NCBI RefSeq assembly: GCF_947496515.1
Contig: NZ_CANMDB010000002.1
Coordinates: 620,001 to 684,000 of the forward strand
Direction: 5' to 3'
Length of the DNA stretch: 64,000 nt
Source of the DNA: an uncultured Roseobacter sp.
GTDB taxonomy: Bacteria; Pseudomonadota; Alphaproteobacteria; Rhodobacterales; Rhodobacteraceae
Part shown: positions 1-64,000 of the stretch, one piece after another
Layout of the letters: every line of letters starts with the position of its first letter
Position numbering within the stretch: the stretch's first letter is position 1
Program-made: the position numbers and the translations under genes
Notes under the pieces: generated by a model
The model's database searches: none
What the model saw: only the letters and a program-made list of their open reading frames with translations
Told to the model about the DNA's origin: nothing

Positions 1-317
1 AGATCGTTGAACCGCGTGGTGTTGACGAAATAGATCTCGGATTTGAAAGGCGAGCGGAAGCCGTGATCCCAATGCTGCAGCGTCGTCATCACCGGCATGT
101 TGTTGGTCTCAAGCATATAGAGACCGGGGGTGAAGACATCGGCCAGCTGACCCTCGTGGACAAAGACCGCCGCCTGACCTTCGCGCACGGTCAGCTTGGC
201 ACCGTATTTGATGGCGTGGCCTTCGCGTTCGAACCGCCAGACCATCGTGTCGCGGGTGTTGTCCGTCCAGTGGATGACGTCGATGAATTCGCCCGAGAGA
301 AAGTCGAAAATGCCCAT
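1..317 (-). CDS. SPFH (band 7) domain protein, C-terminus beyond window
   Basis: The first 105 or so residues are present; the gene runs off the left edge, so the C-terminal part is missing. It starts at an ATG with MGIFDFLSGEFIDVIHW, followed by a beta-rich stretch (KLTVREGQAAVFVHEGQ, then FTPGLYMLETNN) typical of the start of the SPFH domain in the virion-core/YdfI-type subfamily. Members are membrane- or scaffold-associated oligomers of unclear biochemical role. It is the last visible gene of a minus-strand run with DUF2927, TelA-like and XpaC-like genes, a grouping I recall from other Rhodobacteraceae. Family call is firm; function is not established. Confidence 0.82.
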   Translation of the reverse strand, partial: MGIFDFLSGEFIDVIHWTDNTRDTMVWRFEREGHAIKYGAKLTVREGQAAVFVHEGQLADVFTPGLYMLETNNMPVMTTLQHWDHGFRSPFKSEIYFVNTTRFND

Positions 318-423
318 GCCCGATGTCCTGTCTTTCATGTCCTGTCTTGGATCGCTGCGCCCGATTATAGCCCGCGGCAGCGGGGATGGCGACGGCAATT
401 CGCCCGGCGGCGCCAACGGGCGC

Positions 424-1353
424 CTAGCTCGGGCCGCCGATCAGTTCCTGCGCGATGGTGGTGATCAGCGGGGCCGCTTCCTGCGCGCTCATCCCCGGTT
501 TCAGGCGCGGGTCGTAGAGCATCTTGAGCAGCAGTTCGTCGTGCCGGGTCAGCAGCGCAAATTCATCGTCATCGTTGAAGATGGACGGTCGCGCGTCCCG
601 GCTGTCATTGGCCAGACCGAGCGCCTGCGCCATCTCCTCGTGGATGCAGCTGAGCCGCAGGAGCTGCGGATTCTCCGCCCGGATCACCGCGACCGCGGCC
701 GTGTAGGTGCTGGCGTCCGAGCCTGCGGCATAGGCGGCCACGGCGCAGTAGGTGTTGCGCGAGAGGCTGCGCAAGGCGCCGAGGCTCTCGGGTGTGATCC
801 CGGGCACGCGCGCGGCGGCTGCGTCGAGGGCTGCATCGCGGTCGTCCTCGCTGGCCACGATCACCACGAAATTGGGCTGACCGAAACTCATGATCGGGTG
901 ACCGGTGATCTGGCCCAGCCGGCGCGCGTAGCTGCGAATGGCGGTGCCATCCGCGTCGCGTTGGGACGGCGGCACGCTGTTGCCGAAGATGGTGGTGACC
1001 CGGACGGGCGAAGACCAGCGGCGCAGGGGGCTTTCCCCGCCGCGCGTCTCGAAGGCGCCCGCGTATTCATCGAAGAACACGATGCGTTGAAAATTCCGCG
1101 CGAGCATGGCGGCGGTGAAAGGCGTATCCGCACCACCGCCGTCCTGCCGCAGCAGGCCCTGGCTCAGCTGCGCGGATTGCACCTGCCCGAGATAGGCGCG
1201 CAGGGCGGCGCTTTGCTCGGAGGTCGGGCGCAATTGCGTCTCGCTGCGCACATCGGGGCGCGCGCGGGGCGTTTTAACGCTGGCGGGCGGCTCGGGCATG
1301 TCGCAGGCGGCCAGCGCCAGTCCGGCCAGCACCAGCAGGCCCCGCGCCTTCAT
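424..1353 (-). CDS. DUF2927 domain lipoprotein
   Basis: 309-residue protein with a lipoprotein signal: MKARG start, hydrophobic stretch, lipobox LAAC with Cys near residue 17, so probably membrane-anchored in the periplasm. The rest matches DUF2927, including the late motif CIHEEMAQALGLAND, which resembles a metallopeptidase-like HE block followed by the family's conserved LGLxND. An upstream GTG would add six residues (MVRGGL) and lies closer to the preceding stop; I prefer the ATG because it gives a compact signal peptide. Lies 25 bp after the TelA-like gene, same strand, so probably cotranscribed. Molecular function unknown. Confidence 0.85.
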   Translation of the reverse strand: MKARGLLVLAGLALAACDMPEPPASVKTPRARPDVRSETQLRPTSEQSAALRAYLGQVQSAQLSQGLLRQDGGGADTPFTAAMLARNFQRIVFFDEYAGAFETRGGESPLRRWSSPVRVTTIFGNSVPPSQRDADGTAIRSYARRLGQITGHPIMSFGQPNFVVIVASEDDRDAALDAAAARVPGITPESLGALRSLSRNTYCAVAAYAAGSDASTYTAAVAVIRAENPQLLRLSCIHEEMAQALGLANDSRDARPSIFNDDDEFALLTRHDELLLKMLYDPRLKPGMSAQEAAPLITTIAQELIGGPS

Positions 1354-1378
1354 CAGACCGCCCCGTACCACGCGGGCA

Positions 1379-2575
1379 TCAGCGTGGCACGGCGGTGGCG
1401 GCGGTATCGCCCAGGCCCGTCGAGGTCGCCTTGGCGCTGGCGAGCGTGTCGCGCAGCTTGGCCTCCATCTCCTGCAGGTCGCTTTCGGCGGCGGCGCGGC
1501 GGGCCTTGCCTTCGTCGGCGATCTGGAGCGATTCCTCGATTGTGCCGATTAGATCGGCGTTGGCCTGTTTGACCGCCTCGATGTCGAAGACGCCGCGCTC
1601 CATCTCCTCGCGGATGATCTTGTTGCTTTCGCGCAGGTTCTTGGCGTTGGCGGTCAAAAGCTCGTTGGTCAGGTCATTGGCCTGCCGCACGGCCTGTGCT
1701 GCTTCTGCTGAGCGCTGGATCGTGACGGCCTGCGCCAGCTGGGTCTCCCACAGGGGCACGGTGTTGACCAAGGTGGAGTTGATCTTGGTCACCAGGCTTT
1801 TGTCGTTTTCCTGCACCAGCCGGATGGAGGGCAGCGATTGCATGGTCACCTGACGGGTCAGTTTCAGATCATGCACCCGCCGTTCGAGATCGTCGCGCGC
1901 GGCGCGCAGGTCGCGCAACTCCTGTGCGACCATCACCTGATCGTCCTCCGCCGCGGCGTCCACCTCTGCTGCTTTGGCGGGGATTGTTGTGCTGTCCAGC
2001 TCGGCCAGTTTCTCCTCACCCGCTGCGATGTAAAGCGCCAGCTCGTCGTAGAACTGCAGGGTCTTTTCGTAGAGCATGTCGAGCGATTTGATGTCTTTCA
2101 GCAGCTTGTGCTCATGGCCCAGCAGCTCATCGGTGATACGGTCGATCTGGCTTTGCACTTCTTCGAACTTGGCGGTGAACTTGGCAATTGGTGCTGCGCG
2201 GCCCAACAGCTTTTCCCAGAAGCTGCGCTCGCGCCGCACGTCGAGTTCGGAGATCGAAAAGCCGCGGATGGTGGTGACGATATTGCGCAGACTGTCGCCT
2301 GCAGGGCCCACGTCCTTGTTGCGCACGCCGCCCAGCATGGACTGGCTGATCTCCTGCAACTCCACCTGCGCGCGGCTGCCGAAGGAGACGATGGAGTTGG
2401 TGTCGCCCATGTCGATCTCCGCCATGCGGGTGCGGATCTCGGCGCTGACGGGCGCGTCGGCTTCGGCCAGCGGGACGATGGCGCCCGCCTCGGGCGGCTC
2501 CGGCAGAACCGTGGCGGTGACCTCTTCGACAAGTTTGAGGTCCTGGGCGGCTTTTTCGCGGGTCGTCTGTGTCAT
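1379..2575 (-). CDS. TelA-like toxic anion resistance protein
   Basis: 398 residues, almost entirely helical and rich in Glu, Ala and Leu, with no membrane segment, as in the TelA/KlaA family (PF05816), once linked to tellurite resistance and more generally to envelope stress. The central part (about residues 95-330) carries the family's long helical repeats, for example RRERSFWEKLLGRA and AQAVTIQRSAEAAQAVRQAND. It sits between XpaC-like (upstream) and DUF2927 (downstream) genes; TelA and XpaC families are often neighbours. Full length for the family. Tellurite resistance itself cannot be read from sequence. Confidence 0.88.
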   Translation of the reverse strand: MTQTTREKAAQDLKLVEEVTATVLPEPPEAGAIVPLAEADAPVSAEIRTRMAEIDMGDTNSIVSFGSRAQVELQEISQSMLGGVRNKDVGPAGDSLRNIVTTIRGFSISELDVRRERSFWEKLLGRAAPIAKFTAKFEEVQSQIDRITDELLGHEHKLLKDIKSLDMLYEKTLQFYDELALYIAAGEEKLAELDSTTIPAKAAEVDAAAEDDQVMVAQELRDLRAARDDLERRVHDLKLTRQVTMQSLPSIRLVQENDKSLVTKINSTLVNTVPLWETQLAQAVTIQRSAEAAQAVRQANDLTNELLTANAKNLRESNKIIREEMERGVFDIEAVKQANADLIGTIEESLQIADEGKARRAAAESDLQEMEAKLRDTLASAKATSTGLGDTAATAVPR

Positions 2576-2626
2576 ATCGGATCCTTTCGTCAGGCTTTCG
2601 CCGGGCTTTCGTCACGGGGGGCGGCA

Positions 2627-3526
2627 CTACTCCAGCCGCACCCCTTCGCGTTGCAGACGGTCCCGCAGGACCTCTATTTCGACCGTGAGGTCGCTGTGGT
2701 CGTCCATCATCAGTTTGGTGGTGCGGTCGGTGAAATTACGCTCCAGATCATCCAGCAGGGCGAGGTAGTCATCGCGCGCCTGCGTGTCCTGGGTGCGGGC
2801 ATATATGTCGGCGAATTTCACGGAGGCATCGCGTGCCCCCAGCAGATAGACACCGAGATAGCGCCGCGCCGCGGTCAGATCGCGGGGATCGTCCTCCACC
2901 GTGCGGATAAGATCCCGCACCACATCCTGAAACCGGGACATGCGGTCGATCACGCGCCGGTCGCCCGCGCGCGCAAGCGCGTCCCGCATGGCGGCCAGAT
3001 GCGCTTCGGCCTCGTCGACGACGCGGGCAACGCGGTCCTGCTGGAAGCTGTCGATGCCTTCCATCCCCTTGTCGCTGAGCGGGTCGATCCCGAAGGCGGC
3101 CAGGTGCAGCCCGCCCGCGGCCACGCCAAAGATCACCGCCGCAATCAGGTTGCCGTCGTGGCTGAGCGCGGCAAGCGTCGTGCCCGTACCCGCCATGAGG
3201 GCAGCTGCGATCTTGCGCGGCATTGCGGGGCGGCGGGCGACCTTGCGCGCGGCCCAGGCGGCCTCGGCCTGCAGCCCACCGCGCAGAAGCCACGCGCCCA
3301 GTGTCAGCGCCGCCGTGCCCGCCAGCCCGAAGGCCAGACCGAGCGCGCCCTGCGTCAGCGACGTGAACAACAGCACCACGGCAGGCAGGAACATCAGGTT
3401 GGCGCGTGCGCCCACCGGATCCACCGTGTCACGCGGTCGGGCGGGTGCGCGCCCGCCCGGCGATGTTTTGCCGCTTTGCACCTGGGGTGCGCCGGGGCTG
3501 TATTTTCCACCGAAGCGTTTGGCCAT
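2627..3526 (-). CDS. XpaC-like protein (5-bromo-4-chloroindolyl phosphate hydrolysis family)
   Basis: 299 residues. A basic, proline-rich N-terminus (1-42) precedes two hydrophobic segments (about 43-80) and a further one near 108-145. A soluble helical C-terminal half follows (DRVARVVDEAEAHLAAMRD onward), as in the XpaC family (PF10112). Despite the family name, hydrolase activity is not established for most members; they travel with TelA-type genes. The stop of a 29-codon reading frame lies 4 bp upstream and telA starts about 50 bp downstream, suggesting one operon. Confident in family, not in activity. Confidence 0.82.
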   Translation of the reverse strand: MAKRFGGKYSPGAPQVQSGKTSPGGRAPARPRDTVDPVGARANLMFLPAVVLLFTSLTQGALGLAFGLAGTAALTLGAWLLRGGLQAEAAWAARKVARRPAMPRKIAAALMAGTGTTLAALSHDGNLIAAVIFGVAAGGLHLAAFGIDPLSDKGMEGIDSFQQDRVARVVDEAEAHLAAMRDALARAGDRRVIDRMSRFQDVVRDLIRTVEDDPRDLTAARRYLGVYLLGARDASVKFADIYARTQDTQARDDYLALLDDLERNFTDRTTKLMMDDHSDLTVEIEVLRDRLQREGVRLE

Positions 3527-3530
3527 CCGT

Positions 3531-3620
3531 TCAGAGCCCGCCCAGCAGGCCCGCGGCCACGCCCGTCATGACGACGATCAGGGCCACATAGGCAAATTTC
3601 TGCATCGTGCTGGGCGTCAT
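3531..3620 (-). CDS. Putative 29-residue membrane peptide
   Basis: Short minus-strand reading frame, MTPSTMQKFAYVALIVVMTG and on to VAAGLLGGL. It is almost entirely one predicted transmembrane helix with a short polar N-terminus. A GGGAAAGA stretch lies a few bases ahead of the ATG and could serve as ribosome binding site, and the stop is only 4 bp before the XpaC-like start. That is typical operon spacing and consistent with translational coupling. No family recognised. The evidence is spacing, ribosome site and amphipathic composition only, so it may be a leader peptide rather than a functional protein. Confidence 0.5.
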   Translation of the reverse strand: MTPSTMQKFAYVALIVVMTGVAAGLLGGL

Positions 3621-3698
3621 GCTGTCTTTCCCGGTGGCGCGCTGACGCTAATATATAGCCATGCGCGCCCGCTTGCCAGTTCTACTGTGGTTGGGCGC

Positions 3699-4541
3699 TC
3701 AAGGTGTTTTGCGCCCGGGGCGTCTCGGGGCCGTCTGGGGGGGCCGCGCACGGCGCTTGCGCTGGGGTTTGCCGGGCGGTTTGGGGGCTCTGTCCCCGGG
3801 GCTTTCAAGCCCCAGCTGGTCGCGCATCACCCGCGGGCGCACTTCCTCGACGGCGCCCGATTTCAGCTCGCCCAGCTGGAAGGGGCCGTAGCTGATGCGA
3901 ATGAGGCGGTTCACGCTCAGCCCGATGTCGCCGAGGGCGCGACGAATCTCGCGGTTCTTGCCTTCGCGCAGCCCGATGGTCAGCCAGGCGTTGGCACCTT
4001 GCTGGCGGTCCAGCGTCACGGTCATGGGCTGAAAGTGGTCGCCCTCGACCGTCAGCCCGCTGCGCAGGGGGTCCAGTTGCGGATCCGTTGGCCGTCCGTT
4101 GACCCGCACCCGGTAGCGGCGCAGCCAGCCGGTCGAGGGCAGTTCCAGCTTGCGCTTGATGCCGCCATCGTTGGTGAGCAGCAAGAGCCCCTCGGAGTTC
4201 AGATCGAGCCGCCCGACGCTCATCACCCGGGGCATGTCCTCGGGCAGGGCGGAATAGATCGTGGACCGGCCCTTTTCATCCCGGTCGGTACTGACGAGGC
4301 CGGTGGGTTTGTGGAACAGCCACAGGCGTGCGGGATCGCGTGCCGCCAGCGGCTTGCCATCGACGGTGATGCTGTCGGCCTCCGTCACGTTGAGCGCGGG
4401 CGAGGTGATCTGCTGGCCGTTCACCGTGACGCGGCCCGCCTCGATCATGCGCTCCGCCTCCCGCCTGCTGGCGACACCGGCGCGGGCAAGCAGTTTGGCG
4501 ATGCGGTCGCCCTTGGGCGTGGCGGGATCAGGCTTGGACAT
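3699..4541 (-). CDS. rluB: rRNA pseudouridine synthase, RluB/RsuA family
   Basis: 280 residues from the chosen ATG. An N-terminal S4 RNA-binding domain (about residues 11-60, RIAKLLARAGVASRREAERM) is followed by the RsuA/RluB catalytic domain with GRLDLNSEGLLLLTNDG, where Asp113 should be the catalytic aspartate. The C-terminal 45 residues are Pro/Arg-rich and probably disordered. The frame stays open 18 codons upstream, but that start would run into the divergent tadA, so MSKPDP is preferred. Likely modifies 23S rRNA (RluB type) rather than 16S, judged by the basic tail and length; RluE/F specificity cannot be excluded. Confidence 0.88.
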   Translation of the reverse strand: MSKPDPATPKGDRIAKLLARAGVASRREAERMIEAGRVTVNGQQITSPALNVTEADSITVDGKPLAARDPARLWLFHKPTGLVSTDRDEKGRSTIYSALPEDMPRVMSVGRLDLNSEGLLLLTNDGGIKRKLELPSTGWLRRYRVRVNGRPTDPQLDPLRSGLTVEGDHFQPMTVTLDRQQGANAWLTIGLREGKNREIRRALGDIGLSVNRLIRISYGPFQLGELKSGAVEEVRPRVMRDQLGLESPGDRAPKPPGKPQRKRRARPPQTAPRRPGRKTP

Positions 4542-4603
4542 AGGCCCGCCATAGCTCGTTTGCGGGGCTTGCGAAAGGGCGGGCTTTGCGGGCAACTAGC
4601 GGG

Positions 4604-5053
4604 ATGGAATTCAACACCCACATGCAGGCGGCGCTGAGCGAGGCGCGGGCGGCTGCCAAGCGCGGCGAAGTGCCGGTGGGGGCCGTTGTGGTTTCACCCG
4701 AGGGCCAGGTGACGGCAAGCGCGGGCAACCGCACCCGGGAATTGTCGGATCCCACCGCCCACGCCGAGATCCTGGCGATCCGCGCTGCCTGCGCTGCCCT
4801 GGGCTCGGAACGGTTGACGGGCCACGCGCTCTACGTGACGCTGGAGCCCTGTGCGATGTGCGCTGCCGCCATTTCCGCGGCCCGGATTGCACGGCTTTAT
4901 TACGGGGCGAGTGATCCCAAATCGGGTGGCGTGGCGCAGGGCGCGCGGGTTTTCGCGCATCCGCAGTGTCATCACGCGCCGGAGGTCTTTGATGGCATCG
5001 CCGCCGCGGAATCAGAGGCCTATCTGCGCGCGTTTTTTACAGCACGCCGGTAG
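4604..5053 (+). CDS. tadA: tRNA-specific adenosine deaminase TadA
   Basis: 149 residues starting MEFNTHMQAALSEA. It carries the complete cytidine-deaminase-fold active site: HAE with His53 (zinc) and Glu55 (proton shuttle), then PCAMC with Cys83 and Cys86 (zinc). The surrounding residues (EVPVGAVVV, ALYVTLEPCAMCAAAI) are TadA-typical. It converts A34 to inosine in tRNA-Arg(ACG). Translation could begin 18 bases earlier, but the internal Met matches the family N-terminus. Divergent from the rluB-type gene with about 60 bp between starts, which must hold both promoters. Confidence 0.93.
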   Translation: MEFNTHMQAALSEARAAAKRGEVPVGAVVVSPEGQVTASAGNRTRELSDPTAHAEILAIRAACAALGSERLTGHALYVTLEPCAMCAAAISAARIARLYYGASDPKSGGVAQGARVFAHPQCHHAPEVFDGIAAAESEAYLRAFFTARR

Positions 5054-5196
5054 AGCAGGTCCCGTGGCAGCTTGGTCAAGCGTGGATCTGGCAGTGGTGC
5101 TGCTGGTGCTTTGGGGAGCCTCCCCTCTCGGCGGTGTCAACACTGCCTGCCGGGCGAGGGGCTTGAGTTTTTTTGGCAAAGTGAGGGAGCATTCCG

Positions 5197-5853
5197 TTGG
5201 ACTGGATGAGGACGATTGACGGCTATTGCGAGCGGCTGAGCCCGGATTACTGGGCGGAGCCGGTGAACGCGGTTACGAACCTTGCCTTTATCGTCGCGGC
5301 GCTCCTCATGTGGCGCCACTGCCGCGGTGACCGGCTGGGCCAGCTGCTCTGTGCGGTGGTCTTTGCCATCGGGGTGGGAAGTTACCTCTTTCATACCCAT
5401 GCGCAGGTCTGGTCTGCGATGGCCGATGTGATCCCCATCGCGCTTTTTATCCTGATCTACATCTACGCGATGAACCGCGTTGGCTGGGGCCTGCGCCCCT
5501 GGCCCGCCGCAGGGCTTGCGGCGCTCTTCATTCCCTATGCCGCCGCGACTGTGCCGCTCTTTCAGATGGTCCCGGGTCTGGGGTCGTCTGCGGGCTACGC
5601 GCCGGTCCCGCTGCTCATCCTGATCTACGCGGTGCTGTTGCGCACCCGCGCGCCGCAGCTTGCCCGCGGTCTGGCTATCGGGGCGCTCATATTGATCGTC
5701 TCGCTCACCTTCCGCACCATCGATCTGCCGCTGTGTGACGGCTTCCCGCTGGGCACCCATTTCATGTGGCACCTGCTGAACGGGCTGATGCTGGGCTGGA
5801 TGATCTGGGTTTACCGCACGGGGCGGCTTGGCAAGGCGCCCGCGGCCCGCTAA
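5197..5853 (+). CDS. Ceramidase-superfamily (CREST) integral membrane protein
   Basis: 218 residues with about seven hydrophobic helices. Family landmarks are DGYCERLSPDYWAEPVNA at the N-terminus, GVGSYLFHTHAQ in the first third, and GTHFMWHLLNG near the C-terminus. These supply the conserved Ser, His and Asp/His residues of the alkaline ceramidase/CREST hydrolase fold, thought to bind zinc in the membrane. I start it at TTG 5197 because GAGGGAG lies 7 bases upstream; ATG 5206 is the alternative. Bacterial members may act on ceramide-like or other acyl-amide lipids, but the substrate is unknown. Stands alone between tadA and gatC. Confidence 0.8.
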   Translation: MDWMRTIDGYCERLSPDYWAEPVNAVTNLAFIVAALLMWRHCRGDRLGQLLCAVVFAIGVGSYLFHTHAQVWSAMADVIPIALFILIYIYAMNRVGWGLRPWPAAGLAALFIPYAAATVPLFQMVPGLGSSAGYAPVPLLILIYAVLLRTRAPQLARGLAIGALILIVSLTFRTIDLPLCDGFPLGTHFMWHLLNGLMLGWMIWVYRTGRLGKAPAAR

Positions 5854-5881
5854 ATGCGAACCCCAGCAGATGAGGAAACCT

Positions 5882-6169
5882 ATGTCCATCGACGAGACCA
5901 CCGCCGCCCGCGTGGCCAAACTCTCCCGCATCGAGGTCGCCCCCGAGGCGCTGCCCGCGCTGGCCGAAGATTTCAACCGGATCCTGGGCTTTATCGAGCA
6001 ACTGGGGGAAGTGGATATCGAGGGTGTCGAGCCCATGACCTCCGTCACACCGCAGGTGCTCAAACGCCGGGCGGACGCGGTTACCGATGGCGATCAGCAG
6101 GGCAAGGTGCTGGCCAATGCCCCCGACGCGCGCGAAGGCTTCTTTGCGGTACCCAAGGTGGTTGAGTGA
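5882..6169 (+). CDS. gatC: Asp-tRNA(Asn)/Glu-tRNA(Gln) amidotransferase subunit C
   Basis: 95 residues, [19 protein letters not shown] onward, with the typical GatC helix pair and the segment [20 protein letters not shown] that wraps the A subunit. GatC stabilises GatA in the GatCAB complex that makes Gln-tRNA(Gln) and Asn-tRNA(Asn). The start was placed at the Met that aligns with the family; the frame is open further upstream but that part overlaps the preceding gene. Its TGA overlaps the gatA ATG. GatB is not in the window. Confidence 0.93.
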
Positions 6170-7656
6170 TGGTGAAACTGAACGAATTGGGTCTGAGTGC
6201 GGCCCGCGACGCGCTGCGCAAGGGCGAGACGACCTCAAAGGATCTGACAGAAGCCTGCCTGAGCGCCATTGAAGGTGCCGGGGCGCTCAACGCCTTTGTT
6301 CACCACACGCCGGAGCTTGCGCTGGCGCGCGCTGAGGCCGCAGACGCGCGGCTGGCCGCGGGCGATGCCCCCGCCATGTGCGGTTTGCCGATCGGGATCA
6401 AGGACCTCTTCTGCACCAAGGGCGTGCCCAGCCAGGCCGGATCGCGGATCCTCGAAGGCTTCCTGCCCGAATACGAATCCACCATCAGCCAGAACCTCGC
6501 GGACGCAGGGGCCGTGATGCTGGGCAAGCTCAACATGGACGAATTCGCCATGGGGAGCAGCAACGAGACCTCCGCCTACGGCAATGCCGTGAACCCCTGG
6601 CGGCGCGGCAATGACGACGCAGCGCTGACGCCGGGCGGCTCTTCGGGGGGATCGGCCTCCGCCGTCGCGGCAGACCTCTGCCTTGCCGCCACCGGCACCG
6701 ACACCGGCGGCTCCATCCGGCAACCGGCGGCCTTCACGGGCACCGTGGGCATCAAACCGACCTACGGGCGCTGCTCCCGCTGGGGGATCGTGGCGTTCGC
6801 CTCCTCGCTGGATCAGGCAGGCCCGATGACCAAATCGGTGCGCGACGCGGCAATCATGCTGGAGGCGATGTGCGGCCATGACCCCAAGGACAGCACGTCG
6901 GCCGATCTGCCCGTGCCTGACTTCGAGGCTGCGCTGACCGGCGACATCCGCGGCAAGACCATCGGCATCCCCCGCGAATACCGCATGGACGGCATGCCAG
7001 ACGAGATCGAGACGCTCTGGCAGGACGGCATTGCCATGATGAAGGACGCAGGCGCCATCATCACCGATATTTCGCTGCCCCATACCAAATACGCGCTGCC
7101 CGCCTATTACGTGATCGCGCCCGCCGAGGCCTCCTCCAACCTCGCGCGCTATGACGGTGTGCGCTACGGCCACCGCGCGAAACTGGCACAGGGCGATGGC
7201 ATCACCGAGATGTACGAGAAGACCCGCGCCGAAGGTTTTGGGCCGGAGGTCAAACGCCGGGTGATGATCGGCACCTACGTCCTGTCGGCAGGTTTCTATG
7301 ATGCCTATTACAACCGCGCGCGCCGCGTGCGTGCCCTGATCAAGCGCGATTTCGAGCAGGTCTTCGCCGCAGGTGTCGACGCGATCCTGACCCCTGCCAC
7401 CCCGTCGGCGGCCTTCGGCCTGGGCGAGATGACGGATGCGGATCCCGTTGCCATGTATCTCAACGATATCTTCACAGTCACGGTGAACCTCGCGGGGCTG
7501 CCGGGCATCGCCGTGCCTGCGGGTCTCGACAAGCAGGGGCTTCCGCTGGGATTGCAACTCATCGGACAACCCTGGGCCGAGGCCGATCTGCTGAACTCCG
7601 CACAAGTGCTTGAGGAGGCGGCTGGCTTTGTGGCCAAGCCGGGCAAATGGTGGTAA
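6169..7656 (+). CDS. gatA: Asp-tRNA(Asn)/Glu-tRNA(Gln) amidotransferase subunit A
   Basis: 495 residues of the amidase-signature family. The Ser-cisSer-Lys triad is visible: Lys78 in [11 protein letters not shown], Ser158 in [11 protein letters not shown] and nucleophile Ser182 in [12 protein letters not shown]. The enzyme hydrolyses glutamine and channels ammonia to GatB for transamidation of misacylated tRNA. ATG 6169 overlaps the gatC stop (TGATG), so the two are translationally coupled; a GTG one codon earlier is possible. Full length and intact. Confidence 0.96.
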
Positions 7657-7693
7657 CTGACGCCCGCTGACAAAAAATGCGCAAGGGGCCCCC

Positions 7694-8398
7694 ATGACTG
7701 CACGACTTTTCCTCTCGGCCACGCTGCTCGCGGCGGTTGGCGCCTGCACAACCCCGATCCCGCTGAGCGGGCCCGACACGGGCTTTGACAACTCCGCCCA
7801 GACCCAACAGCAACGCGACGCCGCCCTAAATGGTCTGCAATCCACATTGCCCGTGGGCAGTCCGCTCGATCCGGCCTCGCCCGAGGCGACGGCGGCAGAG
7901 ACCACGCGCATTCTGGCCGAAACACGCAGCCCCGCGGCCCCCGATCTCGGCCAGCCCCCGATCGAGGCGAGCCCTGCGAACCCCGCACCCGTGACGCTCA
8001 ACAACCCCGGTATCTCGGATGAGAATGACTTCGACGCGGTCGCCGAGCGCGAGAGCATCGAAAGCGACGCCGCCCGGATCGCCAATAACCGCGCGCAGTA
8101 CGAAGTGGTGACACCCGAAGCACTGCCCGCGCGGCCCAGCGACGACCAGCCCAACATCGTGGCCTTCGCGCTGTCGACGTCTCATCCCAAAGGTCAAAGC
8201 GTCTACGCCCGCGCAGGCTTCGGCGGCTCTACCCGGGCAGAGCGGAACTGCGCGGACTACAGATCCGCCGATCAGGCACAGATCGACTTTCTGGCCCGGG
8301 GTGGTCCGACCCGGGATCGCCGCGGCATTGACCCCGACGGCGACGGCTATGCCTGTGGCTGGGATCCCGCGCCCTACCGCGCGGCCTCCGACGGCTGA
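7694..8398 (+). CDS. Lipoprotein with C-terminal Excalibur-like calcium-binding domain
   Basis: 234 residues. Signal peptide and lipobox end in AVGAC (Cys near residue 18). A long low-complexity middle, rich in Pro, Ala, Asp and Glu (20-160), is probably disordered. The C-terminal 45 residues hold NCADYRSADQAQIDFLARGG, then DPDGDGYACGWDPAPYR. The paired Cys and DxDxDGxxC loop are the Excalibur signature, a small extracellular calcium-binding module. Lies 5 bp ahead of the amidase gene, so the two are probably cotranscribed, suggesting an envelope role. Molecular function unknown. Confidence 0.78.
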   Translation: MTARLFLSATLLAAVGACTTPIPLSGPDTGFDNSAQTQQQRDAALNGLQSTLPVGSPLDPASPEATAAETTRILAETRSPAAPDLGQPPIEASPANPAPVTLNNPGISDENDFDAVAERESIESDAARIANNRAQYEVVTPEALPARPSDDQPNIVAFALSTSHPKGQSVYARAGFGGSTRAERNCADYRSADQAQIDFLARGGPTRDRRGIDPDGDGYACGWDPAPYRAASDG

Positions 8399-8403
8399 GA
8401 CCC

Positions 8404-9051
8404 ATGCGCTGGCAGGCCTCGCCCAACCACGGGCCGCGCCGCGACGGGCTGACGCCCACGATCATCGTGATCCACTACACCGCCATGGCCTCCGCACAGG
8501 CGGCCATCACGCGGCTTTGTGACCCTGCAGCAGAGGTTTCCGCGCATTACGTCATCTGCCGCACGGGTGCCGCGACACAACTCATTGCCGAAGAAAGCCG
8601 CGCCTGGCACGCGGGGCAGGGCGAATGGCACGGCCAACCGGATATCAACTCGCGATCCATCGGCATCGAACTCGACAACGCAGGCACCCATCCCTTTCCA
8701 GAGTCGCAAATGAGCGCCCTTGAAACCCTTCTGCGGGACATCCGCACCCGCTGGCCCATCGCGCCGCACAACATCATCGGCCACTCGGACATGGCTCCGG
8801 GCCGCAAATCCGATCCCGGCCCGCGCTTCGACTGGACGCGCCTCGCACGCCAGGGCCTGGCAGCGCGCGCCGGTCAGCACGACGCAGCGCCCGCCACCCC
8901 GGCCAGCTTCCGCCGGGCGGCGCGCAGCGCGGGCTTCACCGCCACCGCCGATGACGCCACCCTGCTGGCCGCGGTGCGCCTGCGCTTCCGGCCCCATGCC
9001 ACGGGCCCGCTCCAGCCGCAGGACATCTCCGCCCTCCCGCGTGTCGACTGA
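8404..9051 (+). CDS. N-acetylmuramoyl-L-alanine amidase, AmpD type
   Basis: 215 residues, no signal peptide, so cytoplasmic as in AmpD. Amidase_2 zinc ligands are His24 (VIHYTAM), His127 (NIIGHSDM) and Asp137 (GRKSDPGP). The 10-residue spacing of the last two is as in AmpD. SRSIGIELDNAG carries the conserved Glu region. It should cleave the lactyl-Ala bond of recycled anhydromuropeptides. The C-terminal 65 residues extend beyond the core and may be a small helical add-on. Follows the Excalibur-like lipoprotein gene by 5 bp. Confidence 0.88.
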   Translation: MRWQASPNHGPRRDGLTPTIIVIHYTAMASAQAAITRLCDPAAEVSAHYVICRTGAATQLIAEESRAWHAGQGEWHGQPDINSRSIGIELDNAGTHPFPESQMSALETLLRDIRTRWPIAPHNIIGHSDMAPGRKSDPGPRFDWTRLARQGLAARAGQHDAAPATPASFRRAARSAGFTATADDATLLAAVRLRFRPHATGPLQPQDISALPRVD

Positions 9052-9143
9052 CGCGCCGACCTGCTCTTTCATCTTGCCAAATAAACTCATTCCGCAGCGG
9101 TGCCCCCATTGACCCCGCCCGCATTTGCACGCACACCCGCACC

Positions 9144-9526
9144 GCGCGGAAGGTCGGATGACCGCTGCGCCGGGGCGACCCGGCGGGGAGGAAAGTCCGG
9201 ACTCCGGAAATCAACGGTGCCGGGTAACGCCCGGGCGAGGTAACTCGACGGAAAGCGCCACAGAAATGAAACCACCGCGCCCCGGCGCGGCAAGGGTGAA
9301 ACGGTGGGGTAAGAGCCCACCGCGCCGGTGGCAACACCGGCGGCATGGCAAGCCCCACCGGGAGCAATGCCAAATAGGGACCGCGCGTCGCAAGACAGGG
9401 CCGTTTTCGCCCGAGCAGGTCCGGGTTGGCAGCTAGAGCCCCCCTGGCAACAGCGGGGCAAGAGGAATGGTCATCGAACCGGCAGCAGTGCCGGGGAACA
9501 GAATCCGGCTTACAGACCTTCCGCGC
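9144..9526 (+). ncRNA. rnpB: RNase P RNA, alphaproteobacterial type A
   Basis: Recognised by the universally conserved blocks GAGGAAAGTCCGGACTCC at the 5' side, then the ACTCGACGGAAAGCGCCACA region, and ACAGAATCCGGCTTACAGAC at the 3' side. P1 closes perfectly: GCGCGGAAGGTC at 9144-9155 pairs with GACCTTCCGCGC at 9515-9526, which sets the ends. The 383-nt length is normal. It is the ribozyme that matures tRNA 5' ends. Lies directly upstream of rpmG. Confidence 0.95.
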
Positions 9527-9644
9527 ACGCCACTCCCAGATGATGGCATTTCCAGTTGACAGTGCCCGCGATCCCGTTAAAAGCCGGGCTTCAGGATTAT
9601 TTCGGCCTCCGCTCCGCGCGCAGGCACCGCAGGAGACATGACCC

Positions 9645-9812
9645 ATGGCCAAGCCAACCACCATCAAGATCCGCCTGAACTCCTCCGCGGGAACAGGCCA
9701 TTTCTACGTCACCAAGAAAAACGCCCGTACCATGACCGAAAAGATGGTCGTGCGGAAATATGACCCCGTCGCGCGCAAGCACGTTGAATATAAAGAAGGC
9801 AAGATCAAGTAG
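9645..9812 (+). CDS. rpmG: 50S ribosomal protein L33
   Basis: 55 residues, [20 protein letters not shown] through VEYKEGKIK. It matches the proteobacterial L33 that lacks the zinc-binding cysteines, so it is the C-minus form. AGGAGAC lies just upstream of the ATG. A basic, short ribosomal protein of the large subunit near the E site. Located about 120 bp after rnpB and followed by a terminator-like hairpin. Confidence 0.95.
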
Positions 9813-9839
9813 GATCTGGCCTCACGATCGGGCATACCG

Positions 9840-9865
9840 GGCCTCGCACTCTGCGCGGCCTTTTT
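9840..9865 (+). terminator. Rho-independent terminator after rpmG
   Basis: GGCC at 9840-9843 and GCA inside it pair with TGC and GGCC at 9857-9860, followed by TTTTT. Orientation fits the end of the rpmG transcript; it lies just before the next GTG start. Confidence 0.6.
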
Positions 9866-9883
9866 CATCTCTGAGGGAACGCC

Positions 9884-10411
9884 GTGCAGCGGGTGATGAT
9901 CCTTGGCGGCCCGGGCTCGGGCAAAAGCACGCTGGCGCGGCGGATGGGCGTGCGCACGGGGCTGCCCGTGCACCACATGGATCATATCCACTGGCTGCCG
10001 GGCTGGGCGGAGCGTCCAAAACCCGAAAAGATCGCGATGGCACAGCGCATCGAACGCAGCCCTGCGTGGATATTCGAGGGCGGCCTGTCGGCGACCTATG
10101 ACCACCGCGCCAGCCGCGCCGATACGCTGGTCTGGCTCGACTTGCCCGTGGGCCTGCGCATGTGGCGCGTGACGTGGCGGCTGATGCGCAATTACGGTCA
10201 GCGCAGACCCGATATGGCAGAGGGCTGCCTCGAGACGGTCCACCGCGAGACTTTACCCTTCTACGTCTATATCTGGAGGACGCGTCGCACCCACAGGTCC
10301 CGGATCCAGCGCCTGATCGACGCGCATCCGCGGCTCTCGGTGCATCAACTGACATCGCGCGGTGCAGTGGCGCGGTTCATCGCAGGGCTCGGTACCGCTC
10401 CCGTCGGCTGA
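9884..10411 (+). CDS. P-loop NTPase of the FlaR/topology-modulation (adenylate kinase-like) family
   Basis: 175 residues from GTG. Walker A GGPGSGKST lies at residues 8-16, then PVHHMDHIHWLPGW, an acceptor-side motif typical of the FlaR/DNA topology modulation family. LVWLDLPVGLRMWRVTWR corresponds to the Walker B strand and the helix after it. These are small nucleotide-kinase-like enzymes with no established substrate. The only open start near the frame's beginning is the GTG, close behind the rpmG terminator. Convergent with the Bax-inhibitor-1 gene. Confidence 0.75.
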   Translation: MQRVMILGGPGSGKSTLARRMGVRTGLPVHHMDHIHWLPGWAERPKPEKIAMAQRIERSPAWIFEGGLSATYDHRASRADTLVWLDLPVGLRMWRVTWRLMRNYGQRRPDMAEGCLETVHRETLPFYVYIWRTRRTHRSRIQRLIDAHPRLSVHQLTSRGAVARFIAGLGTAPVG

Positions 10412-10415
10412 AACG

Positions 10416-10446
10416 AAAAAGGCCGGCCCCTCTCAGGACCGGCCCC
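10416..10446 (-). terminator. Rho-independent terminator for the Bax-inhibitor-1 gene
   Basis: On the minus strand GGCCGG and CCGGCC pair around a 12-base loop and are followed by TTTTT. It lies 20 bp past the stop of the minus-strand gene and 5 bp past the convergent P-loop gene. Confidence 0.75.
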
Positions 10447-10466
10447 AAACCGTCGATGTAAAAGCG

Positions 10467-11204
10467 TTATTCGCGATTGCCGAAGAGCGACAGCAGCATC
10501 ATGAACATGTTGATGAAGTTCAGATAGAGGCTCAGCGCGCCCATGATACCGGACTTCTGCAACCACTCCTGATCGCCATGGTGGGCGTGTGCCAGGTATG
10601 TGTTCTTGATGTTCTGCGTGTCATAAGCGGTCAGACCGGCAAAGATCAGAACACCGATGGCCGAAATCGCGAACATGATCGCGGGCGACCCCAGGAAGAT
10701 GTTGACAATCGACGCAACGACGAGGCCGATCACGCCCATGATCAGGAAGCTACCCCAGCCGGAGATGTCTTTCTTGGTGGTGTATCCCCACAGCGACAGG
10801 CCCGCGAAGGCGATCGATGTGATCAGAAAGATCTGGGCAATCGACATGCCCGTGAAGGCCACGAAGATCCACGATATCGACAGACCCATCACCGCCGCAA
10901 AGGCGTAGAAGAACGTCTGCGCCGCGGCCGCGGAGAATTTGTTGATCATGGCACTGAAGCCAAAGACCATCGCCAGCGGCGCGAACATCACGATCCAGCC
11001 CAGGATATTCGGCTGCAGCGTTACCGGATCACGGAAAATCGCCATCAGTTCCGGCGCTGTGCCCACGGCCCAGGCCACGGCAAAAGTGATCAGCATGCCT
11101 ATGGACATTGTGCCATAGACTTTATTCATATGGGTACGCAGCCCCTCATCAATCTGGGCGGCGCGGGATCCGGCTGTGGACCGGATTGTATTCACGTCAG
11201 CCAT
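10467..11204 (-). CDS. Bax inhibitor-1/YccA family membrane protein
   Basis: 245 residues with about seven transmembrane segments from residue 30 on. The N-terminus is cytosolic and polar (MADVNTIRSTAGSRAAQIDE). The C-terminal signature is GLTAYDTQNIKNTYLAHA followed by GALSLYLNFINMFMMLLSLF, where the aspartates of the BI-1 di-aspartyl calcium/pH sensor lie. Members are calcium-leak channels or protease modulators (YccA with FtsH). Monocistronic, with a clear terminator downstream and a promoter region of about 170 bp upstream. Confidence 0.9.
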   Translation of the reverse strand: MADVNTIRSTAGSRAAQIDEGLRTHMNKVYGTMSIGMLITFAVAWAVGTAPELMAIFRDPVTLQPNILGWIVMFAPLAMVFGFSAMINKFSAAAAQTFFYAFAAVMGLSISWIFVAFTGMSIAQIFLITSIAFAGLSLWGYTTKKDISGWGSFLIMGVIGLVVASIVNIFLGSPAIMFAISAIGVLIFAGLTAYDTQNIKNTYLAHAHHGDQEWLQKSGIMGALSLYLNFINMFMMLLSLFGNRE

Positions 11205-11374
11205 TAAAGACCTCCACTCGGCTATTATGCGCGTCAGACGTCCTGCGCGCTCTCTGCGCTGAATATCGGCAGCGCAGAGGGTCTTTTCAAGGTCTTTTGG
11301 TCAGCAATGGCCGTCAGAGACGCGATTTCGGCGCATAAATTTGCAGCGAGGACAAAAGCGGCAGCCCCCGGCCT

Positions 11375-11590
11375 TCAACGCCGAACCCATGTGTCCGGCA
11401 CATCCCACGCGGGCCGCCGCGCTTCGGCCTGGGCTGCTTCACTGCAAATGCCGATATCCTCCAGCGCGCGGGCATCCAGTCTGGCGAGCGTCTGCCGCGA
11501 CCGATAAAGGGTCAGATACGTGCGAAAACCGGTGCGAGAGCGGTGCAGGCGCCGCGAAAGCTGTGCGCCCAGAAACTCGGTGAGAACCAT
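11375..11590 (-). CDS. DUF1127 (YjiS-like) small protein
   Basis: 71 residues. The core RTYLTLYRSRQTLARLDARALEDIGI matches the DUF1127 arginine-rich helical motif ending in LxDIGI. Such proteins are small, basic and often regulated by stress or phosphate/carbon status; several bind RNA or affect RNA turnover in other Alphaproteobacteria. Divergent from the LysR gene across about 118 bp, so the regulator may control it. The ATG is preceded by GGAG within 10 bases. Confidence 0.85.
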   Translation of the reverse strand: MVLTEFLGAQLSRRLHRSRTGFRTYLTLYRSRQTLARLDARALEDIGICSEAAQAEARRPAWDVPDTWVRR

Positions 11591-11708
11591 GGCTCAATCT
11601 CCTTCGTGATATTTGAGTGATCTTTCATCAACGTACTTGATCTATATGCTCAAGCCTGTCTTATATTGAAAACGAATGTTTTTGATCTGATCCATCAGGA
11701 GGTGTGAT

Positions 11709-12584
11709 ATGCGAAATCTGGACATCACCGTGCTGCGCTCTTTTGTCGCCGTGGCAGACAGCGGCGGCGTCACCCGGGCGGCGGGTTTTCTGCATCTGAC
11801 GCAATCTGCCGTCTCCATGCAGCTTAAGCGGCTGGAAGAGTTGCTGGATGTCGACCTGCTCGACCGCACCGGGCGCACCATCGCGCTGACCGCGGCGGGA
11901 GAGCAGCTGCTGGTCTACGCCCGCCGGATGGTGGCGCTGAACGATGAGGTGGTGGGCCGGCTGACCGACCGACCTTTCGAGGGAGAGATCGTGCTGGGCG
12001 TGCCCCATGACATCGTCTACCCGGCCATCCCGCAGGTGCTGAAACAGTTCAATGCCGCCTTTCCGGGGGTGCGCGTACGCCTTGTGTCCTCCTACACCCG
12101 CGCGCTGAAGGAGATGTTTGCCCGCGGCGACTGTGATCTGATCCTGACGACCGAGAAAGCGGTGGACCCGGGCGGCGACACGCTGAGCCGCAAGCCGCTG
12201 CTGTGGGTCGGGGCGCCCGGCGGCGCGGCCTGGCGGCAGCGGCCCCTGCGGCTGGCCTTTGGCAGCAGCTGCACCTTTCGCCCGCATGTGGTCGAGGCGC
12301 TGGATGAGGCGGGTATCCCCTGGGACATTATCGTTGAAACCGAAAGCGACCGGACCATCGAGGCCACGGTCAGCGCCGATCTCGCCGTGCACACCATGAT
12401 TGAGGGAACCGAGCCGCCGCATCTGGAGCGGATCGAGCATGCAGGCGCGCTGCCACCGCTCTCGCATCAGCTCATCAACCTTTACGGCGCGCGGGTGACC
12501 CAGAACGACGTGCATGAAACGCTGGCGCGTTTTTTGTGCCGCGCCTTTTCCGGCGAAGAGGCGCGCCCGCTCAAGATTGCCTGA
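11709..12584 (+). CDS. LysR-family transcriptional regulator
   Basis: 291 residues. The N-terminal winged helix-turn-helix spans about residues 1-65 (LDITVLRSFVAVADSGGVTR, then LTQSAVSMQLKRLEELL), followed by a periplasmic-binding-like effector domain from about 90 on. Starts with MRNLDITVL, with AGGAGG just upstream of the ATG. The divergent DUF1127 gene is the nearest candidate target. The effector cannot be predicted; the domain lacks any signature I recognise. Confidence 0.88.
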   Translation: MRNLDITVLRSFVAVADSGGVTRAAGFLHLTQSAVSMQLKRLEELLDVDLLDRTGRTIALTAAGEQLLVYARRMVALNDEVVGRLTDRPFEGEIVLGVPHDIVYPAIPQVLKQFNAAFPGVRVRLVSSYTRALKEMFARGDCDLILTTEKAVDPGGDTLSRKPLLWVGAPGGAAWRQRPLRLAFGSSCTFRPHVVEALDEAGIPWDIIVETESDRTIEATVSADLAVHTMIEGTEPPHLERIEHAGALPPLSHQLINLYGARVTQNDVHETLARFLCRAFSGEEARPLKIA

Positions 12585-13078
12585 TGTCGCCTCCGGCTGC
12601 GGGCAGGAGGGCGCTCATTGGACACCCTCACCGCCCACCGGCGGCTATCCGCCGGTTTCGGTCCCGATCGGCGGATTTCACCTCACGCCGGACACACCGG
12701 ACGGATCTGCACCTTTTTTGTGGTGATCGTAGCCGGTCGGCGCATGTCATAGGACATAAATCGGGCGCGGGAGCCGCGAGAATCAACTGTAGATTGAGGA
12801 AACCAGCCAAAATTTGACCAAATACAAAAAATTTTAACTGAATGGTGATCTCTGAAACAATGTATCAAAAGCACCTGATTTTACAGGGAAAGACGAATGC
12901 TGCCGTGCTTTCCGGCACGTCGGTCGTCAGCCTGTTGGTGTTATAATGATTGATCGGGTCCCGTTTTTCACTATTGTTCGGCGGCAAGACGGCGCCGTGC
13001 AAATCGCGGCTAGGTTGTATCGCAAACAATCCGACCGCGAGGTCGCCAGCTCTTGATATAGGTACGAGGTAAAAGCAG
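12585..13078 (+). other. 494-bp intergenic region
   Basis: No gene supported. The first 100 bases hold a hairpin, CCACCGGCGG paired with CCGCCGGT, that could end the LysR transcript. From about 12780 the base composition turns AT-rich (TTTGACCAAATACAAAAAAT and surroundings), unlike the flanking genes; this is the likely promoter region of the downstream helix-turn-helix regulator. No RNA motif recognised. Confidence 0.5.
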
Positions 13079-13450
13079 ATGGTCCATGTCGTCGATGTTC
13101 ACGTAGGCAAGCGGATCCGGCAGCGGCGCTGGCTGGTTGGTATGACACAGCAGAAACTGGCCGAATGCGTCGGGATCAAGTTCCAGCAGATCCAGAAGTA
13201 TGAGACCGGTGCAAACCGCGTCAGCGCGTCCCGGCTCTGGGACATTGCCGATGCGCTGGAGGTTGATGTGGCGTTCTTCTTCGAAGGGCTCAAGACGGAA
13301 CCGTCGGCAGAGCCTGCGCAGGACGCCGTTCCAGCGGATATGCTGGGCGACAAGGAAGCGATGGATCTGGTCCGCTCCTATTACGCGATCCCGGAAAATC
13401 AGCGCCGTCGGCTTTTTGAGCTGGCGCGGGTGCTCAGCGACGTCGCCTGA
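13079..13450 (+). CDS. XRE-family helix-turn-helix regulator
   Basis: 123 residues. The helix-turn-helix spans residues 10-65: GKRIRQRRWLVGMTQQKLAE, then GIKFQQIQKYETGANRVSAS. This is the pattern of a widespread alphaproteobacterial group (PraR/NrfR-like) with a short C-terminal helical tail (EAMDLVRSYYAIPENQRRRL) that probably mediates dimerisation. GAGGT precedes the ATG. A long AT-rich leader suggests it is itself regulated. Targets unknown; quorum or nitrogen control has been reported for relatives. Confidence 0.85.
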   Translation: MVHVVDVHVGKRIRQRRWLVGMTQQKLAECVGIKFQQIQKYETGANRVSASRLWDIADALEVDVAFFFEGLKTEPSAEPAQDAVPADMLGDKEAMDLVRSYYAIPENQRRRLFELARVLSDVA

Positions 13451-13520
13451 GGTCACTTTTCGTCGCATCGTGAGTGGCAGTGCTCTTGCATCCGCTTGAG
13501 ACGACTGCCACCACACGGTC

Positions 13521-14333
13521 ATGACTCCACGTACTGATCCAACCGGTTGCGCTGCCATTCATCAGGTCGCGCAACAGCTGGCCGATGCGGCCCGCGCCGC
13601 CATCCTGCCCTATTTCCGGCAGGCGGGGCTGGCGGCGGAGAACAAGCACAAAGACGGATTCGATCCGGTCACCGAGGCTGACCGCGCGGCGGAGCGTGCC
13701 ATGCGGGCGATCCTGACCGAGCAGCGCCCGGATGACGCCATCCTGGGCGAGGAATACGGGGCCCGGGCGGGCAGCAGCGGGCTGACCTGGGTGCTCGATC
13801 CCATCGATGGCACGCGCGCTTTCATCAGCGGAACACCCACCTGGGGTGTGCTGATCGCGGTCTCCGATGACGATGGGCCGTTCTACGGGATGATCGACCA
13901 GCCCTACACGGCGGAACGGTTCGTGGGGTTTGAGCGCCACGCGCGCATGACGGGGCCCTTGGGTGACCGCGATCTGGGCACGCGGAACACCGCACGGCTG
14001 GCCGATGCGGTCCTCTTCACCACCTTCCCCGGGGTTGGCACCGGGGCCGAGCGTGCGGCGTTCGAGGCTGTCTCGCAGCGTACCAAACTGACCCGCTACG
14101 GGATGGATTGCTACGCCTATGCGTTGCTCGCCTCGGGTCAGATCGATCTGGTGATCGAGGCCGGGCTGCAGGCCTACGACATTCAGGCGCCTATCGCGCT
14201 GATCCAGGCCGCCGGCGGCGTGGTAACCAATTGGGAGGGCGGCCCTGCCCATGGGGGAGGGCGCGCGCTCGCCGCCGCCAACCCGGAGATCCACGGCGCA
14301 GCGCTTGAGGTGCTGCGCGAGAGCCTGGGATGA
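13521..14333 (+). CDS. hisN: Inositol-monophosphatase-family phosphatase, probable histidinol-phosphatase
   Basis: 270 residues. The metal-binding motif WVLDPIDGTRAFISG and the earlier GFDPVTEADRAAERAM and ILGEEYGA are those of the HisN branch. DGTRAF is the usual HisN variant, where IMPase has DGTxNF. C-terminal motif DIQAPIALIQAAGGVVTNW places the last metal-ligand Asp. It should dephosphorylate L-histidinol phosphate; activity on inositol phosphate cannot be excluded. The stop overlaps the start of the 8-oxoguanine deaminase gene by 4 bases, an odd pairing for a histidine gene. Confidence 0.82.
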   Translation: MTPRTDPTGCAAIHQVAQQLADAARAAILPYFRQAGLAAENKHKDGFDPVTEADRAAERAMRAILTEQRPDDAILGEEYGARAGSSGLTWVLDPIDGTRAFISGTPTWGVLIAVSDDDGPFYGMIDQPYTAERFVGFERHARMTGPLGDRDLGTRNTARLADAVLFTTFPGVGTGAERAAFEAVSQRTKLTRYGMDCYAYALLASGQIDLVIEAGLQAYDIQAPIALIQAAGGVVTNWEGGPAHGGGRALAAANPEIHGAALEVLRESLG

Positions 14334-15679
14334 GCGCGCTGCTGCTGCGCGGGGCGGACCATCTGGTCACCATGGACGATGCAGACCGGGTGCTGCGCGA
14401 TGCGGATGTGCTGGTGGAGAACGGCCGGATCGCGGCCATCGGCGCCGATCTCGCGAGCAACGCGCCCGACCTGCCCGTGCTGGACGTTCACGGCTGCCTT
14501 GTCACCCCCGGTCTGGTCAACACGCACCACCACCTCTTTCAGTCGCTGACCCGTGCGGTACCTGCCGCACAGGACGCCTTGCTGTTTGACTGGCTGCAAA
14601 CGCTCTACCCGATCTGGGCGCGGCTGACGCCGGAGCATATCTACACCTCGGCGCAGGTCGGACTGGCGGAGCTTGCGCTGTCGGGCTGCACGCTCAGCAG
14701 CGATCACCTCTATCTCTTTCCCAACGGCGCCCGTCTGGATGACACCATCGCGGCGGCGGCGGAACTGGGCCTGCGGTTTCAGCCGACCCGCGGGGCCATG
14801 AGCATCGGGCGGTCGCAGGGCGGCCTGCCGCCCGATGATCTGGTGGAGCGGGAGGCGGATATTCTGGAAGACTGCCTGCGCGTCATCGACCGCTTTCACG
14901 ATGCCGGTGCGGGGTCCATGTGCCGGGTCGGTGTGGCGCCCTGTTCGCCTTTCTCCGTCAGCCGGGAGCTCATGCGCGACGCGGCTCTGCTGGCGCGGGA
15001 CAAGGGTGTGATGCTGCACACCCATCTGGCCGAGAACGAGGAGGATATCGCCTATTCGCTGGAAACCTTCGGCTGCCGTCCCGGCCAATACGCGCAGGAT
15101 CTGGGCTGGGTGGGGCGGGATGTCTGGCACGCCCATTGCGTCAAGCTCGATCCGGCCGAGATCGATCTTTTCGCCGCCACAGGTACCGGTGTCGCCCATT
15201 GCCCCTGCTCCAACTGCCGTCTGGGCAGCGGCATCGCGCCCGTCACCGCCATGCGTGCGGCAGGGGTGCCGGTGGGCCTAGGCGTGGATGGTTCGGCCAG
15301 CAATGACGCGGGCAATCTCGTGGCCGAGGCCCGGCAGGCGATGCTGCTGCAACGCGCCGCCCAGGGCGCCCGCGCCATGCGCCCCATGGCCGCGCTCGAG
15401 CTGGCGACCCGCGGTGGCGCGGATGTGCTGGGCAGACCCGAATGCGGGCGCATCGCGGTGGGCTGCCGTGCGGATCTGGCCGTCTGGGACGTGTCGGGCA
15501 TCGAGACCGCGGGGAGCTGGGACCCGGCGGCGCTTTTGCTTGCCGGACCCACGACCGTGCGCGACCTGATCGTGGAAGGTCGCCAGATCGTGCGGGACGG
15601 TCAGCTGACGACGCTCGACATGGGCGCGCTGATCGCCCGGCAAAACCGCATGGTGCAGGCGTTGCGCGCGGCGCTTTAG
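14330..15679 (+). CDS. 8-oxoguanine deaminase (amidohydrolase)
   Basis: 449 residues. Metal ligands of the amidohydrolase barrel are His66 and His68 (NTHHHLF), His230 (MLHTHLAENEED, with catalytic Glu235), His267/His269 (DVWHAHC) and Asp320 (GLGVDGSASND). CPCSNCRLGSGIAP is characteristic of the 8-oxoguanine deaminase branch related to TrzN/AtzB-type chlorohydrolases. It converts 8-oxoguanine to uric acid, a salvage or catabolic step. Overlaps hisN by four bases (ATGA). The guanine deaminase gene lies convergent 99 bp away, supporting a purine role. Confidence 0.8.
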   Translation: MSALLLRGADHLVTMDDADRVLRDADVLVENGRIAAIGADLASNAPDLPVLDVHGCLVTPGLVNTHHHLFQSLTRAVPAAQDALLFDWLQTLYPIWARLTPEHIYTSAQVGLAELALSGCTLSSDHLYLFPNGARLDDTIAAAAELGLRFQPTRGAMSIGRSQGGLPPDDLVEREADILEDCLRVIDRFHDAGAGSMCRVGVAPCSPFSVSRELMRDAALLARDKGVMLHTHLAENEEDIAYSLETFGCRPGQYAQDLGWVGRDVWHAHCVKLDPAEIDLFAATGTGVAHCPCSNCRLGSGIAPVTAMRAAGVPVGLGVDGSASNDAGNLVAEARQAMLLQRAAQGARAMRPMAALELATRGGADVLGRPECGRIAVGCRADLAVWDVSGIETAGSWDPAALLLAGPTTVRDLIVEGRQIVRDGQLTTLDMGALIARQNRMVQALRAAL

Positions 15680-15730
15680 TACCGGCAGTCACACGCTTTT
15701 CTACCAATCGGGCAGAGGGCGACGGCGCCG

Positions 15731-15752
15731 GAAAGGCCTTCGAAGGCCTTTC
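15731..15752. repeat. Perfect palindromic repeat, copy 1
   Basis: A 22-bp perfect palindrome whose 20-bp core is AAAGGCCTTCGAAGGCCTTT, between two convergent deaminase genes. The same core recurs at 23781-23800, and a variant lies inside the gene at 20754-20777. It lacks a T-tract, so a mobile REP-like element is likelier than a simple terminator. Confidence 0.8.
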
Positions 15753-15778
15753 GCCTCCGGCAGGTGCTGCGCAGCAGA

Positions 15779-17080
15779 TCAGCCGTCGCGCTGGCGTCGG
15801 GTCCCGGCAATCCACACATCGGCAATGGCGCGGTCATCGCCCATCATCAGCGTCGGAAAGACCGCCTCCCAGATCGTCTCCGCCTCCGCCGCTCGCTGCG
15901 CGATGGCGGGGGTGGAGGCCAGATCCAGCACCGTCAGATCCGCTTCCATGCCCGGGGCGAGCGTGCCGATACGGTCGTGCAGATGCAGGCTCCGCGCGGA
16001 GCCTGTGGTCGCCAGCCAGAGCAGTTGCGCGGGATGCAGGGGCGTGCCGCGCAGCTGGGCGATCTCATAGGCCGCGGCCATGGTCCGCAACATGGAAAAC
16101 GACGACCCGCCCCCGGTGTCCGTCGCCAGCCCCACCGGGATGCCGCGCGCCGCAACACCCGCCAGATCCATCAGACCCGATCCGATAAAGCTGTTGGAGG
16201 TCGGGCAATGGGCCAACGCCGCGCCGGTCTCGGCCAGCCGGTCGATCTCCCGCGGGGTCAGGTGGATAGAGTGGCCGTAAAGCCCGCGCGCCCCCAGCAG
16301 CCCGTGCGCCTCATAGGTGTCGAGGTAGTCGCGCGCCTGCGGAAACAGCGTCTCGACCCAGGCGACCTCCGCGCGCTGCTCGCTCAGATGGGTCTGCATC
16401 AGACAGCCTGGATGCTCCGACCAGAGCGCGCCCATGGCACTCAGCTGCGCGGGGCTCGAGGTCGGCGAAAACCGCGGTGTGATGGCGTAGCCCGCGCGCC
16501 CCCGACCATGCCAGCGCGCGATCAGCGTCTTGCTGTCGTCATAGGCCGATTGCGGCGTATCCAGCAGGCCAGCGGGCGCGTTCCGGTCCATACAGACCTT
16601 GCCCGCCACCGTCCGCATACCCCGCGCCGCCGCTGCTTCGAAAAACGCGTCCACGCTGTGGGGGTGGGTCGTCGCAAAGGAGCACATGCTGGTGGTGCCA
16701 TGATCCAGCGCCAGATCCAGATAGCGCGCGGCAATGGTGCGTGCATAGTCTGGATCCTCCAGCCGCATCTCCTCGGGAAACGTATAGGTGTTCAGCCAGT
16801 CGATGAGCTGTTTGCCCCAGCTGGCGATCATCGCGGTCTGCGGATAATGCACGTGGGCGTCGATGAAACCGGGGCAGATCAGGTTCTCCGCGTAGTCCAC
16901 GACAACCGCCTGGCGGTACCGCCTGCGCAGGTCCTCAGCCGCACCGACCTCGGCGATCCGCCCTGCCTCGATCAATACGCCGCCCGATGGGGTGATGCGC
17001 ACAGCCTCCTCCCAGGGACCCGTCAGCGGATCGCCCACAGCCTCGAATGTCTGACCGATCAGAAGGGTTTGCGCACTCAT
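15779..17080 (-). CDS. guaD: Guanine deaminase
   Basis: 433 residues. Amidohydrolase metal ligands are His76 and His78 (FIDAHVHYPQ), THLSEQ for the third His and catalytic Glu, GHSIHLTPREIDRL, and the Asp of GLATDTGGGSSFS. The motif CPTSNSFIGSGLMD is typical of guanine deaminase. It converts guanine to xanthine. Convergent with the 8-oxoguanine deaminase; divergent from mgtE across about 110 bp. Intact and full length. Confidence 0.9.
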   Translation of the reverse strand: MSAQTLLIGQTFEAVGDPLTGPWEEAVRITPSGGVLIEAGRIAEVGAAEDLRRRYRQAVVVDYAENLICPGFIDAHVHYPQTAMIASWGKQLIDWLNTYTFPEEMRLEDPDYARTIAARYLDLALDHGTTSMCSFATTHPHSVDAFFEAAAARGMRTVAGKVCMDRNAPAGLLDTPQSAYDDSKTLIARWHGRGRAGYAITPRFSPTSSPAQLSAMGALWSEHPGCLMQTHLSEQRAEVAWVETLFPQARDYLDTYEAHGLLGARGLYGHSIHLTPREIDRLAETGAALAHCPTSNSFIGSGLMDLAGVAARGIPVGLATDTGGGSSFSMLRTMAAAYEIAQLRGTPLHPAQLLWLATTGSARSLHLHDRIGTLAPGMEADLTVLDLASTPAIAQRAAEAETIWEAVFPTLMMGDDRAIADVWIAGTRRQRDG

Positions 17081-17189
17081 GCCACTTGTCTAGGCGTCCG
17101 CGCTCCGGGCCACAACGGGCAAACCGCGCAAGATTGTCACCGGAGAAGGCTGCGCCTATGGTCCGGGCAACACGAAAGAGGAGAGGCCC

Positions 17190-18581
17190 ATGACCGAGCA
17201 GTCAGCAGAGGTGGCGCGGGACGACGAGGACGACGCCTACCTTCTGGGGCCCAAGGCGATTGCGGCGATCCTTTACGCCGTGGACATCGACGACAGTGCC
17301 AAGCTGACGGAGCTCATGGCGCCGCTGCACGCCGCCGACATCGCGGATCTGCTCGAACAGATCAATCCCTTTGACCGGTCCCGGCTCATTCGCCTCTACG
17401 GGCGGGAGTTCGACGGCGAAATCCTGTCGGAACTCGACGAAGCGATTCGCGAGGAAGTCATCGCGGTTCTGGCGCCGCAGGTTCTGAACCAGGCCATCCG
17501 CGACATGGACAGCGACGATGTGGTCGATCTGGTCGAGGATCTGGAGGACCACCAGCAGGAAGCCATCCTCAAGGCGCTCCCCGATACCGACCGGGTCGCG
17601 GTCGAACAGGCGCTCAGCTACCCGGAATACTCCGCCGGTCGCCTGATGCAGCGCGAGGTCGTCATGGCGCCCGAGCACTGGACCGTGGGCACCGCCATCG
17701 ACCATCTGCGCAGCACACCGGAGGCGCAGCTGCCGGATCAGTTCTACCATATCGTGCTGGTGGACCCGCGGCTGCACCCCATTGGCAACGTCACGTTGGG
17801 CAAGCTCATGCGCTCCAAACGCGAGGTACGGCTGAAGGACATTCAGGAAGAGACCTTCCAGATCATCCCCGCCACCCAGGACGAATCGGACGTGGCCTAC
17901 GCCTTCAACCAGTACCACCTGATCTCCGCCCCCGTGGTCGATGACGAAGACCGCCTGATCGGGGTGATTACCATCGACGACGCCATGGCCGTGCTCGACG
18001 AAGAGCACGAAGAAGACATCCTGCGCCTTGCCGGTGTGGGGGAAGGCTCGCTCAGCGACCGGGTGATCGAGACGACCAAGCAGCGCCTGCCGTGGCTCGC
18101 CGTCAACCTCGTCACCGCCATCGCCGCCAGCCTCGTGATCGCCCAGTTCGAGGTGGCGATCGCCCAGATCGTGGCGCTGGCGGTGCTGATGCCGATCGTC
18201 GCCTCCATGGGCGGCAATGCGGGCACCCAGTCGCTGACCGTGGCGGTGCGCGCCATCGCCACCAAGGACCTGACCGGCGCCAACGTCTGGCGGGTCATCC
18301 GGCGCGAAGTGCTGGTGGGGCTGATCAACGGTGTGATCTTTGCGGTCGTCATGGGCGTCGTGGGCCTGATCTGGTTCGGCTCGCCCGCGCTGGGCTACGT
18401 GATTGCGGCCGCCATGGTGATCAATCTCGTGGTGGCGGGGCTCGCAGGTACGGTCATCCCGGTGATCCTCGACCGGGTGGGCGTGGACCCGGCCCTTGCC
18501 TCGGGCGCCTTTGTGACCACGGTGACGGATGTGGTGGGCTTTTTCGCCTTCCTGGGCCTCGCCGTGATCGTGCTGTTGTGA
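17190..18581 (+). CDS. mgtE: Magnesium transporter MgtE
   Basis: 463 residues in the standard order. The N-terminal helical MgtE-N domain (about 40-140) carries many acidic residues. A pair of CBS domains follows (about 145-265: MQREVVMAPEHWTVGTAID, then VDDEDRLIGVITIDD). The rest is a five-helix membrane domain containing MGGNAGTQSLTVAVRA and ending in DVVGFFAFLGLA. MgtE is a dimeric Mg2+ channel gated by Mg2+ bound at the N/CBS domains. AGAGGAGAGG lies just before the ATG. No riboswitch seen in the 109-bp leader. Confidence 0.95.
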   Translation: MTEQSAEVARDDEDDAYLLGPKAIAAILYAVDIDDSAKLTELMAPLHAADIADLLEQINPFDRSRLIRLYGREFDGEILSELDEAIREEVIAVLAPQVLNQAIRDMDSDDVVDLVEDLEDHQQEAILKALPDTDRVAVEQALSYPEYSAGRLMQREVVMAPEHWTVGTAIDHLRSTPEAQLPDQFYHIVLVDPRLHPIGNVTLGKLMRSKREVRLKDIQEETFQIIPATQDESDVAYAFNQYHLISAPVVDDEDRLIGVITIDDAMAVLDEEHEEDILRLAGVGEGSLSDRVIETTKQRLPWLAVNLVTAIAASLVIAQFEVAIAQIVALAVLMPIVASMGGNAGTQSLTVAVRAIATKDLTGANVWRVIRREVLVGLINGVIFAVVMGVVGLIWFGSPALGYVIAAAMVINLVVAGLAGTVIPVILDRVGVDPALASGAFVTTVTDVVGFFAFLGLAVIVLL

Positions 18582-18589
18582 GCGCAGGG

Positions 18590-18721
18590 TTTCATCGCGC
18601 GTTCACGCGCGTCTTTCGTCATCGCGCGCCTGTGCGCGTCTTTCGTCACAGCGCGACCACGCGTGTTTTCCGCTACTGCGCGCCCGCGCCCCTGTTTCAT
18701 CATCGCGCGTTCATGAGCGTA
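18590..18721. repeat. 27-bp imperfect tandem repeat (minisatellite), five units
   Basis: Five adjoining units: 18590-18613 (24 bp, three bases shorter), 18614-18640, 18641-18667, 18668-18694 and 18695-18721. Each begins with TTTC or TTCC and carries a core like GTCATCGCGCG then a GC-rich half. Units differ by several substitutions. It lies between mgtE and fthC. The period is a multiple of three, so frames across it show a 9-residue period, but no start or ribosome site supports translation. Confidence 0.8.
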
Positions 18722-18764
18722 CCAACCACCTTTCGCCAGTCGGAAGGCCTTTCCGCGTGCTCCG

Positions 18765-19334
18765 GTGACTGATCTGGCAGAGGCCAAGGCCGCCGCCCGC
18801 AAAGCCGGTTTCGCCCGGCGCAAGGCGGCGCATGCAGCCGATCCGGGTACCGGGGCAGGGGTGCTCTCGGGCTTTCTGGCAGGGTTTCGCGGCGTGCCGC
18901 TCTCGGGCTACGTGCCCATCCGGACAGAGATTGACCCGCTGCCCGCCATGGCAGAGGCCGCCGCCCATGGCCCCGTGGGCATCCCGGTGATCGACGGCGC
19001 GGGGCAGCCCCTGCGCTTTGCCCGCTGGCAGCCCGGAATGGCGCTCATTGATGGTCCTTTTGGCGCGCAAATCCCGCAAACGCCGGACTGGATGGAACCC
19101 GAGATCCTGATCCTGCCCCTGGTGGCCTTTGATGCGCACGGTGTCCGCCTGGGCTACGGCGGTGGCTTTTACGACCGCACGCTGGACCGTCTCCGCGCCC
19201 GGCGCGCGACACTGGCGGTGGGCTTTGCCTATGCCGCACAGGAGGCCCAACGTCTGCCGCAGGAGCCCACAGACCAGCCGCTCGACTACATCGTCACAGA
19301 AGCAGGCGTGTTGGACCTGCAGCATTCCGACTGA
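18765..19334 (+). CDS. fthC: 5-formyltetrahydrofolate cyclo-ligase
   Basis: 189 residues from a GTG start. Signature GVRLGYGGGFYDRTLDRL carries the Mg-ATP-binding motif, with EPEILILPLVAFDAHG preceding it; the N-terminal Arg/Lys-rich helix is ARKAGFARRKAAH. The enzyme makes 5,10-methenyl-THF from 5-formyl-THF. The GTG lies shortly after a half-copy of the palindromic repeat core (18742-18754). The upstream ribosome site is weak, so the start is moderately certain. Followed directly by the 6S-RNA-like hairpin, an association known from other Proteobacteria. Confidence 0.88.
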   Translation: MTDLAEAKAAARKAGFARRKAAHAADPGTGAGVLSGFLAGFRGVPLSGYVPIRTEIDPLPAMAEAAAHGPVGIPVIDGAGQPLRFARWQPGMALIDGPFGAQIPQTPDWMEPEILILPLVAFDAHGVRLGYGGGFYDRTLDRLRARRATLAVGFAYAAQEAQRLPQEPTDQPLDYIVTEAGVLDLQHSD

Positions 19335-19336
19335 GC

Positions 19337-19495
19337 GGAGACCTGCACCTCTGGCCCCTCGATGGCCCGTCGCACATGGTCTCGGTGCGGAAGGTGATCC
19401 CAAGGTCTCCTGCGCGGTTGGGCACTTTCGCCAGCGAGACGACCCCGTGCCGGGTTGACGCCACCATCGGAGAGCTTGTCTGGGCCTCATCTTCC
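19337..19495 (+). ncRNA. ssrS: 6S RNA (SsrS), predicted from structure and position
   Basis: The stretch after fthC folds into one long interrupted rod, the hallmark of 6S RNA. CTC-GATGG (19358-19365) pairs with CCATC-G-GAG (19464-19472). CGTC and GCAC follow, pairing with GACG and GTGC. GGTCTCG (19378-19384) pairs with CGAGAC-G-ACC (19435-19444). The apical arm has CCCAA (19399-19403) with TTGGG (19418-19422). 6S RNA mimics an open promoter and binds sigma70 RNA polymerase; it is commonly beside the ygfA/fthC gene. Ends are approximate. Confidence 0.65.
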
Positions 19496-19745
19496 CCCGA
19501 ACCCTCGCAAAACCACCCGCCGCGCCCGGCTCGGGGCGGTGAGGTGCCCGGAGCAGGCATCGACGCGCCCGACGTCCCGGCATATTCCCGGCGGTCGTGC
19601 GGTGTCACGCTGCGCGGGCGGATGTCCGGGCCGGTTTCCTATCGGCGCGCGGTGGCGCACAGATCGTGGTCTCAACCCCGCGGGCTGCAAACAATTCTGC
19701 TCCGTTGCCCTTGCCGAGCACCGGGCCGCGCCCTACCCATCCTGA

Positions 19746-20558
19746 ATGAAAATACTTTTCCTCGGGGACGTGATGGGTCGGGCCGGGCGTCGCGCCATCA
19801 GCGAGACGCTGCCGCGGCTGCGCAAGGACTGGCGGCTGGATTTCGTCGTGGTCAACGGCGAGAACGCCACCTCCGGCGCCGGGCTGTCGGGGGCGCATGC
19901 GCGCACGATGCTGGACGCGGGCGCCGATTGCGTGACGCTGGGCGATCACGCCTTTGATCAGCGCGACATGCTGCAGTTCATCGAGCAGGAACCCCGCGTG
20001 ATCCGGCCCCTCAACTTCTCCAAGGCCGCACCGGGCAAGGGGGCCCGGCTCTTCACCGCTCGGAACGGGCGCAAGGTGCTGGTCGCGCAGGTGCTGGGGC
20101 AGGTCTTCATGAAGCGCCCCTTCGATGATCCCTTCTCGGCGCTGGAGCCGGTGCTCAAGACCCACCCTCTGGGTGGGCAGGCGGCGGCTGCGATCGTGGA
20201 TGTGCACTGCGAGGCGACCTCGGAAAAGATGGCCATGGGTCATTTCTGCGATGGCCGCGCCAGCCTCGTGGTGGGCACGCATACCCACGTGCCCACGGCG
20301 GATGCGATGATCCTGCCGGGCGGCACCGGGTACCTCAGCGATGCGGGGATGTGCGGCGACTATGCCTCCGTCATCGGGATGGACAAGGCAGAGCCCCTGC
20401 GCCGCTTCATCACCGGCATGCCGCGCGACCGCTTTCAGCCCGCCACGGGGCCCGTGACCCTCTCCGGTGTCTACGTGGAGACCGACGACCGCACCGGCAA
20501 AACCACCCGCATCGAGATGGTGCGCGACGGCGGGTTGTTGCAGCAAAGCGCGCCATGA
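19746..20558 (+). CDS. TIGR00282 family (YmdB-type) metallophosphoesterase
   Basis: 270 residues. The binuclear metal site is visible: LGDVMGRAGRRAI at the start, VNGENATSGAG, LGDHAFDQRDML and, near the end, VVGTHTHVPTADA. These are the Asp, Asn, Asp and His clusters of YmdB, a 2',3'-cyclic-nucleotide phosphodiesterase that affects mRNA levels in Bacillus. Full length. The 250 bp between the 6S-like RNA and this gene hold no feature I can name. Its stop overlaps the next ATG by four bases. Confidence 0.9.
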   Translation: MKILFLGDVMGRAGRRAISETLPRLRKDWRLDFVVVNGENATSGAGLSGAHARTMLDAGADCVTLGDHAFDQRDMLQFIEQEPRVIRPLNFSKAAPGKGARLFTARNGRKVLVAQVLGQVFMKRPFDDPFSALEPVLKTHPLGGQAAAAIVDVHCEATSEKMAMGHFCDGRASLVVGTHTHVPTADAMILPGGTGYLSDAGMCGDYASVIGMDKAEPLRRFITGMPRDRFQPATGPVTLSGVYVETDDRTGKTTRIEMVRDGGLLQQSAP

Positions 20559-21493
20559 CAGGGATGACACGTCCGGCGGGCGGGGCGGAGCGGCTGATGC
20601 TGACGGTGGTGCTGCTGGTGCTGGGAGCAGGCTGGGGCATCACCATGCCGCTCACCAAGATCGCCGTCTCAACAGGCTTTGGCCATTTCGGGCTCATCTT
20701 CTGGCAACTGGTGATCGGTGTGGTCTTGATGAGCCTCCTTCTCCTCTTGCGGGGGAAGGGCCTTCCAAGGCCCTTCCAGCGCGGGCCCGGACCGTGGCGC
20801 GTCTGGGCCGTGATCGCGCTGGTCGGCACGCTGGTGCCCAACACGGCCTCTTACCAGGCCGCGGTCCATCTGCCCGCAGGGATCATGGCGATCCTTCTGT
20901 CAATGATCCCCATGTTCGCCTTCCCTGTGGCGCTCGGCATGGGGCTCGACCGTTTTTCCTGGCGCCGTCTCGGCGGGCTCGTGGCCGGGCTCACCGGTGT
21001 TCTGCTCATCGTGGGCCCGGGCGCGCGCATCGCGGGCGATATCCCTGTGTTCTGGGTGGGCGTCGCCCTGATTGCCGGCATGTGCTACGCGATGGAAGGC
21101 AACATCGTCGCCAAATGGGGCACCGCCGGGATGGACCCGGTAGAGGTGCTCTGGGGCGCGTCCCTGCTGGGGGCCATCGCCGTGCTGCCGCTGACACTGC
21201 TCACGGGCCAGTTCATCCCGCCGGGGGCTCTCAACAGCACCGCCGGTCACGCGCTGATCGGGGCGGCGCTGGCGCACACGGGCGTTTACGCAGGCTACGT
21301 CTGGCTGGTGGGGCGCGCGGGCGCCGTCTTTGCGGTGCAGGTTAGCTATTTGGTCACGGGTTTCGGTGTATTCTGGGCAAAACTGATCTTGGATGAAGCT
21401 TACGTCGGCGTGATCTGGGCCGCGCTGCTGATGATGTTTGCAGGTCTCTACCTGGTGCAACCGCGCCCCAAGCCCGCGCTTGCCCCGGCCTGA
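20555..21493 (+). CDS. DMT-superfamily (EamA) transporter with an in-gene palindrome
   Basis: 312 residues with ten hydrophobic helices in two EamA repeats, MLTVVLLVLGAGWGITMPLT being the first. The ATG overlaps the stop of the phosphoesterase gene (ATGA). Residues about 66-76 (RGKGLPRPFQR), in the loop after helix 2, are encoded by a palindrome related to the intergenic repeat at 15731. The element adds a short basic loop without breaking the frame. Substrate unknown. Followed by a SLC13-type permease gene after 53 bp. Confidence 0.85.
   Translation: MTGMTRPAGGAERLMLTVVLLVLGAGWGITMPLTKIAVSTGFGHFGLIFWQLVIGVVLMSLLLLLRGKGLPRPFQRGPGPWRVWAVIALVGTLVPNTASYQAAVHLPAGIMAILLSMIPMFAFPVALGMGLDRFSWRRLGGLVAGLTGVLLIVGPGARIAGDIPVFWVGVALIAGMCYAMEGNIVAKWGTAGMDPVEVLWGASLLGAIAVLPLTLLTGQFIPPGALNSTAGHALIGAALAHTGVYAGYVWLVGRAGAVFAVQVSYLVTGFGVFWAKLILDEAYVGVIWAALLMMFAGLYLVQPRPKPALAPA
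20754..20777. repeat. Palindromic repeat variant inside a coding sequence
   Basis: Arms GGAAGGGCCTT (20754-20764) and AAGGCCCTTCC (20767-20777) around CC. Same GGCCTT/AAGGCC architecture as the copies at 15731 and 23781, but with GGG/CCC in place of AGG/CCT. It lies in frame within the DMT transporter. Confidence 0.75.
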
Positions 21494-21546
21494 GCGATGC
21501 GCAACACTCCCGCCATGCGCGAACAGACCCCAAGGTAGCACCGCAC

Positions 21547-23328
21547 TTGCCCTTCCTGACCGAGCTTTCCCCCAACGCCCCCGCCTTCGCCACCCTCGCG
21601 GTGGTGGCGCTGATGTTCGTGATGTTCATGCGCGAAAGCTACCCGACCGAGGTCGTGGCCATTGCGGGTGCGGCGGTGATGCTCACCCTCGGCGTGCTGC
21701 CCTACGACGACGCCCTCGCGGTGCTCAGCAACCCCGCCCCCTGGACCATTGCCGCGATGTTCATCGTGATGGGGGCACTGGTGCGCACCGGCGCGCTGGA
21801 GGTGCTGACCCAGCTCGCCGAACGCTACGCCAAGACCCACCCCCGCGGCGCTGTCGCTGGCGTGATCCTGTCGGTCATGGGGGCCTCGGCCATTATGAAC
21901 AATACCCCCGTTGTGGTCGTGATGATCCCGGTCGTGGTCCAGCTGAGCCAGACCCTGGGTGAAAAAGCCTCGAAGTTTCTCATCCCGCTCAGCTATGCGG
22001 CGATCATGGGCGGCTCGCTCACGCTGATCGGCACCTCCACCAACCTGCTGGTGGACGGGGTCGCCCGTACGCAAGGGCTGGCGCCCTTCACCATCTTTGA
22101 GATCCTGCCTATCGGTCTGGTGGTCTGCGTCTGGGGGCTGATCTACCTCAGCCTCTTCGCCCGCCGCCTGCTGCCCGAGCGCGACAGCATGGCCAACATG
22201 CTCTCGGACCGCTCCAAGATGAAGTTCTTCACCGAGGCGGTGATCCCGCCTGACTCAAACCTCATCGGGCGTGAGGTGCTGAGCGTGCAGCTCTTCAAAC
22301 GCGAGGGTGTGCGGCTCATCGACGTCGTCCGGGGCGACGCCTCTCTGCGCCGCAACCTCCAGGGGGTCGAGCTTCAGCTGGGCGACCGCGTGGTGCTGCG
22401 GACCCAGATGACCGAACTGCTCAGCCTGCAGGCCAACAAGGAACTCAAGCGCGTCGATCAGGTCTCGGCGGTGGAAACCACCACCGTCGAAGTGCTCATC
22501 ACCCCCGGCTGCCGCATGATCGGTCGCAGCCTGGGCGCGCTGCGGCTGCGGCGGCGCTACGGCGTCTATCCGCTGGCGGTGCACCGGCGCAATCAGAACA
22601 TCGGGCGGCAGCTTGATGATCTGATCGTCCGGGTGGGCGACACCCTGCTGCTCGAAGGCGCGCCTGCCGATATTCAACGGCTCGCGGCAGACATGGACAT
22701 GGTCGATGTCTCCCACCCTTCCGCGCGCGCCTTCCGGCGCAGCCATGCGCCCATCGCGGTGCTGGCGCTGGCTGGGATCGTCACCCTTGCCGCCTTCAAC
22801 GTGGCGCCGATCCTGCTGCTGGCGATCCTTGCCGTGGCGCTGGTGCTGGTGACGGGCTGCATTGACGCGGATGAGGCGTTCTCCTTCGTGGATGGCCGCC
22901 TGCTGGCGCTCATCTTCGCGATGCTGTCGGTGGGTGCCGCGCTGCAGAACTCGGGCGCTGTCGCACTCATCGTCGATGCGGTCTCGCCCACGCTTCAGAC
23001 GATGCCGCCCTGGCTGGTGGTGCTGGTCGTCTTCCTGATGACCTCCACCTTCACCGAGATCGTCTCCAACAATGCCGTGGCGGTGATCATGACACCGCTG
23101 GCCATTGGTCTGGCCGCCGCACTCGGCCTCGACCCGCGGCCTCTGGTGGTCGCTGTGATGATCGCCGCCTCCTGCGCCTTTGCCACGCCGATCGGTTACC
23201 AGACGAATACGCTGGTCTACGGCCCGGGTGGGTACCGGTTTACGGATTTCATGCGCGTGGGCATTCCGCTCAACCTCAGTATGGGGGTGATCTCCTCGCT
23301 GACCATCCCTCTGATCTGGCCGCTTTGA
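21547..23328 (+). CDS. SLC13-family permease with two TrkA-C domains
   Basis: 593 residues: a first group of membrane helices (about 15-205), two cytosolic RCK_C/TrkA-C domains (about 215-295 and 300-380; FKREGVRLIDVVRGDASLR, then GDTLLLEGAPADIQRLAADM), and a second helix group to the end. SLC13 hairpin motifs are present: SAIMNNTPVVVVMIPVV and, in the second half, FTEIVSNNAVAVIMTPLA. These carry anions such as sulfate or dicarboxylates with Na+. TTG start chosen at the frame's first plausible codon; a later Met is possible. Confidence 0.85.
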   Translation: MPFLTELSPNAPAFATLAVVALMFVMFMRESYPTEVVAIAGAAVMLTLGVLPYDDALAVLSNPAPWTIAAMFIVMGALVRTGALEVLTQLAERYAKTHPRGAVAGVILSVMGASAIMNNTPVVVVMIPVVVQLSQTLGEKASKFLIPLSYAAIMGGSLTLIGTSTNLLVDGVARTQGLAPFTIFEILPIGLVVCVWGLIYLSLFARRLLPERDSMANMLSDRSKMKFFTEAVIPPDSNLIGREVLSVQLFKREGVRLIDVVRGDASLRRNLQGVELQLGDRVVLRTQMTELLSLQANKELKRVDQVSAVETTTVEVLITPGCRMIGRSLGALRLRRRYGVYPLAVHRRNQNIGRQLDDLIVRVGDTLLLEGAPADIQRLAADMDMVDVSHPSARAFRRSHAPIAVLALAGIVTLAAFNVAPILLLAILAVALVLVTGCIDADEAFSFVDGRLLALIFAMLSVGAALQNSGAVALIVDAVSPTLQTMPPWLVVLVVFLMTSTFTEIVSNNAVAVIMTPLAIGLAAALGLDPRPLVVAVMIAASCAFATPIGYQTNTLVYGPGGYRFTDFMRVGIPLNLSMGVISSLTIPLIWPL

Positions 23329-23461
23329 CGCCCCCGTTGACGCTCTATGCCGCTATGCAGCAATTGCAATGCAGCATTGCCGTGTTTACGCTTGTTTCTT
23401 AGGGGTTTGTTCATATTTTCGGTCGTATCAGAACGCATGGTTCTGAGGAAAGGAGTGGCTT

Positions 23462-23626
23462 ATGAACACTGTGATAGCACGACTGAAGGACGCGGCCGAG
23501 AAGCGGGCGCAGTTCAACCGCACCTATAACGAGCTGCGGTTCATGCCACGCGAAACGGCGATTGATCTGGGGATGTTCCCGGAAGACGCCTATCATGTGG
23601 CGTACGCCCACGTCTACGGACGCTAA
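23462..23626 (+). CDS. Small DUF1127-like protein
   Basis: 54 residues, MNTVIARLKDAAEKRAQFNR onward, with NELRFMPRETAIDLGMFPED, which resembles the DUF1127 helix and its LxDIGI-like end. An excellent ribosome site, AGGAAAGGAG, lies 6 bases ahead of the ATG. A strong terminator-like hairpin follows about 40 bp after the stop. Together these support a real monocistronic gene. It lies between two SLC13-type permease genes. Family assignment is tentative. Confidence 0.7.
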   Translation: MNTVIARLKDAAEKRAQFNRTYNELRFMPRETAIDLGMFPEDAYHVAYAHVYGR

Positions 23627-23663
23627 GGCGATACCGGCGCAGAAACGCGCCACGAGTTTCCCA

Positions 23664-23710
23664 GGCCCGCGGCTGGTACCGAAAGGTTAAAACCAGTGCG
23701 CGGGCCTTTT
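23664..23710 (+). terminator. Rho-independent terminator after the small DUF1127-like gene
   Basis: GGCCCGCGGCTGGT at 23664-23677 pairs with ACCAGTGCGCGGGCC near 23692-23706 with one short bulge and is followed by TTTT. It is correctly oriented for the plus-strand gene ending at 23626. Confidence 0.75.
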
Positions 23711-23780
23711 ATGTTTCGGGCCAGTGACCACGCCCTGCGCGATCCCGTGGCCCGGGCGCGCAACGGGGCAGCAGCGCGGG

Positions 23781-23800
23781 AAAGGCCTTCGAAGGCCTTT
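23781..23800. repeat. Perfect palindromic repeat, copy 2
   Basis: AAAGGCCTTCGAAGGCCTTT, identical to the core of the copy at 15731-15752, in the 400-bp gap between the small DUF1127-like gene and the second SLC13-type gene. The rest of that gap holds a terminator and the 11-bp repeats described separately; no gene is supported. Confidence 0.8.
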
Positions 23801-23899
23801 GGCCCAGCGGCGCGCGCCGCACCGGTTCTGGGCGTTCGCACAGCACAGGGGTCGTTAGGAAACCGCATCGTCCGCTGCGTTACCGCGGCGCCCACCGCG

Positions 23900-23943
23900 A
23901 CAAACACCGACGTCATACCGACGCAATACCGACGTGGTACCGA
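23900..23943. repeat. Four tandem 11-bp repeats
   Basis: Units ACAAACACCGA, CGTCATACCGA, CGCAATACCGA and CGTGGTACCGA follow without gaps, sharing the end TACCGA or CACCGA. They lie about 90 bp past the stop of the minus-strand SLC13-type gene, in non-coding DNA. Confidence 0.6.
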
Positions 23944-24032
23944 CACGCGGTTTCGCTTCGGAATAAGGCCCGATGCCGCGATAGGGCGATTCGCCCCGCG
24001 GCGGTCCGCCAGCCGTTGCGCGTCCGTACCGG

Positions 24033-25805
24033 TTACAAAGGCCACACGATCAGGATCATCGGGATGGAGACCGCGACCACGATGATTTCCAGCGGCAACC
24101 CCATGCGCCAGTAGTCGCCAAACCGGTACCCGCCGGGCCCCAGGATGAGCGTATTGTTCTTGTGCCCGATGGGCGTCAGGAAGGCCGAGGAGGCCGCCAC
24201 CGCCACGGCCATCAGAAAGGGGTCCGGCGAGACCTCAAGGCTCTGCGCCATCTGGATGCCCACGGGCGCTGCGACGATGGTCGTGGCGGTATTATTGAGC
24301 ACGTCCGACAGCGTCATGGTCACCACCATCAGCACCGTGAGCACCGCCCAGGCGGGCAAGCCGTCGGTCCAGCCTACCAGCGCACCCGCAATCAGCTCTG
24401 TCCCGCCGGAGCTTTCCAGCGCCGCACCCAGCGGGATCATGGAGCCCAGCAGCACCACTACCGGCCAGTTGATATGATCGTAAAGTTCCGCCAGCGGCAC
24501 GATCCGGGCCAGCACATAGGCCACGACCACCAGCCCCAGAGCGATGGGCAGATAGAGCAGCCCCAGGCTCGCCGCCACCACGGCACCGGCAAAGAGCCCG
24601 ATGGCCAGCCACACCTTGCGGTTCTCCGTCACCGCCAACCCCCTGTCCGCCAGCGGCAAACACCCCAGCCAGTCAGTGACGTCCGGCCCGGTGTCGCGCG
24701 GCACCAGCAACAGCAGGATATCGCCCGCCTCCACGCGCGTCTTGCGCAGGTGGTGCGTCATCCGTTTGCCCTGCCGCGAGATGCCCAGAAGAACCGTGCG
24801 CTGGCGCCAGGCAAGACCGATGGATTGCGCAGTCTTGCCGGTAATGCGAGAGACCTCCGGCACGACAACCTCAATAATTTCAACGCCTTCTCCGTCAGCG
24901 CGCAGGGCCTCCTCGCGCTTGGCCTCCGCCACGGCCAGATCCAGACTGGTGCGAAACTCATCCAGCGCATCCGGCGTGGCCTCCAGCACCAGCGCGTCGC
25001 CCGCCCGCAGAACGGTATTGCGCGACTGGCCGTAGCGCCGCTTGCCGTCGCGAATGAGACCGAGGATCGCCACATCCGCGCGTTCCGCAGGCTCGATCAG
25101 TTCGGCCACCCGTTTGCCGATCTGCTTGCTCTCTTCGGGCAAGATCAGCTCCGCGATATACTGCGCGAGATCCGCCTCCGTCACCGTTGGTGCCTCTCTC
25201 TGCGGGATCAGCCGCCAGCCGATGAGGGCCACGAAAAGCAGCCCCGCGCCTGCCGCAGCCAGACCCACCGGCGCGAAATCGAACATCGCGAACGGTGCGC
25301 CGAGAGAATCTTCACGAATGGTGGCGATGATGATGTTGGGCGGCGTGCCGATCAGCGTGGCCATGCCACCCAGAATCGTCGCGAAACTCAGCGGCATCAG
25401 GCTCAGCCCCGCGGGCCGCGCCGCCTTGCGGGCGGTCTGGATGTCCACCGGCATCAGCAGGGCGAGGGCCGCCACATTGTTCATAAAGGCCGAGAGCACA
25501 CCGCCGATGGCCCCCATCAGCGCGATATGCGCGCCAAGCGAGCGGGAGGCATCCACCAGCGTCCGGGTGATCAGGAACACCGCACCCGACCGCACCAGAC
25601 CGGCGGAGACCACCAGCACGAGGGCCACGACCAGCGTGGCCGGATGGCCGAAGCCCGCAAAGGCTTCCGCACTGGGGACCACGCCCAGCACCACCGCGAT
25701 CATCAGCGCGGAAAACGCCACGATATCATAGCGAAACCGCCCCCAGAGCAGCAGGCCAAAGACCGCCGCAAAGAGCGTGAAGAGAATAATCTGGTCGGAT
25801 GTCAC
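24033..25805 (-). CDS. SLC13-family permease with TrkA-C domains
   Basis: 590 residues from a GTG start (VTSDQIILFTLFAAVFG). Layout is like the plus-strand permease at 21547: helices, two TrkA-C domains (about 205-290 and 310-395), helices. SLC13 hairpins are SAFMNNVAALALLMPVDI and LSDVLNNTATTIVAAPVG; the end is FLTPIGHKNNTLILGPGGYR. It is a paralog, not a copy. The frame is open 55 codons further upstream, but that part is polar and overlaps the divergent gene, so GTG 25805 is preferred. Likely transports sulfate or a small dicarboxylate. Confidence 0.85.
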   Translation of the reverse strand: MTSDQIILFTLFAAVFGLLLWGRFRYDIVAFSALMIAVVLGVVPSAEAFAGFGHPATLVVALVLVVSAGLVRSGAVFLITRTLVDASRSLGAHIALMGAIGGVLSAFMNNVAALALLMPVDIQTARKAARPAGLSLMPLSFATILGGMATLIGTPPNIIIATIREDSLGAPFAMFDFAPVGLAAAGAGLLFVALIGWRLIPQREAPTVTEADLAQYIAELILPEESKQIGKRVAELIEPAERADVAILGLIRDGKRRYGQSRNTVLRAGDALVLEATPDALDEFRTSLDLAVAEAKREEALRADGEGVEIIEVVVPEVSRITGKTAQSIGLAWRQRTVLLGISRQGKRMTHHLRKTRVEAGDILLLLVPRDTGPDVTDWLGCLPLADRGLAVTENRKVWLAIGLFAGAVVAASLGLLYLPIALGLVVVAYVLARIVPLAELYDHINWPVVVLLGSMIPLGAALESSGGTELIAGALVGWTDGLPAWAVLTVLMVVTMTLSDVLNNTATTIVAAPVGIQMAQSLEVSPDPFLMAVAVAASSAFLTPIGHKNNTLILGPGGYRFGDYWRMGLPLEIIVVAVSIPMILIVWPL

Positions 25806-25857
25806 TGGCTCGGTCCTCGCCCTTGATTTCGCGATGTGTTTTGCCTCAAGTGCCGTT

Positions 25858-26373
25858 ATGTCGGATTTGAGCTTTTTAATCACCAACGGATTTTTTGTGG
25901 CTCTGGAGGCTGCGGGCAGGCTCGGCCCGCGTGCCGCCTCGCGGATGAAGCTGCGGATTTTCGGGCTCAACCGCTATCTGCGCGGGGTGGAGCATAGCTG
26001 GCGCAATCCCGACCATCTGCGGTGGAGCCATGTGGATCAGGCACGCCACACGCGGGCCGGCTATCCCCCCGCCGAATTCGGCGCTTTTTTGGCAGAGCTG
26101 GAAAAACACTTGCTGTTTCAGTCGGTTGATCGGCTCAAGGATGCGGATCCGGAGGGGTACTTCGCGCTCTTTCAGGCGCGCCGCTTCGATCTTGCCTGCG
26201 TTGTGCTCTACACGGAGGTGCCGGACAGGCGCATGGCCTTCGTGTCGGTGGGCACCCCGGCAGAAGGTGCGCGCAAGCTGGCCGGGCTGCGACAGGCCGG
26301 TGCGGCGCGCATGCTGATCGCGCAGGTGCGGGCGTTGCCCAAACCCGCGGCCTCCCGTCCGCCGCACCCTTGA
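25858..26373 (+). CDS. Conserved-looking hypothetical protein
   Basis: 171 residues; family not recognised. It has a basic N-terminal segment (RAASRMKLRIFGLNRYLRGV), an aromatic/His patch (EHSWRNPDHLRWSHVDQARH) and a mixed alpha/beta end (LACVVLYTEVPDRRMAFVSV). ATG 25858 gives the start used here; Met at 25948 is the alternative, and no strong ribosome site decides between them. Divergent from the SLC13-type gene with about 50 bp between, and 86 bp upstream of a helix-turn-helix gene on the same strand. Codon use looks like real coding DNA. Confidence 0.55.
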   Translation: MSDLSFLITNGFFVALEAAGRLGPRAASRMKLRIFGLNRYLRGVEHSWRNPDHLRWSHVDQARHTRAGYPPAEFGAFLAELEKHLLFQSVDRLKDADPEGYFALFQARRFDLACVVLYTEVPDRRMAFVSVGTPAEGARKLAGLRQAGAARMLIAQVRALPKPAASRPPHP

Positions 26374-26459
26374 CAGACGGCACCTCGCCGCTTAGATGTT
26401 GCTTTGCAAGACAACAGTTTTCGATCATCGACGGTGACGACAGATCAGGAGACGCACCA

Positions 26460-26864
26460 ATGACCGATACACAGACCAACGCAGGTGCCGCGCGGCGCGG
26501 CCGCAAAGCACCGGCCGCCCGGCGGCCCGCCCGGACCACGCAAACGGCCGCCGTGCCCATTGCCCTGGTGGAAGAGACCGGCTTTGACGCCGCGTTCGAG
26601 GCGCTGGACCCGGCGGAGAAACATGCGGTCTTTCGCGATGTGGGCGAGGAACTGGCGCGGACGCTCGGCGCCGATGTGATCGCGCGGATGCTGAACGGCT
26701 CGGACCTCAGCCTGCGGGAGATCGGCGCGCAATCGGGTTTTGACCACACCGCGCTGTCGCGGATCGCACGGGGGCAGTCCAAGACCGGACCCACCCTGTG
26801 GAAGATCTTTGCGCTGGCCGAGGCGCTCGGCTACCGGATCGAGTTGAACGCCGTCAAGAAGTGA
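26460..26864 (+). CDS. Helix-turn-helix (XRE-like) DNA-binding protein
   Basis: 134 residues. The first 35 are Arg/Ala-rich and probably disordered. The helix-turn-helix lies about residues 80-125 (DLSLREIGAQSGFDHTALSR, then TLWKIFALAEALGYRIEL). AGGAGACGC lies just upstream of the ATG; the frame is open 30 codons earlier but without such a site. Its stop overlaps the start of a small membrane protein gene by four bases (GTGA), indicating cotranslation. Target unknown; such pairs can be autoregulatory. Confidence 0.78.
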   Translation: MTDTQTNAGAARRGRKAPAARRPARTTQTAAVPIALVEETGFDAAFEALDPAEKHAVFRDVGEELARTLGADVIARMLNGSDLSLREIGAQSGFDHTALSRIARGQSKTGPTLWKIFALAEALGYRIELNAVKK

Positions 26865-27130
26865 CGCTGCTTCCGCTGATCTCGGATGCGCTTATTCTGG
26901 GCCCGGCCATCTGGGCCTGTTCCTACCTGCTGCGCTCGCGCTGGTACGAGCGCGAAGCCCACCGGCTGGAACAAACCGGTGCCGATGCTCAGAGCATCCA
27001 GCTCAAGCGCGAGGAAGCGCGCTATTTCCAGGATTTCGCCCGGGTCATGCCCAACTGGATGCTGGGGGCGCTGACGCTGGGCCTGGCGCTGCGGGCCATC
27101 CTGATCGCGCGCGGTTTCCTTGCCGCATAG
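26861..27130 (+). CDS. Small membrane protein coupled to the helix-turn-helix gene
   Basis: 89 residues from GTG. One hydrophobic segment near the N-terminus (LISDALILGPAIWACSYLL), a charged helix (YEREAHRLEQTGADAQSIQL, then KREEARYFQDFAR) and a second hydrophobic segment (MLGALTLGLALRAILIARGF). No family recognised. The GTG overlaps the previous stop. With the regulator it may form a two-gene module, function unknown. Confidence 0.6.
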   Translation: MTLLPLISDALILGPAIWACSYLLRSRWYEREAHRLEQTGADAQSIQLKREEARYFQDFARVMPNWMLGALTLGLALRAILIARGFLAA

Positions 27131-27203
27131 CCCCGAGGGGTTGAGCGCGCGCAGCCACGCGGATACATAGCTCCAAACATTACGACATGAATGGAGGATC
27201 CCC

Positions 27204-27944
27204 ATGGCCGGGCACTCAAAATGGGCGAACATCCAGCACCGCAAGGGCCGTCAGGACGCCGTGCGCGCCAAGCTTTTTTCCAAGCTCAGCAAGGAAATAA
27301 CCGTCGCCGCCAAGATGGGCGACCCCGATCCCGAAAAGAACCCGCGCCTGCGCCTCGCCGTGAAAGAGGCCAAATCGCAGTCCATGCCCAAGGACAATAT
27401 CGACCGTGCCATCAGCAAGGCCACGGGGGGTGACGGGGATGACTACGAAGAGATCCGTTACGAGGGCTACGGCCCCAACGGCGTGGCGGTGATCGTCGAG
27501 GCGATGACCGACAACCGCAACCGCACCGCCTCCACCGTCCGCTCCACCTTTACCAAGAACGGCGGCAATCTGGGCGAGACCGGTTCCGTCGGGTTCATGT
27601 TCGACCGCAAGGGCGAGGTGAGCTACCCGGCCAGCGCTGGTGATGCCGATACGGTCATGATGGCCGCCATCGAGGCCGGTGCAGAAGATGTGGAAAGCGG
27701 CGAGGACGGCCATGTGATCTGGTGCGCGGACACGGATCTGAATGATGTGGCCACTGCGCTTGAGGGCGAGCTGGGCGAATCCGAGTCCACCAAGCTGGTC
27801 TGGCGTCCCACCACCACGACCGAGATGGACCTGGAGGCGATGCAAAAGCTGATGCGGCTGATCGAAGCGCTGGAAGACGATGACGATGTGCAGCGCGTCA
27901 CGACAAATTTCGAGGCCAGCGACGAGGTGATGGCAGCGCTCTAG
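27204..27944 (+). CDS. YebC/PmpR-family protein (TACO1 family)
   Basis: 246 residues, complete. N-terminus [20 protein letters not shown] and the segment [20 protein letters not shown] are the family's two best conserved blocks. Members were described as transcriptional regulators (PmpR). More recent work on this family points to relief of ribosome stalling at proline runs, in line with its mitochondrial relative TACO1. AGGATCC region and GGAGG sit ahead of the ATG. Monocistronic by spacing. Confidence 0.93.
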
Positions 27945-27969
27945 CCGCTGTCACCGATGTCGCCGCGGC

Positions 27970-28227
27970 TTAGCGCGGGCTGCTGCACTCCTGCCCGAAA
28001 AGGCTGCGCGCGAAACAACCCCAGCCCTGCGCACCCAAGGGATCCTTAGATTGCGTGCTGCGGTTGATGCGCTTCATCAGGTGGTTGATGTCCGTCAGCT
28101 TGCGATCGGCACCGCTGCCGCCTGCCTGACTTTGAACGGACAGGATCTTTTTCTGAGTCTGAAGCGCCGCTTCGATCAGTTCGATATCTTGGGCCGTCAA
28201 GTCGAGTTGGTGAGCATTGTTGAGCAT
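27970..28227 (-). CDS. Hypothetical protein, 85 residues
   Basis: Small soluble protein, mainly helical at the N-terminus (LDLTAQDIELIEAALQTQKK), then a Gly/Ser-rich hinge (QAGGSGAD) and a basic helix, with two Cys in the last 17 residues (GCFARSLFGQEC). No family recognised. Convergent with yebC (26 bp apart) and upstream of argP on the same strand by orientation only; probably its own transcript. Composition fits a real gene; support is moderate. Confidence 0.55.
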   Translation of the reverse strand: MLNNAHQLDLTAQDIELIEAALQTQKKILSVQSQAGGSGADRKLTDINHLMKRINRSTQSKDPLGAQGWGCFARSLFGQECSSPR

Positions 28228-28322
28228 GTCATCGCATCCCTGCTGTGTGCTACTCTATATGGGATCCGCACAGTTTTAAGCAAATGATCGGGCATGAGAT
28301 TTCCGTTACCATATGTTTCTGG

Positions 28323-29222
28323 TTAACGGCGCCGGGAAGGGCTCTGGATGAGCCGCGCTTTCGCTGCCTCCCTGACGGCGCGGGTCAGGGGTGTCAGCGC
28401 AGCACCCATCAGACGGCTGGTCTGCCAGTAGAGCGGCACATCGAGCGGTCGGTCCGGCAGCACGGCGACCAGCCTGCCATAGGCAAGATGGTCACCGACA
28501 AGCTCGGCCGGGTTCAGCCCCCAGCCAAGGCTGGCGCAGGCGGCGTCCACAAAGGCGTGGGTGGAGGGCAGCTGATGCGCAGGCGGTGTCAGGCGGGCCC
28601 TCGTCTGGTCGGTGATCCAGCGGTGTTGCAGCGTGTCCTTGCTGTTGAATGTCAGAAGCGGCGCCCGTGCGAGCGTGTCCACAGTGACCCCGTCTGAGAA
28701 CCAGCGCTCCATGAATGCCGGGCTCGCGGTCGCCACGTAACGCAGGGCACCCAAGGCAACGCAACTGCACCCCGATACCGCTTGCGGCTGGCCTGTGACC
28801 GCCGCACTGACCGCGCCGCGCCGAAGCCAGTCGGTCGAGGTGTCCTGATCGTCGATCACAAGCTCGAACAAGACGTCCGGCGTCTGGCCAAGTGCTGGCA
28901 CGATCCACGTGGCCAGGCTGTCCGCATTGACCGCAACCCGCACCCGGGCAGGCTCCAGATCGCTCGCGGGGGCGAGATCGCGCAGCACCTGCGCCTCTAT
29001 CAGGGTCAAGTCGTCAGCATGGCGGGCCAGCCGCGCCCCCGTATCTGTGGCCGCGCAGGGCTGACCCCGGATGATCAGCGCGGTGCCCATGCGCTCCTCC
29101 AGCGCTTTGATCCGCTGAGATACCGCCGACGCAGTCACCCCAAGATGCGCCGCCGCCAGATCAAAGCTGCCATGCCGCACGATAGCGGCCAGCGCAGCCA
29201 GCTGTGCCGGGTCAAGCTGCAT
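28323..29222 (-). CDS. argP: LysR-family regulator ArgP
   Basis: 299 residues from MQLDPAQLAALAAIVRHGSF. The helix-turn-helix (about 15-60) contains AAAHLGVTASAVSQRIKALE, close to ArgP/IciA, and the effector domain has the ArgP-like start of the regulatory half. ArgP activates the exporter gene argO in response to arginine, or is locked by lysine. A LysE/ArgO-type exporter gene is divergent 393 bp away, supporting the call. The frame is open 57 codons upstream, but that region lacks helix-turn-helix homology and is probably promoter. Confidence 0.85.
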   Translation of the reverse strand: MQLDPAQLAALAAIVRHGSFDLAAAHLGVTASAVSQRIKALEERMGTALIIRGQPCAATDTGARLARHADDLTLIEAQVLRDLAPASDLEPARVRVAVNADSLATWIVPALGQTPDVLFELVIDDQDTSTDWLRRGAVSAAVTGQPQAVSGCSCVALGALRYVATASPAFMERWFSDGVTVDTLARAPLLTFNSKDTLQHRWITDQTRARLTPPAHQLPSTHAFVDAACASLGWGLNPAELVGDHLAYGRLVAVLPDRPLDVPLYWQTSRLMGAALTPLTRAVREAAKARLIQSPSRRR

Positions 29223-29615
29223 CGGGGTTCCGCCTGCGGCTGGTGTGGTACTGTCCATCATGGCCGGGAGCCAACCCTGATACTGTCGCGAGGTCAGCGC
29301 CGCTGCCAGCCATCGGGGATGACCCGTCCAGTGGACATAGTCGACGGAGAGGCTGGCCGTGGAGAGGCAGCATTTGGCTGTCCTCCGGTGCATGCCTCAC
29401 TCCCTTTGGCAGTAAGCCACGCTGATGGGCGGAACCCGCCATCTTGGGCCACAGAGTGCGTTTCTCCGGCGAGCCGATTGATCCTGCCGTGTCCGATCTC
29501 CTGTGTCTCTCGCCGGTTGCGTGCATTAGTACTACTTATCCAATACAAGATGTTTTAATTTGAGTAAGCCTCGGGTCTCCCCTAGTCAACGGCGCATCCC
29601 TGAAGGAGTGCGCGC
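29223..29615. promoter_or_regulatory. Divergent control region between argP and the LysE-type exporter
   Basis: 393 bp with no supported gene. The stretch 29530-29580 is AT-rich (CTTATCCAATACAAGATG region) compared with its surroundings and is the best candidate for the exporter promoter and an ArgP site. GAAGGAG ahead of the GTG at 29616 is the ribosome site. Confidence 0.5.
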
Positions 29616-30215
29616 GTGTTTGACGCTTTTCTGCCCGGTTTTCTGCTCAGCCTCTCGCTGATCATCGCCATCGGTGCCCAGAACGCCTTTGTCCTGCGGC
29701 AGGGGCTGCGGCGGCGTCATGTGTTCTGGGTCTGCCTGACCTGCGGTCTGTCCGACGCGCTGCTGATCGCGGGAGGCGTGGCCGGGTTCGGCGCGCTGGC
29801 GGAAAAGCTGCCGTGGTTCGAGGTCGCCATGCGCTACGGTGGGGCAGGGTTCCTGCTTTGGTACGGGTGGCGGAATGCACGCTCCGCCTGGGTGGGGGGC
29901 CAAAGCCTCGACACGGATGATACCGGGGGCAGGGCGCTTTTTCCGACACTGCTCACGCTCCTGGCGATCACCTTTCTCAACCCGCATGTATATCTTGATA
30001 CGGTGGTGCTGATCGGGTCGATCTCGGCGCAATATGAGGACCGTTTGTCCTTTGGCGCAGGTGCTGTGCTGGCCAGCGTGACATTTTTCTTTGTGCTTGG
30101 ATACGGGGCGCGGCTGCTGGCGCCGCTCTTTGCCCGACCGCTCAGCTGGCGCGTGCTGGATGCGCTGATCGCACTGACCATGTGGGCCATCGCCGCCGGG
30201 TTGCTGCTGGACTGA
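29616..30215 (+). CDS. LysE/ArgO-family amino-acid exporter
   Basis: 199 residues from GTG with six hydrophobic helices. Family motif near the N-terminus: IIAIGAQNAFVLRQGLRRRH (GxQNxxVLxQG). A later conserved helix is LLAITFLNPHVYLDTVVLIG. LysE/ArgO proteins export lysine, arginine or analogues by proton exchange. GAAGGAGTG supplies the ribosome site. Divergence from argP makes arginine/lysine export the best guess; argO versus lysE cannot be separated here. Confidence 0.9.
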   Translation: MFDAFLPGFLLSLSLIIAIGAQNAFVLRQGLRRRHVFWVCLTCGLSDALLIAGGVAGFGALAEKLPWFEVAMRYGGAGFLLWYGWRNARSAWVGGQSLDTDDTGGRALFPTLLTLLAITFLNPHVYLDTVVLIGSISAQYEDRLSFGAGAVLASVTFFFVLGYGARLLAPLFARPLSWRVLDALIALTMWAIAAGLLLD

Positions 30216-30317
30216 GATCCTGCTGCCCAATACCGGGATCGGTCCTGCCGGGACAAAACCGGACCCGGGGGTCCGCTGCCCCTTGCGGTCAGCAGCGAAA
30301 ACCTGTGTCTATGCGCC

Positions 30318-31223
30318 ATGGTCACCCGCACACCTCACCGCCCTGTCGCAGGCATCGCCTGGATGCTGCTGACGGGTCTGTGTTTTATCAGCGTGACGGC
30401 GTTGGTGAAATACATGGGCACGCGGATCCCGCCCGCTGAATCCGCTTTTCTGCGCTACATGATGGGGCTGGTGTTTCTGCTGCCCGCCATCGGCGCGCTG
30501 CGCGAGGCGCGGCTGACACAGCGGCAGTGGAAGATCTTTGGGCTGCGGGGCTTCATGCATGGAATTGGTGTGATCCTGTGGTTCTATGCCATGGCGCGGA
30601 TCCCCATCGCGGATGTAACGGCGATGAACTATCTCGCGCCGATCTACGTCACCATCGGGGCGGCGCTCTTTCTGGGAGAGCGGCTGGCGTTTCGCCGGAT
30701 CGCCGCGGTGCTTGCAGCCCTTCTGGGCGCGTTCCTGATCCTGCGCCCGGGCTTTCGCGAGGTCAGCACCGGTCATCTGGCCATGCTTGGCACCGCCATT
30801 GCCTTTGGTGGATCCTACCTGACGGCCAAGATCCTCGCCGATGAGGTGAAACCTGCGGTCGTGGTGGCGCTGCTGTCCGTCGTTGTCACCGTGGTACTGG
30901 CGCCCTTTGCTCTGATGAACTGGGTCACGCCGACGCTGCCTGAGCTTGGACTTCTTTTCGCCGTCGCCTGCTTTGCGACAGCGGGGCACTACACCATGAC
31001 GCTGGCATTTGCGGCGGCCCCGCTGACCGTCACACAGCCTGTCACTCTTACACAGCTGATCTGGGCGGTGTTGCTGGGCTATCTCGTTTTTGATGAGGCG
31101 GTTGATATCTGGGTGGTTCTGGGCGGGCTGGTGATTGTCGGTTCGGTGGTCTTTATCACTCTGCGGGAAGCGGCGCTCAAGCGGGGCGAAACCACCCCGC
31201 CGGTGCACGCGACAAAGGGATGA
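30318..31223 (+). CDS. EamA-family (DMT) transporter
   Basis: 301 residues with ten hydrophobic helices in two EamA repeats; first repeat motif VTALVKYMGTRIPPAESAFL, second PVTLTQLIWAVLLGYLVFDE. Ends 20-30 bp before the BetI-like operator of the choline-sulfate operon, same direction. It could export metabolites linked to that pathway, but no motif shows this. 102 bp separate it from the LysE-type gene; no terminator is obvious there. Confidence 0.85.
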   Translation: MVTRTPHRPVAGIAWMLLTGLCFISVTALVKYMGTRIPPAESAFLRYMMGLVFLLPAIGALREARLTQRQWKIFGLRGFMHGIGVILWFYAMARIPIADVTAMNYLAPIYVTIGAALFLGERLAFRRIAAVLAALLGAFLILRPGFREVSTGHLAMLGTAIAFGGSYLTAKILADEVKPAVVVALLSVVVTVVLAPFALMNWVTPTLPELGLLFAVACFATAGHYTMTLAFAAAPLTVTQPVTLTQLIWAVLLGYLVFDEAVDIWVVLGGLVIVGSVVFITLREAALKRGETTPPVHATKG

Positions 31224-31224
31224 G

Positions 31225-31252
31225 TTTTTATTGATTGACTGATCAATAAAAA
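31225..31252. promoter_or_regulatory. BetI-like operator
   Basis: Inverted repeat TTTTTATTGAT (31225-31235) and ATCAATAAAAA (31242-31252), 40 bp upstream of betI. It has the AT-rich palindrome form of known BetI (TetR-type) sites with ATTGAT/ATCAAT half-sites. Expected role: choline-relieved autorepression of betI-betC-betB-betA. Confidence 0.65.
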
Positions 31253-31291
31253 ACCGGCTACCACATGCGGCACCAGATTGAGGAGCCGCAA

Positions 31292-31867
31292 ATGCCAAAA
31301 CTCGGGATGGAACCCATTCGCCGCACCGCTCTGGTCGAGGCGACGATCGCCGAGCTGGCGAGCAAAGGCTCCCTGGATGTGACCGTCGGCCAGATAGCCA
31401 AACGCGCGGGTATGTCGAGCGCGCTGGCGCATCATTATTTCGGCGGCAAGGATCAGATCTTTCTGGCGGCCATGCGGCAGATCCTGCGTGATTTCGGGAT
31501 CGAAGTGCGCCGGGGCCTGCGCACGGCGCGCACTCCGCAGGCGCGGGCAGTCGCGGTGATCGAAGCCAGTTTTTCGCCCAATTGCTTTTCGCCCGAGACC
31601 GTCAGCGCCTGGATGACACTCTATGCCCAGGCGCAGACCAATGGCGAGATGCTGCGGCTGCTGCGTCTCTACCAGCGCAGGCTGGCGTCGAACCTGCGCC
31701 ACGCGCTGCGTCCGCTGACACCCGAGGCCGAAGACTGCGCCGAAACGCTGGCAGCACTCATCGACGGGCTCTATCTGCGCGCGGCGCTCTCGCGCTCTCA
31801 CAGCCCCGATGCGGCACGGCGCACGGCCCTGCAAACGCTCGAAACACTACTGGAGGTGCGCCCGTGA
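31292..31867 (+). CDS. betI: TetR-type choline-responsive repressor BetI
   Basis: 191 residues. N-terminal helix-turn-helix: DVTVGQIAKRAGMSSALAHH, then YFGGKDQIFLAAMRQILRDF, with the BetI-specific start MPKLGMEPIRRTALVEATI. AGGAG lies 6-7 bases before the ATG; an upstream in-frame Met lacks a ribosome site. BetI represses osmoprotectant genes until choline binds. A palindrome fitting its operator lies just upstream. Stop overlaps the betC GTG by four bases. Confidence 0.93.
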   Translation: MPKLGMEPIRRTALVEATIAELASKGSLDVTVGQIAKRAGMSSALAHHYFGGKDQIFLAAMRQILRDFGIEVRRGLRTARTPQARAVAVIEASFSPNCFSPETVSAWMTLYAQAQTNGEMLRLLRLYQRRLASNLRHALRPLTPEAEDCAETLAALIDGLYLRAALSRSHSPDAARRTALQTLETLLEVRP

Positions 31868-33372
31868 CCCGGCCCAATATCCTCATCCTGATGGTCGATC
31901 AGCTCAACGGGACGCTCTTTCCCGACGGTCCGGCCGATTGGCTGCACGCGCCCAATCTCAAGGCACTGGCCGCGCGCTCGACCCGCTTTGCCAACAGCTA
32001 CACCGCCTCGCCGCTTTGCGCGCCGGGACGTGCGGCGTTCATGTCGGGTCAGCTGCCGTCGGCCACCGGGGTCTATGACAACGCGGCGGAGTTTCCCTCC
32101 TCCGTCCCCACCTATGCCCACCACCTGCGCCGCGCGGGCTATCAGACCTGCCTTGCGGGCAAGATGCATTTCGTCGGCCCCGACCAGCTGCACGGGTTCG
32201 AGGAGCGGCTGACGACCGACATCTACCCGGCGGATTTCGGGTGGACGCCCGACTACCGCAAACCGGGCGAGCGGATCGACTGGTGGTATCACAACATGGG
32301 GTCGGTCACCGGTGCGGGCGTGGCCGAGATCTCCAACCAGATGGAGTATGACGATGAGGTCGCCTACAACGCCACCCGCAAGATCTATGACCTTGCACGC
32401 GGGACCGATGCGCGGCCCTGGTGCCTGACGGTCAGCTTTACCCATCCGCATGATCCCTACGTGGCGCGGCAGAAGTACTGGGACCTCTACGAGGCGTGCG
32501 ACCACCTGCTGCCTGAGGTTCCGGCGATGGCGTATGAGGATCAGGACCCGCACAGCCAGCGTATTTTCGACGCCAACGACTGGCGCAGTTTCGACATCAC
32601 GGAAGAGGATATCCGCCGCTCACGCCGGGCCTATTTCGCCAACATCAGCTATCTCGATGACAAGATCGGTGAGATCCTGCGGACACTGGAGGATACCCGA
32701 CAAGAGGCGATTATCCTTTTTGTCTCCGACCACGGCGACATGCTGGGCGAGCGGGGGCTCTGGTTCAAGATGTCCTTTTACGAAGGCTCCGCCCGCGTGC
32801 CCTTGATGATCTCGGCCCCGCAGATGACGCCCGGTCTGCAGACTACGCCTGTCTCTACCATCGACGTCTACCCGACGCTCTGTGATCTGGCGGGCGTATC
32901 GATGGAGGAGGTCATGCCATGGACCACCGGGCAGTCGCTGGTGCCCATGGGTCAGGGGACAGAGCGCACCGAGCCGGTGGCCATCGAATACGCGGCGGAG
33001 GCTTCTTACGCGCCCATGGTCTCGCTCCGCTACGGCAAGTGGAAGTACAACCGCTGCGCGCTGGATCCCGATCAGCTGTTCGATATGGAGGCTGATCCAC
33101 ACGAGCTGCGCAACCTGGCTGAGGTGCCGGATCATCAGGGGACATGCGCACAGCTGCGGGCCAAGTCAGAAGCCCGCTGGGATCTGGAGGCCTTCGATGC
33201 GGATGTGCGCAAAAGCCAAGCGCGCCGCTGGGTTGTCTACGATGCCTTGCGGCAGGGTGGGTATTACCCGTGGGACTACCAGCCGCTGCGCGATGCCTCC
33301 GAGCAGTACATGCGCAACCACATGGATCTGAACGTGCTGGAAAACAGCAAGCGCGCGCCCAAGGGCGACTGA
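31864..33372 (+). CDS. betC: Choline-sulfatase
   Basis: 502 residues from GTG overlapping the betI stop. The sulfatase signature SPLCAPGRAAFMSG contains Cys52, to be converted to formylglycine, and the CxPxR motif. MVDQLNG near the start carries a metal-ligand Asp, and VSDHGDMLGERGLWFKMSF is the later metal/substrate block. C-terminal YDALRQGGYYPWDYQPLRDA is choline-sulfatase-typical. It hydrolyses choline-O-sulfate to choline and sulfate, feeding betA/betB. No signal peptide, so cytoplasmic; the matching transporter is not in the window. Confidence 0.93.
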   Translation: MTRPNILILMVDQLNGTLFPDGPADWLHAPNLKALAARSTRFANSYTASPLCAPGRAAFMSGQLPSATGVYDNAAEFPSSVPTYAHHLRRAGYQTCLAGKMHFVGPDQLHGFEERLTTDIYPADFGWTPDYRKPGERIDWWYHNMGSVTGAGVAEISNQMEYDDEVAYNATRKIYDLARGTDARPWCLTVSFTHPHDPYVARQKYWDLYEACDHLLPEVPAMAYEDQDPHSQRIFDANDWRSFDITEEDIRRSRRAYFANISYLDDKIGEILRTLEDTRQEAIILFVSDHGDMLGERGLWFKMSFYEGSARVPLMISAPQMTPGLQTTPVSTIDVYPTLCDLAGVSMEEVMPWTTGQSLVPMGQGTERTEPVAIEYAAEASYAPMVSLRYGKWKYNRCALDPDQLFDMEADPHELRNLAEVPDHQGTCAQLRAKSEARWDLEAFDADVRKSQARRWVVYDALRQGGYYPWDYQPLRDASEQYMRNHMDLNVLENSKRAPKGD

Positions 33373-33414
33373 TCCTCCTTCTTTTTATCCTACGACATCT
33401 CCGCCGGAGGCTTC

Positions 33415-34872
33415 ATGACCTATTCAACCCAACCCACCGCCAGCCATTTCATCAACGGCGCCTATGTCGAGGACACAAGCGGCACCCCCATCGACGTGAT
33501 CTACCCCGCGACGGGCGACAAGATCGCGACGGTGCATGCGGCAACGCCTGCGATCATCGAACAGGCGATCGAGAGCGCGCGCGCGGCGCAGGCCGAATGG
33601 GCGGCCCTGACCGGCACCGAACGTGGTCGCATTCTGCGCCGCGCCGCCGATATGATGCGCGCGCGCAATCACGATCTGTCGGTGCTGGAGACGTTCGATA
33701 CCGGTAAACCCTATAGCGAGACCAGCGTGGCTGATGCCACCAGCGGGGCCGACGCGCTGGAATATTACGGCGGCATGGCCGCGACCCTGACCGGGGAGCA
33801 CATCCAGCTTGGCGAGGACTGGGTCTATACCCGGCGCGAACCGCTGGGTGTCTGTGTCGGTATCGGTGCGTGGAACTACCCCACGCAAATCGCCTGCTGG
33901 AAAGGCGCGCCCGCGTTGGCCTGCGGCAACACGATGATCTTCAAACCGTCCGAGAGCACGCCGCTTTGTGCCTTGAAAGTGGCCGAGATCCTGCATGAGG
34001 CGGGTCTGCCCGCGGGTGTCTATAACGTGGTGCAGGGTCTGGGCGAGGTAGGTTCCAGCCTTGTCACGGATGCCCGCGTCGACAAAGTGTCGCTGACGGG
34101 TTCCGTGCCTACCGGTCGCAAGGTCTACGCGGCGGCGGCGGCAGGTATGAAACACGTGACCATGGAGCTGGGCGGGAAATCCCCCCTGATCGTTTTCGAG
34201 GACGCGGATATCGAAAATGCGGTCAGCGGCGCGATCCTGGGGAATTTCTATTCCTCCGGTCAGGTCTGCTCCAACGGCACGCGGGTCTTTGTGCATGCCT
34301 CGATCAAGGAAGCCTTTCTGGATCGGCTGAGTACGCGGCTGCGTGCAGCGGTGATTGGCGATCCGATGGAGCCAGAGACGAGCTTTGGCCCCATGGTGTC
34401 GGAGCGTCAGATGCAGATCGTGCTGGACTACATCGCGAAAGGGCAGGCTGAGGGCGCGCGGCTGGTGACAGGCGGTGCCCGGCTGGATCGTCCAGGATTC
34501 TTCGTTTCGCCGACGGTTTTTGCGGATGTGACCGACGATATGGTCATCGCGCGCGAGGAGATCTTTGGTCCGGTCATGGCGGTGCTGGATTTCGAGACCG
34601 AAGCGGATGTGATGGCCCGCGCGAACGCCACGGAGTTCGGGCTGGCGGCGGGCGTCTTCACACGGGATCTTGCGCGCGCCCACCGGGTCGCGGCGGGGTT
34701 CGAGGCGGGGACCTGTTTCATCAACAGCTACAACGACGCGCCGGTGGAGGCCCCCTTTGGCGGTGTCAAAGCCTCTGGCGTGGGGCGTGAGAACGCACGA
34801 GCGGCGATCGAGCACTACAGCCAGTTGAAGTCGGTCTACGTGCGCATGGGCGATCTGGAAGCGCCATTTTAA
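33415..34872 (+). CDS. betB: Betaine aldehyde dehydrogenase
   Basis: 485 residues, aldehyde dehydrogenase fold. Catalytic residues: Glu251 ([18 protein letters not shown]) and Cys285 ([14 protein letters not shown]). Cofactor region: FKPSESTPL and [12 protein letters not shown]. It oxidises betaine aldehyde to glycine betaine with NAD+. Third gene of the operon, about 40 bp after betC, with GCCGGAGG ahead of the ATG. Full length and intact. Confidence 0.94.
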
Positions 34873-34957
34873 CCCATTTGATCCAAAGGAGCGCTGACGC
34901 GCACGCCATTTTTCAGGCGCGTGCCGCGCGGCGCAGCTGCAAAGGTATGTCAGAGTG

Positions 34958-36616
34958 ATGCAAGCGGATTTCGTGATTGTCGGTGCAGGCAGTGCCGGAT
35001 GTGCCATGGCCTACCGCCTCAGTGCGGCGGGGGCGTCGGTGATCGTGATCGAGTACGGCGGGACGGACGCGGGGCCTTTCATTCAGATGCCCGCGGCGCT
35101 GTCGTATCCGATGAACATGAAACGGTACGACTGGGGCTATATGTCCGAGCCGGAGCCGCATCTGAACGGGCGCCGTCTGGCCTGTCCGCGCGGCAAGGTG
35201 ATTGGCGGGTCGTCTAGCATCAACGGCATGGTCTATGTGCGGGGCCATCCGATGGATTTCGATCATTGGGCAGAGCAGGGGGCGGATGGCTGGTCCTTTG
35301 CCGATGTGCTGCCTTACTTCAAGCGGATGGAGAATTGGCACGATGCCGGTCAGGGCGGCGATCCGGCCTGGCGCGGGTCGGACGGACCGCTGCACGTGAG
35401 CCGCGGGCCACGGGAGAACCCGCTGTATCACGCGTTCGTAGAGGCCGGGCGGCAGGCAGGCTACCAGACCACGCAGGACTACAACGGCGCGCAACAGGAG
35501 GGTTTTGGCCCGATGGAACAGACCGTCTGGCAGGGGCGGCGCTGGTCTGCGGCCAATGCCTACCTGCGGCCTGCGATGAAAACCGGGCGCTGCGAGATCG
35601 TGAACGGTCTCGCCACCCGCGTCATGATCGAGGACGGTCAGGCCCGCGGGGTCGAGATCCGCCGTGGTGGGCGGACGCTGATGATCCATGCCAACCGCGA
35701 AGTGGTGCTGGCTGCGTCCTCCATCAATTCGCCCAAGCTGCTGATGTTGTCAGGGATCGGGCCGGCAGCGCATCTGGCAGAGCACGGGATCGAGGTCATC
35801 GCGGACCGTCCGGGTGTCGGCCAGAACCTGCAGGATCATCTGGAGCTTTATCTGCAGATGGCCGCCAGCCAGCCGATCACGCTCTACAAGCACTGGAACC
35901 TGCTATCCAAGGCCGTCATCGGCGCGCAATGGCTGTTTCTCAAGAAGGGTTTTGGCACGTCGAACCAGTTCGAGAGTGCGGGGTTCATCCGGTCACAAGC
36001 GGGCGTGCCGTACCCGGATATCCAGTTTCACTTCCTGCCGCTGGCGGTGCGCTACGACGGCAAGGTCGCCGCAGAAGGCCACGGGTTTCAGGCGCATGTG
36101 GGGCCCATGCGCTCGCCCTCGCGGGGCGCGGTCTCGCTCGCGTCCGCTGATCCGGCCGCCGCACCGCGGATCTTTTTCAACTACATGTCCACGGAGCAGG
36201 ATTGGACAGATTTCCGCCGCTGCATCCGGTTGACGCGCGAGATCTTTGCGCAAGAGGCCTTCAAGCCCTTCGTGCGGCACGAGATCCAGCCGGGGGAGGC
36301 GTTGCAGTCGGACGATGCGCTCGATGGTTTCGTCGCAGAGCATGCAGAGAGCGCCTATCACCCCTGCGGGACCTGCCGGATGGGGCGGGCGGAGGACGTC
36401 CATGCGGTGGTCGATCCTCAGGCGCGGGTGATCGGCGTGGACCGGCTGCGGGTGGCGGACAGCAGCGTGTTTCCGCGGATCACCAATGGCAACCTCAATG
36501 CGCCGTCGATCATGGTCGGTGAAAAAGTATCGGATCACCTGCTGGGTCGTGATGCGCTTGCCCCGGCCAATGATGCGCCCTGGATCCATCCGGCCTGGGC
36601 GACAGCGCAGCGTTAA
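34958..36616 (+). CDS. betA: Choline dehydrogenase
   Basis: 552 residues of the GMC oxidoreductase family. FAD-binding dinucleotide motif at the start ([18 protein letters not shown]), GMC signature 1 region [20 protein letters not shown] and catalytic His block near the end [10 protein letters not shown]. Tail [20 protein letters not shown] is typical of BetA. It oxidises choline to betaine aldehyde at the membrane. ATG chosen over the GTG one codon earlier. Last gene of the bet operon; an 85-bp gap follows betB. Confidence 0.94.
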
Positions 36617-36681
36617 AAGATCGGTAACTTTGGTTAACGAATTGCCTTGTTTGAGGGGTGAGTCTCCGTCACACCCGAACC

Positions 36682-37347
36682 ATGCGCGTGGTGTCATTCT
36701 GGCTGAGCTTGGTGCTTTTGACCCTCGGCGGACCGGTTTGGTCCGACCCGATTGTGTCGGGTGTCGTGCGCGTCGTGGATGGTGATGGCTTCTACGTGGG
36801 CGCGGTTGAGGTCCGTCTTTTCGGGATTGACGCGCCGGAGCTTGGTCAGACCTGCACAACGGAACAGGGTGTGACGTGGCGCTGCGGGAGGTGGGTTCGC
36901 GAGCGCGTGGCGCAGCGGTTCGAAGGGCGGGTTGCCAACTGTTCGTTGGTGACCACGGACCGCTATGGACGTGCCGTCGCCCGCTGTCGCGTTGGCGGGC
37001 AGGACGTGTCGGAAACACTGGTGCTGGAAGGACTGGCATTTGCCTACCGGACGTATTCTGATGACTACGTGCTTGCGGAAAAGCGGGCCGCCGTTCGGGA
37101 TGCCGGGCTCCATGCTCACCGGGTTCAGCAGCCATCATGGTATCGCGCGACACGGGCGAAAGGGCGGATCCCGCTGGACCCGGATTGCTGGATAAAGGGG
37201 AACATCTCTGCCAGCGGAGAGCATATTTTTCACGTGCCCGGCCAGCGCTTCTACGAAAGAACGGGTATCCGCCATGACAAGGGTGAGCAGTGGTTTTGCT
37301 CGGGTGAAGAGGCACGGGCCGCGGGGTGGCGCGCGGCACGGCACTAA
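36682..37347 (+). CDS. Secreted thermonuclease-family nuclease
   Basis: 221 residues. A signal peptide (about 1-22, VVSFWLSLVLLTLGGPVWSD) is followed by a staphylococcal-nuclease-like domain. In that domain VRLFGIDAPELGQTC gives the Asp/Arg active-site start, RYGRAVARCRV the second catalytic Arg region, and VLEGLAFAYRTYSDDYVLAE the late block with Glu. The last 55 residues (DCWIKGNISASGEHIFHVPG, then ERTGIRHDKGEQWFCSGEEA) look like the sunset domain seen behind SNase domains. ATG 36682 gives the shortest full signal peptide. Likely degrades extracellular nucleic acid. Confidence 0.83.
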   Translation: MRVVSFWLSLVLLTLGGPVWSDPIVSGVVRVVDGDGFYVGAVEVRLFGIDAPELGQTCTTEQGVTWRCGRWVRERVAQRFEGRVANCSLVTTDRYGRAVARCRVGGQDVSETLVLEGLAFAYRTYSDDYVLAEKRAAVRDAGLHAHRVQQPSWYRATRAKGRIPLDPDCWIKGNISASGEHIFHVPGQRFYERTGIRHDKGEQWFCSGEEARAAGWRAARH

Positions 37348-37808
37348 AGGCAGGGCTTTCTTCGGCGTCCGGGCCAGTCTCGACGGCGAGTGCCAGGCGA
37401 CGAACGACGTGACGAGGGAAAGCTCCGCGCTCGGGGGAGCGTCTTGGCAGCCTTTGAGGCTGCGTCACGGTTTTGGTCGGCTTACCAAGGGTGGGCACGT
37501 TTGGCATATGGCCAAGAGCATCGCTCGGGCGTCGGGTTGGGCAGGGACAGCAGGGCAGCAGTTCAGTCTGACGCGGCCCTACGCGAAAGACATGAAAAGA
37601 GGGTGAGCCACCATACCCTATCATTCAGCCATTTCAGCACGGATCAATGAGGGCCTTGCACGGTGAATTCTGTCCGTGTCCTGTCTCATTCCCGTCGATG
37701 CCCCAGAACAAACGCGCGCTGACCGACAGTGCTGATCGGGACGTCGAACCAGACCCATCTGTGAGGCCACCGATGTGTTCGGCGATTGCGGTCGGCGGGG
37801 CGTATGCC
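37348..37808. other. 461-bp region without supported genes
   Basis: Lies between two convergent genes (nuclease and the PccR/ScfR-type regulator). Short frames cross it on both strands, but none has a ribosome site or a recognisable family. No terminator hairpin with a T-tract is clear. I see nothing further to name. Confidence 0.5.
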
Positions 37809-39209
37809 TCAGCCCACCTGATACGGCAACAGACCGCGCAGGTTGGTGTCTACATGGAGTTTGCGCTCCAGAGGGGGCAGGGCGCGCTGATGGCAATTGG
37901 CGCGCTCGCAGATGCGACAGGAGATCCCGATTGGCTCAAATGCACCGTCACGGCTCAGATCCATGCCATCCGCGTAGACGAGATCTTTGGCATGGCGGAC
38001 CTCGCACCCCAGGGCGATGGCATATCGGCGCACAGGCGCACCGAAACGCCCCGATGATTTCGACACGTCGCGCGCAAGGTTGATGTAGCGCACGCCATCG
38101 GGTGTTTCGGCCAGTTGCCGCAGGAAACGTCCCGGCAGCTCAAACGCGCGGTGCACATTCCACAACGGACAGGCGCCGCCAAACCGTGCGAACTGCAGCC
38201 GGGTGGCCGAATGGCGTTTGGTGATGGTCCCCGCCTGATCGACCCGCACAAAGAAGAAGGGAATGCCCTTGGCCCCCGGTCGCTGTAGGGTAGAGAGCCG
38301 GTGCGCCACCTGTTCGATGGACGCGCCAAAGTGTCCGGCGAGCGCTTCGACATCGTGGCGGCAGGCGCGCGCTGCCGCGTGAAAGCTGGCATACGGCATC
38401 AGCGCGGCACCGGCGAAGTAGTTGGCCAGCCCGATCTTGGCGATGGCGCGGGCCTCTGAGGTATGAAAGCGCGCCAGATCCAAGGTTGCCTCCAGCAACG
38501 GATCCTGCTTGACGAGCGCGACCTGCAGCAACAACTGGAAGGTCTGGCTTTCGGGTGGAGCGCGGCGCGAGAGCACCAACTGCCGCGTGTCGGGATCAAA
38601 ACGGCGCAGATCGTCCGTGTCCTCGAACGTTACAGTGACCCCGGCATTGCCGAGGGTCGAGACGGCGGCGACACGGATGTTCCGATGCCCACCCTCCTTG
38701 GTCGCGAAATGCTCCGCCGCGCGGTCCACGGCATCGATGTAGTTGTCACAGTAGTGAAAGAAATCGCGCACCTCTTCCCACGGGCTGGGTGTGGCGCGCG
38801 CATCCTCTCGACCCAGTGCCTCGTCCAGTGAGGCGAGACGTTCCTGCATCTGGCGATAGCTGCGGTGTAGCTCCAGAAATGCGTGGGCGAGGGCCGGGGC
38901 ATTCGAGGCCGCGAGCCGAAGATCCGCCAGCGGCGGCAAGGCATCGGCAAACAGCGGATCGGCAATGGCCTCCCGCATGTCGCTGACCAGCCGCTCGCTG
39001 TCGCCGGTACTCAGCTCCGTCACGTCGAGCCCGAATTCCTGCGCCAGTGCCAGCACCACCGTGGTGGAGACGGGGCGGTTGTTGTTTTCCATCTGGTTGA
39101 GGTAGGGCAGCGATACGCCAAGCTTGGCGGCAAAGTCTTTTTGCGTATGCCCCAACCGGGTACGCAATTCGCGCAGCTTGGCACCGGCATAGAGTTTCTG
39201 TGTCGCCAT
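37809..39209 (-). CDS. Short-chain fatty acyl-CoA regulator (PccR/RamB/ScfR type)
   Basis: 466 residues. XRE helix-turn-helix at residues 10-65 (LRELRTRLGHTQKDFAAKLG, then VSLPYLNQMENNNRPVS). A long middle follows, with an ImmA/IrrE-like region (RAIAKIGLANYFAGAALMPY). The conserved C-terminal domain (DUF2083) ends in a Cys cluster ISCRICERANCHQRALPPLE. Relatives sense acyl-CoAs: RamB controls acetate/glyoxylate genes, and PccR controls propionyl-CoA carboxylase in Rhodobacter. Two TTTGCAAA sites lie 20-57 bp upstream of the chosen ATG, suggesting autoregulation. Divergent/tandem neighbour is efp, no pathway gene is adjacent. Confidence 0.85.
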   Translation of the reverse strand: MATQKLYAGAKLRELRTRLGHTQKDFAAKLGVSLPYLNQMENNNRPVSTTVVLALAQEFGLDVTELSTGDSERLVSDMREAIADPLFADALPPLADLRLAASNAPALAHAFLELHRSYRQMQERLASLDEALGREDARATPSPWEEVRDFFHYCDNYIDAVDRAAEHFATKEGGHRNIRVAAVSTLGNAGVTVTFEDTDDLRRFDPDTRQLVLSRRAPPESQTFQLLLQVALVKQDPLLEATLDLARFHTSEARAIAKIGLANYFAGAALMPYASFHAAARACRHDVEALAGHFGASIEQVAHRLSTLQRPGAKGIPFFFVRVDQAGTITKRHSATRLQFARFGGACPLWNVHRAFELPGRFLRQLAETPDGVRYINLARDVSKSSGRFGAPVRRYAIALGCEVRHAKDLVYADGMDLSRDGAFEPIGISCRICERANCHQRALPPLERKLHVDTNLRGLLPYQVG

Positions 39210-39229
39210 TTGCCGTCCCGTCACCGTAG

Positions 39230-39266
39230 TTTGCAAATTTGCAGAATCGAAGGGATGATTTGCAAA
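39230..39266. promoter_or_regulatory. Two TTTGCAAA operator half-sites (PccR/RamB-like)
   Basis: TTTGCAAA at 39230-39237, a degenerate TTTGCAGA at 39238-39245 and TTTGCAAA at 39259-39266, just upstream of the regulator gene. TTTGCAAA-type motifs are the described sites of PccR and RamB, so negative autoregulation is likely. Confidence 0.65.
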
Positions 39267-39371
39267 TACCGTTCTACGATGCCGCAACTGTGGTTAACAG
39301 ACGGTTTGACCAAGGCAAAAAATCATATGGGGATCGGGCGAATGCGCCAGCGCGTCCCAGCGGACGCCGGC

Positions 39372-39935
39372 TCAGGCGCGTTCGGCGTATTCCATGGTTT
39401 CGGTGTTGACGACAATATCCTCGTCCTGCCCTACGAAAGGCGGCACCATCACCTTGATCCCGTTGTCCAGAACCGCGGGCTTGAACGAGTTTGCCGCCGT
39501 CTGGCCTTTTACCACCGGCTCGGTTTCGACGATCTTGCAGACGACCTTTTGCGGCAAGGTCGCGTTGAGCGCTTCGTCTTCGTAAAACTCCACGACGAGG
39601 GTCATGCCGTCCTGCAGAAAGGGCCGCCGCTCACCCAAAAGCTCGGCGGGCAACTGCACCTGCTCGTAGGTCTCCGTATCCATGACGATCAGCATGCCCG
39701 CGTCTTCGTACAGAAATTGCTGGTCCTTTTGCTCCAACCGAACCCGCTCAACCTTGTCAGCGCTGCGGAACCGTTCGTTCAGCTTGGAGCCGTTGCGCAG
39801 GTTTCGCATCTCTACCTGGGCAAAGGCGCCCCCTTTGCCCGGTTTCACGTGATCGACCTTTACTGCGGCCCACAGCCCACCGTTATGCTCCAGCACATTG
39901 CCGGGGCGAATTTCGTTTCCGTTGACTTTGGGCAT
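39372..39935 (-). CDS. efp: Elongation factor P
   Basis: 187 residues, three beta-barrel domains in the normal order (KOW-like N domain 1-63, central domain, C-terminal OB domain). The tip lysine is Lys34 in [13 protein letters not shown], with PGKG as in EF-P that can be modified at this residue. EF-P eases proline-proline bond formation on the ribosome. No modification enzyme genes (epmA, earP, ymfI) are in the window. Full length. Separate from the acyl-CoA regulator by about 160 bp. Confidence 0.95.
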
Positions 39936-40155
39936 GGGCGCCTACCGTGGCAAAAAGGTTGATGATTTCCTAACGCCCCCTATATCGTTGCCGATGGAGC
40001 GTGACAAGACAGGCAAAAACGGACCGAAACGGCGTTTCGCCATGCATTACATGCATACGAACTATGCAGTTATGGGGTATCCGAATCGTGTGAAGTCCGT
40101 CATAACGATCGCCACGCCCGAAAGACAAGAGCAAGAATAAAGGAAAGGACGACGA

Positions 40156-40476
40156 ATGAATGACTTCGTTGACGGCACAGCCTTCAATAACGAGCAAGGC
40201 AACCGTGCACGTAAACTTTTCGCAGCCGTGGTACTGGCTGCTTTAGACGACGCCATTGCGGATGACAAGAAATACGGCAACGGCCCCGAGCAGATCGCCC
40301 GCTGGGCACGCTCGCGCGATGGGCGCGAAGTGCTAAGCTGTGCAGGCATCGACCCCAACGAGCGGGTCGTCACAGGCTTGATGGATTTCGTCGGCAAAGG
40401 GGTTCGGACCTCGGTCGCGCTGTCGCGCGAAGAATCCGAGCGTCGCAATGCCGCGCAACAGGCTGAAGCTGCCTGA
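40156..40476 (+). CDS. DUF6280 family protein
   Basis: 106 residues, MNDFVDGTAFNNEQGNRARK onward. It is helical, with a conserved AAVVLAALDDAIADDKKYGN segment, matching DUF6280, a short cytosolic family typical of Rhodobacteraceae with no assigned role. AAGGAAAGGA lies just upstream of the ATG. The 220-bp leader upstream contains an ATGCAT-rich stretch (GCATTACATGCATACG) in an otherwise plain sequence. Followed by a bidirectional terminator. Confidence 0.8.
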   Translation: MNDFVDGTAFNNEQGNRARKLFAAVVLAALDDAIADDKKYGNGPEQIARWARSRDGREVLSCAGIDPNERVVTGLMDFVGKGVRTSVALSREESERRNAAQQAEAA

Positions 40477-40500
40477 TACTACCCTCTTTCGATTTACAGA

Positions 40501-40530
40501 AAAGCATGCCCCTTGAGGCGTGCTTTTTTG
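40501..40530. terminator. Bidirectional terminator between DUF6280 and YdjM-like genes
   Basis: AAAAGCATGCC pairs with GGCGTGCTTTT (one G-U pair) around a short loop; A- and T-tracts on both sides allow termination on either strand. Lies between convergent gene ends at 40476 and 40533. Confidence 0.8.
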
Positions 40531-40532
40531 TG

Positions 40533-41111
40533 TCAGCCGTCCACGAAGAAAAAGAGCCATTGCCTGACCACCCATAACTCAGCCATGAGCAGGATGGCTG
40601 CGGCGATGCTCAGCGTCCAGCCGAGCTGCCGGTACCAAAGGCTGATGGCTGCCAAGGAGGCAGCGATTGCCTCGACCGGACCCAGCCACATCGCGCCATG
40701 GTCCCTGTCCCAATAGCTGAGCGGGCTTTCGAAAATCCAGTCCGACAGCGGCCAGAAATGCGGGCGCCCGTCATCGTGGTGGAGCGGGAAATCCAGCGCA
40801 AGATGCAGAAGGGCTGCGCCTGTCAGGGCAATGGCCCAAGGTGCGCCGCGCCAGATGGCGATGCCGAGCAGGACCCCCCAGAGCACGAAGGAGTTGTCGA
40901 TGGCAAAGACCGTTTGCCAGGCGTCCGAAAAATAGAGCTCATCAAAAACGATCTGAGGAGGTATCTGCCAGATGATCAGCGCGCCACCGGCCAGCAGGTA
41001 AAGCGACAGATCCGGCAACAGCGCGCCCGCAAAGGCCGCCCAGACCACGGCCCGGTTGGCAGGACGCGCCATGGCGGCAGCGCCGATCAGCAAATGCGCG
41101 GGTGTGTTCAT
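40533..41111 (-). CDS. YdjM-like inner-membrane metal-dependent hydrolase family protein
   Basis: 192 residues with about five hydrophobic helices. Family marks are [17 protein letters not shown] at the start, [17 protein letters not shown], and [20 protein letters not shown], whose His and Asp residues are the presumed metal site. YdjM is LexA-controlled in E. coli; no SOS box is visible here. Proteins like this are sometimes labelled by their neighbour CobQ, but no cobalamin role is shown. Divergent from cobQ across 64 bp. Confidence 0.75.
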
Positions 41112-41175
41112 CTTTGCTCCTTTTCCTCGGCGCGATCATGCGGCAGGTTGGCCCCAACAGGAAGGGAAAGCTGCC

Positions 41176-42642
41176 ATGGCGCGCGCCATCATGATCCAGG
41201 GCACAGGCAGCAATGTGGGCAAATCCATGATTGTCGCAGGTCTTGCGCGGGCCTGCGTGCGGCGCGGGATGTCTGTGCGGCCGTTCAAGCCGCAGAACAT
41301 GTCGAACAATGCCGCTGTGACGATTGATGGTGGCGAGATCGGGCGAGCGCAGGCACTGCAGGCGCGTGCGGCCGGGATTGCGCCGCATACGGATATGAAC
41401 CCGGTCCTGCTCAAGCCGCAGTCCAGCACCGGTGCGCAGATCATCGTGCAGGGTCAGGTGTTCGGCCATCAGGAGGCCCGTGTCTTCGGGTCGGCCAAGG
41501 ATCAGCTGATGCCCTATGTGCTGGAGAGTTTCCATCGGCTCGCCGATGGGTGTGATCTAGTGCTGGTCGAAGGCGCAGGCAGCCCGGCGGAGACCAACCT
41601 GCGCCCGCGCGACATTGCCAATATGGGGTTCGCACACGCGGCAGGCGTGCCGGTTGTGCTGATGGGAGATATCGACCGTGGTGGCGTGATTGCGCAGGTT
41701 GTGGGCACTCAGGTGGTGCTGGGTGAGTCCGATCAGGACATGATAAAAGCATTCATGATCAATAAGTTTCGAGGTGATATTAAGCTTTTTGATGAAGGGC
41801 GTGATGATATTTGCGCGCGGACGGGCTGGCCCTGTTTGGGGGTACTGCCGTGGTTTCAGCAGGCAGGCAAACTACCGGCGGAGGATATTGCAGATCTGCC
41901 TGCGCGGGCGCGTTCAGAGGGCAAGGGGGTTCGTATCGTTGTGCCGCAGCTGCCACGGCTGTCAAACTTCGATGATCTTGACCCGCTGGTGGCAGAACCC
42001 GCGGTGGAGCTGATCGTCGCACCGCCCGGTGCGCCCCTGCCACTTGCGGATGTCATCCTGCTGGGTGGCAGCAAGGCAACCCTGACTGATCTGGATGCCC
42101 TGCGCGCGCAAGGCTGGGATATCGACATTGCGGCCCATGTCCGCCGCGGCGGCCACGTCCTTGGCCTGTGCGGTGGCTACCAGATGCTGGGCCGGACCAT
42201 TGCGGACCCTGACGGTTTGGAAGGGCCCGCGCGCACGGCAGCGGGGCTTGGTCATCTCGACGTCGAGACAGTGCTGGCGCCGCGCAAGACCTTGGCCTTG
42301 AGCACGGCGGTGCATGCGGCCAGCGGTGCATCGGTGGCCGGGTACGAGATCCACATGGGGCAGACCGATGGTCCGGATTGCACCAACGGGTGGTTGCAGA
42401 CCTCAGCAGGCCTTGCCGGGGCGAGTGCTCTCAGCGGTCAGATCCTCGGATGTTACATGCACGGTATCTTCACCTCGGACAATTTTCGCGCCGCCTGGCT
42501 GGCAAGCCTCGGACAAGTGGCGCAGACCGCCTACGATGCCGAGGTGGAACACACGCTGGACGCGTTGACGGCCCATCTCGAAGACCACATGGACCTTGAT
42601 GCGTTGCTGGCTCTGGCCACACCGGTTGGTCCGCGGGGCTGA
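41176..42642 (+). CDS. cobQ: Cobyric acid synthase (glutamine-hydrolysing)
   Basis: 488 residues. N-terminal P-loop amidoligase domain starts [20 protein letters not shown] and continues [12 protein letters not shown]; the C-terminal glutamine amidotransferase-like domain has [11 protein letters not shown] (nucleophile Cys) and GCYMHGIF. It amidates four carboxylates of adenosylcobyrinic a,c-diamide in cobalamin synthesis. GAAGGGAAAG precedes the ATG. It stands alone here; no other cob gene lies in the window and no cobalamin riboswitch is seen upstream. Confidence 0.94.
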
Positions 42643-42657
42643 AGGCGTAAGCGCGCG

Positions 42658-43131
42658 CTACTCCATGTCGCGGGTGGCCATCATGCGGCGGATTTCCTGC
42701 CGAACCAGCTTGCGCACGTTCAAAGTGATGCGATCCCCCAAGTGGCCGCGCAATTCTTCTCGGACGATCTCGGCCACCAGGTCCCGCAGGGCTGCTTCGT
42801 CAATGACGTCTTCCTCTTCGTCAGAGGCGGAGGTCTTTATGGCCATCGTATCTTCGGTCGCCGCAGAAGGCGCATCAGGCTCTGACGGCAGCGGCGCGGG
42901 CGCGCTCTCCTCGGGCTGCTGCGCTGGCACAGTTTCGGCTTCAACTGCGGTATCCGGTTCCAGGCGCAACACATCCGGCGTTTCAACACGCTGTTTTGCG
43001 GACAACAGCAGCCGGTCGCCCGCGGGGCTGACGTCGCCCGCTGCCTTTTGCTGATCGCGCTGTTCGGCCACCAGCCGCCTGACGGACGACAGGACGTCAT
43101 TCACTTCCGCATCTGAGGTCGGCTTGGCCAT
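42658..43131 (-). CDS. PopZ-like cell-pole organizing protein (DUF2497-like)
   Basis: 157 residues with the PopZ layout. There is an N-terminal amphipathic helix (AEVNDVLSSVRRLVAEQ, like EILASIRRIISED of Caulobacter PopZ). A Pro/Glu/Asp/Ala-rich acidic linker follows (about 55-108). The C-terminal helices are ALRDLVAEIVREELRGHL and RKLVRQEIRRMM. PopZ forms polar condensates that tether the chromosome and client proteins. Neighbours tolC and pcm are those seen next to popZ/DUF2497 genes in other Alphaproteobacteria, as I recall. Similarity is by layout and short motifs; the C-terminal domain is divergent, so annotation tools may miss it. Confidence 0.6.
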   Translation of the reverse strand: MAKPTSDAEVNDVLSSVRRLVAEQRDQQKAAGDVSPAGDRLLLSAKQRVETPDVLRLEPDTAVEAETVPAQQPEESAPAPLPSEPDAPSAATEDTMAIKTSASDEEEDVIDEAALRDLVAEIVREELRGHLGDRITLNVRKLVRQEIRRMMATRDME

Positions 43132-43188
43132 CTGGTGAACCGTTTTCCTTGCTGGCCGCTCATGGCCCGGTGCTTGTGACCCGCGGGC

Positions 43189-44634
43189 CTAGTCGGCCTG
43201 CAGCGCGCGCAGCACGCGATCAAGCTTCTGGCCCTGACGGGAGATCGGCACCGGAGCATCCTTGACCAGATCGTAATAGGCGCTCGGATCATATTGCTGC
43301 ACGTTCAGCGCCAGATCGCGGGTGGTCAGGCGGCCCGTGGCTTGCAAGACATCGTAGGCCGCCAGATAGAGATCCGCCTGCGCTGAAATGCGTGAGGTTT
43401 CCGCGTCCAGCAGCTCCTGCTCGGCGTCCAGCACATCCAATGTGGTCCGCGCGCCCAAGGTGGCTTCCTCGCGCACACCTTCAAAGGCGATGCGGGCCGC
43501 GCGGATCCGCTCTTCGGTCGCTTGCAGGCTGGCGCGCTGCGCGGTGAGCGCGGCGTAGGCAGCACCCACATCCTGAGAAATCCGTCGCTGCACGTTGATC
43601 AGATTGCCCCGCTGCGCATCCCGCGATGCCATGGCAGAGCGGATTGCCGAGGAGAGCGCCCCGCCGCGGTAAATCGGCCCGCTGAGCTGCAGCCCGATGT
43701 TGCCGGACCGTGTGAAATTGCTGCTGTCGAGGTTTTCGGTGTAGCTGAGCGAGCCATCGGCAGACAGCGATGGGTTCAGCGATGCCTTGGCCCGCATGAT
43801 GTTCAGTTCTGCCGCGGCGACCTGGTGCTGTGCTGCGCGCAGGTCGGGGTGGCTCTGGATGGCGCGCGCGCGCGCGGTCTCGATGTTGTTGTCGAGTTGC
43901 GGCAAGCGGGGCGGGGGGGCAAGCGCACCCGGTACATTGCCGGTCACGCTGCGGTATTCCTCGACGGCGGTCATCAGATCGCCTTGGGCCGTTGCCAAAC
44001 CACTGCGCGCCTCCGCCAGGCTCGCCTCCGCCTGCGAGACATCCGTGCGGGTGACTTCGCCCACTTCAAACCGGTCCTGAGCAGCGCGGAGTTCCTGGGT
44101 CAGCAGTCGCAGGTTGTTCTGACGCAGCGAGACGAATTCCCGACTGGCGACCACGTTGAGGTAGGCCAGCACCGCGCGGCGCAGCACTTCCTGCTCAAGG
44201 CTGATCAACTGCTGGCGCGTGGCAAGGACCGTTTCCTTTGCCGCATCGACGCCCAGCGACGTTGCCCCGAAATCATAGAGCAGCAGCGAGGCGGTCAACT
44301 GTGCCGTGGCGTTGGTGGATTCAAGATTGGAGGTGCTCGCCGTTCCCGTCAGCGTGCTGGTCGACCGCCTGTCACCGAAGTCCCGTTGCAGGCTGGCGCT
44401 ATAGTTCAGGATGGGCCTGAGCGCTGAGACCGCGGTGGCGACATCTTCATCGGCGGCACGCAGTAGCGCACGGTTCTGTTGCAGCAGGCCGCTGGTCTTG
44501 TAGGCTGCAACCAGCGCATCGGCGAGCGTTTCGGACTGCGCCGACTGGGTCGCGAGGGCTAGCGCCAGTCCTGCGGATGCGATCAATCTGGCGGCCTTGC
44601 GCCGGGTTCGTCTGACTGTCTTCGGTAGGGCCAT
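43189..44634 (-). CDS. tolC: TolC-family outer-membrane efflux/secretion channel
   Basis: 481 residues. A signal peptide (ASAGLALALATQSAQS) is followed by two long coiled-coil repeats of the OEP family; ETLADALVAAYKTSGLLQQN starts the mature part and GARTTLDVLDAEQELLDAET is the signature of the second repeat. It would form the outer-membrane tunnel for type I secretion and RND efflux. ATG 44634 is preferred over one six codons earlier. Lies between pcm and the popZ-like gene. Confidence 0.9.
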   Translation of the reverse strand: MALPKTVRRTRRKAARLIASAGLALALATQSAQSETLADALVAAYKTSGLLQQNRALLRAADEDVATAVSALRPILNYSASLQRDFGDRRSTSTLTGTASTSNLESTNATAQLTASLLLYDFGATSLGVDAAKETVLATRQQLISLEQEVLRRAVLAYLNVVASREFVSLRQNNLRLLTQELRAAQDRFEVGEVTRTDVSQAEASLAEARSGLATAQGDLMTAVEEYRSVTGNVPGALAPPPRLPQLDNNIETARARAIQSHPDLRAAQHQVAAAELNIMRAKASLNPSLSADGSLSYTENLDSSNFTRSGNIGLQLSGPIYRGGALSSAIRSAMASRDAQRGNLINVQRRISQDVGAAYAALTAQRASLQATEERIRAARIAFEGVREEATLGARTTLDVLDAEQELLDAETSRISAQADLYLAAYDVLQATGRLTTRDLALNVQQYDPSAYYDLVKDAPVPISRQGQKLDRVLRALQAD

Positions 44635-44679
44635 TTTGTTGCCTCTTTCCATGGTCGCCCTGCTCGGGCCTCTGTTCAG

Positions 44680-45333
44680 TTATAATTCGAAAGCGGGTTC
44701 CTCGGCAAAACCGGGGAGCACAGGCGCACCTGCGTTGAATGCCATGCGCCAGGAGATCCGGCCATCCTGTTTCAGACCGACCCGCACTTCGCCCAGTGCG
44801 CCTTGCATGAACAGGCAGGCCACGCGGCCCCCCTCCTTGATCTGTTTTTCCAAAGCCGCAGGCAGATGGTGCGCACCACCTTCGATCACCACGACATCGT
44901 AAGGACCATGCTGGGGCGCACCCTCCGTCAGCGGACCTTGATGAACGATCACGTTGTCTGCCCCGGCCTCGGCCAGTGCCTCCTGGGCATCACCTGCCAG
45001 CGCCTCGTCCTGCTCTACCGCGACGACGGCCTCTGCCATATGTGCAATCACGGCGGAGGAATAGCCGAGCGCTGCGCCCACATCGAGCACCAGTTCATCA
45101 TTTCCGATATCGAGTGCATCCAGCATCTTGGCGAGCGTGCGGGGCTCCAGAATGACCCTGCCGTCGCCGATATCGAGGTTCTCACCAAGGTAGGCCGCCT
45201 CACGCTGTGCGGTGGGAACGAACTGCTCCCGCGGGACGGTGAGCATGGCGTCGATGATCGGAAACTTGGTGACGTCAGAGGGCCTGACCTGCGTATCCAC
45301 CATCATCGTCCGCCGTGCGGCAAAATCGGTCAT
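44680..45333 (-). CDS. pcm: Protein-L-isoaspartate O-methyltransferase family
   Basis: 217 residues. SAM-binding motif I is ELVLDVGAALGYSSAVIAH, followed by VEQDE. The N-terminal half carries REQFVPTAQREAAYLGENLD and EPRTLAKMLDALD, blocks typical of PCMT. The usual repair signature in which Ser contacts the isoaspartate is weaker than in E. coli Pcm, so substrate specificity is uncertain; many alphaproteobacterial members next to tolC share this form. Cotranscription with tolC is likely (about 45 bp gap). Confidence 0.88.
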   Translation of the reverse strand: MTDFAARRTMMVDTQVRPSDVTKFPIIDAMLTVPREQFVPTAQREAAYLGENLDIGDGRVILEPRTLAKMLDALDIGNDELVLDVGAALGYSSAVIAHMAEAVVAVEQDEALAGDAQEALAEAGADNVIVHQGPLTEGAPQHGPYDVVVIEGGAHHLPAALEKQIKEGGRVACLFMQGALGEVRVGLKQDGRISWRMAFNAGAPVLPGFAEEPAFEL

Positions 45334-45478
45334 GTCGCTGAACCCGTCCGTATCGTTTTGCTAGATTACGCTGTGCCACATCCGCCCGGCCCGAGCAACG
45401 CCGATGCGCTTGAATTTGCCGCAATGTGGCACTTGCAGCACCGTTTGTAATCCGTTAGCTGTGCGGCTGGACCACAAA

Positions 45479-45552
45479 GGCGAGTTGGCGGAGTGGTGAC
45501 GCAGCGGATTGCAAATCCGTGTACACCGGTTCGATTCCGGTACTCGCCTCCA
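45479..45552 (+). tRNA. tRNA-Cys (GCA), CCA encoded
   Basis: Cloverleaf: acceptor GGCGAGT with ACTCGCC (3' end TCCA), anticodon stem-loop GGATTGCAAATCC with anticodon GCA, T arm ACCGGTTCGATTCCGGT. CCA is encoded. A decayed integrase gene follows within 800 bp, consistent with use of this tRNA as an integration site. Confidence 0.95.
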
Positions 45553-46259
45553 TTTAAAGTCAATGACTTAGCCCATTTTTAGCGATAGCGGCAACGCGTG
45601 TCTAAATATTCTGTTTTTGTTCCGTTCCTTCTCGCCTCGCGGAAACCGGCCTTTCTCAGCTTGATTGGCGCAAGGATTCCGCTGCGCACTCTAAAGAAAA
45701 GAAAGGGAGCGGTTCGAGCGACTTGTTGATCGAACCATTGACCGCCGTGGCTGCTCACCTGGTTGCAGCGCAGCTAAAACCAGGTGAGCGGACACGGTCT
45801 TTTCGGGGTGACGTTATCAGCGGCGGAGCCGCCAGCTTTCTGCTGTGTTCCGGGCGGCGCGCTCTTGCGCGCAGTCCGCCGCCTTATCGGCGGACTAGCC
45901 CCTCGTCGATCTTCCGTGTCGCTCACTGGTCTCAGCACGGCTTGCCATTCGCATCACGCGCTGGCCAAGAGCATAATTTCGACACAGATCGACAACACCC
46001 GACGCCGACAACCGCGTACCCCCAAGCGGCTTGTTCGGCGAGCCCACATGACCCCCCCCCTTTGGCTATTCAGCTATTTATGCATTTAGTGACAACACCT
46101 CCGGTTTTCCGGGGCCTACACCGGGCGCAAAGTGATCCAACAAAAGTTCAAAAAGGGGATTCATCCGACGGCCTACATGGGATGCATTGAAACGATGCAG
46201 TGGATGATCTCGTCGCGTAAAAACAAACTGATAGAGCGTAAAGACTGGCTCGACGGAAT
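45553..46259. other. Gene-poor stretch between tRNA-Cys and integrase relic
   Basis: 707 bp with no supported gene. The first 100 bp are AT-rich; hairpins fill 45754-45895; a run of nine C lies at 46052-46060. Frames near 46132-46260 may be shifted remnants of the recombinase N-terminal part, but no residues let me confirm it. No second copy of the tRNA 3' end was found. Confidence 0.5.
45754..45895. repeat. Cluster of four perfect hairpins
   Basis: CTCACCTGGTT (45754-45764) with AACCAGGTGAG (45778-45788). GGCGG (45822-45826) with CCGCC (45829-45833). GCGCGC (45857-45862) with GCGCGC (45867-45872) around TCTT. GTCCGCCG (45874-45881) with CGGCGGAC (45888-45895). Four different perfect stems within 142 bp and no T-tract, next to the recombinase relic. 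Confidence 0.7.
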
Positions 46260-46709
46260 ATGGGCCGCTGCTCAAACTCACAGCGCATTGGAGATGTGCT
46301 CAACATGCGTTGGTCGCATATCGAAGATGGGGCGTTCTTCGTCAAACAGAGCAAAACGAAGAAAGAACTCTGGGTGCCAATCCTGCCCGAGCGTCAAGCA
46401 GCACTGGATGGTGCCAGCCGTCTTTCGGTGTTTGTCCTAACGAATGAGCGCGGAACCAACTGTTGGTCCTACAGAGGCGCATCAGCGGCTGTCAGACGCA
46501 TCAGAGAGCGTATCGGGGCATTGCCTACTATTCATGGCTGGCCCGACAACGCCGCCTGCGAGCTTCTGAAAGCGGGTTGCGGTGACGATCTGATTGGCGC
46601 TGTGACCGGGCAAAGCCCTGCAATGGTCCAGCACTACACCCGCAAGGTGCGTCAGCGTCTCAGAGCCGTCCAAGCACAGCAGATGCGGACTGAGCAGAAC
46701 CGCCTCTGA
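46260..46709 (+). pseudogene. Decayed tyrosine recombinase/integrase, C-terminal part
   Basis: 149 codons matching the catalytic domain of phage-type integrases: SQRIGDVLNMRWSHIEDG (first catalytic Arg), SKTKKELWVPILPE, and the terminal GQSPAMVQHYTRKV with the nucleophile Tyr. The usual HGLR box reads HGWP, so the second catalytic Arg is lost, and the ITGH His is Gln (VTGQ). The N-terminal core-binding domain is missing; a stop lies 21 bp upstream in this frame. It should be inactive. Lies about 700 bp past tRNA-Cys, so probably a relic of an island integrated there. Confidence 0.75.
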
Positions 46710-46901
46710 CCTCCTTGTTGAACCGCTGTATGAATTGACCAAAGCCCGCTGCGAAGCCGGTGAGTTTCATCGCGCGGTTGAAACGCTCTATGATCGGATG
46801 GATGTGCTAGCTCTCTCGTCCAGCGACTATGGCCTCCTGGGGCTGGCAACGAAAGCCCCATGCCCAAGGCCGGTTCAGATGGCAAAAGTAGGTTGCCGTG
46901 G

Positions 46902-47333
46902 CTAGTCCGGAGTGGTTTCGTGCAGCGCGACTGACAATACACCCAGCAGCACATCTCGATAGAGAAAGAAACCGGTTTCCAGTTCTGGCAGATTGTCGGG
47001 GAGTGACAGATCCTCTGGCACACTAAGATCAGCGGATTTCAGCAGTCGTTTCAACGTGTCGGCAAGGTCGCTTGGAACAACTTCGGGGATGTCCCCGTCC
47101 AGCATGAAGTCTTCGAATTCAAGCAGGTCAAACATCACCTGGCCGAATTTGTAGAGCGGATGCGGCTCCAGCAGTGTGAGCCACTTTTGTGCACGCACGG
47201 CATCATTGCGCCGGAACAGAACCCCGAGACGCGCCAAAGCACATGCCACACCGCGCATGCTGTCACTCAGCGGAACAAGCTTTGCGAGCAGGGCCGCGTC
47301 AGCTTTTGGAAGATCATCGAAAGAGAGCGCCAT
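46902..47333 (-). CDS. Hypothetical protein coupled to the polyprenyl synthase
   Basis: 143 residues, mostly helical, no signal peptide or membrane segment; MALSFDDLPKADAALLAKLV at the start and a Leu/Asp-rich end (LSVPEDLSLPDNLPELETGF). No family recognised. Its ATG overlaps the upstream stop by one base (TAATG), so it is translated together with the prenyl synthase and is probably a partner or regulator of it. Last gene of the minus operon; the DNA beyond contains an unassigned open frame at 46711-46905 and the integrase relic. Confidence 0.65.
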   Translation of the reverse strand: MALSFDDLPKADAALLAKLVPLSDSMRGVACALARLGVLFRRNDAVRAQKWLTLLEPHPLYKFGQVMFDLLEFEDFMLDGDIPEVVPSDLADTLKRLLKSADLSVPEDLSLPDNLPELETGFFLYRDVLLGVLSVALHETTPD

Positions 47334-48985
47334 TACAAAGCCCGTGTCGTGACGTAGTTGGAGACTTGTCTCAAAACCGCCTTGCCGGGCGTTTCCGGTA
47401 TCCATTTCAGATCCGCCTCGAATTTCTTCACCCCCGCATTTGCGAGCCGGTCTGCATGAGCGATGCTATAGGCGATGGAGTCCTCCTTTTGCATGGCCGC
47501 AAGCATTTCCAGCGCATAGTCAAAAGGTTTCTCAAGTCGTGGCAGGGCGTTGATCTCTGTCATGCGTTTTCGGGTGGCGTTGTCACACTCCCTGAAGAGA
47601 TGGATCATCATCACCGTTCGCTTTCCTTCGAGAAGATCGCCAAGCGCTTCCTTGCCGTAGACCTCGGTCTCGCCAATGAGATTTAGAATGTCATCCTGTA
47701 TTTGAAACGCGATCCCGGTCAGACGGAGGGGTTCGTTCAGGCGGTCCAGCAATGCCGGTTCCGTCACACCCGCGGCCACGGCGCCAATACGGCAGGGCGA
47801 CATGCACGTGTACCAGCCGGTTTTCTTTGTGCTCATCCGCGAGTAGTCGGCGTCACGGGATGGGACAAAGTTGCGACGGATCCAGCCAAGCTCCACTGCT
47901 TGCCCCTCGACTGTCTCGCGACACATGTGCAGGATTTCATGGATGATCCCCAGGGTGCGCGCCAGACCGATGGTCGCTAGGTTGGACAGGGCCATATCCA
48001 CGGCAAAAAGGTGCATCGCGTCGCCCGTGTTCACGGCCAGACCGATCCCGTGGGCTTCGTGCAGCGTTGGCAGACCGCGTCTGTGGGTGGATTCGTCGGC
48101 GATGTCATCATGGACAAGAAAGCCGTTGTGAAACATCTCCAGCGCCGAGGCCGCGCGGACGGCATCATCCAGCCGTCCCCCCAGGGCAAGGCAGGTCGCG
48201 ATCACCAGCGTGGGCCGTAGCCCTTTGCCCTCGCGCTGAACATAGTCCGTCATCAACGCATAGAGGTCTTTTTGCGGCGGCTTTTTGGGAATGATGCTCA
48301 GGATGTCGTCGACGACGAGCTTTTTGCACCGGTCCATCGTGACCATCAGGTCATTGTCGAAAATGTCCCGAGTGGCCTGCCAGCTTTCAGCCTCCCGCCC
48401 GTTCCAGAGCGACCGCGCCGGTGCAAGAACCGGTTCGTCGCGCGCCAGCATCTCCTGTTGCGCGGGGTGCCGCCGGTCGAGCCAGTCAAGCGCGGGCCAG
48501 CCTGCGTGATCCCAGTAGGCTGCACCGCGCGCCCGGGTCACGGGGACCTGCTCTGCCGCGCCGGACCAAAGCGCGCGCGTCTGATCTCTGTAGGCGCTCC
48601 AGATGGCCTGAACGCTGCGCAGGCCCGACGCGCGTTGCGACAGCAGTTTGAAACAGCGCCAGACCGCCAACAAGTCTTCCCGGGTGCCGCGCATGTCCAG
48701 ACTACGTTCCAGCGCCTGCTCGGACGGGCGCTGTGCCGCGTCAAACAACAGGTTCAACGTCCGGCGGTCAAAATGAACTTCGACATCACCAACGTCTTCG
48801 TCCTGTGCCGGTATGACATCCAGGGTGCTTTGCCGTGCCTGCATCAGCGAGGCTGTGCCATCGCCAAAGACAAGGTGCAGGCGAATCTCACCCAACTCAC
48901 GCGCGGCGGCGGCAATGATGGCTGGCGCGCGCTTTGACAGCGCTGCTACGGTATCCGCCAGGACATCCCCGCCGCTAATCGACAT
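47333..48985 (-). CDS. Polyprenyl-diphosphate synthase with N-terminal SCP2-like domain
   Basis: 550 residues. Residues about 15-115 resemble an SCP2 sterol/lipid-carrier domain (IRLHLVFGDGTASLMQ, VGDVEVHFDRRTLNLLFDAA, then a helix-rich end). A linker leads to a trans-isoprenyl-diphosphate synthase domain from about 240. Its marks are GKGLRPTL, first Asp-rich motif DDIAD at 293-297, KTGWYTC at about 388-394 and second motif QDDILN, where the last Asp is replaced by Asn435. The frame extends 32 codons upstream but MSISGG is preferred. The fusion suggests a carrier domain handing over or holding the prenyl product. Confidence 0.75.
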   Translation of the reverse strand: MSISGGDVLADTVAALSKRAPAIIAAAARELGEIRLHLVFGDGTASLMQARQSTLDVIPAQDEDVGDVEVHFDRRTLNLLFDAAQRPSEQALERSLDMRGTREDLLAVWRCFKLLSQRASGLRSVQAIWSAYRDQTRALWSGAAEQVPVTRARGAAYWDHAGWPALDWLDRRHPAQQEMLARDEPVLAPARSLWNGREAESWQATRDIFDNDLMVTMDRCKKLVVDDILSIIPKKPPQKDLYALMTDYVQREGKGLRPTLVIATCLALGGRLDDAVRAASALEMFHNGFLVHDDIADESTHRRGLPTLHEAHGIGLAVNTGDAMHLFAVDMALSNLATIGLARTLGIIHEILHMCRETVEGQAVELGWIRRNFVPSRDADYSRMSTKKTGWYTCMSPCRIGAVAAGVTEPALLDRLNEPLRLTGIAFQIQDDILNLIGETEVYGKEALGDLLEGKRTVMMIHLFRECDNATRKRMTEINALPRLEKPFDYALEMLAAMQKEDSIAYSIAHADRLANAGVKKFEADLKWIPETPGKAVLRQVSNYVTTRAL

Positions 48986-50030
48986 GCGCGCCTCCCGAGA
49001 ATTCCACGATCCCCCGTGTCTCGACCGCGAAGCGGCGGCCGTTGACGGACCCCTCCAGCAAGCACGCACCGACGACCTCATGCACGGAAAACGGATGCAG
49101 GCTGGTTTCCGAGGGGATCACGATCCGTACCGCCCAGTCCGCGTCAAAATCGAGAACCACGTGATCGTCGCCTTGCCGGGCGATAATCGCGAGCCTGCGG
49201 GGAATGGGTGACATCGCGCCTGTGCCCAGGAGGGTGGCCAAAGGCGGCGCTGTGCTGATCCGGTCACGATCCAACTCACCTCGCACCGCGAAACTGACAT
49301 TGCGGCGCGGAAAGTGGCGTATCATTCGACCGCGATGCCACAGCATCATGGAGGCCGTCGCCTCGCGGCAGTCGGCCTCGGGCCGGATGAAAGTAAACAC
49401 GCAAGCCCACTCGGGCGGCTCGTCGGGGTCGGCGCCCAGATCATTGGCAAAGCCAAAGACCCATTCGCCCAGATCGGGCCAGCCCCACCGCCCCCGCACC
49501 CGTTCATGGTAGCCAACCAGATCGACAGATTGTTCCGTGTCGGTGGTCCATGTGCCCTTTGCCAGCACGCCCGTTTCTGATTGCCACCGCAGATGCTGAT
49601 GGTTCGCAAAAAAGGCGCATTGGCTGGTGCAATTCCGGCTGGTGCGCTGCAGTTCAAGCGCCACTGCGGGGGATCCATTGGCCGAGGTGATGGTCAGGGA
49701 CTGGGGCGCGCGGTGCGCATGGGGGCGTGAAAACGCGCTCCATGGTGGCCGCTCCGTTCGGGCATTGAACTGGCTGGAGTGCCAGGGTCCATCGCCATCG
49801 TGCAACAGCAGGATGGTCGCGAAACGCTCGGTCCCCGGAGGCTCGTTTTCGCCGGGGCCCAACCATGAACTATTGGCGACCAGCGCCTTTTTCCCATCCC
49901 TTGACAGAAACGCATAATGAAGCCAGCGGCGGTCGATCGGATCGTTCAGGGGCGTGTCTGGAAATGGGCCCGCAGGCCCCAGTCCGAGCCGTGGTTTTGC
50001 GAGGCGGTTGGTGTACTCAAAGGAGGTCAC
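48975..50030 (-). CDS. AttH/CrtC-like (lipocalin-fold) protein
   Basis: 351 residues from GTG, soluble, beta-rich with many Trp (WLHYAFLSRDGKKALVAN, GRWGWPDLGEWVFGFANDLG). The end ETRGIVEFSGGAHVD resembles the closing strand of AttH/CrtC-type double lipocalin proteins. Some members add water to carotenoids (CrtC) and related barrels cyclise polyketide or terpenoid chains. Assignment is by pattern only. It overlaps the prenyl synthase gene by 11 bp, so both are made together, which supports action on a prenyl product. First gene of the minus operon. Confidence 0.5.
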   Translation of the reverse strand: MTSFEYTNRLAKPRLGLGPAGPFPDTPLNDPIDRRWLHYAFLSRDGKKALVANSSWLGPGENEPPGTERFATILLLHDGDGPWHSSQFNARTERPPWSAFSRPHAHRAPQSLTITSANGSPAVALELQRTSRNCTSQCAFFANHQHLRWQSETGVLAKGTWTTDTEQSVDLVGYHERVRGRWGWPDLGEWVFGFANDLGADPDEPPEWACVFTFIRPEADCREATASMMLWHRGRMIRHFPRRNVSFAVRGELDRDRISTAPPLATLLGTGAMSPIPRRLAIIARQGDDHVVLDFDADWAVRIVIPSETSLHPFSVHEVVGACLLEGSVNGRRFAVETRGIVEFSGGAHVD

Positions 50031-50171
50031 GCAGGCTCCGGTTCTTCAAATTGGTACTCAAATCTATGAAGTTATGGTATCATAGAGTGTGTTTTTTGCA
50101 GCACGATTTGAATTGTACGTTTTCATTTGTCCCCTGCGCCGAGCCTTTTGGCGTCATTGAAAGGGTAGATC
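50031..50171. promoter_or_regulatory. Divergent promoter region of the accessory cluster
   Basis: 141 bp between the two operons, much more AT-rich than its flanks. An inverted repeat GTACTCAAATC (50054-50064) and GATTTGAATTGTAC (50105-50118, with three extra bases) and the near-palindrome TATGGTATCATA around 50073-50084 are candidate operators that could control both sides. Confidence 0.5.
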
Positions 50172-51095
50172 ATGGCCAAGAAGGATACCCAGCCTGCTGC
50201 CGGAAAAAGTGGTAAGAAAAAGTCGGTAAAGGCCACCGAAACCAAACCCAAAAACGACGAAAAGCCCGGGTCCTACGACCCTCCCGCGCAGGCGAAAACG
50301 TCTCCATTGAATTCGCTTACCGGCGCAAGCCGGGTCGTACCTGTCCTGCGGCCAAATACTGCTGAAATCATCACGATCACGTCGCACCGCGAGTTGGCGG
50401 TCCGGTCAAAAGACATTGAAGCCCGCGTTGCCGAAAGCCCCGAATTCAGCGTCATGTTCTTGGCCAATCCCGTGCTGGCGCTGGAGGCTTACGGCATCAA
50501 GCTGTCCCGCGAGTTGCAACACCATGTTTTGAGCTCTCTGCGGCATCCGCCGGTCTTGCGCAAAAGACGCGAAGCGCTCGAAGCGCGCCTGGAGGAAGAA
50601 CTGGGCGAGACGGCACAGCCGACAACGCCTGAATGGATGGCCAATCTGGTCTTTGAGATACGCAAGATGGAACCGCGCCAGATCGGCAAGCGGGAACCCG
50701 CCTATCGCGCGCCCTTGAACGCGGCGTCCATCGAACGCTTGCAAAAGGCCCGGCCGAAAGGCGCCTCCCGCTACGGCTCTGACAAGCGTTTGCCGGTCCG
50801 TTTTACACTGCAGCTCGAAAAGCCCCGCTCGGCCATTCGGCGTATGGATCTGGACGCAGATGTTCCGGCACTCAAGAAAGCGACGCGAAAGCCTGCGCGC
50901 CTGTCGGTCGAGGAGGCGTGGTTTTACAAGGACGACCCGATTGTGCGTGACGCGGTCGAGCTGGGTCAGATCATGCAGCGTGGCTTTCCCTTTCGGACGC
51001 CTGCCGAATTCCGCAAGCTTGAAGCCGCCGAGACCGTGGACGGCTTCCGTCGCTTCATCCGCAACGTCCGGGTCAAACAGGTCAAAGCCCGATGA
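50172..51095 (+). CDS. Unknown protein with Lys-rich N-tail and NHLP-like segment
   Basis: 307 residues, basic, no membrane segment. Residues 1-45 are Lys/Pro/Thr-rich and disordered. Residues 83-125 (EARVAESPEFSVMFLANP, then VLALEAYGIKLSRELQHHVL) resemble the helical nitrile-hydratase-leader-like (NHLP) peptide pattern with NP, AL and GIxL spacing. The rest (150-307) is helical with many Arg/Lys. Its ATG sits 141 bp from the divergent gene. It is the first gene of a five-gene run with overlapping or short-spaced starts. Function unknown. Confidence 0.7.
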   Translation: MAKKDTQPAAGKSGKKKSVKATETKPKNDEKPGSYDPPAQAKTSPLNSLTGASRVVPVLRPNTAEIITITSHRELAVRSKDIEARVAESPEFSVMFLANPVLALEAYGIKLSRELQHHVLSSLRHPPVLRKRREALEARLEEELGETAQPTTPEWMANLVFEIRKMEPRQIGKREPAYRAPLNAASIERLQKARPKGASRYGSDKRLPVRFTLQLEKPRSAIRRMDLDADVPALKKATRKPARLSVEEAWFYKDDPIVRDAVELGQIMQRGFPFRTPAEFRKLEAAETVDGFRRFIRNVRVKQVKAR

Positions 51096-52828
51096 GCAAC
51101 ACGTCAAACTTTGACTATTGCGTGCAGTTCGGGATCGAGGCGATCCGCGAGATCTTTCACCTGGCGCTCAAGAACGAAGATATTTTTCCGCATAACTTGC
51201 CCCCCATATTGCGCGACTTTGGCGGTCACGCGGCGACCGTTCAGGTGCGTTTGCTGGATGATGCGGACGATCCCGCGGATCTCTCCTTTCAGGACGAAAA
51301 ACACATCCTGTTCGACCTGCCAATCGAGATCCAGATTGAAACACCGGATGCGCCGGACCCGGAACTCAGCCAGGTGACGCTGAAATCGACCGTTCAGGCA
51401 CCGGGTCGAGTGGCAAGTTGGCCGGTGGATGGTGAAGACCAGCTCGGCGTTGAATTTTCCGGCATCTCGGCCAGCGACGTTCAGGTTCCCGCACTGACCG
51501 GGTTGCCTGCTTTGGATGCCGGACGGTTCGAGGCCGCGCTGCACACGGCCTATGTGAACCTGCCGACGCGCGTCTTCGCTCTCGGGCCGAATGTTCTGAC
51601 GATCTATGACGGCACCCGAGACCCGGCGTTGCTGCCGCCAAATGCGCCCGGCGATCCCGAAATCAGTGCCACGCTGGAGACGCATGACGGCACCCAATAC
51701 CTTCGGGTCAGCTTGCCGCTCCACGCCAGTGTGCCCTCTGCTTTTGGCTTCGACGCTTACGGCACAGCGACCTTCTGGCGCGAGGTGCAGCAAGGCGAGG
51801 GGACGGTGCGCGTCCTCATCGGGACGGAACCGGACGAAGAGACGCTTGCGACGCAGATCGACTTTGACACGTCGAGCCTGGCAGAAGGGGCCGTTGTCGC
51901 GCAGCTGACGCCCTTGCTGGTGGGGCGGTTGGGCGATTTTGGCACCATCGAGGAACCGTGGTTTGATCAGGCGGCGGCGGTCAGCCTTCTTCAGGCGGAG
52001 ACGGCCGCCTACCTGCAACCTTTGCGGTTTCCGATGTATACGCCGTCGTCGGGTGATGACACCGTGACGCTGGCCACGCCGGTGGGGTTCTTGCTGGTGG
52101 CAACCGAAACCTTCGCGATCTTGATGAACCGCCGAACCGGCACCGAGGCGGATGATACCATCCCGGATGACTTTCGCGACAGCGAGGATCTGGCGCTTGC
52201 GCTCAGCCGCACGGTGCTGGACGAAACCATCGCGCAGGCCATCGCGGATGAGTTCCCGGGTCTCTCCGATAGCGGAGAACGCATTGAAACGGACGAAGGT
52301 GACGCAACGCTTCAATCTTTGAGCGTGACCCCCTCGGACCCCGGCACGCATGATGAGAGCGAAGGCCACTTGTGGATCAACGGTGAGGCGGAGGTTCATA
52401 TTGATTGCTGGCCGGACCCGGATATCAGTTTCGATGGGCCGATTTTTCTGCGCCTTGAAACGGTTGAAACCGACACGGAATGCAGCGCGACCTTCAAGGC
52501 AGAAATGGGAGACTTCGACGCCGGTCAAAGCTGTTGCGATGTGTTTGTCGATCTCATCATTCCGATTGTCGGATGGATCATGCTGGGCGTGATCGAAAAC
52601 ATGATCGACAAGGTCGGCGGTGAACTGGCCGAAGATTTTGCCGATGCGCAGGAACGTCAGATGCAGCCGATCCCGAATTTCGTGGTGGGCGTCGCGGAGC
52701 TTCAGGCCTGTCTGGAGGCGTGTCTGACCTCAAGCCAGGGATTGGTCTTGCCGGGCAAGCTTCGGATCAGACGCGAAGGGTTGAGTTTTGAAGATTTGGA
52801 AGCGGGGGGCCGTTTGCCGCGCCCTTGA
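51092..52828 (+). CDS. Large unknown acidic beta-rich protein, possibly lipid-binding
   Basis: 578 residues; start overlaps the previous stop (ATGA). Acidic, mostly beta strand by pattern, with N-terminal FDYCVQFGIEAIREIFHLAL, a Pro/Asp-rich middle and a C-terminal hydrophobic run CCDVFVDLIIPIVGWIMLGV (481-500) that may touch a membrane. Seven Cys, five of them after residue 460 (464, 481, 482, 540, 544). No signal peptide, so cytosolic. The strand-then-helix order at 425-560 could fit a TULIP-type lipid-binding fold, but this is only a guess. No family recognised. Confidence 0.7.
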   Translation: MSNTSNFDYCVQFGIEAIREIFHLALKNEDIFPHNLPPILRDFGGHAATVQVRLLDDADDPADLSFQDEKHILFDLPIEIQIETPDAPDPELSQVTLKSTVQAPGRVASWPVDGEDQLGVEFSGISASDVQVPALTGLPALDAGRFEAALHTAYVNLPTRVFALGPNVLTIYDGTRDPALLPPNAPGDPEISATLETHDGTQYLRVSLPLHASVPSAFGFDAYGTATFWREVQQGEGTVRVLIGTEPDEETLATQIDFDTSSLAEGAVVAQLTPLLVGRLGDFGTIEEPWFDQAAAVSLLQAETAAYLQPLRFPMYTPSSGDDTVTLATPVGFLLVATETFAILMNRRTGTEADDTIPDDFRDSEDLALALSRTVLDETIAQAIADEFPGLSDSGERIETDEGDATLQSLSVTPSDPGTHDESEGHLWINGEAEVHIDCWPDPDISFDGPIFLRLETVETDTECSATFKAEMGDFDAGQSCCDVFVDLIIPIVGWIMLGVIENMIDKVGGELAEDFADAQERQMQPIPNFVVGVAELQACLEACLTSSQGLVLPGKLRIRREGLSFEDLEAGGRLPRP

Positions 52829-52853
52829 ACGGATCAAACGATAGGAGAGTATC

Positions 52854-54272
52854 ATGCCGACAGTGAGAGGGTTCGTCGAAAAGCTGGGGGTAGGCCGCGC
52901 GGGTCTGGTCGAGGCGAGTGTCATCCAACCCAACGATGCAAGAGCCACCTACACAATTGCTGATCTGGATGCAGATCCTGAGCGTTTCAATGAACGGCTG
53001 TCGAAACTGGCCATCTTGCGCGATGCGATGGACCGCGCCGAACCGGTGGAGATCGACTTTACGCCGGATGACAATGACGGCCGGTCCATCGAAGCGGTGA
53101 TGCGGATCACGCGGGACGCCTTGCGGAACGCCCAGGCGTCTGCTGTGACCAGCGGCGTCATTGCCGTTCTAGGCGTGCAGCAACAGATCGAGACCGAGGC
53201 GCATCGCGAGGCAGTGGACCGCGTTGGGATGTTTCTGCTCACAGGCGGGGATCCGGTGTACTGTCAGATCAACCTGCAAGGGCCCGAGCGTGGTACTGCG
53301 CAGGCCATGTTCGAGGTGGCAAGCGCAGCCTACGCCGTCGGGGATGTGGTCACGGTCGCCTATGACACACAGAGAGGTGATATCCGCAGCATTGTCAGGG
53401 AGCATGGCCAAGGCGTTTCCGGCGCGGAACCCCAACCAGCCTTCTCCGCCTTCGTGGAAGAGATCGGTCACACGCAAATGCAAGGGCTGATGCGGGTGGA
53501 CATCACGACTGCGCCAGATTTCCAGGGCGATGGTAACATCGTGCCGCCGGTCCCCTTTACGCCCGAACGGCGGACCTTGGGTGTGATCTATCAATCCGCT
53601 GAATATAAACTCTTGGAGGCGGCCCTACGCGACAAGCTGCGGGTTGAGCTGATGACGACAAGACCTCCGCAGGAGGGGGACGACGATGGGCTGGACGATT
53701 TACCGCGGGATGACGCACCGGCGGACCGCGACGATACCGCCAGCATCGAAGACCGCGACACGGGCCGCCTGAACATGGCGCGGTTCGCTGCCGCCATGGA
53801 TACCCCGGGCCGCTCCACGCTTGCGTCGGAACGGCGCCTGCCCCAAGATGACCGGTCGGACATTTACATGCTGCGCGGTGTCATCCTTCAGCATGCGCTT
53901 TGCTCGGCCACACGACCCGTCTGGATCGAGGTCAACCGCCGCGCGCTCGACGTGGGACCGGATGCGGAGTGCGTCGAGGGTCTGCCCTCCAACGACATGC
54001 GGCCCCAGACCCTGCGCGATCTGAACCTGCCCTATCAGGCAGCGTGGATCGGCCATGGCTGCTTCAATCACGGTGTGTACCGCCTTCAGGTCGACACCGA
54101 TCGCGAGATCACCATTCTGGTCGACGGCGAGGAGATATGCCTGCACCGCGACGACCGGCAGGGGGTCATTTTCGGTCATGCCTGTCTTGAGGGCGATCAT
54201 ACCGTGCAGGTCGTCTTCAAAAATTGGCAGTGCAGCGCGAAATTTGATATTGATGTCTACAGGATCAGGTAA
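52854..54272 (+). CDS. Unknown protein with acidic linker and beta-rich C-domain
   Basis: 472 residues. The N-terminal part (1-130) has two helices (ERFNERLSKLAILRDAMDRA and RSIEAVMRITRDALRNAQA), the middle (130-265) is mixed, and an Asp-rich linker lies at 273-303. The C-terminal domain (335-472) is beta-rich with four Cys (350, 373, 403, 429) and more at 444 and 460. AGGAGAG precedes the ATG. Third gene of the plus operon. No family recognised. Confidence 0.7.
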   Translation: MPTVRGFVEKLGVGRAGLVEASVIQPNDARATYTIADLDADPERFNERLSKLAILRDAMDRAEPVEIDFTPDDNDGRSIEAVMRITRDALRNAQASAVTSGVIAVLGVQQQIETEAHREAVDRVGMFLLTGGDPVYCQINLQGPERGTAQAMFEVASAAYAVGDVVTVAYDTQRGDIRSIVREHGQGVSGAEPQPAFSAFVEEIGHTQMQGLMRVDITTAPDFQGDGNIVPPVPFTPERRTLGVIYQSAEYKLLEAALRDKLRVELMTTRPPQEGDDDGLDDLPRDDAPADRDDTASIEDRDTGRLNMARFAAAMDTPGRSTLASERRLPQDDRSDIYMLRGVILQHALCSATRPVWIEVNRRALDVGPDAECVEGLPSNDMRPQTLRDLNLPYQAAWIGHGCFNHGVYRLQVDTDREITILVDGEEICLHRDDRQGVIFGHACLEGDHTVQVVFKNWQCSAKFDIDVYRIR

Positions 54273-54284
54273 CAGGAGAGTTCG

Positions 54285-54782
54285 ATGGCTGAAGCAGATG
54301 CCGACAAAGAGGCAGCCCGCCACCTTGTGGTAAGCCAGCCCTGCAAGGAAACCTATGCTCTGTCCGGCAGTGAAGAGCGCGCCCCGATCCGCCACCGGGT
54401 GGCTGGTGACGTCGTGCACAGAACCGACGAGCCTGTGGTGCATATGCACCTGTGGAACGAGGAGTGCGTCGGCAAACTGGACCATCAGGTGCACGTCAAT
54501 GCGGACAAGGATAACCCGGTGAATGTCGCGCACCGTTTTCCCGACACCCATGCCCAGACCCACCAGATGCAGACGTCTCTGGCAGAGCCCGTGCATCACG
54601 CGTTGCAGATGCGGACACCCTTGCAGGTCCGTTTTTGCAACAGCTGGCAGGTCGCGTCGGACTACTCGGTTCAAGTCGGCTTGCGCGGCCGTCCGTTCCT
54701 CGACATCCGCCTGACCGGTGCGACAGTGGCAACGCCTCAGTCTTGCCCAGAGGATGAAAAGCCTGGACGCGACAAGGGATGA
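54285..54782 (+). CDS. Unknown His-rich small protein
   Basis: 165 residues with well over a dozen His, several in pairs or alternating (VVHMHLW, LDHQVHVN, THAQTHQM, EPVHHAL). Likely a beta-sandwich with metal-binding potential; the C-terminus is polar. No signal peptide. CAGGAGAG precedes the ATG, as with the gene before it. Stop overlaps the next ATG (ATGA). Fourth gene of the plus operon. No family recognised. Confidence 0.68.
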   Translation: MAEADADKEAARHLVVSQPCKETYALSGSEERAPIRHRVAGDVVHRTDEPVVHMHLWNEECVGKLDHQVHVNADKDNPVNVAHRFPDTHAQTHQMQTSLAEPVHHALQMRTPLQVRFCNSWQVASDYSVQVGLRGRPFLDIRLTGATVATPQSCPEDEKPGRDKG

Positions 54783-55339
54783 GCGATGAAAAGCAAAGTG
54801 CCAGTGCAGCGGCGGGGGCGCTGATCGACAGCGCGTTGAAACTGTCTGCATCCGTCGCACAGGTCGTCGCAGAAGCGGCAACCGGCAAGCCTCAGACCGC
54901 GCACCCCGGTGACACGCCGTTACAGACCATCGTTCGACATGGCACGACGGCAGCGACCGGCATCGTGTCAACGGTCGCCAGTGCAGCCCGGACGAACGCG
55001 CCGGAGACTGACGCCCCCCGCAGCGCGGGCGCCGTGCCATCCGTTTCTGCCGGTGCTGTTTTGCGGGTCCCCCTGTCCGTTGACAATCCGACTACTGATA
55101 CCATGTCGGATCTCAGCCCGATTTTGACGGAACTGGTCCATGCAGGCAGCGACGATGCTGAAGGGTGGGACGTGAGCTTTGATCCCGCAGTGCTGACCGT
55201 AGCGCCACAAGATTTCGAAAAACTGGTCGTGCGGGTGACCGTTCCCGACCACGCTCCGGAAGGTCCCGCATCCGCAAGCTTCTCTTTGGGGGAGGGCGCG
55301 GCTCCCGTGACAATCCGCTTTACCGTTCTGCCGGGTTAG
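54779..55339 (+). CDS. Unknown protein: Ala-rich helix plus beta-sandwich
   Basis: 186 residues. The first 70 form an Ala/Ser-rich, amphipathic helical region (ASAAAGALIDSALKLSASVA), a linker follows, and residues 88-186 are an Ig-like beta-sandwich (GWDVSFDPAVLTVAPQDFEK, VRVTVPDHAPEGPASASF) similar in pattern to NEW3-type domains. No signal peptide. Last gene of the plus operon; start overlaps the previous stop and its end overlaps the convergent phasin-like gene by four bases. Confidence 0.68.
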   Translation: MSDEKQSASAAAGALIDSALKLSASVAQVVAEAATGKPQTAHPGDTPLQTIVRHGTTAATGIVSTVASAARTNAPETDAPRSAGAVPSVSAGAVLRVPLSVDNPTTDTMSDLSPILTELVHAGSDDAEGWDVSFDPAVLTVAPQDFEKLVVRVTVPDHAPEGPASASFSLGEGAAPVTIRFTVLPG

Positions 55340-55710
55340 GCGTTGGCGATCGCCGTTCTTTGATCCCGGGGCGCCAGCACCTGATCGGTCAGATCCGTGC
55401 CAATCTTCACGCCAATGGCGACCGCGTCAAACCCCAGATCGACCACCCGGTGGGTCGAGTTGCGAAAGCTGTTGACAGTCGGGTAGCCGCGCACTTCCTT
55501 CAGCACCTCGGCCGAAACCGTGCGGTCGCGTAGATCTTCCGCCAGAGACACGGCAAAAGACAGCTCTTCGGCCGCAAACTCGCCAATTGAAAGCCCGGTA
55601 TCACGGACACGGTTGGCAAGCTCCCGGGCCGAGGCACGGACATTTTCGAGACCTGTCACGCGCGCACGCTCTGGCGTTTGATCGGTTTCTGCTTTGATAT
55701 CTTGAGGCAT
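55336..55710 (-). CDS. Phasin-like helical protein
   Basis: 124 residues, almost entirely helical with amphipathic repeats (ARELANRVRDTGLSIGEFAA, LSFAVSLAEDLRDRTVSAEV). Phasins coat polyhydroxyalkanoate granules or lipid inclusions; the pattern fits but no signature motif is diagnostic. Met 55710 chosen over a Met nine codons upstream. It closes the cluster, converging on the plus operon by a 4-bp overlap. No PHA synthase or depolymerase gene is near, so a lipid-inclusion coat rather than a PHA role is possible. Confidence 0.55.
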   Translation of the reverse strand: MPQDIKAETDQTPERARVTGLENVRASARELANRVRDTGLSIGEFAAEELSFAVSLAEDLRDRTVSAEVLKEVRGYPTVNSFRNSTHRVVDLGFDAVAIGVKIGTDLTDQVLAPRDQRTAIANA

Positions 55711-56263
55711 GGGACATCCTTTCGCTGCGCAAAGCATACCAGATTCTGCCGCGCATGTAACACGGGGATTTTCAGGGCGTGTTTTTGGTATCGTTTGCAG
55801 CCTCGCCCATTCTGCGGCATCTTGCGCTCAGCGCTGATGATGACCCACCAAAGGTCTGTGCTGACCGATGGTTCTACTGGTGGGTCTCGCAAAGGTCATC
55901 TTGACTGCTATCGGGTCTGCGAGGGTGCAACGGGAAAACGATCGCCGATCACCCCAGTGAGGGAGATGGGTCGGACTTGACCTGTCATTCGCGCTTACCC
56001 CCTCAGTTGGGCATTGCGCTGTCAAAATGATCTTGGGATGTAGTCACTCATAGAGATGAAATGTAATCCTGTACCTCCGTGGCACCCAAAACCGGTTGCG
56101 CGTCATGAAGCACACGACACTTCAGCTCATGACGTGATCCGTTCGGAACAGGTCTTTTGACCGGGCGGGCATGCTCCAAGCTTATTCTTGACTATTTTAC
56201 TTTGCTTTGCCTTCGGGCTCGATTAAGAAGGTGTGGTAAACCACCAGAAAAACGGAGACTGCC
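55711..56263. other. 553-bp intergenic region before the FecBCD operon
   Basis: No gene supported. It contains a perfect inverted repeat, CGTCATGA (56101-56108) and TCATGACG (56127-56134), about 130 bp ahead of the start at 56264, and a TTGACT element near 56188. These are candidate operator and promoter for the uptake operon. No Fur/RirA box was recognised. Confidence 0.5.
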
Positions 56264-57412
56264 ATGTCGTTCCAGGAACGCATCGTGGGCTTCGCAGGTG
56301 CTATAGCAGCCAGCGCGTTTTTTATCGCACCAGCAACTGACGCTCATGCAGAAGCTCTGACACTCACGGACATCGCCGGGCGGGAAGTCACGCTTCCTGA
56401 AATGCCCGACAAGATCATCCTGGGGGAGGGGCGCATGATGTATGCGGTCGCACCTTTGACGGATGGCAACCCCTTCGGAAAGGTTGTGGGCTGGAAGGAT
56501 GACCTGATCCTCTATGATCCTGACGCCTTCCGCAAGTTTGAGGCAGCTTACCCGGAAGATACCGCCAGAATGATCAATTTCGGCAATCCCTATGTAGGCG
56601 ACTTCAGCATTGAGGCAGTTCTGGAGGCCGGCGCCGATCTGGTGCTGCTGGACCTTGGCAATCTCTTCAAGGCCGAAGACACCGGCTTGATTGAGAATTT
56701 GGACAAGGCGGGCGTCGCCACCGTGTTCATCGACTTTCGCCAGAACCCCACGGAAAATGCCATTCCGTCCATGCTCATCCTGGGTCGATTGCTGGGCGAA
56801 GAGAAAGCCGCCGCAGAATTCATTGATTTCTACATCGCTGAAATGCGCAAAGTGAGCAATGTCGTTCAAAGTCTGCCGGTGGATGAGAAACCGCTTGTTT
56901 TCGTAGAAAACGCAGCGGGATGGCAGGCTGACTTTTGTTGCTGGACCTTCGGCAGTTTCAACTATGGCCGCTTTGTCGAACTTGCCGGGGGGGTCAATTA
57001 CGGCTCCACCAAGTTTCAGGGGTATCAGACCGAAGTGAACCTTGAAGGTGTGATCGCAGCCGATCCCGACGTGATTATCGGCACCGGCGCAAACTGGGCA
57101 GAAGCCAAACCAGAAGTGACCGCGACACTACTGGGCTATGACGCGAACGCTGAGGAAAATGCGAAACGGATCTCTGCTCTGGCAGAGCGCACCGGGTTCA
57201 AGGATCTGCGAGCGGTGAAAGAGGGCAAGATGCACTCGATCTACCACCAGTTCTACAACTCTCCCTACCATTTCATCGCGATCCAGCAGATCGCGAAATG
57301 GCTGCATCCCGACGAGTTTGAGGAGCTTGATCCGCAGGCGACATTCGATGAGTTGCACGCGCGGTTCATGCCCTATGACAACTCAGGTCAGTTCTGGCTC
57401 ACCGTGAACTGA
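56264..57412 (+). CDS. FecB/BtuF-type ABC substrate-binding protein
   Basis: 382 residues with a signal peptide to about residue 29 (AASAFFIAPATDAHAEA). The bilobal fold has the long central helix of metal-siderophore/heme binders (AEFIDFYIAEMRKVSNVVQS). Lobe motifs are IVNFG-like NFGNPYVGDFSIEAVLEA and DVIIGTGANWAEA. It contains two Cys close together in QADFCCWTFGSF, unusual for the family. Ligand unknown: siderophore, heme or a cofactor. First gene of a four-gene run ending in pseudoazurin. Confidence 0.85.
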   Translation: MSFQERIVGFAGAIAASAFFIAPATDAHAEALTLTDIAGREVTLPEMPDKIILGEGRMMYAVAPLTDGNPFGKVVGWKDDLILYDPDAFRKFEAAYPEDTARMINFGNPYVGDFSIEAVLEAGADLVLLDLGNLFKAEDTGLIENLDKAGVATVFIDFRQNPTENAIPSMLILGRLLGEEKAAAEFIDFYIAEMRKVSNVVQSLPVDEKPLVFVENAAGWQADFCCWTFGSFNYGRFVELAGGVNYGSTKFQGYQTEVNLEGVIAADPDVIIGTGANWAEAKPEVTATLLGYDANAEENAKRISALAERTGFKDLRAVKEGKMHSIYHQFYNSPYHFIAIQQIAKWLHPDEFEELDPQATFDELHARFMPYDNSGQFWLTVN

Positions 57413-57470
57413 GCGATTGTCGGCCCGGTGTCAGCCCGGGCCGCACGCCCTCCCTCAGATTGAGCATGCC

Positions 57471-58544
57471 ATGACAGATCAGACCGCCCCGTCGCCAACG
57501 GCGCAGGATATTGTTGCCGGGTATCGCCGCCGCTCGGCGCGCCGTCTGACACTGGTCGTGGGTGCCGCGGTCGTTCTTCTAGCCACCGTGACAACCGATG
57601 TCATTACCGGCCCTGCGGATCTGGGGTTTTGGCGAACCTTGCAAGTGATCCTGCAGCCTTCGGTGGCCAGCGTTCAGGAAGACGTCATCATCTGGGACTT
57701 GCGTTTGCCGACAGCCCTCATGGCGGTTGTCGTCGGTGCGATGCTCGGCATCGCTGGGGCCGAAATGCAGACGATCCTCAACAATCCCCTGGCGGATCCA
57801 TTTACCCTGGGTCTGTCATCGGCTGCGAGCTTTGGCGCCGCGCTGGCCATCGTCCTGGGATGGTCCGTGATCCCGGGTGTCGGCGGCCTCTTCGTGACGG
57901 TGAATGCCTTTGTCGTCGCGATGCTGACGTCGCTTGCCCTCTTTGGATTTACCCGCCTGCGCGGTGTGACGCCCGAGGCGATGATCCTCGTGGGGATCGC
58001 GCTGCTGTTCACCTTCAACGCGCTGCTCGCTTTTCTTCAGTACGGTGCGTCCGAGCTGCAACTGGCTCAGATCATCTTCTGGCAGTTGGGATCGCTGGCC
58101 CGTGCATCCTGGATGAAGGTGGGCATCTGCCTTTTTGTGCTCTTGCTGGTTTTGCCTTACTTTCTCAGCCGGTCCTGGGCGCTAACTGCACTGCGTATGG
58201 GGGAGGAAAAGGCAGCAGCCCTGGGCGTCAATGTCCCACTGTTGCGTCTCGGCGTTCTGGCGGGGGTCTCCCTTTTGTCTGCCGTTGCCGTCTCCTTTGT
58301 GGGTGCGGTGGCGTTTGTCGGGCTCGTTGGCCCGCATATTGCGCGGATGATCGTTGGCGAAGACCAGCGTGGCTTTCTCCCGCTGTCCGCGCTGGCTGGC
58401 GCGTTGATCCTGTCGGGCACGTCGATCGCGTCCAAAGCCATCACGCCGGGGGTGGTCTATCCGATCGGCATGATCACCTCTCTGATCGGGATTCCGTTCT
58501 TTGTTTCGCTGATCCTCAGCCAACCGAAAAGGCATTGGCAATGA
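57471..58544 (+). CDS. FecCD-family ABC transporter permease
   Basis: 357 residues with about ten hydrophobic helices. Family motifs: LRLPTALMAVVVGAMLGIAG, AEMQTILNNPLADPFTLGLS, the coupling loop GEEKAAALGVNV and GFLGLxxPHI-like FVGLVGPHIARMIVG. The start at MTDQTAPSP is preferred over an upstream in-frame Met. Imports the ligand of the binding protein. The stop overlaps the ATPase start by four bases. Confidence 0.92.
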   Translation: MTDQTAPSPTAQDIVAGYRRRSARRLTLVVGAAVVLLATVTTDVITGPADLGFWRTLQVILQPSVASVQEDVIIWDLRLPTALMAVVVGAMLGIAGAEMQTILNNPLADPFTLGLSSAASFGAALAIVLGWSVIPGVGGLFVTVNAFVVAMLTSLALFGFTRLRGVTPEAMILVGIALLFTFNALLAFLQYGASELQLAQIIFWQLGSLARASWMKVGICLFVLLLVLPYFLSRSWALTALRMGEEKAAALGVNVPLLRLGVLAGVSLLSAVAVSFVGAVAFVGLVGPHIARMIVGEDQRGFLPLSALAGALILSGTSIASKAITPGVVYPIGMITSLIGIPFFVSLILSQPKRHWQ

Positions 58545-59314
58545 CCCGGCTGTACACCGCCAATCTGTCTTTTGCCTACGGAATGAGACGCATCTTGAAT
58601 GACGTGACACTTGCTCCTTTGGTGGCGGGCAAGCTGACGGCGTTGATCGGACCGAATGCCTCCGGCAAATCGACCCTCTTCAAGGTCATCGCTGGTCTGC
58701 TCAGGCCCGTCAGCGGTCAGGTTTTTCTGGGCGACACCGATCTGGCGGATCTCGGGGCCCGCGATCGGCTGTCCCGCATCCGGTTCATGCCGCAGTTCTT
58801 CGCTGCCAACGCCGCGCTGACCGTGTTCGATGTGGTGATGATGGCTCAGAAACAGCTTCAGGGGTGGCGGGTCACATCGGATGATATGAACCATGTGGCC
58901 AAAGCATTGCAGAGCGGTGGGATTGGTCACTTGGCCGACGCCTACGTCAGCGAACTCTCGGGCGGGCAGTCTCAGATGGTGTCCTGCGTCCAGGCCCTGA
59001 TCCGTCCTGCGGACGTCTATCTTTTCGATGAGCCGACATCGGCACTGGATCTGCATCATCAACTCGCTGTTCTGTCACGCATTCGGTCCGCCGTCACGAC
59101 CCGGGGTGCGGTCGGCATTGTCGCACTTCATGACCTGAACCTTGCGGCCCGCTTTGCGGACCATCTGATACTGATCGGTCAGGGCAGGCTTCTGGCCGAG
59201 GGTGCTCCCCGCGATGTGCTCTACAGCGCTGAGCTTGGCGAGGCCTATGGCGTCGATATCACCATCACCAAAGGACCAAGAGAGGATCTAACAGTTCATG
59301 CTTACGCGCCGTAA
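58541..59314 (+). CDS. FecE-type ABC transporter ATPase
   Basis: 257 residues. Walker A GPNASGKSTL, Q-loop region RFMPQF, signature LSGGQSQMV and Walker B VYLFDEPTSALDLHHQ; the switch His is in ALHDLNLAARFADH. The signature lacks the usual R of LSGGQRQ (Ser here), a small but visible oddity. Drives uptake with the permease. Its last 17 bases overlap the pseudoazurin start. Confidence 0.92.
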   Translation: MTRLYTANLSFAYGMRRILNDVTLAPLVAGKLTALIGPNASGKSTLFKVIAGLLRPVSGQVFLGDTDLADLGARDRLSRIRFMPQFFAANAALTVFDVVMMAQKQLQGWRVTSDDMNHVAKALQSGGIGHLADAYVSELSGGQSQMVSCVQALIRPADVYLFDEPTSALDLHHQLAVLSRIRSAVTTRGAVGIVALHDLNLAARFADHLILIGQGRLLAEGAPRDVLYSAELGEAYGVDITITKGPREDLTVHAYAP

Positions 59315-59771
59315 CTTTACATTTGCACTCGCTGCTTCGGCAGGCGCAGCGTCCGTCGCCTACGCAAAAACAGCCTATGGGTCACCGGTGTCGCATGGTG
59401 TGATGATGCTGAATGCCGATTGTAGTGATGCCAATGTGCTCAATGTTTTTGAGCCCGCGATCATCCGCGTTCAACCCGGTGATATGGTGACCTTCATACC
59501 CTCTGACAGCGGTCATAACACGGCCTCAAAACGCGGGATGATCCCGGACGGCGCGGACCCATGGAACAGTACGGTGGACGAAAGACTGACGATCACACCG
59601 ACTGTGCCCGGCATCTACGGATATCTTTGCTTGCCGCACTATGAAATGGGGATGGTCGGGGTGATTGTCGTTGGTGATGACCTGTCAAGTTTGGAAGCGG
59701 TCAAAAAGGCGCGCCACCCCGGTCATGCCCGCAAGGCATTTCGAATGCTCCTTGAGCAGTTGGATACATAG
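59298..59771 (+). CDS. Pseudoazurin (blue copper protein), Tat-exported
   Basis: 157 residues. The twin-arginine signal TRRNFTFALAASAGAASV is followed by a mature cupredoxin with all four copper ligands: His73 (SGHN), Cys111 (GYLC), His114 (PHYEM) and Met119 (GMVG). The 38-residue and 3-/5-residue spacings match pseudoazurin. It is a periplasmic electron carrier, usually to nitrite or nitrous-oxide reductases; none is in the window. The start overlaps the ATPase gene by 17 bp, tying it to the uptake operon. Confidence 0.9.
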   Translation: MLTRRNFTFALAASAGAASVAYAKTAYGSPVSHGVMMLNADCSDANVLNVFEPAIIRVQPGDMVTFIPSDSGHNTASKRGMIPDGADPWNSTVDERLTITPTVPGIYGYLCLPHYEMGMVGVIVVGDDLSSLEAVKKARHPGHARKAFRMLLEQLDT

Positions 59772-60117
59772 CGCCTGTGAGTCATGGGTGAAGCCATCTC
59801 ACCGGGGACTTTTTGCGCAGCTGTTGTAGCGGCGATTGCGAAGTCTGCCCGTTTACGAACTGGTCTCGTCCCCGGGCCGAGTGACTTGGCAGCCCGCCAG
59901 CCAGAGGTGTTTCGACGACCCGCCTCAGAGGGCCTGCCGTCGGAGAACACAATGGACTGGTTGCAGGTGTTCCGCTGATTTCTAGGCGAAGAGGCTTGTG
60001 CTGAGCGAATCCTCTGATCCAAGAGACTTTCCGCGAAACAGGCTGGTCTTTGGCGGGGTGCCTTTCCGTTGGCGACAAGGCGGGTGCGAATGATCCTGCA
60101 AAAAGATGCTGGCGGCT
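59772..60117. other. 346-bp gap between pseudoazurin and chemoreceptor genes
   Basis: Between two convergent gene ends. No gene, repeat or clear T-tract terminator seen. Confidence 0.45.
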
Positions 60118-62238
60118 CTAGAACTCAGACCATCCCTCATCAAGTTCAGGTTCGGGTTGTTCTTGACCGGTTGGCTTTAGCTGTGGTTGCGATACGGCTG
60201 CTGTTTTTGCCGGGGCACTGCCGTTCTGCGCCCGTGCGGGTGCCGGCTGCTCGTTTAGCTCAGATGTCTTGAAATCATTTGCGAGCTTTGCCAGTGCTTT
60301 TGCGGAGTCGGCAAGGGAGTAGCTGGCTGCCGTGGTTTCCTCAAACATGGCGGCATTTTTCTGGGTTGCGCTGTCAATTTCGGTTACGGCGAGATTCACG
60401 TTGGCAATGCCGTCCGCCTGCTGGCGCGCGGACTGCGCAATCTGGGAGACATGACCGGCGGCCTCGTCGATCGACGATGACATTTTCTGGATGGCAGACC
60501 CGGTTTCGCCCACAAGGCCAACACCGCGCGCAACTTGATCAGAGCTGCTTTTGATCAGCTTCTCGATTTCATCTGCCGATTTGGCGGCCTGACCTGCAAG
60601 CGCGCGAACCTCGGAGGCGACCACACTGAAACCGCGCCCGGATTCGCCAGCCCGCGCAGCCTCGACCCCCGCATTCAATGCCAAGAGATTTGTCTGAAAA
60701 GCGATGCGGTTGATGACGTCGACGGTCTCCGTGATCTGCGTCGAGAACGCGGCGATCTCATCCATGGCCGCGATGGCGTTCTGTACCGCTTCTTCGCTTT
60801 CGCGCGCATTGTCGATTGCGGAGGTGACAAGTTTATGGGCGTTTTCTGCCCCATCGGCCGCGGATTTCACGGACACGGTCAGTTCCTCAACCGCCGCCGA
60901 GGTCTCTTCAAGGCTGGCGGCAGTTTTCTCCGTGCGGTTGGAAAGATCCGCCGCCGCCGCAGAGATATCCTCGGAGTCGCGCAGAACATCGGCAGCGCTA
61001 CTGGTGATCTGGACCATCGCCTTTTCAAACTGTTCCGCGGTCGAATTGGTATCCCGCTGAAGGTCAGCGAACGCGCCTTTGAAATCCCCGGTCATGCGGA
61101 TACGAAGATTGGCGCTCGCAAGCTCCTGCAGAACCGAGCATGCGGATTTTAGGCCGCTGTCAACCGTGCCGAGCAGCGCATTGACCCCGGTCTTGACGTC
61201 GTCGAGAGACTTTTCGCCGAACTCCTGCGTGATCCGCTGGCCAAAATCACCCGCTTTCGCGGCGCCGATCACCTTCTCGAGCTCCATCTCCAGTGCACGA
61301 GATCTTTCAGCTCTGGCATCGGCGCGCTCCTTCTCTTCGCGCGCGTGTTCTGCCTCGGTTGCTGCCTGCTTCTCCTTTGCAAGCTGTGCCTCTTTTTCAG
61401 CCTCCGCAGCTTCAGCCTTGGCCTTCTCCTGGGCGGCGCGGAGCTCTTCGGATTTGAGCGCGTTATCACGGAAGACCGCCAACGCACCTGCCATCTGGCC
61501 GATCTCATTCTTGGTCGAACCCGTTTCTATGTCGATGTCCATTTGACCATCCGCCAGGGCACGCATGTTCTCTGTCATACGGCCGATTGGGTCTGTGATG
61601 GACCGAATGACGAGAAGCGTCGATACGAGACACAGAACAACGCTCGCCAGCGTTGCAATCAAAAAGAACAAGCGTGAGCGATCTGCCGCAGCAACGGCTT
61701 GTCGTGCGCCGCTAGTCGTTTCCTGAATGGTTGTGTTGCTGGCTGATTGCGCGATCTCGATGACTTCGAGGAACACCCGGTCTGCGCTGTTGATCATCAC
61801 AGTGCCGGTGACGGGTTCGATCGCCAACATTTCCAGCGCACCGGTGCTGGCACTCAGATATTCGCGGACCTTTTCGTTGGTGAGCGCGGTGATGGATCCT
61901 TCAGGCGCGACGGCGGCGAACTCATAGGCGGATGCCAAACGCTTCAGTGCTTCGTCTGCTTTGGCAAATTGATTGTCCATCGGCTCACCTTGCAAGCCGG
62001 TATTGACCAGCGCGCTGGTGCGCACAACTTCGAGATGCGCGCCCTGCAACATGGAGTAGGTTTGCGAGATCTCTGCCAGTTGCGGAATGGTCTCCTCCGC
62101 CGTCTGGTCAAGCTTTTCCGTGAGGTTCAGAATTGCGTGGCGGGCAATCAACGCACTGCCGATCAGGGCGAGCGCGGCAATCGCAACGATCATCAACCCT
62201 TTGTGCCGAAGCTTCATCTGTTGAAAAAACTTGCCCAT
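60118..62238 (-). CDS. Methyl-accepting chemotaxis protein
   Basis: 706 residues. First membrane helix near 14-36, periplasmic helical region (37-185), second helix near 190-213, HAMP (about 215-265), a long Glu/Ala/Lys coiled coil (275-330) and the signalling domain. The hairpin tip carries [20 protein letters not shown]. The C-terminus ends in EGWSEF, similar in pattern to the NWETF-type pentapeptide that tethers CheR in Tar and Tsr. ATG 62238 has AAGG 8 bases upstream. Sensory ligand unknown; a Cache protein gene lies next to it. Confidence 0.92.
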
Positions 62239-62317
62239 CAAACGCACCTTATTGCAGCTGGTAATTGTGTTCTGGCCCGGCGCTCAATGCACCGGACCAG
62301 CGTCTCATAAGGACAAA

Positions 62318-62773
62318 TCAGCCCTTGTAGATGCCGACGCCCGCATAGTAGTCGCCAAAGCGCATGATGTGGGTGGATTTTGCTTCCATGTTGCCGGTCG
62401 CGGGGTTTGGCCAGTGATAGTCAACCCAACCTTCGCCCGAGCTGCGCGCGACTTCGTTCATTTCAGCAATAAAGGCGTTGCCGTTGGCATCGGTCAGGCC
62501 GCTCAGATCACGACCGACGAGCGCTGCGTTGACGCCATGCGCGACAAAATTGCCGTCGATTTCGCTGACGAAAACATACAGGTCGCGGTCGTGAAAATCG
62601 GCGTTCGATTTGTCCGACACCGCTGCAATCAGCGCGTCGATGCCTTCCGCCTCATAAAGCGCCACGGCGCGCTCCAGCATGGCAGTTGCTTCTTCGGCTG
62701 TGCCTTGTTCAGAAGCGGCCGCCATAAAGGGGGCGATGGTGATCGCCAGCATCAAAAAGAACTTTTTAATCAT
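62318..62773 (-). CDS. Periplasmic single-Cache-domain protein
   Basis: 151 residues. Signal peptide to about residue 20 (KKFFLMLAITIAPFMAAASE), then a helix (ATAMLERAVALYEAEGIDAL) and the Cache-like core (DLYVFVSEIDGNFVAHGVNA, GWVDYHWPNPATGNMEAKST, ending MRFGDYYAGVGIYKG). No membrane anchor, so it is a soluble ligand-binding module that could present its ligand to the neighbouring chemoreceptor, which is downstream on the same strand. Such stand-alone Cache proteins occur beside receptors in other Proteobacteria. Confidence 0.85.
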   Translation of the reverse strand: MIKKFFLMLAITIAPFMAAASEQGTAEEATAMLERAVALYEAEGIDALIAAVSDKSNADFHDRDLYVFVSEIDGNFVAHGVNAALVGRDLSGLTDANGNAFIAEMNEVARSSGEGWVDYHWPNPATGNMEAKSTHIMRFGDYYAGVGIYKG

Positions 62774-62997
62774 ATCACGTGGTCTCCGTTGTTCAGGACT
62801 GGAGCGGTGATGAACGCAAGGTGTAAACAAAACCCAAATATCGAGGCTGAATGCGCCGGTAGAGCGAGCTATCCGACTTAAAAATCGCTACAATATGAAT
62901 GAAGCCGCGAGCCAAATGGAAGCGCCCTGCACCTCTTATCCCGGCCGAACGCTCGGGCGCTGCTGTCTTGCGCAACATGGCACCGCAAATGGGTGCT

Positions 62998-64000
62998 TCA
63001 ACCGGGGCCATTCCGTCGATGTGGCATGTCGGTCAGCAGGCGCGCAGCCAACGGTGCGCCGATGATCACGATGAAGATCCGAAGGACGTGGTGGGCCACG
63101 ACGAATGCCATATCCGCGCCAACGATCAGCGCCAGCACGGTCAGTTCTGCCTGACCGCCGGGGGCAAAAGCCAGCAACGTTTCCAGCCCGGGCGCGAGGC
63201 CCAGACCATAGACCGTTTCAACCACGATCAGTGTCAGGATGATCAACAGGATGCAAAAACCCAGACTTGCAGTCAGATCACGTCTGATCTCGGCCAGTGT
63301 CACGCCAGTATACTTGCAGCCGATGCTCATACCGATCACGAATTGTGCGGCCCAGATCACTTCGGCTGGCGGACGGTGGTGCAGCCCGCCTGACACGGTG
63401 ATCGCAGCCGTCACGATAAGGGGGCCGAGAATGGCGGCACCAAACAGACCAATCCGACGCGCACCCCACCAGCCGAAAACCGCGCAGAGCACCATAATGA
63501 CCAGCGCATCTACCGGAATTTCGCCGATGGGCCGACCCGGCGGGTTTGTAAGGTCCGCCTCCCAGATACCTTGGATGAGGAAGGGAAGGGTGGCGACAAT
63601 CACCAGCAGTCGTGTTGCGTGGATCAGTGACAGTGTGCGGACGTTTGCGCCCGCCTCCTGGCCAAACAGCACCATGTCCTGAAGGCCGCCGGGCATGGCC
63701 GCATAGTAGGCCGTGGGAAGGTCGTAGCCGCACAGGCGCCGAAAGTAAGGGACACCGATCAGCCCGACGGCCATGACCATAAGCGGTACCATCAGCAGAG
63801 TGGGCCACATGGCAGGCAGGCTGACCAGGACGGCGGGTGTCAGGCTGGCGCCCACAGCGACCCCGAGCACCGTGCGCATGGCTTCGTTCACCGGAGCGAT
63901 TGCCGCCATGCGCAGCCCGCCGAGGGCTGCCAGAAGGCAGGCGCCGATCGGTCCGAGGAGCCACGGCAGCGGGAGGTTCAACACGTGAAAGAACAGCACG
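62998..64000 (-). CDS. AbrB-family (PF05145) membrane protein, N-terminus beyond window
   Basis: At least 333 residues of hydrophobic protein with about eight to nine helices in two repeats. Family blocks are WLLGPIGACLLAALGGL, AAMPGGLQDMVLFGQEAGAN and FAPGGQAELTVLALIVGAD; APGG and MPGG motifs mark the two halves. These are putative transporters, once called ammonia monooxygenase or AbrB regulators. The frame is open to the right edge, so the start may lie outside the window. Substrate unknown. Confidence 0.85.
   Translation of the reverse strand, partial: VLFFHVLNLPLPWLLGPIGACLLAALGGLRMAAIAPVNEAMRTVLGVAVGASLTPAVLVSLPAMWPTLLMVPLMVMAVGLIGVPYFRRLCGYDLPTAYYAAMPGGLQDMVLFGQEAGANVRTLSLIHATRLLVIVATLPFLIQGIWEADLTNPPGRPIGEIPVDALVIMVLCAVFGWWGARRIGLFGAAILGPLIVTAAITVSGGLHHRPPAEVIWAAQFVIGMSIGCKYTGVTLAEIRRDLTASLGFCILLIILTLIVVETVYGLGLAPGLETLLAFAPGGQAELTVLALIVGADMAFVVAHHVLRIFIVIIGAPLAARLLTDMPHRRNGPG

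Follow-up and report, generated by a model that had tools for sequence, protein, structure and literature searches.

A divergent block of nine genes

The window, i.e. the whole analysed stretch of 64,000 nt from an uncultured Roseobacter sp., contains a block of nine open reading frames arranged in two divergent arms (m1 to m3 and p1 to p5) and followed by a convergent gene, m0 (Table 1). The ORF coordinates bear out the layout given in the initial annotation: nine genes, tight overlaps and a divergent gap of 141 bp. From m3 to m0, in order, the intergenic distances are -1, -11, 141, -4, 25, 12, -4 and -4 bp; the start codon of m3 overlaps the stop codon of m2 (TAATG). Distances and coordinates rest on the chosen start codons. 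For m3 and m2, the longest possible ORFs start farther upstream (at 47405 and 49081, respectively); the shorter start chosen for m3 agrees with its relatives, and that of m2 was set by judgement.

The divergent gap had been described as a shared promoter region. This was not confirmed: a consensus scan of positions 46000-56300 detected three sigma-70-like sites (2.3 expected by shuffling), none of them within the gap. Across seven loci, the window's included, the gap ranges from 40 to 554 bp, with p1 starts chosen by script. By simple hydropathy, no clear N-terminal hydrophobic signal was seen in the window's nine proteins. Comparisons within and between the families of the block produced nothing of weight in the way of internal repeats or mutual homology.

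A tRNA-Cys gene and the C-terminal remnant of a tyrosine integrase precede the block. Similarity to 11 same-genus loci, which came from a search of 18 other genomes, ends between 45553 and 45627 in ten cases and at 45442 in the eleventh. The tRNA-Cys gene is likely to be the integration site of the island.

Table 1. Features of the block and its flank (window coordinates)
Feature	Position	Strand	Description
tRNA-Cys	45479..45552	+	ARAGORN prediction
Tyrosine integrase, C-terminal remnant	46260..46709	+	PF00589, 1.6e-7; context, outside the module
m3	46902-47333	-	143 aa; small protein without family
m2	47333-48985	-	550 aa; fusion of SCP2-like domain (moderate evidence) and all-trans prenyl diphosphate synthase
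m1	48975-50030	-	351 aa; AttH/CrtC-type double-lipocalin fold by predicted model
Divergent gap	50031-50171	.	141 bp; presumed site of both promoters
p1	50172-51095	+	307 aa; without family
p2	51092-52828	+	578 aa; TULIP-like by model
p3	52854-54272	+	472 aa; without family
p4	54285-54782	+	165 aa; without family, many conserved His
p5	54779-55339	+	186 aa; hydrophobic/amphipathic N-terminal half, possible Ig-like C-terminal domain
m0	55336-55710	- (convergent)	about 124 aa; phasin-like by general character alone

Recurrence of the block and its linkage to ispH

A scan of 84,980 species genomes identified seven other loci. Five of them have all nine genes, with order and strand as in the window. 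In one further locus (L008) eight genes stand together and m0 is located about 120 kb from p5, adjoined by transposase-like ORFs. The seventh locus, in a metagenome-assembled genome (MAG) binned as Brocadia, has six genes (p1 to p5 and m0) without m1 to m3, and m1 was not found elsewhere in this MAG; the synthetic arm may thus not be essential, or the MAG may be incomplete. Carriers are found in the family of Rhodobacter sp. SW2, in two other alphaproteobacterial MAGs and in three closely related gammaproteobacterial MAGs, and protein identity across the recurring loci is about 24-76%. The block is rare, and its distribution is sporadic. Plasmids gave no match to m1, and neither plasmids nor phages gave one to p2.

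The position of the window's copy, behind a tRNA-Cys gene with an integrase remnant, could suggest that a genomic island has gathered unrelated genes that do not work together. That explanation is hardly credible and already contradicted by the conserved order: order and strands are kept even between classes, in genomes whose proteins share 24-58% identity with those of the window, which makes the block more than a product of chance. The nine genes had initially been treated as a single system, and they do occur together elsewhere as one conserved block.

An extra ispH gene is located beside m0, or fused to it, in five of the seven other genomes, each of which has two or three ispH genes. In locus L006, IspH and m0 form one open frame; in the L008 genome the two genes are still adjacent, although m0 is displaced. 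No ispH was found beside the block in the window, SW2 or locus L010; the window's genome, SW2 and the Brocadia MAG have a single ispH each. IspH supplies IPP and DMAPP, and its linkage to m0 in five of seven genomes is independent support for the isoprenoid theme.

Families and predicted folds of the proteins

The annotation of m2 as a prenyl synthase with Asp-rich motifs was substantiated by a match to PF00348 at 1.6e-55 (188.5 bits, the family cut-off being 27); the motifs are DDIAD (FARM) and DDILN (SARM). Among the m2 sequences examined, FARM is present in six of six and SARM in five of six (in the draft assembly of SW2 the m2 frame is split, which cuts the sequence; L006 was outside the set). 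The best solved relative is 1wmw (7.1e-60), a GGPP synthase of the Thermus type. As to chain-length class (GGPP, FPP, octaprenyl or others), all 16 NCBIfam matches fall below their own cut-offs.

Second best among the NCBIfam matches is the model for polyprenyl transferase cargo of family 2 encapsulins (1.4e-47). Operons of family 2 encapsulins carry such cargo (PMC8346489) and, like the block, are small and contain an enzyme of the prenyl synthase type; in addition, several of the family-less proteins could form a shell. Still, a proteinaceous compartment packing the prenyl synthase is an improbable explanation, as m2 reaches 162.6 bits with the cargo model against a cut-off of 450 bits, the IdsA model scores higher and an encapsulin shell is unmatched among the nine proteins in Pfam and NCBIfam.

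The N-terminal part of m2 had been described as an SCP2 domain fused to the synthase; this half of the description finds moderate support. About residues 8-115 were matched to SCP2-like sequences by hhalign with a probability of 93.3% when 17 PF14864 sequences were pooled (nine of them below that family's cut-off) and with probabilities of 45.8, 12.6 and 3.6% when three subsets were used. Pfam Alkyl_sulf_C was matched by one of seven members (0.048), and the PDB profile search returned no SCP2 chain. Taken together, sequence comparison gives moderate evidence for an SCP2-like domain. Read from the chosen start, the three gammaproteobacterial m2 copies have a hydrophobic N-terminus (1.8-2.4), possibly an anchor, possibly the result of a misplaced start. 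Outside the block, and the window's own copy aside, the domain had one borderline match in 219 genomes (E 1e-3); this match runs antisense to a long frame, PriA-like by eye, and was taken as chance.

The m3 gene is present in six of the seven other loci (39-47% identity). Its best Pfam values are 0.0063 and 0.02, each in one of seven members, and the lack of a PDB relative of weight argues against m3 being a small subunit of the kind known from heteromeric prenyl synthases.

The m1 protein is 54-76% identical to its counterparts in six other genomes and has an invariant Y-H-E segment. Its AF2 model (pLDDT 77.3, pTM 0.81) matched 2ich in Foldseek with E 6.2e-11, prob 1.00 and TM 0.57/0.62; other matches included kievitone hydratase, 25-phosphosteroid lyase and pericyclases. 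The model thus has the double-lipocalin fold of AttH, CrtC, kievitone hydratase and 25-phosphosteroid lyase, and the earlier assignment of m1 as AttH/CrtC-like holds at the level of fold. It does not hold by sequence profile: hhalign gave 1.7% against 22 CrtC-family proteins (34 matches listed, giving 24 loci, minus one too short and one with a 16-residue frame), and none of seven members had a Pfam match. A further difference from AttH/CrtC-type enzymes is that m1 is joined to a prenyl synthase and six family-less proteins. Both CrtC and kievitone hydratase catalyse the hydration of a terminal isoprene unit. NE1406 (2ich) is linked to isoprenoid metabolism via CrtC in PMC2954199. Judged by its model, m1 is likely to be a prenyl-modifying or prenyl-binding protein. 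The papers listed by a literature search on 25-phosphosteroid lyase were all unrelated.

Pericyclases among the fold neighbours of m1, as well as the sporadic distribution, would also suit a terpenoid natural-product cluster in which the chain made by m2 is cyclised or hydrated by m1, the remaining proteins bind the product and provide tolerance, and a small molecule is exported. An ABC ATPase and an ABC-2 permease do follow ispH in locus L012 (Pfam); close relatives of these genes are present in L009, and similar ORFs were seen by eye in the L008 genome. The exporter was, however, seen only in the three closely related gammaproteobacterial genomes. Terpene cyclase, P450 and transferase had no match among the nine proteins in Pfam and NCBIfam, and three candidate lipid-binding folds would exceed the need of a small product. 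We consider such a cluster rather unlikely.

The plus-strand proteins had been left without families; this still applies to p1, p3, p4 and p5, whereas p2 appears TULIP-like by model. For six of the nine proteins, Pfam gave nothing better than E 0.003 whichever aligned relative was used, and model fold alone places two more. Genes p1, p3, p4 and p5 are present in all seven other loci. The p1 protein (33-52% identity) has a conserved FLANPVLALEAYGI-type segment and a best Pfam value of 0.06 in one of eight members; for p3 (37-54%) the best PDB match is 0.026 and the best Pfam value 0.14, in one of eight members. The conserved core of p4 (42-64%) is HHALQMRTPLQ-RFCN; profile searches yielded no family worth weight, and none of 28 pattern matches to p4 in viral contigs was a relative. 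The p5 protein (24-52%) matched FixG_C Ig-like at 0.0031 in one of eight members.

The AF2 model of p2 was built from an alignment that took seven of the eight known copies. All eight Foldseek matches under E 1e-3 are OrfX2 (or a chain of an OrfX2 complex), LBP, BPI and CETP; OrfX2 is at the top, and the resemblance is best over about residues 10-320. The TM values of these top eight TULIP matches are only 0.13-0.16 of the query, and among the 50 matches listed the highest target-normalised TM (0.37) belongs to an Aha1 chain; we do not know Aha1 as a TULIP protein. Half of the model is weak, and residues beyond about 410 have pLDDT < 50. A strongly hydrophobic segment near residues 484-502 is present in eight of eight copies. 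By sequence, none of seven members matched P47/OrfX2 or any Pfam TULIP family, the only match being DUF7407 (0.13, one member). This weaker comparison, with its low TM-scores, suggests that p2 is a TULIP-like protein of lipid binding or transfer. Bacterial TULIP proteins listed in PMC6791001 include P47/OrfX2, YceB, DUF4403, DUF2140 and DUF2993; the p2 model may be alike in fold, and p2 differs in having no Pfam match and in belonging to a prenyl-synthesis block.

OrfX2 as the top fold match of p2, and a TULIP-like protein without obvious signal among unknown proteins, as in orfX-p47 clusters, could point to secretion, i.e. to a lipid-binding system of the OrfX/P47 type that plays an accessory part outside the cell. 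We regard this as very improbable, even slightly more so than a compartment, given that p2 has no Pfam match to such families, the block includes an isoprenoid synthesis gene, toxin families are unmatched among the nine proteins and the word 'prenyl' is absent from the main text of two orfX/TULIP papers.

The m0 gene accompanies the block in six of the seven other loci, the seventh genome being that with the displaced copy. The best Pfam value is 0.054 (one of six members), and the identification of m0 as a phasin was not upheld, with no match to a phasin family. Outside the block, marginal matches to m0 in the same family (E about 7e-4) were found in two of 198 genomes, besides the window's genome and SW2. 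By hydropathy, amphipathic or hydrophobic stretches occur in both m0 and p5, a point of likeness to phasin-coated granules; unlike such granules, the block has neither a phasin family match nor a PHA-synthesis match among its nine proteins. No support emerged for the coated storage body proposed at first.

A candidate system for prenyl-lipid synthesis and carriage

Prenyl-lipid synthesis and carriage is our best reading of this block, most proteins of which are unlike known families. We think it somewhat probable that these genes form a module, horizontally mobile and probably located in the cytosol, for making a prenyl lipid and holding it bound to protein. Counting against this reading, Pfam and NCBIfam gave no terpene cyclase, aromatic prenyltransferase or phosphatase match among the nine proteins, and ispH is absent beside the block in the window, SW2 and L010. 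The flow of substrate that we infer would begin with IPP and DMAPP made by IspH, encoded by the extra gene in some carriers and by the only ispH of the genome in the case of the window. Within m2, the synthase half, with m3 as a putative translationally coupled partner, would produce a prenyl diphosphate, whose hydrophobic chain may be taken up by the SCP2-like domain, by analogy with the role proposed for the UbiJ SCP2 domain in the ubiquinone metabolon. The m1 protein would then alter the chain, the most likely reaction being gain or loss of water (or phosphate) at the terminal isoprene unit; p2 would ferry the product towards, or away from, a membrane or lipid surface, where p5 and m0 might serve as surface or assembly proteins.

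A bolder version, which we advance only tentatively, is a prenyl-lipid organelle or carrier particle, self-contained and mobile, with SCP2-like capture, lipocalin-type alteration and TULIP-like loading, p1, p3, p4, p5 and m0 forming the surface. In that case distant proteobacteria would gain a lipid absent from their relatives.

Like the Ubi metabolon, the proposed module would handle polyprenyl lipids in soluble form in the cytosol, with a candidate SCP2 domain; PMC9499169 proposes that the SCP2 domain of UbiJ holds the polyisoprenoid tail and presents UbiJ-UbiK2 as the membrane interface. The block differs in carrying its SCP2-like domain as part of the chain-making enzyme itself and in having AttH-fold and TULIP-like partners. 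Unlike the Ubi metabolon, it has no match to quinone-ring enzymes among its nine proteins in Pfam and NCBIfam.

Among the titles and abstract openings listed by a literature search, with subscription journals mostly outside its reach, none described the block, and we know of no description of the SCP2, double-lipocalin and TULIP folds together. If prenyl-lipid synthesis and carriage is the true function, a bacterial system would join lipid synthesis directly to three lipid-binding folds, and a bacterial TULIP-type protein would gain a definite substrate class. Mostly family-less proteins are kept here as a unit with a prenyl synthase, often with an extra IspH. Rhodobacter sp. SW2, a named strain, has the block, which makes experimental testing practical.

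Layout and distribution of the block

The simplest joint account of the nine-gene block is a mobile, probably cytosolic module in which a prenyl lipid would be made and kept protein-bound. By ORF reading, the block consists of nine ORFs forming two divergent runs plus one convergent gene. The initial annotation had described two divergent, tightly overlapping runs separated by a 141-bp gap, and ORF coordinates in the window agree: the gap is 141 bp, m1/m2 overlap by 11 bp, m2/m3 by 1 bp (TAATG), and p1/p2 and p4/p5 by 4 bp each. All seven loci measured show the same 4-bp p1/p2 overlap (the window counted, the Brocadia-binned contig outside the set); on the Brocadia contig 22 bp separate p1 from p2. 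A clear export signal was seen in none of the nine window proteins (simple hydropathy).

Genes of the block and other located features
Feature	Sequence	Coordinates	Strand	Length	Remark
Block	window	46902-55710			nine genes
m1	window		minus	351 aa	first gene outward from central gap
m2	window		minus	550 aa	second outward
m3	window		minus	143 aa	third outward
p1	window		plus	307 aa	
p2	window		plus	578 aa	
p3	window		plus	472 aa	
p4	window		plus	165 aa	
p5	window		plus	186 aa	
m0	window		minus	about 124 aa	overlaps p5 end by 4 bp
tRNA-Cys, then tyrosine-integrase C-terminal remnant	window	45479-46709			PF00589, 1.6e-7; precede block
Peripla_BP_2 binding protein and FecCD permease, then ATPase-like ORF (by eye)	window	56264-59314			past block
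m0 gene	L009, MAG contig	10641-11100			in-frame stop
p2	L010, Brocadia-binned contig	2835-5027			∼150 aa longer, apparent internal duplication
m2	L004, draft assembly of Rhodobacter sp. SW2	12426-14392			reading frame split
IspH-m0 fusion (P0003)	L006, Sphingomonadaceae MAG	13319-14695			one frame

The expectation that the nine genes recur as a block elsewhere was likewise confirmed. Seven loci were returned when a two-row alignment of p2 was scanned once against 84,980 species genomes. They lie in Rhodobacter sp. SW2 (L007), a Sphingomonadaceae MAG (L006), an alphaproteobacterial MAG (L011), three gammaproteobacterial MAGs (L008, L009 and L012) and, as a partial block, on a contig placed in Candidatus Brocadia (L010); the placement of the contigs rests on binning, most of all for this last one. 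With the window proteins as tblastn queries, all nine genes were found in order at five of these seven. Locus L008 holds eight genes; the m0 of this genome is on the same contig, ∼120 kb away from p5, and adjoins transposase-like ORFs (by eye). L010 holds p1-p5 and m0; m1-m3 are absent from the contig, and no m1 was found in the Brocadia-binned MAG. One flank of L010 is a DDE transposase (PF01609), the other a transposase-like ORF recognized by eye, with no Pfam match at 0.001. Since the gammaproteobacterial copies are mostly 80-95% alike, we counted them as one lineage; therefore, about five lineages carry the block. Because the scan accepted only exact matches to either of two short peptide patterns, it may have overlooked distant members.

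Few genomes carry the block. In overlapping genome samples, each including the window's genome, p2 is present in 2 of 295 genomes from the family, in 1 of 385 from the class and in 1 of 398 from the phylum; m1 is present in 1 of 244 from the order. Copy-to-copy distances covary across the nine families (Spearman 0.65-0.95, 6 to 28 pairs); this would fit joint inheritance, but shared species history gives the same pattern.

Predicted folds and roles of the proteins

The C-terminal part of m2 matches PF00348 (1.6e-55), with GGPP synthase 1wmw as the closest solved relative (7.1e-60). Its Asp-rich motifs FARM (DDIAD in the window) and SARM (DDILN in the window) are present in six and five, respectively, of the six m2 sequences examined (the SW2 frame is split; L006 was left out); no NCBIfam chain-length class model reached its own cut-off. 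In the proposed SCP2-prenyl synthase fusion the synthase half stands, while the results for the SCP2-like half are mixed: the N-terminal part gave an SCP2-like alignment with 93% probability against 17 pooled PF14864 matches, nine of them below the PF14864 cut-off, and 46, 13 and 4% against three subsets. Its only Pfam match is Alkyl_sulf_C (0.048, one of seven members), and no SCP2 protein was found for it in the PDB profile search. In the three gammaproteobacterial copies m2 starts with a hydrophobic stretch at the chosen start codons, which may be an anchor or a misannotated start.

Sequence searches with m1 gave no match of weight. Its AF2 model is of fair quality (pLDDT 77.3, pTM 0.81), and each of the 25 Foldseek matches under 1e-3 is AttH (2ich, 6.2e-11), kievitone hydratase, 25-phosphosteroid lyase or a pericyclase (Fsa2, CghA, Phm7). 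The AttH/CrtC-like label thus holds for the fold of the predicted model but not for CrtC sequence profiles, to which m1 did not align. CrtC and kievitone hydratase both add water to terminal isoprene units. The 25-phosphosteroid lyase takes phosphate off C25, a tertiary carbon in the side chain of an isoprenoid; its pathway is described in PMC8449060, which gives the lyase gene as still unknown at that time. Because these enzymes hydrate isoprene ends or strip the C25 phosphate, (de)hydration at the chain end would be our best guess for m1.

For p2, an AF2 model from seven of the eight known copies is good only at about residues 10-320. OrfX2, LBP, BPI and CETP account for all eight PDB matches under 1e-3; lower-ranked ones include JHBP, SPLUNC1, an SMP domain and Mdm12. 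Judged from the model, p2 is likely a TULIP-type protein; we rate this no higher because TM-scores are low and the top target-normalised TM among the 50 matches listed (0.37) belongs to an Aha1 chain. A very hydrophobic segment follows a CC motif in all eight copies.

No family match of weight was obtained for p1, p3, p4, m3 or m0 (PDB profile searches covered p3, p4 and m3). The name 'phasin-like gene' given to m0 was not upheld, fitting only the character of m0 and p5. Marginal m0-like matches (E about 7e-4) occur in two family genomes (L075 and L076). The end of p5 matches FixG_C (0.0031, one of eight members), and the p5 C-terminus may be an Ig-like domain.

Each known system tested fails a defining feature, and the block would be a new kind of system whose chemistry is a proposal. 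It would resemble the Ubi metabolon in that an SCP2-type domain holds a polyprenyl chain (PMC9499169), but it does not belong there, as no quinone enzyme was matched in the block. An encapsulin system is rejected, with no shell match among the nine proteins in Pfam or NCBIfam. For an OrfX/P47 or a phasin system the evidence falls short.

The ispH link and the genomic setting

Flank comparison revealed a tenth gene, LytB/IspH (PF02401). It is fused to m0 in L006; we know of no earlier description of a natural fusion of IspH with a phasin-like tail. In L011, ispH directly precedes m0 in the same orientation (longest ORFs overlapping by 4 bp), and it adjoins m0 divergently in L009, in L012 and in the L008 genome. 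These five genomes have two or three ispH copies each; a single copy is present in the window's genome, in SW2 and in the Brocadia MAG, and no ispH adjoins the block in the window, SW2 or L010. The link is independent support for the isoprenoid theme, as this theme came from m2 before ispH was seen.

In the window, same-genus similarity stops at 45553-45627 in 10 of 11 other loci, at or just past tRNA-Cys, and at 45442 in the remaining one. The block therefore likely sits on an integrative island, and the coincidence of tRNA-Cys and integrase remnant with this synteny break makes the site a likely integration hotspot. The nearby pimt gene is present in all 19 genus genomes searched (the window's counted). 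In the collections searched, p2 was found in no plasmid or phage record and m1 in no plasmid record. The genes at 56264-59314 make up an uptake system for metal chelates, which may belong to the island of the block. GC content is 0.56-0.65 in window 38000-64000 versus 0.60-0.69 in the first 38 kb.
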